A program made the translations under genes and the position numbers. The notes under the pieces were generated by a model. It saw only the letters and a list, made by a program, of their open reading frames with translations, did not search any database and was not told where the DNA came from. Below, piece after piece: positions 1-25,442 of a stretch of 25,442 nucleotides of DNA (the stretch's first letter is position 1; each line of letters opens with the position of its first letter). The DNA comes from Deltaproteobacteria bacterium. Its GTDB lineage: Bacteria > Desulfobacterota > Desulfobaccia > Desulfobaccales > 0-14-0-80-60-11. The stretch lies in contig JAMCQY010000216.1 of assembly GCA_023381945.1 (NCBI GenBank), positions 1-25,442 of the forward strand, written 5' to 3'.

Positions 1-430
1 TCAGGCTGGGGCCGTAACGAGCCCCGGCTTCGCCGCCCGAGACGCCCAGACCCATGAACCAGATCCCTTTGGCCGCCAGGGCCCGGGCCCGGCGGCTCGT
101 ATCAATGAAATGCGAATTGGCTCCATCAATGAGCAGGTCGCCGTGGGCCAGGAGAGGGAATAGTTCCTTGATGACGGTATCCACTGCCTCGCCAGCCGAT
201 ACCATGATCAAAATGGCGCGAGGCCGGCGGAGGAACCTGACGAATTCTTTCAGATCCAAACCGGGGCGGATATCCCGAGGCTCCACCTCTTGGGCCATGA
301 ATTCCCGGGTCCTGGCGACGGTGCGGTTGTACACGGCCACAGGAAACCCGTGGTCGGCGAAATTCAGGGCCAGGTTGCGGCCCATGGTCCCCAGGCCGAA
401 AACCCCGATCTCACATCCCGGTTTGGGCAT
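1..430 (-). CDS. gnd: 6-phosphogluconate dehydrogenase, N-terminal part (cut by window edge)
   Basis: Oxidatively decarboxylates 6-phosphogluconate to ribulose 5-phosphate, making NADPH (or NADH) in the cytosol. Only the first 143 codons are in the window. The N-terminal Rossmann nucleotide-binding loop is visible as GVFGLGTMGRN (residues 9-19). The family signature DGANSHFIDTSRR follows, and then the substrate-loop motif GVSGGEAGARYGPS at the very edge, closely matching GVSGGEEGAxxGPS in characterised enzymes. The start is the ATG at 430, which begins right before the nucleotide-binding strand as in E. coli Gnd. It is the last gene of a same-strand run tkt-rpiB-tal-gnd, but a 228-bp gap with degenerate repeats separates it from tal, so it may have its own promoter. 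Whether it is the long (about 470 aa) or short (about 300-330 aa, NAD-preferring) type cannot be decided from this fragment. Confidence 0.9.
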   Translation of the reverse strand, partial: MPKPGCEIGVFGLGTMGRNLALNFADHGFPVAVYNRTVARTREFMAQEVEPRDIRPGLDLKEFVRFLRRPRAILIMVSAGEAVDTVIKELFPLLAHGDLLIDGANSHFIDTSRRARALAAKGIWFMGLGVSGGEAGARYGPSL

Positions 431-449
431 AGTGAAATCTCCAATGAGC

Positions 450-480
450 AAGCAGTGAGCGGTGCGTAGTGAGCAGTAAC
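450..480. repeat. Degenerate AGCAGTGAGC-type simple repeat
   Basis: The stretch reads AGCAGTGAGCGGTGCGTAGTGAGCAGT, a degenerate direct repeat of a roughly 8-bp unit around GAGCAGT. Similar stretches recur at 640-660, 1931-1963, 6786-6820, 17918-17950 and 25293-25315, always next to gene ends or in gaps. No coding or promoter role can be read from it. The rest of 431-658 is AT-richer sequence without a convincing gene. Confidence 0.5.
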
Positions 481-658
481 GGCAAGTAATTGTTCCATTT
501 ATTTTTATGATCCTGCCTATTCTGCATTTCGACCTCGGTCCCGGATAATATTGCCATCAGACACAGGCTGGAAAGCCCGCCAAATCATGTAAATTTTAAA
601 TCAACCCGCTGATCTCCTTAATATTCAATAACCTATACCCGCTGCTCACTGCTAACCG

Positions 659-1810
659 CTAGCCCAGAGAGCGGCGCTCCTCGCTGCTGCCCAGGGCCTC
701 ACGGCGCTTGCCCTCCAGAGTGCACATCAGGCTATCGTAGGGCTGGTTAAATTTTTCCACCCCTTCGTCTTCCAGTTGCTGGGTGGCCTCGTTGAGATCG
801 AGACCCAGCTCCGGCAGGCGTTGCAGATCCGCCGCGGCCTTTTCCAGCCCATCGGTCAGGCGCACGGCGGGGTTGCCGTGGTCCCGGTAGGCCTTCAAAG
901 TATCCAAGGGCATAGTATTAATGGTTTTGGGGCCGATGAGGGGCTCGACGTACTTGGTGTCGGGGTAGTCCGGATTCTTGGTGCTGGTGCTGGCCCAAAG
1001 CAGGCGCTGGACCTGGGCCCCTTTTTGGGCCAATACCTTAAATCGTTGGCTGCCAAAAATTTGCAGATAACTGGAGTAAGCCACTTTGGCGCTGGCAATG
1101 GCGACCTCGCCCTTCAGTGAGCCTGCGGCCGCGGCCAGAAAGCCGCCAGCTTGGGCGATCTTCTCTAACTTGGGGTCAAGCAGGACGTCGATGCGGCTCA
1201 GGAAGAAGCTGGCCACCGAAGCGACGTTCAGGTGCAAGCCCTGGGCGGCCCGGTCCTCCAGGCCGCGGAGGTAGGCATCAGCCACCTCCCGGTAGCGGGG
1301 CAAGCCGAAGAGCAGGGTGACGTTGATGTTGATCCCTTCGCTGACGAGCTGCCGGATGGCCAGCAGGCCCTCCTTGGTGGATGGCACTTTAATGAAGACG
1401 TTGGGCCGGTCCAGTTTGGACCATAAGCGCCGGGCCTCACGAATAGTGCCGTGGGTGTCGTGGGCCAGATGAGGGTTGACCTCCAGGCTGATGAAGCCGT
1501 CGGCCCCCTGGAGTTTATCAAAGCACGGCCGGAAGGCATCGGCGGCCCGCTGCACATCCGTCACGGTCAGGGCCTCGTAAATCTCCTGGATATCTTTGCC
1601 CTCCCGGGCCAGGAAGCTGATATCGTCGTCATAATCTTTGCTGCCCGAGATGGCCTTATCGAAGATGGAAGGATTGGAAGTCACTCCCCGCAGACCATCT
1701 TCATCGATGAGTTTCTGCAGTTCTCCGGTATCGATCATGTCCCGACTGATGTAGTCCAGCCAGATGGACTGGCCCAAGTCAGTCAAGTTGATTAACGGGT
1801 TCTCTTTCAT
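659..1810 (-). CDS. tal: Transaldolase
   Basis: Transfers a dihydroxyacetone unit between sedoheptulose 7-phosphate and glyceraldehyde 3-phosphate in the non-oxidative pentose phosphate pathway; cytosolic. The 383-aa length fits the long bacterial transaldolase class (about 360-380 aa, as in actinobacteria and many anaerobes). The N-terminal LGQSIWLDYISRDMI and GVTSNPSIFDKAI (residues 42-54) are the first family signature. The Schiff-base lysine is K141 in NVFIKVPST (137-145), and NINVTLLFGLPRY follows. The start at 1810 is an ATG just ahead of the conserved LGQSIW segment. The gene lies between rpiB and gnd in a same-strand pentose phosphate cluster. Its TAG stop directly abuts a degenerate repeat (about 640-660). 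Confidence 0.95.
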   Translation of the reverse strand: MKENPLINLTDLGQSIWLDYISRDMIDTGELQKLIDEDGLRGVTSNPSIFDKAISGSKDYDDDISFLAREGKDIQEIYEALTVTDVQRAADAFRPCFDKLQGADGFISLEVNPHLAHDTHGTIREARRLWSKLDRPNVFIKVPSTKEGLLAIRQLVSEGININVTLLFGLPRYREVADAYLRGLEDRAAQGLHLNVASVASFFLSRIDVLLDPKLEKIAQAGGFLAAAAGSLKGEVAIASAKVAYSSYLQIFGSQRFKVLAQKGAQVQRLLWASTSTKNPDYPDTKYVEPLIGPKTINTMPLDTLKAYRDHGNPAVRLTDGLEKAAADLQRLPELGLDLNEATQQLEDEGVEKFNQPYDSLMCTLEGKRREALGSSEERRSLG

Positions 1811-1930
1811 GGCTGTAGCTCCTATGAAGAGTTATTCGTTCCGAGTCTTTAGTTTTTAGTTTTCTTAAAAATGGCGAGGATAAGTAATAAGTGTGATTTT
1901 TCTTATGTAGCTCGAAAATCAAAACTAAAA

Positions 1931-1963
1931 ACTGGCAACTGACTGCTGACTACTGACTACTGC
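1931..1963. repeat. CAGTAGTCAG-type simple repeat overlapping the rpiB stop codon
   Basis: Read on the minus strand it is CAGTAGTCAGTAGTCAGCAG and onward, repeats of CAGTAGT/CAGCAGT. The TAG stop codon of rpiB lies inside the first unit. It belongs to the same loose family as 17918-17950. The remainder of the gap 1811-1956 is AT-rich with no gene. Confidence 0.5.
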
Positions 1964-2406
1964 TTTTCCTCCAGGGCCGCCACCTTATCCAGACGGCGCT
2001 GGAAGCGCTCCGCCCCTTTGTAACGGGACTTCAAGAAGGTTTGAATCAGGTCCCAGGCCAGGGCATAGCAGGTAACCCGCCCGCCCAGGCACATGATGTT
2101 CATGTCGTCGTCCTCCACTCCCTGGTGAGCGGAATAGGGGTCAGTAATGAGGGCGGCCCGGATGCCGCGGATTTTGTTGGCGGCCACCGAGGCCCCTACT
2201 CCGCTGCCGCAGATGGCGATGCCGCGATCAACCTCGCCTTGAACCACAGCCCGGGCCAGGGGCACGACGTAATCGGGATAATCATCCTGGGCCTGGTATT
2301 CCTCGGCGCCGTAGTCCACGATCTCGTAGCCGGCGCCCCGGAGTTCCTCCAGCATCTTCTCCTTTAGCTCAAAGCCGCCATGGTCGGCAGCCAGACCGAC
2401 GCGCAT
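1957..2406 (-). CDS. rpiB: Ribose 5-phosphate isomerase B
   Basis: Interconverts ribose 5-phosphate and ribulose 5-phosphate in the cytosol. The 149-aa length and motifs fit the RpiB/LacA/LacB family: N-terminal VGLAADHGGFELK (D8, H9), the catalytic cysteine C66 in AICGSGVGASVAANK, and CLGGRV near residue 106. The ATG at 2406 is preferred over an in-frame TTG at 2421. The ATG is preceded by GGAGG with an 8-nt spacer, and the family starts just before the first beta strand. It sits between tkt and tal, separated from tkt by a 29-bp palindrome. The C-terminal stop is contributed by a simple repeat. Confidence 0.93.
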   Translation of the reverse strand: MRVGLAADHGGFELKEKMLEELRGAGYEIVDYGAEEYQAQDDYPDYVVPLARAVVQGEVDRGIAICGSGVGASVAANKIRGIRAALITDPYSAHQGVEDDDMNIMCLGGRVTCYALAWDLIQTFLKSRYKGAERFQRRLDKVAALEEKQ

Positions 2407-2427
2407 GCGTGGTTCCTCCAATGAGCC

Positions 2428-2456
2428 GTAGGGGCGGGTTTAAAACCCGCCCCTAC
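2428..2456. repeat. 29-bp palindrome, GTAGGGGCGGGTTT family, copy 1
   Basis: Perfect 14-bp arms GTAGGGGCGGGTTT (2428-2441) and AAACCCGCCCCTAC (2443-2456) flank one base. It lies between tkt and rpiB, 7 nt after the tkt stop codon. Near-identical copies are at 5235-5263 and 18492-18520. In transcripts it can form a very stable hairpin; there is no T-run, so it is not a typical intrinsic terminator. Confidence 0.9.
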
Positions 2457-2463
2457 TACTCCC

Positions 2464-4332
2464 TCAACTTGCCGCAAGCTTGAAATCGTGCAGCAGATCC
2501 AATACCTGCTTGATAATGCCGTCCTGGGAGATGCCCTCGAAATCAAGGAGTTCACCGGGCTTGCCGGATTTGGGCTTTTTGCGCACCGCCAGGGAATAGA
2601 CCGGGGTCGGAACAGTAGCCAGGGCAGTGCGCACCGCGTCGGCAATCCCGCCTTCGGCATAATGATCCTCCACGGTGATGATGGCCCGGCTGGCTTCAGC
2701 CGCCGCCTTCAGGGTCTTTTCATCCACCGGCTTGACGCTGTAGAGGTCGATGACCCGGATGGCATAGCCCTTTTCCTGCAACTTATCGTGGGCCTTAAGG
2801 GCCTCGAATACCGTGATCCCGGCGGCGACGACCGTGACCATATCCTGTTTGCTTTGGCGCAGCACCTTGCAGCCGCCGATGGTGAACTTTTCCTCCGGGT
2901 CGTAGAGGATAGGCGTGGCCAGGCGGGAGGTGCGCAGATATGAGATGCCATCAAAGCGGGCCATGGCCTCCACCAGACGCTCAGTGGAGATCGCGTCGCA
3001 GGGGTAGAGGACCACGCTGTCCAGGATGGTCCGGAACATGGCCAGGTCCTCCAGGCCCATCTGGGAGGGGCCGTCCTCGCCGATGGAGACCCCGGCGTGG
3101 GAGCCGCAGAATTTGAGGTTGGGGTCGGAATACCGGCTCATGCGGATCTGGTCGAAGGCGCGGCTGAAAAAGGCCGCGAAGGTGGAGGCAAAGGGCATCT
3201 GGCCCCTGGCCTGGAGGCCCAGGGCGGCGCCCACCATGTTCTGTTCGGCGATATACATCTCGAAGAAACGGTCCGGATAAGCGTCTTTGAGGATTTCGGA
3301 GTAAGTGGAGTTGCTCACTTCGCCGTCCACCGCCACCATTTGGGGAAACTCCGGATAAAGGCGCTTCAGGGCATTGCCGTAGGCCTTGCGGGTGGCCACC
3401 TCCTTATCCTTCGGATAAGAGAGGGATTCGGCAGGCTTGGGTTTTGGCCTGGCCGGTTTAAAATCCTCCGGCGGTGAAAGCTCGCCCCGGACCGACTGAT
3501 CCACCGGTCCCAGTTCGGCCAGGGCCTTGGCTAACAGGTCCTTATCCAGGGGCTTGCCGTGCCAGCCGTTTTGGTTTTCTACGAACGACACGCCTTTGCC
3601 CTTGATGGTCTTGGCGATGAGCATGACAGGTTTGTCGGCCACCAGGGCGGCTTGGCGATAAGCCTCCAGGACCTCGGGGAAGGAGTGGCCATTTTGGATC
3701 AGGATAGTTTCCCAGCCGAAGGAGGCAATCCGGTCTTCATAGGCCATCAAATCCCAGCCGTACATGGTCTCGCCCCGCTGGCCCAGGCGGTTGACGTCGA
3801 GGACGCCCACCAGGTTGTCCAGTTTGTAGTGGGCCGCGAGCTGCAAGGCCTCCCACTGCGAGCCTTCGGCCATTTCGCTGTCGCCCAGGAGCACGTAAGT
3901 CGTATAGGGCACCTTGTCCAGGTACTTGCCGTTCAGGGCCTGGCCCACCCCGATGGAGAGTCCCTGGCCCAGGGAGCCGGTGGCCGCTTCCGTGAAGCGG
4001 AAGGCCATCGTGGGGTGGCCTTCCAGCGGGCTGCCGAAATGACGATAGGTCATCAGCTCATCGATGGTCAGGCCGCCCGCCGCAGCCCAAAGGGTATAGA
4101 ACAGGGGGGTGGCGTGGCCCTTGGAGAAGATCAGGCGGTCGTTATTGGGGTGCTTGGGATTCTTCAGGTCGTAGCGGAAGATGCCTCCGAAGAAGAGAGC
4201 AGCCATCAGCTCCACCCCGGACAGCGCCGAAGTGGGGTGACCGCTGCCGGCCTGGGTGGTCATATTGAGAATGTAATAGCGCATCCAGGCGGCGATCTTG
4301 GCCAATTTTTCCAGATGTTCTTTTTCTGCCAT
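2464..4332 (-). CDS. tkt: Transketolase
   Basis: Thiamine diphosphate enzyme that moves two-carbon ketol units between pentose phosphate sugars; cytosolic. The 622-aa single chain matches the short, mammalian-like transketolase class (about 620 aa) rather than the 660-670-aa E. coli type. Seen in order: SGHPTSALSGVEL (H32), SKGHA (70-74), the ThDP/metal motif GDSEMAEGSQWEAL (150-163) ending at N181, and then NRLGQ. A PKPKP-rich linker near 292-300 is followed by the pyrimidine-binding domain with the catalytic Glu E363 in IAEQNMVGAALG. The start at 4332 has GGAGG about 9 nt upstream. It is the first gene of the tkt-rpiB-tal-gnd run. The 135-bp gap upstream (4333-4467) is AT-rich and could hold the promoter, but no clear -35/-10 pair stands out. 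Confidence 0.96.
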   Translation of the reverse strand: MAEKEHLEKLAKIAAWMRYYILNMTTQAGSGHPTSALSGVELMAALFFGGIFRYDLKNPKHPNNDRLIFSKGHATPLFYTLWAAAGGLTIDELMTYRHFGSPLEGHPTMAFRFTEAATGSLGQGLSIGVGQALNGKYLDKVPYTTYVLLGDSEMAEGSQWEALQLAAHYKLDNLVGVLDVNRLGQRGETMYGWDLMAYEDRIASFGWETILIQNGHSFPEVLEAYRQAALVADKPVMLIAKTIKGKGVSFVENQNGWHGKPLDKDLLAKALAELGPVDQSVRGELSPPEDFKPARPKPKPAESLSYPKDKEVATRKAYGNALKRLYPEFPQMVAVDGEVSNSTYSEILKDAYPDRFFEMYIAEQNMVGAALGLQARGQMPFASTFAAFFSRAFDQIRMSRYSDPNLKFCGSHAGVSIGEDGPSQMGLEDLAMFRTILDSVVLYPCDAISTERLVEAMARFDGISYLRTSRLATPILYDPEEKFTIGGCKVLRQSKQDMVTVVAAGITVFEALKAHDKLQEKGYAIRVIDLYSVKPVDEKTLKAAAEASRAIITVEDHYAEGGIADAVRTALATVPTPVYSLAVRKKPKSGKPGELLDFEGISQDGIIKQVLDLLHDFKLAAS

Positions 4333-4467
4333 AAATGGGTCCTCCCGGATGGTAGATTTCCTGGCGACTGTTTCGACGGCTAGAAATTAAAATTAAGAAC
4401 TAAAGTTCAGGTTTGCAACTTTCAAAGGCGGATATCGGTATGTAGCCCGAATTTGCCCCGAACAAGT

Positions 4468-5220
4468 TCATTCCTCGTGCAGAGGGAAAGTCAGGGCAGC
4501 GCCATACCAGCCGATGATGCTCACCAAGGCCAACAGGGAAAAGATCAGGGCCAGAAAGACCTTGCCGGTCCAATCATCCAGGGCGGTGAGAATTCCCGGG
4601 TTCATACAACGCCAGATAAAGGTCCCGGTCCCCACGACCAGCAGGATGGGAGTCAGGGTCAGCTTGATGATGACCGGCCGCAAAGGCCGCCATTCGTAGT
4701 TGAGCCACCAGGTGAGCAGCCCTGTAATCAGGGCCACCGGGGTGAACAGCACTCCTCCTCCCAGGCAATGCCAGGCGGTGGTCTCAAAGGAGCTGATGCC
4801 GGAGAGCAGATAAAGGAGCGTAAAGATTGGCGCGGAGATAAAGAAAACGATGGGGAAGTGCACCGTCATGGGGTGAGGGTGGCGCCGGAATAGGGGAAAC
4901 CGCTTGAGAAAACGGGCCCAAAATCCCGGCCGCGGCTTTCCGGCGGCCTCTGCCTCCGGGGCGGCGGACTCAGGGCTCGTTTTTAGTATTCCCACCAGGG
5001 GGTAGCGCTCAAAAACCTCTTCACCATGCGGGGCTTCGGGGAACTCGGCGCTGAGGTCGGCCCCGGCGGTGTGGCAAGCCATGTGTTCCCCCCCGGCCCA
5101 CAGGTCGCTGTCGCTGACATCGTAGACCCGGCCCTGGTACGCGATATAGACGGGCTTGCCATCGGCGCCGTTGAATTCGGCCAAGTCTTCAACGGTAAAT
5201 TCTTTTAATTCTTCAGTCAA
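4468..5220 (-). CDS. Cytochrome b5 domain fused to DUF2231-type membrane domain
   Basis: A predicted membrane-bound b-type haemoprotein; its electron partners are unknown. Residues 6-80 are a prokaryotic cytochrome b5-like haem/steroid-binding domain (EFTVEDLAEFNG at the start, YDVSDSDLW). Candidate axial histidines are H46 or H50 in GGEHMACHTAGADLS and H65 in APHGEEVFERY. After a charged, proline-containing linker, about residue 115 onward gives four hydrophobic helices starting HPHPMTVHFPIVFFISA. These closely resemble the whole of the upstream neighbour. The start is a TTG at 5220, overlapping the neighbour's stop by 8 nt, with only a weak GGGA upstream; no ATG exists before the b5 fold. 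Reading-frame overlap implies co-expression with the DUF2231 gene and ubiA. A role in quinone or low-potential electron transfer is inference. Confidence 0.82.
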   Translation of the reverse strand: MTEELKEFTVEDLAEFNGADGKPVYIAYQGRVYDVSDSDLWAGGEHMACHTAGADLSAEFPEAPHGEEVFERYPLVGILKTSPESAAPEAEAAGKPRPGFWARFLKRFPLFRRHPHPMTVHFPIVFFISAPIFTLLYLLSGISSFETTAWHCLGGGVLFTPVALITGLLTWWLNYEWRPLRPVIIKLTLTPILLVVGTGTFIWRCMNPGILTALDDWTGKVFLALIFSLLALVSIIGWYGAALTFPLHEE

Positions 5221-5791
5221 TTTTTTCCCGTGGTGTAGGGACGGGTTTTAAACCCGCCCCTACGATTGTGAACGGCCGAACAGCCGCCATGTCAGCAGAA
5301 TTTTCTTCAAGAGGAAAAATAATCATGCCGCCGTGAAAGCTGATCACCGTCACCAACGGCGTCACTCCCAGGACCAGGAGGAGATAGACAAAATTCCAGC
5401 CATGAAGTTCCCGCAGCACCGCCGGGTCGAGCCACCGCCAGACAAAGGCCGCAGTAACCATGGCCCACAGCAGATATGACAGGCGCCTTTCCAGGGCCAG
5501 AGTAGGGTCGGGGTGCGGATAGTTCAACCTTTGGGTGAAGACCCCGGCGGCGATGGCCGCCGGGGTGGTCAGCACCCCGCCCCCCAGGCAGTGAAAGGCC
5601 GTAGTCTCAAAGGATCCCACCCCGGTCAGTAGATAAAGCAGGGTGAAAAAGCTGGCGGACAGCATGAAGACGATGGGGAAATGAGCCGTTGCCGCATGAG
5701 GGTGGCGTTGCAGATAGGGATGGCGGGCCACGAGGCCAGCCAACCATAACCCGTCCGGTTCTGCCTTTCCCGGCAGACGTCTGGTTGCCAT
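5213..5791 (-). CDS. DUF2231-type integral membrane protein
   Basis: A 192-aa, four-helix membrane protein of unknown function. The segment around residues 29-48 (HPHAATAHFPIVFMLSASFF) and SFETTAFHCLGGGVL match the membrane half of the downstream cytochrome b5 protein, so the two are tandem paralogues. Conserved histidines in HPH, HFPI and FHCLGGG could bind haem, but this is not shown. The ATG at 5791 overlaps the ubiA stop (TGATG), a translational-coupling arrangement, and is preferred to in-frame TTG/GTG codons upstream. The last codons (TIVGAGLKPVPT) are encoded by a 29-bp intergenic-type palindrome, so the original C-terminus has been replaced or extended by repeat sequence. Confidence 0.75.
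   Translation of the reverse strand: MATRRLPGKAEPDGLWLAGLVARHPYLQRHPHAATAHFPIVFMLSASFFTLLYLLTGVGSFETTAFHCLGGGVLTTPAAIAAGVFTQRLNYPHPDPTLALERRLSYLLWAMVTAAFVWRWLDPAVLRELHGWNFVYLLLVLGVTPLVTVISFHGGMIIFPLEENSADMAAVRPFTIVGAGLKPVPTPREKID
5235..5263. repeat. 29-bp palindrome, GTAGGGGCGGGTTT family, copy 2 (inside a gene's 3' end)
   Basis: Arms GTAGGGACGGGTTT (5235-5248) and AAACCCGCCCCTAC (5250-5263) differ at one position. Unlike copies 1 and 3 it lies within coding sequence. On the minus strand it encodes VGAGLKPVPT at the C-terminus of the DUF2231 protein, whose stop codon follows 20 nt later at 5213-5215. Confidence 0.9.
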
Positions 5792-6771
5792 CACCACCAA
5801 GCCGCCAATCCCTTTCTGGCCCAAAGGTTCGCCAGGACCACGGCCAGCACCGCCAGGGGATAGTAGCTGGCCCGGTTAAACAGGGCCGCGGCGCAATCAT
5901 GATTCCGGTAAAGCCGCCAGGCGGGGAGCAACAACAGGTAGACCCCCAACCCCAAGATCAGGAGCTGATGCGAAAGGGGGAAAGTGCTCGGACCCAAGCG
6001 CAGGATGGCCAGGCTGAGGATGAGGCTGCCGGCCAAAGCAGCCAGGGATAAGGCCCCGGCTTTTCTGAGACCAAAGACCACCGGAATCGTCTTCGCCCTG
6101 AGGCGGCGGTCAGGTTCGACATCATGCCAGTCGGCCGGGATATTTTGGCCGCCGACTTCCCAGAGAAAGATCCAGAGGGAAAGCACCGCCAGGAAGACCG
6201 GCGAGGGCTGTGGGTCAACGGCGAAGACCGCGGCCGCCGCGCCCAGGCTCTTGACCACGCCGGCCACCAGCAGGCGCAGATGGCTGACCTTGAGGAGCAG
6301 GCAATAGACGGCCTCAAGAATGCAGCCCAGAAGAAAGATCAAGGCGCACACCGGATTGAGGGTGTAAGCGCCCAGGAGGGCGACGAAGGCCCAGGCGCCG
6401 GTCCAGGCCAGCCCCTCGCGGAAGCTCATCTTCCCGGCGGCCATGGGGTGGCGCACGAACACGGCATCCAGATAATGATCCGCCTTGGGAGCCCCCTCCA
6501 GGAGAAGTTTTTCCTGGTCCACGCGGCAGTCCACCACGTCGTTCAGGGCGTAAACCGCGGTATAGCCGGCAAAGACGGTGAGCAGGCCCAGGGTGATGAC
6601 CCCCGGGGGTGGGAAAGCCCCCAGACAGAGAAGCGCCGCCAGGGCCGGGGCTGCCAGGTCCAGGAGGCCGTGGGGGGTGCGGGACAGGGCCAGAAAGAGC
6701 TTGAAACGGGAGAGGCCGAACTCCATGGCGGACGGGTTCGTTTCAGCTTTCAGGATAGGATGGTCGCTCAT
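5791..6771 (-). CDS. UbiA-family prenyltransferase (integral membrane)
   Basis: Predicted to transfer a polyprenyl group from a diphosphate donor to an acceptor in the membrane; the acceptor cannot be told. The 326-aa protein has about eight to nine hydrophobic helices. Both aspartate-rich motifs are present: NDVVDCRVD (N77-D85) and DWHDVEPD (D214-D221), which bind Mg-diphosphate in this superfamily. Between the first motif and HPMAAGKMS there is an insertion of about 20 residues (KLLLEGAPKADHYLDAVFVR), where most UbiA/MenA proteins go straight to an RPL-type segment. The start is an ATG at 6771; no strong ribosome-binding site is visible. It heads a run with the two DUF2231 genes. Quinone biosynthesis (UbiA/MenA-like), haem O/A or lipid sugar roles are all possible. 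Confidence 0.85.
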   Translation of the reverse strand: MSDHPILKAETNPSAMEFGLSRFKLFLALSRTPHGLLDLAAPALAALLCLGAFPPPGVITLGLLTVFAGYTAVYALNDVVDCRVDQEKLLLEGAPKADHYLDAVFVRHPMAAGKMSFREGLAWTGAWAFVALLGAYTLNPVCALIFLLGCILEAVYCLLLKVSHLRLLVAGVVKSLGAAAAVFAVDPQPSPVFLAVLSLWIFLWEVGGQNIPADWHDVEPDRRLRAKTIPVVFGLRKAGALSLAALAGSLILSLAILRLGPSTFPLSHQLLILGLGVYLLLLPAWRLYRNHDCAAALFNRASYYPLAVLAVVLANLWARKGLAAWW

Positions 6772-6876
6772 GGCTCTGGTATATAGCTCTCAGCTTTCAG
6801 CGGTCAGCCTTCAGCCAAAGAAATAAAATTAAGCGGGTTGAAAAAGGATTTCCAGCATATTAAGTCCGAGTTATAT

Positions 6877-6920
6877 TCCCCCTCACCCTGGCCCTCTCCC
6901 CCATCGGGGGAGAAGGGAAA
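6877..6920. repeat. CCCTCACCCTGGCCCTCTCCC-type hairpin element
   Basis: The inner inverted repeat TCTCCCCC (6895-6902) / GGGGGAGA (6906-6913) has a 3-nt loop. It is preceded by CCCCCTCACCCTGGCCC and followed by AGGGAAAA. Single copy in this window. The pattern resembles dispersed intergenic repeats I know from several GC-rich bacteria, but its family was not tested. Confidence 0.6.
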
Positions 6921-7159
6921 AATCAAATCAATCGAACTTACAGCTATCAATGAGCTCTGTTCAGTTATTGCAAAGCATACTCAGCCTTTATTGGAAATGG
7001 ATCATTAACTATTCACTATTCACGCTTCAGTGCCTCCTGCTATCTGCTAACTGCTCACTTAAGATAAGGCCGGGGCCGGGGCTGTCAAGCGTTCCGGGCA
7101 AGCGCTTGATCTCCGCTCTTCCTCTTGATAGCCCCCATGAGAGTGCTCATATTTATGTC

Positions 7160-7217
7160 GTAGGGGCATGGCGAGCCATGCCCAGCGGTTTGAGGGCACG
7201 GCACGCCGTGCCCCTAC
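7160..7217. repeat. 58-bp composite element with GTAGGGGC/GCCCCTAC ends, copy 1
   Basis: Terminal inverted repeats GTAGGGGC and GCCCCTAC enclose two hairpins: GGGCATGGC-GA-GCCATGCCC and GGCACGGC-AC-GCCGTGCC. The same plan (two back-to-back hairpins between GTAGG/CCTAC ends) recurs with different inner sequence at 13051-13109, 16615-16665 and, without the full ends, 17282-17330. It is 47 nt upstream of the PAP2 start. Confidence 0.8.
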
Positions 7218-7264
7218 GAATTAACCACCAGTCTATCTGCCCAAGTAATCGAAGCGAGTAAACT

Positions 7265-7885
7265 ATGCGCCCTAATAAAGTCTTATGGATCGGCTTGGTG
7301 GTCATTGCCATCAGCGCTACCCTGGCCGCGCATTATTTCCCCGTGTTTCCCGGGGACGTGGCGGTGGCGAGGTGGGTGCAATCCCTGGTCCCTCAAGACC
7401 TGGGTTGGGCGGAGCGCGTCTCCAGGACGGCCCAATTTCCCTGGGTCCTGCTGATATTGGCGCTGGTCATGGCTCTTTCCCGGGGCCTGGCCGGCTGGCG
7501 GGCCGCAGTGCTCCCGATTATCAGCCTGGTAGGAATAATGGTCCTGGGAAACTATATCCTCAGCCCGGCCGTTGCCCGGCCGCGGCCTTCTCCCGACTTG
7601 GTGCGGGTCTTTCGGCCATTTTCGGGTTATGGCTTCCCCTCCCTATCCGTCCTGGTGTCTGCCGCAACTTTCGGCTTTCTGGCAATTCTGGCCACGCTGA
7701 AGAGTTCCGGCTGGCGGCGCACCTGCTGGTTGCTGGGCTGCGCTGCTATCCTCATCATTGGCGGGGTGGCCCGTATCGCCCTGGGAGCGCACTGGCCCAG
7801 CGACGTGATTATTTCTTATTACCTGGGATTACTCTGGGCGGCCTTCCTGATTCGGTTTTTCTTTTCGAGGTCCGCCCTGAGATGA
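7265..7885 (+). CDS. PAP2-like membrane protein with degenerate catalytic motifs
   Basis: A 206-aa protein with about five hydrophobic helices and the overall PAP2 (phosphatidic acid phosphatase type 2) layout; family members hydrolyse lipid phosphates such as undecaprenyl diphosphate. Motif 3 is intact as ARIALGAHWPSD (R170, H176, D180). Motif 1 (normally KxxxxxxRP) reads SPAVARPRP with S100 at the Lys position. Motif 2 (normally PSGH) reads PSLS at 125-128, so the general-acid His is missing. It may therefore be inactive as a classical phosphatase or have a shifted role. The start at 7265 is ATG with only a weak purine stretch upstream. It precedes the nuo operon by 259 bp and probably is a separate unit. 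Confidence 0.75.
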   Translation: MRPNKVLWIGLVVIAISATLAAHYFPVFPGDVAVARWVQSLVPQDLGWAERVSRTAQFPWVLLILALVMALSRGLAGWRAAVLPIISLVGIMVLGNYILSPAVARPRPSPDLVRVFRPFSGYGFPSLSVLVSAATFGFLAILATLKSSGWRRTCWLLGCAAILIIGGVARIALGAHWPSDVIISYYLGLLWAAFLIRFFFSRSALR

Positions 7886-8004
7886 TCGGTCTCACGCCAA
7901 GTCGCAAGAATGTAGGCGGGGAGACGCCAGCCCCACCAACCTTTTCATAATTTTGGGGCCGAAAGCCCATGAGGAACTGCAAGGGCGACTCCCCGGGTTG
8001 AGCC

Positions 8005-8033
8005 TTGACAGGTGGGAGCGCGGTTCTTAGGTT
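8005..8033 (+). promoter_or_regulatory. Candidate sigma-70-type promoter for the nuo operon
   Basis: TTGACA at 8005-8010 is a perfect -35 hexamer. A 17-nt spacer is followed by TAGGTT (8028-8033), a poor -10. It lies about 110 nt upstream of nuoA in a gap (7886-8144) that turns AT-rich after 8030. The gap also carries a GTAGGCGGGGAGACGCC stretch after the PAP2 gene. Other -10-like AT stretches occur up to 8100, so the exact promoter is uncertain. Confidence 0.3.
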
Positions 8034-8144
8034 TTATAGGTAGTTACCCCTGGCGCTGTAAGAATAACTATTAATAATGATTACCCTTTTTAACTATAGT
8101 CTTCCCCAATCAAGGCATTTACAGAGTTATTTTCAGGAAGCTTT

Positions 8145-8570
8145 ATGCAGCCGGTAAGTCCCGCCATCTTGAGCCCCTGGTCCCCTGGATTGCTCAGTCT
8201 GGCCCTCTATACCGGCATTGTCCTGGTCCTGCTGGGGTTGCTGTTGTTCCTGACCCGGTGGCTGGGGGAACAGAAGCCCGACTATGAAAAGAAACGACCC
8301 TACGAATGCGGGGTGATTCCCACCGGCGGCGCCCGTTTCCGCTATCCGGTGCCCTTTTACCTGGTGGCGGTTTTTTTTCTCATCTTCGACGTGGAAACCG
8401 CCCTGATCTTTTCCTGGGCGGTGGCCATCGAAGACCTCGGTTGGCGCGGCTGGCTGCAGATCAGCTTTTTCATCATCATCCTGCTCCTCAGCCTGGTTTA
8501 TCTGTGGCTCAAAGGAGGGCTCGATTGGCAGCCCCGGTTACTTCGAAAGGCGTCACCACTCCGGAAATAA
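8145..8570 (+). CDS. nuoA: NADH-quinone oxidoreductase subunit A (complex I)
   Basis: Small membrane subunit (141 aa) at the junction of the hydrophilic and membrane arms of complex I. Three hydrophobic helices are visible. The family marks are [13 protein letters not shown] on the cytoplasmic loop and [19 protein letters not shown] in the second helix, with the conserved Asp-Val-Glu. AGGAAG lies 5 nt upstream of the ATG at 8145. It is the first gene of the nuo operon and overlaps the next gene, nuoBCD, by 46 nt. Confidence 0.95.
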
Positions 8571-10984
8571 TCCGCGGTCTGGAATATCTGAACCGGCCGC
8601 GGTTTGAAAGGGGGGAACAGCCCGGCAGCCGGATGGAACACGCCCTCGATTCCCTGATCAACTGGTGCCGGGCCTACAGCTTCTGGCCCCTCTTTTTCGG
8701 GCTGTCCTGCTGTTTCATCGAAGAGATCACCGCCTGGACCCCCCGCTTCGACATCTCCCGGTTCGGGGCCGAGGTCCTCAGGGGCTCGCCCCGGCAATCG
8801 GACCTGCTGATCATCTCCGGCACGGTTTTCAAGAAGATCGCCCCAGTGGTGCTCAGGCTCTATGAGCAGATGACCGAGCCGAAATGGGTCATCTCCATGG
8901 GCTCCTGCGCCAACTGCGGCGGCATGTACGACTGCTACAGCGTGGTTCAGGGCGTCGACCAGATCCTGCCGGTGGATATCTACATCCCCGGCTGTCCGCC
9001 GCGGCCCGAGGCGGTTATGCAGTCCATTGTGCTGCTCCAGGAGAAGGTGATGTCCGAACGGCCGCTGCGCAAGATCCTGCACCGGCCCGGCGGCAGCCAG
9101 GGGACGCAGATTCCCATTCTGGCGGACGGCCTGACCAAATCCAGGGATTGCCGGGGCCCCGGCTATTACGGCACCCCGCCCCGGGGCTCCGAGGAGACCC
9201 CGCCCATGTTTTTCGATTCCCGGTCCGACCAGATGTGGACTCCGCCACCCCCTTGGATCGAACTAAAGGAGACGGATCAATCCCTGGCCAAGACCTTAAA
9301 AGAAAAATTCGGGGACGCGGTGGCCCAGGCGGAAAATACCTCGGACATGCTGACCTTTCAGGTGGAAGCGGAACGGGTCAAAGAAGTGCTGCGCTTTTTA
9401 AAAACCGAGTCTGAACCAAAATTTCTGCGCCTGGACGACCTGACCGCGGTGGACGAAACCGCCCGGCGGGAGCGGGAGAAGTACCCGGATTTCACCCTGA
9501 ACTACCAGCTTCTCTCCTTCGAGTCGGCCACGCGGGTGCGCCTGAAGGCGCCGCTTTTAGGACCTGCGCCGGCTATCCGCACCATCACCGACCTCTGGCC
9601 CTCGGCCAATTGGTACGAGCGCGAGGCCTTTGATATGTTCGGCATTCATTTCGAAGGCCACCCTCGCCTGTGGCGCATCCTCATGCCTCACGATTGGGAG
9701 GGGCATCCACTCAGAAAAAGCTATCCGGACCGGGCCACCGACATGCCGCCCTACACTCATTACGATGCCCAGAAGCACCAACCCCGTGACGGCGGCGAAT
9801 ATTTTGCCGGGCAGCTGACCGAGGACCAGTATGTCCTGAATATCGGACCGCACCACATCAGCACCCACGGCCTGATTCGGTTTATCCTGGCCCTAAGGGG
9901 CGAAGAGATCACCGCCCTCGACACGGATATCGGCTATCACCACCGGGCAGCGGAGAAGATCGGCGAGCGGCAAAACTGGCACCAATTCATCCCCTATACC
10001 GACCGGGTGGACTATCTCACCGGGGTGGCCAACAACCTCACCTACCTGCTGGCGGTGGAGAAGCTGGCGGGTATCCCGGTGCCGGACCGGGCTCAGGTTA
10101 TCCGGGTGATGCTCACCGAGTTCTTCCGCCTCAGCAACCACCTGGTATGGTTTTCCACCTACACCCACGACACCGGCGCCATGACCCCCAACTTCTACTG
10201 CTTCGCCGAGCGGGAGAAGATCATGGACATCGTCGAGCTGATCACCGGAGGGCGGCTCCATCCCTCCTGGTTCCGGCTGGGCGGCGTGGCCATGGACCTG
10301 CCCGAGGGCTGGAAGGAACTGGTGGATGATTTTGTCAAGGTGTTCCCCAAGCGCATTAAGGAATTTGAGGCCCTGATCACTAAAAACCCCATCTTCCAGG
10401 CCCGAACCCGGGACGTGGGTTATCTCTCCAAGCAGAACGCCATGGAATGGGGGGTCACCGGACCCAACCTCAGGGCCAGCGGCCTGGAATGGGATTTGCG
10501 CAAGCAGATGCCTTATTCGGGCTATGAACACTACGATTTCGACATTCCCTACGCCACCGGCGGCGATTGCTACGCCCGTTATCTGGTGCGGGTGGAGGAG
10601 ATGCGCCAGAGTGTCAGGATCATCGAGCAGGCTGCCAACCGGATGCCGCCGGGGCGCTGGCTCAGCGACGACTACCGTTACATCATTCCCCCCAAGGAAG
10701 AGACCCTGACGGACATCGAGACCCTGATTCATCATTTCATCAACGTCACCCGCGGCGCCAAGATTCCCCGGGGGGAGGCCTACATGGCCACCGAGCACCC
10801 GCGGGGTGAGCAGGGGGTGTATGCTGCCAGCGACGGCCTGCACATGGCTTACCGGCTGCGGTTCCGGTCGCCCGGTTTTGCCCACGTCCAGGCCATGCCC
10901 CTGATGGCGGCGGGACATTTGCTTTCCGATCTGATTGCGATTCTTGGGTCGGTTGACTTTATTTTACCGGATATCGATAGGTAA
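8525..10984 (+). CDS. nuoBCD: Complex I subunits B, C and D fused in one polypeptide
   Basis: One 819-aa frame carries three peripheral-arm subunits that normally transfer electrons to quinone. Residues 1-185 are NuoB, with the N2 cluster ligands C62, C63 (LSCCFIE), C128 (GSCANCGG) and C157 (IPGCPPRP). After a Gly/Pro-rich linker, about 245-405 is NuoC ([20 protein letters not shown]). About 432-819 is NuoD, starting [17 protein letters not shown]. The NuoD part keeps the quinone-site His in STHG and the Tyr of the DRVDY segment, and ends [11 protein letters not shown]. The start is TTG at 8525: a perfect AGGAGG (8513-8518) stands 6 nt before it, whereas the ATG at 8633 would remove conserved N-terminal residues. 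The C-D part is most like E. coli NuoCD. A B-C-D fusion is rarer; I recall such fusions annotated in some Geobacter-type genomes. Confidence 0.95.
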
Positions 10985-11012
10985 GTTTCGAGTTCCGAGT
11001 TCCGAGAATCAG

Positions 11013-11029
11013 GGTGGGCACGGCCCACC
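11013..11029. repeat. GGTGGGC-ACG-GCCCACC hairpin
   Basis: Perfect 7-bp arms with a 3-nt loop, 28 nt after the nuoBCD stop. It follows a short GAGTTCCGAGTTCCGAG direct repeat (10990-11006). No T-run follows, so it is not a standard terminator. Confidence 0.65.
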
Positions 11030-11045
11030 AGATATCTCTAAATAG

Positions 11046-11124
11046 AAATCCCCCCGGGGTCCCCCCTTTGATAAGAGGGGGGATAAAAGTCCCCCTTTGA
11101 AAAGGGGGGATATAGGGGGGATTT
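11046..11124. repeat. 79-bp MITE-like element with AAATCCCCCC/GGGGGGATTT ends
   Basis: Perfect 10-bp terminal inverted repeats AAATCCCCCC (11046-11055) and GGGGGGATTT (11115-11124) enclose two further hairpins, CCCCCCTTTGATAAGAGGGGGG and CCCCCTTTGAAAAGGGGG. It has no coding capacity. It sits between nuoBCD and nuoE and ends 25 nt before the nuoE start, leaving nuoE without a recognisable ribosome-binding site. Its form resembles dispersed repeats I know from cyanobacteria and other bacteria. Confidence 0.8.
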
Positions 11125-11149
11125 AGAAAAATGGCTAATTTTAAAATTT

Positions 11150-11644
11150 ATGATCCCGCAAGAATTACGAGAACAATTGCAAACCCAAATCGCCGAGGCC
11201 GAACACGCCCGGGAGCAGGCGATTAACGTCATGTTCGCGGTTCAGAAACATTACGGCTACCTGAGCGATGAGGGTCTGGAGGAGGCGGCGGGCCTTCTTA
11301 AGCTGACCCCGCTGGAATTGGAGGAACTGGCCACCTTTTATGACTTTCTCTACCGGCGCCCGGTCGGTAGATATGTCATCCATGTGTGCGATGGGGTGGT
11401 TTGCTGGATGTTCCATGAAAACAGTATGTTCGATTATCTCTGCAAAAAACTGGGGGTGGGCGCCGGGGAAGTTTCGGCGGACGGCTGGTTCACCGTGTTG
11501 CCCACGGCCTGCATCGGTTTCTGCGATCACGCTCCTGCCATGTTGATTAATGGCAAGATGTACGGCCCTCTCACCCCTTCGGCAATCGACGAGATTTTGG
11601 AGAAGCTGAAGGAAGAATACCACGACGTGGTGACACCTAAATAA
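11150..11644 (+). CDS. nuoE: NADH-quinone oxidoreductase subunit E (complex I)
   Basis: Thioredoxin-like peripheral-arm subunit (164 aa) that carries the [2Fe-2S] cluster N1a beside the FMN of NuoF. The four ligands are C80 and C85 (HVCDGVVCW) and C121 and C125 (TACIGFCDHAPAM), the C-x4-C...C-x3-C pattern of the family. The N-terminal helical part (residues 1-65) includes VQKHYGYLS and LELEELATFYDF. The ATG at 11150 is the only start that keeps the family's N-terminus. The preceding TTAAAATTT shows no Shine-Dalgarno sequence; an ATG at 11131 is out of frame. It is followed by a hairpin-bearing gap and nuoF. Confidence 0.95.
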   Translation: MIPQELREQLQTQIAEAEHAREQAINVMFAVQKHYGYLSDEGLEEAAGLLKLTPLELEELATFYDFLYRRPVGRYVIHVCDGVVCWMFHENSMFDYLCKKLGVGAGEVSADGWFTVLPTACIGFCDHAPAMLINGKMYGPLTPSAIDEILEKLKEEYHDVVTPK

Positions 11645-11657
11645 TAGGGATTGGTGG

Positions 11658-11704
11658 GGCGGCCGTCCCAGGCCGCCAATCGTCGGCAGGCGGAGACGCC
11701 CGCC
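11658..11704. repeat. Double-hairpin sequence between nuoE and nuoF
   Basis: GGCGGCC (11658-11664) and GGCCGCC (11671-11677) form one hairpin. The following GGCAGGCGGAGACGCCCGCCT segment forms a weaker second one. It begins about 13 nt after the nuoE stop. The layout resembles the GTAGG-ended composite elements but the ends are degenerate. Confidence 0.55.
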
Positions 11705-11733
11705 TCACTGAGGCACGCTTCACCGAGAAAAAA

Positions 11734-13038
11734 ATGTTTAAAGAAGTGTTGTTTAAAAACCGCCGGCCCGACCGCCCCGCCACATTCGATGAGTACCGGC
11801 AGAGCGGCGGCTATGAGGCCTTGATCAAGGCTGTGAAAGAGCGGAAGCCGGAGGAGGTCCAGAAACTGGTGCTGGATTCCGGCTTGCGCGGCCGGGGCGG
11901 GGCCGGCTTCCCAACCGGCCGCAAATGGGCTTTCATCCCTCCCGACTCAGGCTTTCCGCGCTATCTGGCGCCCAATACCGACGAAATGGAGCCCGGGACT
12001 TTCAAGGACCGGGTGCTGGTGAATACCGACCCCCATCTGGTCATCGAAGGCATCATCCTGGCGGGATATGCGGTTCAGGCACAGACCGCTTATTTCTTTA
12101 TTCGGCCATCCTATGAGGCGGACGCCGAACTCATCGAGCGAGAGGCCGAAGTGGCCCGGCAGGCCGGCTTTTTGGGGAAAAATATTCTGGGGAGCGACTT
12201 CTCTTTTGACCTGGTCGCACACCGCAGCGCCGGGCGCTATATCTGCGGTGAGGCCACCGCCCTGGTCCAAGCCCTCCAGGGCAACCGGGTCTACCCCTTG
12301 AAAGATCGCCGTATGGCCTCTGACGGTCTCTGGCACCGGCCCACCATTGTTAATAATGCCGAGACCCTGGCCTGCGTGCCGGGCATTTTGCGCCATGGGG
12401 CGGACTGGTTCAAAGGCCTGGCCCGGACCAAGTCCGGGGCCGGGACCAAGCTCTTCTGCGTCAGCGGCAAGGTCAACCAGCCTGGCTGCTACGAGCTGCC
12501 GGTAGGCGTAACGCTCAGGGAAATAATCGAAGAGTCGGCAGGCGGGCTGATGGAGGGCTCAGAGTTAAAAGCGGTCATGCCCGGCGGGGCCTCCACGGCC
12601 TTCATGCCCGCCAAATACTATGATGTGGAGATGGATTTCGAACCCCTGGAGAAAATCGGCCACCGGCTGGGAACCGCAGCCATCATGGTCTTTGACCAAG
12701 GCACTTGCCTGGTGGCTGCCGCCCTCAACCTGACGGAGTATTTTGCTCGGGAATCCTGCGGTTACTGCACTCCGTGCCGGGAGGGCCTGCCCTACCTCAG
12801 GGATCTGCTCTGGCGGATCGAGGCCGGAGAAGGCAGGGAGGAGTTCATACCCATGATCGAAGAAATGGCCCGTTATATGGACTACTCTTATTGCGGCTTC
12901 GCCCCCGGGGCGGCGGAGCCGATCTTGGGGCTGCTGAAATATTTTAAAGACGAGATTCGGGAACATATCAGCCAGAAAAAATGCCCGTTTTCCGAGACTT
13001 ACCGGCCGAACCGGCAACTATGGTACCCGGCGGAGTGA
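11734..13038 (+). CDS. nuoF: NADH-quinone oxidoreductase subunit F (complex I), unusual nucleotide pocket
   Basis: FMN and [4Fe-4S] N3 subunit (434 aa) that takes hydride from the pyridine nucleotide. The glycine-rich FMN/nucleotide loop GLRGRGGAGFPTGRKW (50-65) is intact, as is TDEMEPGTFKDR (82-93). N3 ligands are C342, C345, C348 (ESCGYCTPCREG) and C387 (SYCGFAPGA). Two normally strict segments differ. ICGEET is ICGEAT (A174 at the position of E. coli E183). KPPFPA is KDRRMA (190-195), with Arg at the Phe that stacks on adenine in the Thermus structure. Overall it resembles E. coli NuoF, not the longer hydrogenase-type HoxF/HydB. The start is ATG 11734 with only GAG upstream. The switch suggests altered NADH/NADPH preference; this is inference. 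Confidence 0.94.
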   Translation: MFKEVLFKNRRPDRPATFDEYRQSGGYEALIKAVKERKPEEVQKLVLDSGLRGRGGAGFPTGRKWAFIPPDSGFPRYLAPNTDEMEPGTFKDRVLVNTDPHLVIEGIILAGYAVQAQTAYFFIRPSYEADAELIEREAEVARQAGFLGKNILGSDFSFDLVAHRSAGRYICGEATALVQALQGNRVYPLKDRRMASDGLWHRPTIVNNAETLACVPGILRHGADWFKGLARTKSGAGTKLFCVSGKVNQPGCYELPVGVTLREIIEESAGGLMEGSELKAVMPGGASTAFMPAKYYDVEMDFEPLEKIGHRLGTAAIMVFDQGTCLVAAALNLTEYFARESCGYCTPCREGLPYLRDLLWRIEAGEGREEFIPMIEEMARYMDYSYCGFAPGAAEPILGLLKYFKDEIREHISQKKCPFSETYRPNRQLWYPAE

Positions 13039-13050
13039 GAAAAATTAACC

Positions 13051-13109
13051 GTAGGGGCGCACCCATGTGTGCGCCCTAACTCAGGGCGGACACGCGGGTG
13101 CGCCCCTAC
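13051..13109. repeat. 59-bp composite element with GTAGGGGC/GCCCCTAC ends, copy 2
   Basis: It has GTAGGGGC (13051-13058) and GCCCCTAC (13102-13109) ends. Inside, GGGCGCAC/GTGCGCCC forms one hairpin and an imperfect GGGCG...CGCCC the second. It starts 12 nt after the nuoF stop and ends 10 nt before the nuoG ATG. Confidence 0.82.
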
Positions 13110-13119
13110 ATTAGACAAT

Positions 13120-15621
13120 ATGCCCAAACTCATCATCGACAACCGGCCCATCGAGGTCACGGAAGGAACCAAGGTCATCGCTGCGGCCGAAAAATTGGGG
13201 ATCATTATTCCGCGGTTCTGCTATCATCCCGGCCTGGGCTCTTTCGGGGCCTGCCGGATGTGCGCCGTCAAATTCGAGGATGGGCCGGTGAAGGGCATCA
13301 AAATGAGCTGCATGGAAGATGCCCGGGATGGCATGGTGGTCTCGACCGCCGACCCGGAGGCCGTGGAGTTCCGCAAGTACGTCATTGAATGGCTGATGAT
13401 GCACCATCCCCTGGACTGCCCGGTGTGCGACGAAGGCGGCCACTGCCTTCTTCAGGATGAGACGGTCTCCGGCGGCCATGGCATCCGCCGCTATCCGGGG
13501 CGCAAGCGCACTTACCACGATCAGTACCTCGGGGCCTTCGTGCAGCACGAGATGAACCGCTGCATCCAATGCTGGCGCTGCCGCAACTTTTACCAGGAAT
13601 TTGCCGGGTACCGGGATTTCGGGGCCATGCAGATTGGCAACCGCATGTATTTCGGCCGCTATAAGGACGGCCCGTTGGAGAGTCCCTTTTCGGGAAATAT
13701 TATTGACATCTGCCCCACCGGGGTGCTCACCGATAAACCGGCCCGTTTCGTGGGGCGGCGCTGGGACTTCGAACGGGCCCCGTCAGTGTGCCTCCATTGT
13801 TCCCTGGGCTGCAACACCACCGGCAGCGCCCGCTACCGGCAGATGTGGCGCCAGGAAGCGCGCCACCATGAAATGGTGAACGGCTATTTCATCTGCGACC
13901 GGGGACGCTACGGCTTCACTTACGAAAGCCACGCGGACCGGCCCCGCCGGGCCCGGGTTTCCGGAAAAGAGGTGGATTGGCAGGAAGGCATTGCGGCGGC
14001 TGCCGGGAAGCTGGCCCAAATTGCGGCAACTTCCGGCCCCGGAGCCATCGCCTGCCTGGGCTCGCCCCGCAGCAGCCTGGAGTCCCAGGCGATGCTCAAG
14101 CGCTTCTGCCGCATCCTGGGATGGACTGAGCCCTACTATTTTTCGGTGCCAGCGCAGGAGCGTAAGGTCAAGGCCGCGGTCTCCCATCTGTCCGCCCGCC
14201 TGGCGGTGTCTATGCGGGAACTGGAAAAGGCGGACTTCATCCTGGTGGCCGGGGCTGATCCGGTGAATGAAGCCCCCATGCTGGCCCTGGCTTTGCGCCA
14301 GGCCTGGCGCGCCGGAGGCAAGGTGGTAGTGTTGGACCCGCGGCCGGTTTCCCTCCCCTTTAGATTTCAGCACCTGCCCCTGGCTCCGGGGAATCTCAAT
14401 GCGGCCCTGGGAATGATAGGGGCGCGGGCCCTGGACGGCAAGAATTTGGAGGGGCTTTCCCCCGGGATGCGGCAATTTTACCAGGCCCTGCTGAAAGCCT
14501 ACCGCCCGGATGAGCAAACTTATGGCCGCTTGAATGACCTGAGCATGGAATTGGCCAAGGCTAAGCGGCCGATCCTGATCTGCGGCACCGATATCGTACA
14601 GGATGCCACACCGGCCCTGGCCGCGGATTTGGTGGCGCTGCTCCGGGAAGCCGGTTCAAATGCCGGGTTATTTTACCTGCTGCCCGGCGCCAATAGTTTT
14701 GGCGCCGCCCTGCTGTCCCCAGGCGGCGCCGGGGTGACCCCGCTGGTGGAGGCCTTGGAAAGCGGCGCCATCAAGGCTTTGCTGGTGGTGGAAGCCGACC
14801 CCGGCTGGGATTATCCGGACCGGGAGAGGCTGTCAAGGGCGTTGGAAAAGCTCGAATTGCTGGTGGTCCTGGACTGCCTGCCCACGCCCCTGGTGCAGCG
14901 GGCGGACGTGGTTTTTCCCACCCTTACCGTCTTCGAGCGCACCCCTGCCAGCTTCGTCAACCAGGAGGGCCGCCTGCAACTGGCCACGCCGGTGCACCGC
15001 GGCGGCGCTCCCATGAAGCAGGTCAGCGCGGGCCAGCATCCGCCCCGGACTTTTTTGAATTACATTCCCGGCGGCGAGCCTAAACACGCTACGGCAATTC
15101 TCTCAGAGTTGGCTGCGGCCTGTTCCCCGCAGGCAATACTGTCCACTGACGACCTCTGGGATTGGCTGATCCAGGAAAATCCGGTTTTTACCAATATTTC
15201 CGATTTATTGGCGCCGCCGCCCGGAGCCCGGCTGTTGCCCGAGGCCATCCCGGTTGCGGACTTGACGCTGACTGAAGCCTTGCAACCGGTTGCGCCTCTT
15301 TCGAACCACCTCGAACTTCTTCTGGTGGACTCGACCTTCGGCACTGAAGAACTGGCCAGCTACTCGAGGTATATCCACCCCGTGGAAGAGCATCCCCATT
15401 TGCATCTGCATCCCGAAGATGCGGCCAAGCTGGGCCTTCAGCCTGGGGACCAGGTGGCTTTACGGCTCCCGGGGGGCGAACTGCGGGTGCCCTTAGCGGT
15501 GGCGGAAAATATGGCTCCCGGGGTAATGATCTTGCCCCGGCATCGGCAACTGAATTGGCGCCTGGTGCCGGATTATCAGGTTTGGGTCGCAGCGAGCGAC
15601 ATCGTCAAGGTGGAAGAATAA
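13120..15621 (+). CDS. nuoG: NADH-quinone oxidoreductase subunit G (complex I)
   Basis: The large iron-sulfur subunit of the peripheral arm (833 aa), of the E. coli type with a degenerate molybdopterin-oxidoreductase-like C-terminal domain. Clusters can be read in order. N1b: C34, C45, C48, C64. N5: H96, C100, C103, C109 (HHPLDCPVCDEGGHC). N4: C148, C151, C154, C198 (RCIQCWRC, CPTG). The extra N7 cluster: C224, C227, C231, C259 (CLHCSLGC, ICDRGR). The C-terminal part runs from about 265 to the end. ATG 13120 is chosen because the upstream in-frame GTG at 13069 lies inside a palindromic repeat. No clear ribosome-binding site precedes it. The stop overlaps the nuoH start by one base (TAATG). 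Confidence 0.95.
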   Translation: MPKLIIDNRPIEVTEGTKVIAAAEKLGIIIPRFCYHPGLGSFGACRMCAVKFEDGPVKGIKMSCMEDARDGMVVSTADPEAVEFRKYVIEWLMMHHPLDCPVCDEGGHCLLQDETVSGGHGIRRYPGRKRTYHDQYLGAFVQHEMNRCIQCWRCRNFYQEFAGYRDFGAMQIGNRMYFGRYKDGPLESPFSGNIIDICPTGVLTDKPARFVGRRWDFERAPSVCLHCSLGCNTTGSARYRQMWRQEARHHEMVNGYFICDRGRYGFTYESHADRPRRARVSGKEVDWQEGIAAAAGKLAQIAATSGPGAIACLGSPRSSLESQAMLKRFCRILGWTEPYYFSVPAQERKVKAAVSHLSARLAVSMRELEKADFILVAGADPVNEAPMLALALRQAWRAGGKVVVLDPRPVSLPFRFQHLPLAPGNLNAALGMIGARALDGKNLEGLSPGMRQFYQALLKAYRPDEQTYGRLNDLSMELAKAKRPILICGTDIVQDATPALAADLVALLREAGSNAGLFYLLPGANSFGAALLSPGGAGVTPLVEALESGAIKALLVVEADPGWDYPDRERLSRALEKLELLVVLDCLPTPLVQRADVVFPTLTVFERTPASFVNQEGRLQLATPVHRGGAPMKQVSAGQHPPRTFLNYIPGGEPKHATAILSELAAACSPQAILSTDDLWDWLIQENPVFTNISDLLAPPPGARLLPEAIPVADLTLTEALQPVAPLSNHLELLLVDSTFGTEELASYSRYIHPVEEHPHLHLHPEDAAKLGLQPGDQVALRLPGGELRVPLAVAENMAPGVMILPRHRQLNWRLVPDYQVWVAASDIVKVEE

Positions 15622-16613
15622 TGTCGGTCTGGGCCCTGGGCTTAATCCTCTTGATCGTCAAGCTGCTCATCGTCCTGGTGGTGGTGCTGTTCCTGGCTGC
15701 CTACCTGATCTACGTGGAACGCCGGCTCCTGGGGTTCATGCAGCTGCGCCTGGGTCCGAATAGGGCCGGCCCTCTGGGACTGCTGCAACCCATCGCCGAC
15801 GCGGTGAAGCTGCTGACCAAGGAGGATTTTATCCCCGCCGGCGCCGACCGGGTCATCTTCCTTTACGCCCCAGCGGTGGTGGCGGCCGTGGCCTTGCTCA
15901 TCTTCGCGGTGGTGCCCTTTGCCCAGGGCTGGACCTTCCGGGGGCAGAAGATCCCCGGGGTGGTCAGCGACCTTAATGTCGGTCTGTTGGTCGTCCTGGC
16001 GCTCTCCAGCATCGGGGTTTATGGCGTGGCGCTGGGAGGCTGGGCCTCCAACTCCAAGTTTGCCCTGATGGGGGCCATCCGGGGCGCGGCCCAGATGATC
16101 AGCTACGAGCTGGCGCTGGGTCTGTCCCTGGCGCCGGTGGTGATGCTGGCCCGGTCCTTCTCTTTGGTGGACATTGTCCAGGCGCAGGCCAAGACGCCTT
16201 TCATCATCTTCCAGCCGCTGGCCTTCCTCATCTTTTTCATCGCCGCCGTAGCCGAAATGAAGCGCATTCCCTTCGACATCCCCGAAGCGGAAAACGAGTT
16301 GGTGGCCGGCTATCACATGGAATACAGCGGCATGCGCTTCGGGCTCTATTTTTTGGGGGAGTATGTCACCATGGTGATCCTGGGGGCCCTGGTGGCGGTA
16401 TTCTTTCTGGGCGGCTGGCGGGGGCCGTGGCTGCCGCCTCTGATCTGGTTCTTCATCAAGGTCTTCATCGTGGTGTTTATCATTATCTGGCTGCGGGGCA
16501 CCTATCCCCGGTTGCGTTTCGACCAGTTGATGGATTTGGGCTGGAAGGTTTTGATCCCCTTGTCGCTCCTGAACATCATCATTACCGGCGGGGTCATGCT
16601 GGCAATGACCTAA
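15621..16613 (+). CDS. nuoH: NADH-quinone oxidoreductase subunit H (complex I)
   Basis: The membrane subunit (330 aa, about eight helices) that forms the quinone chamber and links it to the proton channels. Family motifs are RLGPNRAGPLGLLQPIADA near residue 43, the charged loop PFDIPEAENELVAGYHMEYS, and the C-terminal PRLRFDQLMDLGWKVLIPLS. The ATG at 15621 shares its A with the nuoG stop, and GGTGGAAG lies just upstream. The next complex I gene, nuoI, is displaced by a methyltransferase gene. Confidence 0.96.
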   Translation: MSVWALGLILLIVKLLIVLVVVLFLAAYLIYVERRLLGFMQLRLGPNRAGPLGLLQPIADAVKLLTKEDFIPAGADRVIFLYAPAVVAAVALLIFAVVPFAQGWTFRGQKIPGVVSDLNVGLLVVLALSSIGVYGVALGGWASNSKFALMGAIRGAAQMISYELALGLSLAPVVMLARSFSLVDIVQAQAKTPFIIFQPLAFLIFFIAAVAEMKRIPFDIPEAENELVAGYHMEYSGMRFGLYFLGEYVTMVILGALVAVFFLGGWRGPWLPPLIWFFIKVFIVVFIIIWLRGTYPRLRFDQLMDLGWKVLIPLSLLNIIITGGVMLAMT

Positions 16614-16614
16614 T

Positions 16615-16665
16615 GTAGGACAGTCGCCCCGGCTGTCCGGGGACAGGCGAGAGCGCCTGTCCTAC
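16615..16665. repeat. 51-bp composite element with GTAGGACAG/CTGTCCTAC-type ends, copy 3
   Basis: GTAGGACAG...CTGTCC and GGACAGGCG-AGAG-CGCCTGTCC form two hairpins. The outer ends are GTAGGACA (16615-16622) and TGTCCTAC (16658-16665). It begins one base after the nuoH stop codon and has the same plan as the GTAGGGGC elements with different inner sequence. Confidence 0.8.
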
Positions 16666-16693
16666 ATGTTAACTCGCAGGTTGGGGAGATAAG

Positions 16694-17284
16694 ATGGCTA
16701 AGCCTTCTGATTCAGCGATGGCCAAGCCCCCCGGGGCGGGGAAAAGCAGCTTCGATCTCATCGAGCCGGCCAGGCTCCTGAGCGGGTTGCCGCTCAAACC
16801 CGGCATCACCTTTCTGGACCTGGGCTGCGGCGCCGGCAATTATACCATGGCGGTAGCCGAAGTCATCGGCGCGCAGGGAGTGGTCGTGGCCCTGGATCTG
16901 TGGCCGCCGGGAATTGAAACTCTGGAAGAACGAGCCACGGCCGCCGGCCGGCGGAATATCCGGGCTGTACTGGCAGACATCAGCAAGACCATTCCCCTGG
17001 GCGATCATAGTGTTGACGTCTGCCTGATGGCTACAGTGCTCCACGACCTGGCGGAATTCGCCATGGAGAAGGGCGCGCTTGAGGAAGCTGCTCGGGTTTT
17101 GAAGCCCGGCGGGGTGCTGGCCATCGTTGAGTTCGATAAGGTCGAAGGCCCGCCGGGGCCGCCCCTGCGAATCCGGCTGACTCCGCAAGAAGTGGAAAAC
17201 CTGGTGGTTCCTTACGGCTTTCAAAAGACCCGCCTGGTTCGGGTCGGGCCATTCAATTATTTGATTTTATTAACCAAAAAATAG
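16694..17284 (+). CDS. Class I SAM-dependent methyltransferase inside the nuo operon
   Basis: A 196-aa soluble methyltransferase of unknown substrate. Motif I is FLDLGCGAGNYT (40-51), an acidic residue follows beta-2 (ALDLWP, D68), and LKPGGVLAIVEF (136-147) resembles the UbiE/methyltransferase-11 group. The ATG at 16694 is preceded by GGGGAG at 5 nt. It sits between nuoH and nuoI, a pair usually adjacent in complex I operons, and is on the same strand. Possible targets are a quinone headgroup or a complex I subunit, but it could equally be an unrelated gene carried in the operon. A TAG stop (17282-17284) coincides with the first bases of the following palindromic element. Confidence 0.85.
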   Translation: MAKPSDSAMAKPPGAGKSSFDLIEPARLLSGLPLKPGITFLDLGCGAGNYTMAVAEVIGAQGVVVALDLWPPGIETLEERATAAGRRNIRAVLADISKTIPLGDHSVDVCLMATVLHDLAEFAMEKGALEEAARVLKPGGVLAIVEFDKVEGPPGPPLRIRLTPQEVENLVVPYGFQKTRLVRVGPFNYLILLTKK

Positions 17285-17330
17285 GGGCGGACTCAGGTAT
17301 CCGCCCTGGGGCACACCTGAGTGCCCCTGC
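17282..17330. repeat. Double-hairpin element overlapping the methyltransferase stop codon
   Basis: GGGCGGA/TCCGCCC and GGGGCAC/GTGCCCC form two adjacent hairpins. The left end TAGGGGCGG supplies the TAG stop of the upstream gene. It ends 10 nt before nuoI, where AAGGA serves as ribosome-binding site. Confidence 0.75.
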
Positions 17331-17340
17331 AAGGAAACCT

Positions 17341-17916
17341 ATGCCTGAAGTCAAAGACCGGATACAGACCAGGCCAAATATTTTGCAGGCGGTGGGTTGG
17401 GCCGTCGCCGGATTATGGCAGGGACTGATGATGGTGCTCCGCCACTTGTTTCGGCGGGCGGTCACCGAGCAATACCCCGATTATAAGCGCTTCCTGCCGA
17501 AACGGTCCCGGGCCCGGATCATTCTGACCCGGGACCCCGACGGCGAAGAACGCTGCGTCGCCTGCTTCCTGTGCTCGGCGGTCTGCCCCACCAGCTGCAT
17601 CTCCATGGTTTGCGAGGAACGCGCCGACGGCCGCCGTTGGGCGCCCTGGTTCCGCATCAATTTCGCCCGCTGCATTTACTGCGGCCTGTGCGAAGAGGCC
17701 TGTCCCACCCTGGCCATCCAGCTCACGCCTTTTTATGAGTTTTGCGAGCCCACCATCCTGGACATGGTGGCGGAGAAGAAGGACTTGCTGGTAAATCACG
17801 GCGGCAAAAATCTTGAATATAATTTTTACCGCTACGCCGCAGTGACCATGGTAGGCGGCAAAGGCAGTCATATCAATGAAGCGGCCCCGGTGGACTTGAA
17901 GAGCAACTTGCCTTGA
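17341..17916 (+). CDS. nuoI: NADH-quinone oxidoreductase subunit I (complex I)
   Basis: Ferredoxin-like subunit (191 aa) carrying [4Fe-4S] clusters N6a and N6b between NuoG and NuoB. The two C-x2-C-x2-C-x3-C sets are C72, C75, C78, C82 (CVACFLCSAVCP) and C111, C114, C117, C121 (CIYCGLCEEACP), each with the usual crossover proline. The N-terminal helical anchor and RIILTRDPDGEERC before the first set match the family. AAGGA lies 7 nt before the ATG. Confidence 0.96.
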   Translation: MPEVKDRIQTRPNILQAVGWAVAGLWQGLMMVLRHLFRRAVTEQYPDYKRFLPKRSRARIILTRDPDGEERCVACFLCSAVCPTSCISMVCEERADGRRWAPWFRINFARCIYCGLCEEACPTLAIQLTPFYEFCEPTILDMVAEKKDLLVNHGGKNLEYNFYRYAAVTMVGGKGSHINEAAPVDLKSNLP

Positions 17917-17917
17917 A

Positions 17918-17950
17918 GGCAGTTGTCAGCAGCCAGTGGCAGTAGTCAGT
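17918..17950. repeat. CAGTTGTCAGCAGCCAGTGGCAG-type simple repeat
   Basis: Degenerate tandem units of about 7-8 bp (CAGTTGT, CAGCAGC, CAGTGGC, AGTAGTCAGT) start directly after the nuoI stop. They resemble 1931-1963. They take up about half of the 72-bp nuoI-nuoJ gap. Confidence 0.5.
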
Positions 17951-17988
17951 AAAAACCAAGGTGAGCGATCAAAGGCTCTAAAATTGAC

Positions 17989-18486
17989 ATGAACCTATAC
18001 GCCATCATCTTTTACGTCCTGGCCTTTATCATCCTGGCGAGCACCGCCCTGGCCGTCACCCGCCGCAACCTGATGCACGCCATCGTCTATCTGGTGCTGT
18101 CCTTTTTTGGCACAGCGTTGCTTTTTTATTTGCTTGGCGCGCCTTTTCTGGCGGTTCTGGAGGTAATCATTTACGCCGGGGCCATCATGGTGCTCTTTCT
18201 GTTCATCGTGATGATGCTGGAGATTCGGTCCCCGGAGGAGCCGGTCAGGTCCTATCTGCTCAGATGGCTGCCCGCCGCGGTTATGGGCGCCTTGAGTCTG
18301 GCTGCGGCCGGCATTTTGCTCGTCTTTAAGTCCGGCCGCAGCCTGCCTCTGCCGCTCTCCGCCGCCTCGCCCCTGGAATTCGGGCGGTTTCTGTTCCAGA
18401 GGTACTGGTTTTCAGTGGAGATTGTCTCCTATCTGCTCTTTGTGGCCCTGGTGGGGGCGCTGTATTTGGGGAGGAAAGAGGGATAG
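17989..18486 (+). CDS. nuoJ: NADH-quinone oxidoreductase subunit J (complex I)
   Basis: Membrane subunit (165 aa, five hydrophobic helices). The diagnostic third-helix segment is EVIIYAGAIMVLFLFIVMML. TRRNLMHAIVYLVLSFFGTA in the first part is also typical. The ATG at 17989 begins at the first helix; only a distant AAAGG is seen upstream. A GTAGGG-type palindrome follows the stop by 5 nt, before nuoK. Confidence 0.95.
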   Translation: MNLYAIIFYVLAFIILASTALAVTRRNLMHAIVYLVLSFFGTALLFYLLGAPFLAVLEVIIYAGAIMVLFLFIVMMLEIRSPEEPVRSYLLRWLPAAVMGALSLAAAGILLVFKSGRSLPLPLSAASPLEFGRFLFQRYWFSVEIVSYLLFVALVGALYLGRKEG

Positions 18487-18491
18487 GTGAC

Positions 18492-18520
18492 ATAGGGACG
18501 GGTTTGAAACCCGCCCCTAC
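18492..18520. repeat. 29-bp palindrome, GTAGGGGCGGGTTT family, copy 3
   Basis: Arms ATAGGGACGGGTTT (18492-18505) and AAACCCGCCCCTAC (18507-18520) flank one base. It starts 5 nt after the nuoJ stop. A second small hairpin, CGGGC/GCCCG, follows at about 18546-18561. Confidence 0.88.
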
Positions 18521-18583
18521 AACAGCAACAAAGATACTGAAAGGCGGGCAAGGAGGCCCGACCTATTAAATTTGAGCCATTTT

Positions 18584-18895
18584 ATGACAACCATCGTCCC
18601 TTACAGTCATGTGCTGGTCCTGGCCGGGGCCATGTTCTTCCTGGGTGCGGCCTGTGCCGCGGCCCGGCGCAATCTGGTGATGATCCTGATCGGCGTGGAG
18701 GTGATGTTGAATGCCGCCGGCGTCGCCCTGGTGGCCGCTTCCCTGCGCTGGCAGCAGTTGGACGGCCAGGCCCTGGTGATCTTCATCATGTGCGTGGCCG
18801 CTTCCGAAGTGGCCGTGGGTTTGGCCCTCATCGTCTACTCCCAGCGGCGTACCGGCGCCCTGGATGCCGACCGCTACAACCTTATGAAAGGCTGA
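18584..18895 (+). CDS. nuoK: NADH-quinone oxidoreductase subunit K (complex I)
   Basis: Small three-helix proton-channel subunit (103 aa). The two conserved membrane glutamates are E39 in LIGVEVMLN and E75 in AASEVAVGLALIV. RRNLVMILIG precedes the first. ATG 18584 is preferred over an in-frame TTG at 18572 because it matches the usual length and N-terminus, although AAGGAGG (18550-18556) lies too far from either start for an ideal fit. The next gene, nuoL, starts one base after the stop. Confidence 0.93.
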   Translation: MTTIVPYSHVLVLAGAMFFLGAACAAARRNLVMILIGVEVMLNAAGVALVAASLRWQQLDGQALVIFIMCVAASEVAVGLALIVYSQRRTGALDADRYNLMKG

Positions 18896-18896
18896 C

Positions 18897-20864
<1,968 letters not shown>

Positions 20865-20877
20865 CGGAGGCCTGAAT

Positions 20878-22386
20878 ATGCTTCATTTTCCTATACTTAC
20901 CCTCATTGTTTTCTGGCCGATTTTCGGCAGTTTCGTCGTCCTGGCGGCTTATCGCAGTCCCCGCCTGGTGCGCTGGCTCAGCCTGGGGTTCACCGTGGTG
21001 GAACTGGGCCTGGTGGCCGCCCTCTTTTTCTTTGACCTTAAGCCCCACGCCACCCCCCAGGGCACCTGGCTGCTGCTGGAGGACTACCCCTGGATTCCCT
21101 GGCTGGGGGCGCGCTACAGTTTGGGTCTGGACGGCATCAGTCTGATCCTCATCCTGCTGGTCTCCTTCATCAATATCTTCTGCGTGTTGATCTCCTGGGA
21201 AGCCATTGACTTCAAGGTCGGCTCCTTCTTTTTCTTCATCCTGTTTCTGGAGGGCGTTCTGGCCGGCCTGTTCCTGGCCGCCGACCTGCTGCTCTTTTAC
21301 CTATTTTGGGAGGTTCAGATCATCCCCATGTTCTTCCTGGTGGGCATCTGGGGCCACGAAAACCGCATCCACGCGGCCATCAAGTTCCTGCTGTACACCC
21401 TGGCAGGCAGCCTGGTGATGCTCATCGCCCTCCTGATGATCTATATCCTCCATGGGCAGGCGACCGGGGTTTACACCTTTTCGGTCTATCAATTGAACCA
21501 GCACCCCCCTCTGAATCACACCACCGAAACCCTGTTGTTTTTGGCCTTCTTATTTGCCTTCGGCATCAAGATCCCGCTCCTCCCGGTACACACCTGGCTG
21601 CCTGACACCCATACCGAGGCGCCCACCGCGGGCAGCGTGGACCTGGCCGGTCTGCTGCTGAAAACCGGAGTCTACGCCCTGTTCCGCTTCGGCATCCCTC
21701 TTTTTCCCAACGCCACCAAGCTTTTCGGACCCCTGCTGTTAGCCTTGGGGGTGGCGGGCCTCTTTTACGCTGCCTGGGTCGCCCTGGCCCAAACCGACAT
21801 TAAGCGCCTGGTGGCCTATTCCAGCATCTCCCACATGGCCATGATTATCCTGGGCCTAGCGATCTGGAACCCCGTCAGCCTGAGCGGCGCCATTCTGCAG
21901 ATGGTCAACCACGGGGTGTCCACTTCGGCCCTGTTTATTATGGTGGGTATGTTGGATGAACGTATCCACTCCCGGGATTTTGCGGTGCTGGGCGGGCTGT
22001 GGAATAAAATGCCGGTGTTCAGTGCCTTTTTTCTGCTATTTGCGCTGTCGTCCCTGGGCTTGCCGGGACTCAACAATTTCGTGGGAGAAATGCTCATCCT
22101 GGTGGGCATCTTCAAGGCCAGGCCGGAGATTGCCATTTTGGGCTTTATCGGGGTCGTCTTCGGGGTGATATACATCCTGAGGATGGTGCATGATGCCCTA
22201 TGGGGCGAGCCCCGGGCCGAACACGTCCTCTGGGACGTTAATTTTCGCGAGGTCGTCATCCTGGGGGTCCTGGCCCTGGCGGTGCTCTTTATCGGCCTGC
22301 ACCCCGGGCCGGTCCTGAAGGTGCTGGACCAGCCGATACAAATGATGATCCAGCAGACTACCAAGGTAGCCTGGCTGCCCATGTAG
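20878..22386 (+). CDS. nuoM: NADH-quinone oxidoreductase subunit M (complex I)
   Basis: Antiporter-like proton-pumping subunit (502 aa, about 14 helices). Key residues are E145 (YLFWEVQIIPMFF), K231 (FAFGIKIPLLPVHTWLPD) and a lysine in DLAGLLLKTG near 262, matching E. coli E144, K234 and K265. GGAGG lies 8 nt before the ATG at 20878, 13 nt after the nuoL stop. It is followed by a small ORF and nuoN. Confidence 0.96.
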   Translation: MLHFPILTLIVFWPIFGSFVVLAAYRSPRLVRWLSLGFTVVELGLVAALFFFDLKPHATPQGTWLLLEDYPWIPWLGARYSLGLDGISLILILLVSFINIFCVLISWEAIDFKVGSFFFFILFLEGVLAGLFLAADLLLFYLFWEVQIIPMFFLVGIWGHENRIHAAIKFLLYTLAGSLVMLIALLMIYILHGQATGVYTFSVYQLNQHPPLNHTTETLLFLAFLFAFGIKIPLLPVHTWLPDTHTEAPTAGSVDLAGLLLKTGVYALFRFGIPLFPNATKLFGPLLLALGVAGLFYAAWVALAQTDIKRLVAYSSISHMAMIILGLAIWNPVSLSGAILQMVNHGVSTSALFIMVGMLDERIHSRDFAVLGGLWNKMPVFSAFFLLFALSSLGLPGLNNFVGEMLILVGIFKARPEIAILGFIGVVFGVIYILRMVHDALWGEPRAEHVLWDVNFREVVILGVLALAVLFIGLHPGPVLKVLDQPIQMMIQQTTKVAWLPM

Positions 22387-22408
22387 GCAGTCGAAAAGGA
22401 GTCACCTG

Positions 22409-22519
22409 GTGCAGCCGCCGTCTAATCTCTTCGAGCGGGGCATCGAAGCGGACCTCCTGCCCTTTCGCCAGAAAAATCATCTGGCCTTGATGGCCTCCAG
22501 CACCTTGTGGACGAAATAA
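22409..22519 (+). CDS. Candidate 36-aa small ORF between nuoM and nuoN
   Basis: GTG at 22409 is preceded by AAGGAG at 7 nt, a good ribosome-binding site. It opens 36 codons starting MQPPSNLFERGIEADLLPF and ending LMASSTLWTK, then TAA immediately followed by the nuoN ATG, in the same frame. nuoN itself has no good ribosome-binding site. The peptide is not hydrophobic and I recognise no family. It may be a translational-coupling leader, a decayed N-terminal extension of nuoN, or chance. Confidence 0.4.
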   Translation: MQPPSNLFERGIEADLLPFRQKNHLALMASSTLWTK

Positions 22520-23977
22520 ATGGTACCGACTTTACCCACTGATTGGCCGGGCCTGATCCCGTTGTTTATCCTGGCCGGGGGCGGCACGCTCATCTTCTGC
22601 GCCGGGGCCGCATGTAGGCGCCTGCCTGGGGGAGTGCTCTTCGCCCTGGCCTTGATCAGCGCCGCGGCCGCGGGCGCGGCGGCCCTCTGGATAACTCCCG
22701 GCAACCCGACTTCTGAAGGCATGGTGGACCTGGGAGGCTACGCCCGGTTTTTCACCTGCCTGTTCATGCTGATTACCGTTCTGACCTGCCTGTTCCTGCG
22801 CCAGTATGCCCGGCTCCGCGGGTTTGCCGGCGACGAGATCTACGGCCTGCTGCTCTTTGCCGCCTTAGGCATGGTGCTGATAGCCGGGGCCTTGAATTGG
22901 ATCATCTTTTTCCTCGGATTCCAAACCCTTTCCCTGGCCCTGTATGTACTGGTGGCGGTGCGCAAAGGCGAGGCCGCCTCCAATGAGGCCGGCATCAAGT
23001 ATTTCATCATGAGCGCCGTGGCGTCGGCCGTGTTGGCCTTCGGTATCGCCCTGCTCTATGCCGTCAGCGGCACCCTCCAGATAGCCGGATCGCTCACGGC
23101 CCTGGTCCGCCCTGAAGATCTGGCGGTGAGCCTCCTGGCCTTGGCGCTGATCCTGGTGGGGATCGGTTTCAAGACCTCATTGGCGCCCTTCCATCTCTGG
23201 ACCCCGGATGTCTATCAAGGAGCCCCGGCGCCGATCACCGCCTTTCTGGCCGCCGGTTCCAAAGTGGCGCTGTTTGCCGCCTTATTGCGCTTCTCCACTC
23301 AGTTGGCCCCTCCGGTCTGGGCTTATTGTCTGCCGGTCCTGTGGGTTTTGGCGGCCCTCACCATGGCCGTGGGCAATATCACCGCGCTTTATCAAACCTC
23401 CTTCAAGCGCCTGCTGGCTTACTCCTCCATCGGCCAGATGGGCTATCTCTTCATGACCCTGCTGGCCGTCAAACAGGGAGGCCTGCCGGCCTTGATGTTT
23501 TACCTGGCCGTTTATGCGGTGATGGACCTGGGGGCCTTCGGCCTGATCGGCAGTTTCTCCCCGCCTTTGGCCCGGCCTGATTTGGATGAGCTGGCCGATT
23601 ACCAGGGGCTGGGATATTCCCAGCCCTATAGATCCGGCGTCCTGGCCCTTTGCCTCATCTCGCTGGCGGGGCTGCCGCCCACCGCCGGCTTCATGGGAAA
23701 ATTCGCCCTATTCCGGGCCGCCCTGCATGCCGATTACGTTATCTTGGCGATTATTGGCATTCTGAGCGCCATTATTTCCCTTTATTACTATTTCAAGGTA
23801 ACGGTGTCTCTCTATATGCGGCCGGGAGTACCCATGACCTCAGTGCCCCGCGTCGACCCGGGCATCTCCCTGGCCGGCGTGGTGATCCTGGCCCTGATTC
23901 TCTGGCTGGGCCTGGCGCCGTCGGTCCTGTTCGACCTGGTCGGCCGGCTGGCGGCGCCCCTGGCACCTCCCTTCTGA
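22520..23977 (+). CDS. nuoN: NADH-quinone oxidoreductase subunit N (complex I), Glu-to-Gln in TM5
   Basis: Antiporter-like proton-pumping subunit (485 aa, about 14 helices). The lysines of the channel are in place: K218 (GIGFKTSLAPFHLWTPDVYQ), K248 (AGSKVALF) and K394 (GFMGKFALF). The normally conserved TM5 glutamate (E133 in E. coli, in a GLELISL context) is Q135 here, in FLGFQTLSLALYVL. The ATG at 22520 follows directly on the TAA of a small ORF and has only a weak purine stretch upstream, so re-initiation is plausible. It is the last gene of the nuo operon. The 160-bp gap after it shows no clear terminator. Confidence 0.95.
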   Translation: MVPTLPTDWPGLIPLFILAGGGTLIFCAGAACRRLPGGVLFALALISAAAAGAAALWITPGNPTSEGMVDLGGYARFFTCLFMLITVLTCLFLRQYARLRGFAGDEIYGLLLFAALGMVLIAGALNWIIFFLGFQTLSLALYVLVAVRKGEAASNEAGIKYFIMSAVASAVLAFGIALLYAVSGTLQIAGSLTALVRPEDLAVSLLALALILVGIGFKTSLAPFHLWTPDVYQGAPAPITAFLAAGSKVALFAALLRFSTQLAPPVWAYCLPVLWVLAALTMAVGNITALYQTSFKRLLAYSSIGQMGYLFMTLLAVKQGGLPALMFYLAVYAVMDLGAFGLIGSFSPPLARPDLDELADYQGLGYSQPYRSGVLALCLISLAGLPPTAGFMGKFALFRAALHADYVILAIIGILSAIISLYYYFKVTVSLYMRPGVPMTSVPRVDPGISLAGVVILALILWLGLAPSVLFDLVGRLAAPLAPPF

Positions 23978-24138
23978 AAGCCCCGGCCCTAGATTTTTTC
24001 CTCCTCAGACCCTGGTAATCAGCCGATCCAAGAATTAACTTCAAAGCAAGATACAAAATCTAGCCGCAAGCTTTAGCCCGCGCTATTTTGGCCGTTATTT
24101 TCAAGCACCACTAAGGCCTGGGCTATAGGAGCACCGCC

Positions 24139-25314
24139 ATCGAGACTATTCACCAGGAGGTCCGGGTAAGCTTTCGCTATCCGGTGCATTTCACCGAGGG
24201 TCTGTTCGACCTGGGGAATCCTCTGTTTCATCAGGTTGTTCGGGACGCCGGCGGCGATCTGCCCAAAAGGATGCTGGCCGTGGTGGACCGCGGCCTGACC
24301 CGGCATCATCCCGGGTTACTGGCGAATCTCGAAGACTATTGCCGGGAGCACGCCGAGGTCATTGATCTGGCCGGCGCACCTTTGCTTTTGCCCGGCGGCG
24401 AAGCTGCGAAGAACGACCATTTGCATGTCACCATCCTGCACCAGGCCATCCAGGCCGCGGGTTTGTGCCGCCATTCCTTTATTACGGCCATAGGCGGCGG
24501 GGCGCTTATCGACACCGTGGGCTTCGCGGCGGCCACGGCCCATCGAGGGGTCCGCCTTATCCGGGTGCCCACCACGGTGCTTTCCCAGGCCGACGCCGCG
24601 GTGGGCGTGAAAAACAGCGTCAACGCCATGGGCCAGAAAAATTTTTTGGGAGTTTTCTCCCCTCCGGCTGCGGTGCTCTGTGATGGCGGTTTTTTAAGCA
24701 CCCTGTCTCAAAAAGACTGGATCGGCGGGGTGGCCGAGGCCGTCAAGGTGGCCCTCATCAAGGATGCAAAATTCTTCACCTTTCTCGAGAAGCGGGCTGA
24801 ACTCCTGGCCCAGCGGGATTTGGCGGCCATGCGGCAGGCCATTCAACGCTGCGCCGCCCTGCACCTGGAGCACATCGCCGCTTCGGGCGATCCCTTTGAG
24901 CAGGGCAACTCCAGGCCCCTGGACTTCGGCCACTGGGCCGCTCACCGGCTGGAGATGATCAGCGGCTTCAAATTGGGGCACGGCGAAGCGGTGGCCCTCG
25001 GCATCGCCCTGGACACCACTTACTCCTATTTCACCGGTTTGTTGCAAAAGGCTGCCTGGCAGCGGACCCTGGGACTGCTGACCGATCTCGGTTTTGCCCT
25101 TTATGTCCCGGAACTCGACCGCCGCGGGGCTATCTTCCAGGGTCTGGAAGATTTCCGGGCTCACTTGGGAGGACGCCTCACCGTCATGCTGCTCTGGGAT
25201 ATCGGCCAGGGGATGGAGGTTCATGAAATGAACCATCGGACCATCATGGCCGCCCTGGACCTGTTGCGCAAGATCGCCCAGGAAGACAGCGAGCAGTTAG
25301 CAATTAGCAGTTAG
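24139..25314 (+). CDS. eboD: EboD-like 3-dehydroquinate synthase homologue (sugar phosphate cyclase family)
   Basis: NAD- and metal-dependent sugar phosphate cyclase fold. It resembles EboD of the Ebo clusters known from cyanobacteria and algal endosymbionts rather than housekeeping AroB; the product is unknown. Using ATC 24139 as residue 1 (391 aa), the nucleotide-binding AIGGGALIDTVG is near 117-128, VPTTVLSQADAAVGVKNS follows, and metal ligands are E200 (GGVAEAVK), H265 (LDFGHWAAHRLE) and H281 (LGHGEAVALG). The first canonical start is GTG 24184, but codons before it (IHQEVRVSFRYPV) match the EboD N-terminus as I recall it. The in-frame TAA upstream leaves no ATG/GTG/TTG; the ATC sits 7 nt after TAGGAG. 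No other ebo genes are recognisable nearby. The last codons (QLAISS) come from a simple repeat. Confidence 0.82.
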   Translation: METIHQEVRVSFRYPVHFTEGLFDLGNPLFHQVVRDAGGDLPKRMLAVVDRGLTRHHPGLLANLEDYCREHAEVIDLAGAPLLLPGGEAAKNDHLHVTILHQAIQAAGLCRHSFITAIGGGALIDTVGFAAATAHRGVRLIRVPTTVLSQADAAVGVKNSVNAMGQKNFLGVFSPPAAVLCDGGFLSTLSQKDWIGGVAEAVKVALIKDAKFFTFLEKRAELLAQRDLAAMRQAIQRCAALHLEHIAASGDPFEQGNSRPLDFGHWAAHRLEMISGFKLGHGEAVALGIALDTTYSYFTGLLQKAAWQRTLGLLTDLGFALYVPELDRRGAIFQGLEDFRAHLGGRLTVMLLWDIGQGMEVHEMNHRTIMAALDLLRKIAQEDSEQLAISS

Positions 25315-25315
25315 C
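25293..25315. repeat. GCAGTTAGC direct repeat at the eboD 3' end
   Basis: Two perfect GCAGTTAGC units (25293-25301 and 25307-25315) are separated by AATTA. They encode the last residues of the EboD-like protein and include its TAG stop. Related to the loose repeat at 640-660. Confidence 0.6.
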
Positions 25316-25371
25316 TGTATTGACAATAGACATTAACATACATTAATATGCTTGGGTAAGGAGGGAAACTC

Positions 25372-25442
25372 ATGAAACTCCATTCCCAGGCGGCTCTGAC
25401 CCTGAAACAGCGTCAAAAAGTTAAAAGGTTGCATGAAGAAGG
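25372..25442 (+). CDS. N-terminal fragment of an unknown protein, possibly a transposase
   Basis: The ATG at 25372 has a perfect AAGGAGG 7 nt upstream, and 23 codons are in the window before the edge cuts it. The start MKLHSQAALTLKQRQKVKRL followed by HEEG looks like the beginning of a helix-turn-helix segment as found in IS481-type transposases, but the stretch is too short to be sure. No terminal inverted repeat could be identified upstream. Confidence 0.4.
   Translation, partial: MKLHSQAALTLKQRQKVKRLHEE

Follow-up and report, generated by a model that had tools for sequence, protein, structure and literature searches.

The window analysed here, a 25,442-nucleotide stretch of contig JAMCQY010000216.1 from a Deltaproteobacteria bacterium, carries a complex I gene cluster on its forward strand. 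The cluster opens with nuoA (8145..8570), whose best match, at 78.3 bits, lay under the cut-off of that model, and continues with nuoB, nuoC and nuoD joined in one reading frame (8306..10984; 1366.7 bits with the B/C/D model NF009808), the true start of which lies downstream of 8306. The fused gene scored above its cut-off, as did nuoE (11150..11644; NF005722, 185.9 bits), nuoG (13069..15621; TIGR01973, 510.7 bits), the nuoH open reading frame (15555..16613, with a true start probably downstream of 15555; NF004741, 371.2 bits) and nuoI (17341..17916; NF004536, 245.9 bits). The nuoF gene (11734..13038) is therefore encoded alongside other complex I subunits, those named so far having been placed by family search and nuoJ (17989-18486), nuoK (18572-18895), nuoL (18897-20864), nuoM (20878-22386) and nuoN (22520-23977), all on the same strand, by their reading frames and by a gene order that is the same in relatives. 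A UbiE/ArsM-like methyltransferase gene (16694-17284) sits between nuoH and nuoI; it also occurs in genome G002 (L126, 2894-3454, 79%) and was not detected in the other nuo clusters compared. A 3-dehydroquinate synthase-like gene (24184-25314) lies directly downstream of nuoN.

The 434-residue product of nuoF, the FMN/NAD(P)H-binding subunit, has the fold, the FMN/nicotinamide residues and the N3 [4Fe-4S] cysteines of a complex I (NDH-1) NuoF. GRGGAGFPTG and F67 are intact in its translation, as are K64, the conserved Lys of GRKW (11923..11925), the N81-x-D83-E84-M-E86 FMN/nicotinamide loop (11974..11991) and the N3 ligands C342, C345, C348 and C387 (12757..12894). The usual CGEET reads CGEAT (C171-G-E-A174-T, 12244-12258), and A174 (codon GCC, 12253..12255) aligns with E183 of E. 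coli NuoF, the adenosine-ribose Glu, which by residue count on the PDB alignments is the second Glu of CGEET. KPPFPA is remodelled to KDRRMA (K190-D-R192-R193-M-A, 12301..12318). R193 fell on the column of the Phe of KPPFP in both multiple alignments made, a residue that the same count places at F203 in E. coli and F205 in T. thermophilus; the match of K190 to the Lys of KPPFP is uncertain because the loop of the window is one residue shorter than that of E. coli or Thermus. The translation thus agreed with the first-pass annotation, which had placed both substitutions within 12247-12318 and had listed the FMN/NADH loop, K64, F67 and the N3 ligands as intact. Where a canonical NADH-specific NuoF has Glu at E. 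coli position 183 and Phe or Tyr at position 203, the window protein has A174 and R193, a small residue for the Glu and a basic residue for the Phe, the combination found in T. kivui HydB. It also scored below the curated NCBIfam cut-offs of all three NuoF models that it matched (TIGR01959, 487.7 against 558.65 bits; NF008436, 444.5 against 749; NF010120, 377.3 against 389), which is not specific by itself because the NuoA of the cluster is likewise under its cut-offs.

We aligned related NuoF proteins at these two sites, as the first-pass annotation had proposed, using the 178 nearest homologues, which are the best 120 of each of two overlapping searches with the window protein included and so not a random sample. 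None of the 178 has Glu at position 174 (164 Ala, 11 Gly, 2 Ser, 1 Val); the loss exceeds chance and is no private oddity of the window. The Phe position is occupied by His in 159, Arg in 12, Phe in 5 and Trp and Tyr in one each, giving a basic residue in 171/178. The earlier suggestion of a two-arginine signature held for this one basic position only: R192 is unconserved (Arg in 18/178), and since R192 and R193 occur together in just 2/178, one of them the window, we rejected the arginine pair as a family feature. N81, D83, E84, E86 and E173 were found in 178/178, K64 in 177 (with one gap) and the N3 cysteines in 176 to 178, while F67, intact in the window, is variable, with Phe in 83/178. 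The nicotinamide half of the site is therefore fully constrained, whereas the adenosine half has been altered and the alteration retained.

Of 395 genomes searched across the phylum, 61 gave a match at E no higher than 1e-118, and a quick tree of 111 rows was built with the trait columns omitted (five rows were dropped: three repeats, one cut short and one unrelated). Twenty-seven rows without the Glu formed one clade (SH-aLRT 100), and four changes are needed on the tree as a whole, at least three of them on supported branches. Eleven rows of the main clade have the form of the window, His or Arg followed mostly by Met (hereafter HM). The other 16 rows of that clade, a sister subclade to the HM form, also lack the Glu but mostly keep Tyr at the second site (12 rows, against 3 with Arg and one with Phe), which counts against a preference for NADPH. 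The remaining Glu-less rows belong to complex I clusters (L087, L091 and L092/L093) or are HydB-like (L021/L023). When the tree rows were joined by five PDB chains (116 rows), the 81 rows with Glu had Phe (67) or Tyr (14) and never a basic residue at the Phe position, as against 14 His, 7 Arg, 12 Tyr, 1 Phe and 1 Leu in the 35 rows without it. A basic residue, present in 21 rows, was thus confined to proteins that lack the Glu. Only three independent pairs underlie this pattern and the sign test was not significant (p 0.25), so that the link is an association and not proof of correlated evolution; L091, which lacks the Glu yet has Leu at the Phe position, also counts against the NADPH reading.

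The four complex I NuoF proteins of other lineages (L087, L091, L092 and L093) have Gly or Ala for the Glu and His, Leu or Arg for the Phe, and all carry Asp for the usual Asn ahead of DEMEPG, reading DADEMEPG. The HydB-like L021 and L023, together with PDB chain 9mqx_B, have GESSA/GESTA instead of GEETA and KY(I/V)H(A/T) instead of KPPFP (GESSA and KYIHAT in 9mqx_B) and are candidate NADP(H)-linked enzymes; a structure search with the L021 model confirmed the fold and added nothing further. GEAS or GEAT with HM or RM was also found in Desulfoferula mesophila (P0121, whose NuoF is 100% identical to that of G302), Desulfovibrio inopinatus (P0151) and Fundidesulfovibrio soli (P0160), which fall in Desulfarculia and Desulfovibrionia. 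The carriers include named, cultured sulfate reducers in which the NADPH reading would be directly testable.

Enzymes of known cofactor use supplied the controls. HydB of the T. kivui HydABC hydrogenase (PDB 8a6t, so assigned in passages of PMC10482914) reads CGESTA...RVRPPRTNECGLW in chain 8a6t_B, with Ser for the Glu and Arg for the Phe, and the purified enzyme, supplied with H2 and ferredoxin, reached 20.8 U/mg on NADP+ as against <0.01 on NAD+ in the portion of PMC8578170 that describes it. The A. woodii HydB (7q4v), 58% identical to that of T. kivui and NAD+-dependent according to the same portion (PMC8578170), reads CGEETA and PRPRPPFPA and so keeps both residues. Both are also kept in StnB of Sporomusa (8oh5), described as binding NAD+ in passages of PMC10482914 and PMC7483475, and in 9bov (solved with NAD, by its entry title), each of which reads CGEETA and RLKPPFPA. 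The signature was checked in this way on one enzyme measured as NADP+-only, T. kivui HydB, which differs from the A. woodii protein at many positions, a point against the NADPH reading. A further point against it is that the GDEGDPG loop, which passages of PMC9431212 propose as helping to set cofactor specificity, is lacking in the window, where NTDEMEPG stands at that place.

Engineered variants of R. capsulatus FdsB bear on the same two sites. As described in passages of PMC10671435, the wild type has no NADP+ activity, K157 (to which we take K64 of the window to be equivalent, by motif) is essential for nicotinamide binding, and NADP+ activity is gained by E259R, E259K, E259G and E259Q but not by E259D. 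L279R and K276A gain it as well (PMC10671435, same passages), and by spacing we assign K276 and L279 to the Lys and Phe positions of KPPFP. E183 variants of E. coli complex I (Gln and His) are cited there as higher in affinity for NADPH. Two details of these passages count against the NADPH reading: K276A removes a positive charge and nevertheless gains NADP+ activity, and the mutants retain low NAD+ activity, the combinations tried being non-additive (PMC10671435). This residual activity would suit a pocket of relaxed, dual specificity that takes NADH and NADPH alike, with NADH still the main donor in the cell, and the sister subclade that keeps Tyr suggests in addition that loss of the Glu alone was the shared step. 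We regard dual specificity as unlikely, though it is the alternative that survives best, given that T. kivui HydB, which carries both changes, depends strictly on NADP+ (PMC8578170, in part) and that His or Arg in nearly all of the nearest homologues argues for a selected contact over relaxation.

A pocket that favours NADPH would be in keeping with the genes next to it. Divergent from nuo, on the reverse strand of the window, lie gnd (6-phosphogluconate dehydrogenase, 2..451, cut by the window edge; PF03446, with an NRT motif), tal (transaldolase, 659..1810; PF00923, 287.8 bits), what we take from its sequence to be an rpiB-like ribose-5-phosphate isomerase gene (1957..2421) and what is presumably tkt, a single-chain transketolase of 622 aa (2464..4332), the last two having homologues in the same place in relatives. 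These are followed by DUF2231 genes and a UbiA-family gene. The two adjacent DUF2231 membrane protein genes (4468-5220 and 5213-5824), between tkt and the UbiA-family gene, include one with a fused cytochrome b5-like domain, and the pair is also present in G002, G019 and G020. In G002, whose NuoF is 85% identical to that of the window, the block continues with gnd and zwf, then with genes that we presume from their sequence to be pgl and, later, rpe.

The pentose phosphate block that the first-pass annotation had pointed to proved recurrent. Pentose phosphate genes adjoin nuo in 10 of the 14 HM-type loci, the window counted and the 14 including three (G001, G007 and G076) whose contigs end too soon to show neighbours; the linked loci are the window, G002, G019, G020, G021 (tal only), G082, G302, G446, G455 and G607. 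G017, with an HM-type NuoF, has no pentose phosphate genes within about 14 kb upstream of nuoA, which counts against the NADPH reading. The loci are unlike in gene order and even in the kind of transketolase encoded, and the association is therefore not one frozen block. In three genomes another type of transketolase, with about 25% identity to that of the window, takes the place of tkt (L123, 11115-13175, in G302; L148, 4119-6161, in G446; L125, 1915-3945, in G082).

We found zwf at most 20 kb from nuoF in 6/13 HM genomes (G002, G082 and G302 by family model; G446, G455 and G607 by tblastn), compared with 0/34 Glu-type genomes and 0/16 of the sister form, the last count being taken without regard to contig ends. 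Eighteen of the Glu-type genomes have zwf; in 12 of these the contig extends 20 kb or more to either side of nuoF, while in the other six a contig end could hide a linked copy. Fisher tests gave 1.6e-4 against 0/34 and 0.015 against 0/12, both blind to kinship. Among the genomes searched, zwf was present somewhere in 10/10 HM, 18/34 Glu-type and 5/16 sister-form genomes (Fisher 0.007 for HM against Glu-type); its presence in so few of the sister subclade, and linked in none, counts against the NADPH reading.

The cofactor type of the supplying enzymes was less clear-cut. In the window, G002, G082, G302 and G455, the Gnd encoded beside nuo has the N-R-T motif with which T. maritima 6PGDH binds the 2'-phosphate, as described in part of PMC5090862. 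Gnd of the window-type genomes had NRT in 8 of the 10 read (NRH in G001, NRS in G076; G017, G021 and G446 are left out of the count), and the nine short Gnd read from Glu-type genomes were mixed, with three NRT and six other motifs. This mixture counts against the NADPH reading, and we set aside Gnd motifs as a match to NuoF type across genomes for want of a clean contrast. Zwf was likewise rejected as proof of NADPH supply. Of nine Zwf from HM genomes, aligned by eye, eight have Ala and His at the positions of K18 and R50 in E. coli (L127, 3503-5050, and its relatives are G6PDH of this kind), and only that of G607 differs, with Thr and Arg; in E. coli G6PDH the loss of both charges abolishes cofactor discrimination (PMC4807051, in part). 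Since eight of the nine lack both NADP+-binding charges, the G6PDH step may yield NADH or NADPH. The Wood-Ljungdahl pathway was dropped as an NADPH source, G025 having no match of the NuoF clade of the window. The transhydrogenase gene pntB, in only 8/64 genomes and 1/10 of the HM genomes searched, was uninformative as a contrast between types.

The absence of PntB from 9 of those 10 genomes may nevertheless leave a need for another source of NADPH, and complex I chemistry is reversible. The same NADP(H) pocket could then work mostly backwards, with quinol and the proton motive force reducing NADP+ for biosynthesis and the pentose phosphate genes shuffling carbon. We consider reverse operation improbable, because the linked oxidative branch (zwf and gnd, with pgl as well in G002) would be redundant as a source of NADPH. 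The first-pass annotation had also allowed for another donor, and the remodelled adenine side and the variable F67 might suggest that nucleotide binding has been lost and that a reduced protein, either ferredoxin or a partner dehydrogenase, feeds the FMN or the Fe-S chain. Such a loss became very improbable: a free site would drift, and N81, D83, E84 and E86 are invariant with K64 all but so; moreover, the cluster has nuoE, nuoF and nuoG, and none of its reading frames is an obvious donor gene. Neutral drift in a lightly used subunit is scarcely credible in the face of clade-wide conservation and of repeated Glu loss with a basic second-site replacement in most lineages.

NADPH as the donor is the best supported reading, because a measured relative has both changes, the gene linkage recurs and the structural background agrees. 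The NADPH-favouring pocket proposed in the first-pass annotation is thus supported, as a prediction from sequence and comparative analysis, by T. kivui HydB, the FdsB mutants, the recurrent loss of the Glu, the restriction of a basic residue to proteins without it and the pentose phosphate neighbours. We think it fairly likely that the window encodes a complete complex I cluster with a NuoF re-specified from NADH to NADPH, and NADPH, not NADH, is probably the fuel of this branch of complex I. With A174 in place of the ribose-gripping Glu, the pocket would lose the charge and the bulk that exclude a 2'-phosphate, and R193, His in most relatives, would replace the adenine-stacking Phe and probably hold that phosphate. 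To judge from the residues and subunits present, the complex would still pass hydride to FMN, carry electrons along its Fe-S path and pump protons. It would then oxidise NADPH made by the adjacent oxidative pentose phosphate enzymes, chiefly the NADP+-type Gnd, with quinone as acceptor, conserving energy. With somewhat less assurance, we lean towards a wider proposal, namely that one branch of true complex I is a naturally occurring NADPH:quinone oxidoreductase that pumps protons, is spread over at least two named classes of Thermodesulfobacteriota and respires NADPH from the adjacent oxidative pentose phosphate block, with the same switch remade in other NuoF lineages.

Standard teaching treats complex I as an enzyme for NADH and keeps NADPH, the carrier for biosynthesis, out of respiration. 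If the NADPH reading is true, electrons can enter respiration directly from the NADPH pool; this would suggest how energy is conserved in anaerobes whose catabolism yields NADPH, and would show that a cofactor switch readable from two residues can lie hidden behind the automatic label ‘NADH-quinone oxidoreductase subunit F’. To our knowledge, energy-converting NADPH:quinone oxidoreductase activity is recorded only for engineered E. coli complex I; the branch described here is most likely its natural form, and its members would be natural counterparts of the engineered enzyme. No natural NADPH-type NuoF in complex I was reported in the titles and opening lines of abstracts among the literature matches listed, a search whose scope left most subscription journals outside. 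A study of E183 variants of E. coli complex I (Morina et al. 2011, J Biol Chem 286:34627) reportedly found that removal of the Glu raises NADPH use, and its abstract reportedly called the NADPH activity of these variants not found in nature.

Compared with NuoF/Nqo1 of E. coli and T. thermophilus, the window NuoF shares the fold, the FMN loop, the nicotinamide-side residues, the N3 ligands and the other subunits of the cluster, but it is without the ribose Glu and the KPPFP Phe. The E183 variants of E. coli are engineered, whereas the window NuoF is natural and carries a second change in the adenine loop. In R. capsulatus FdsB, the same two positions govern NADP+ activity (E259G, L279R), again in an engineered enzyme, a formate dehydrogenase. 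T. kivui HydB (8a6t_B) resembles the window NuoF in having a small residue for the Glu and Arg for the Phe at the same sites, and differs in being a subunit of a soluble bifurcating hydrogenase, in having additional N- and C-terminal parts and in falling outside the complex I branch of the tree.
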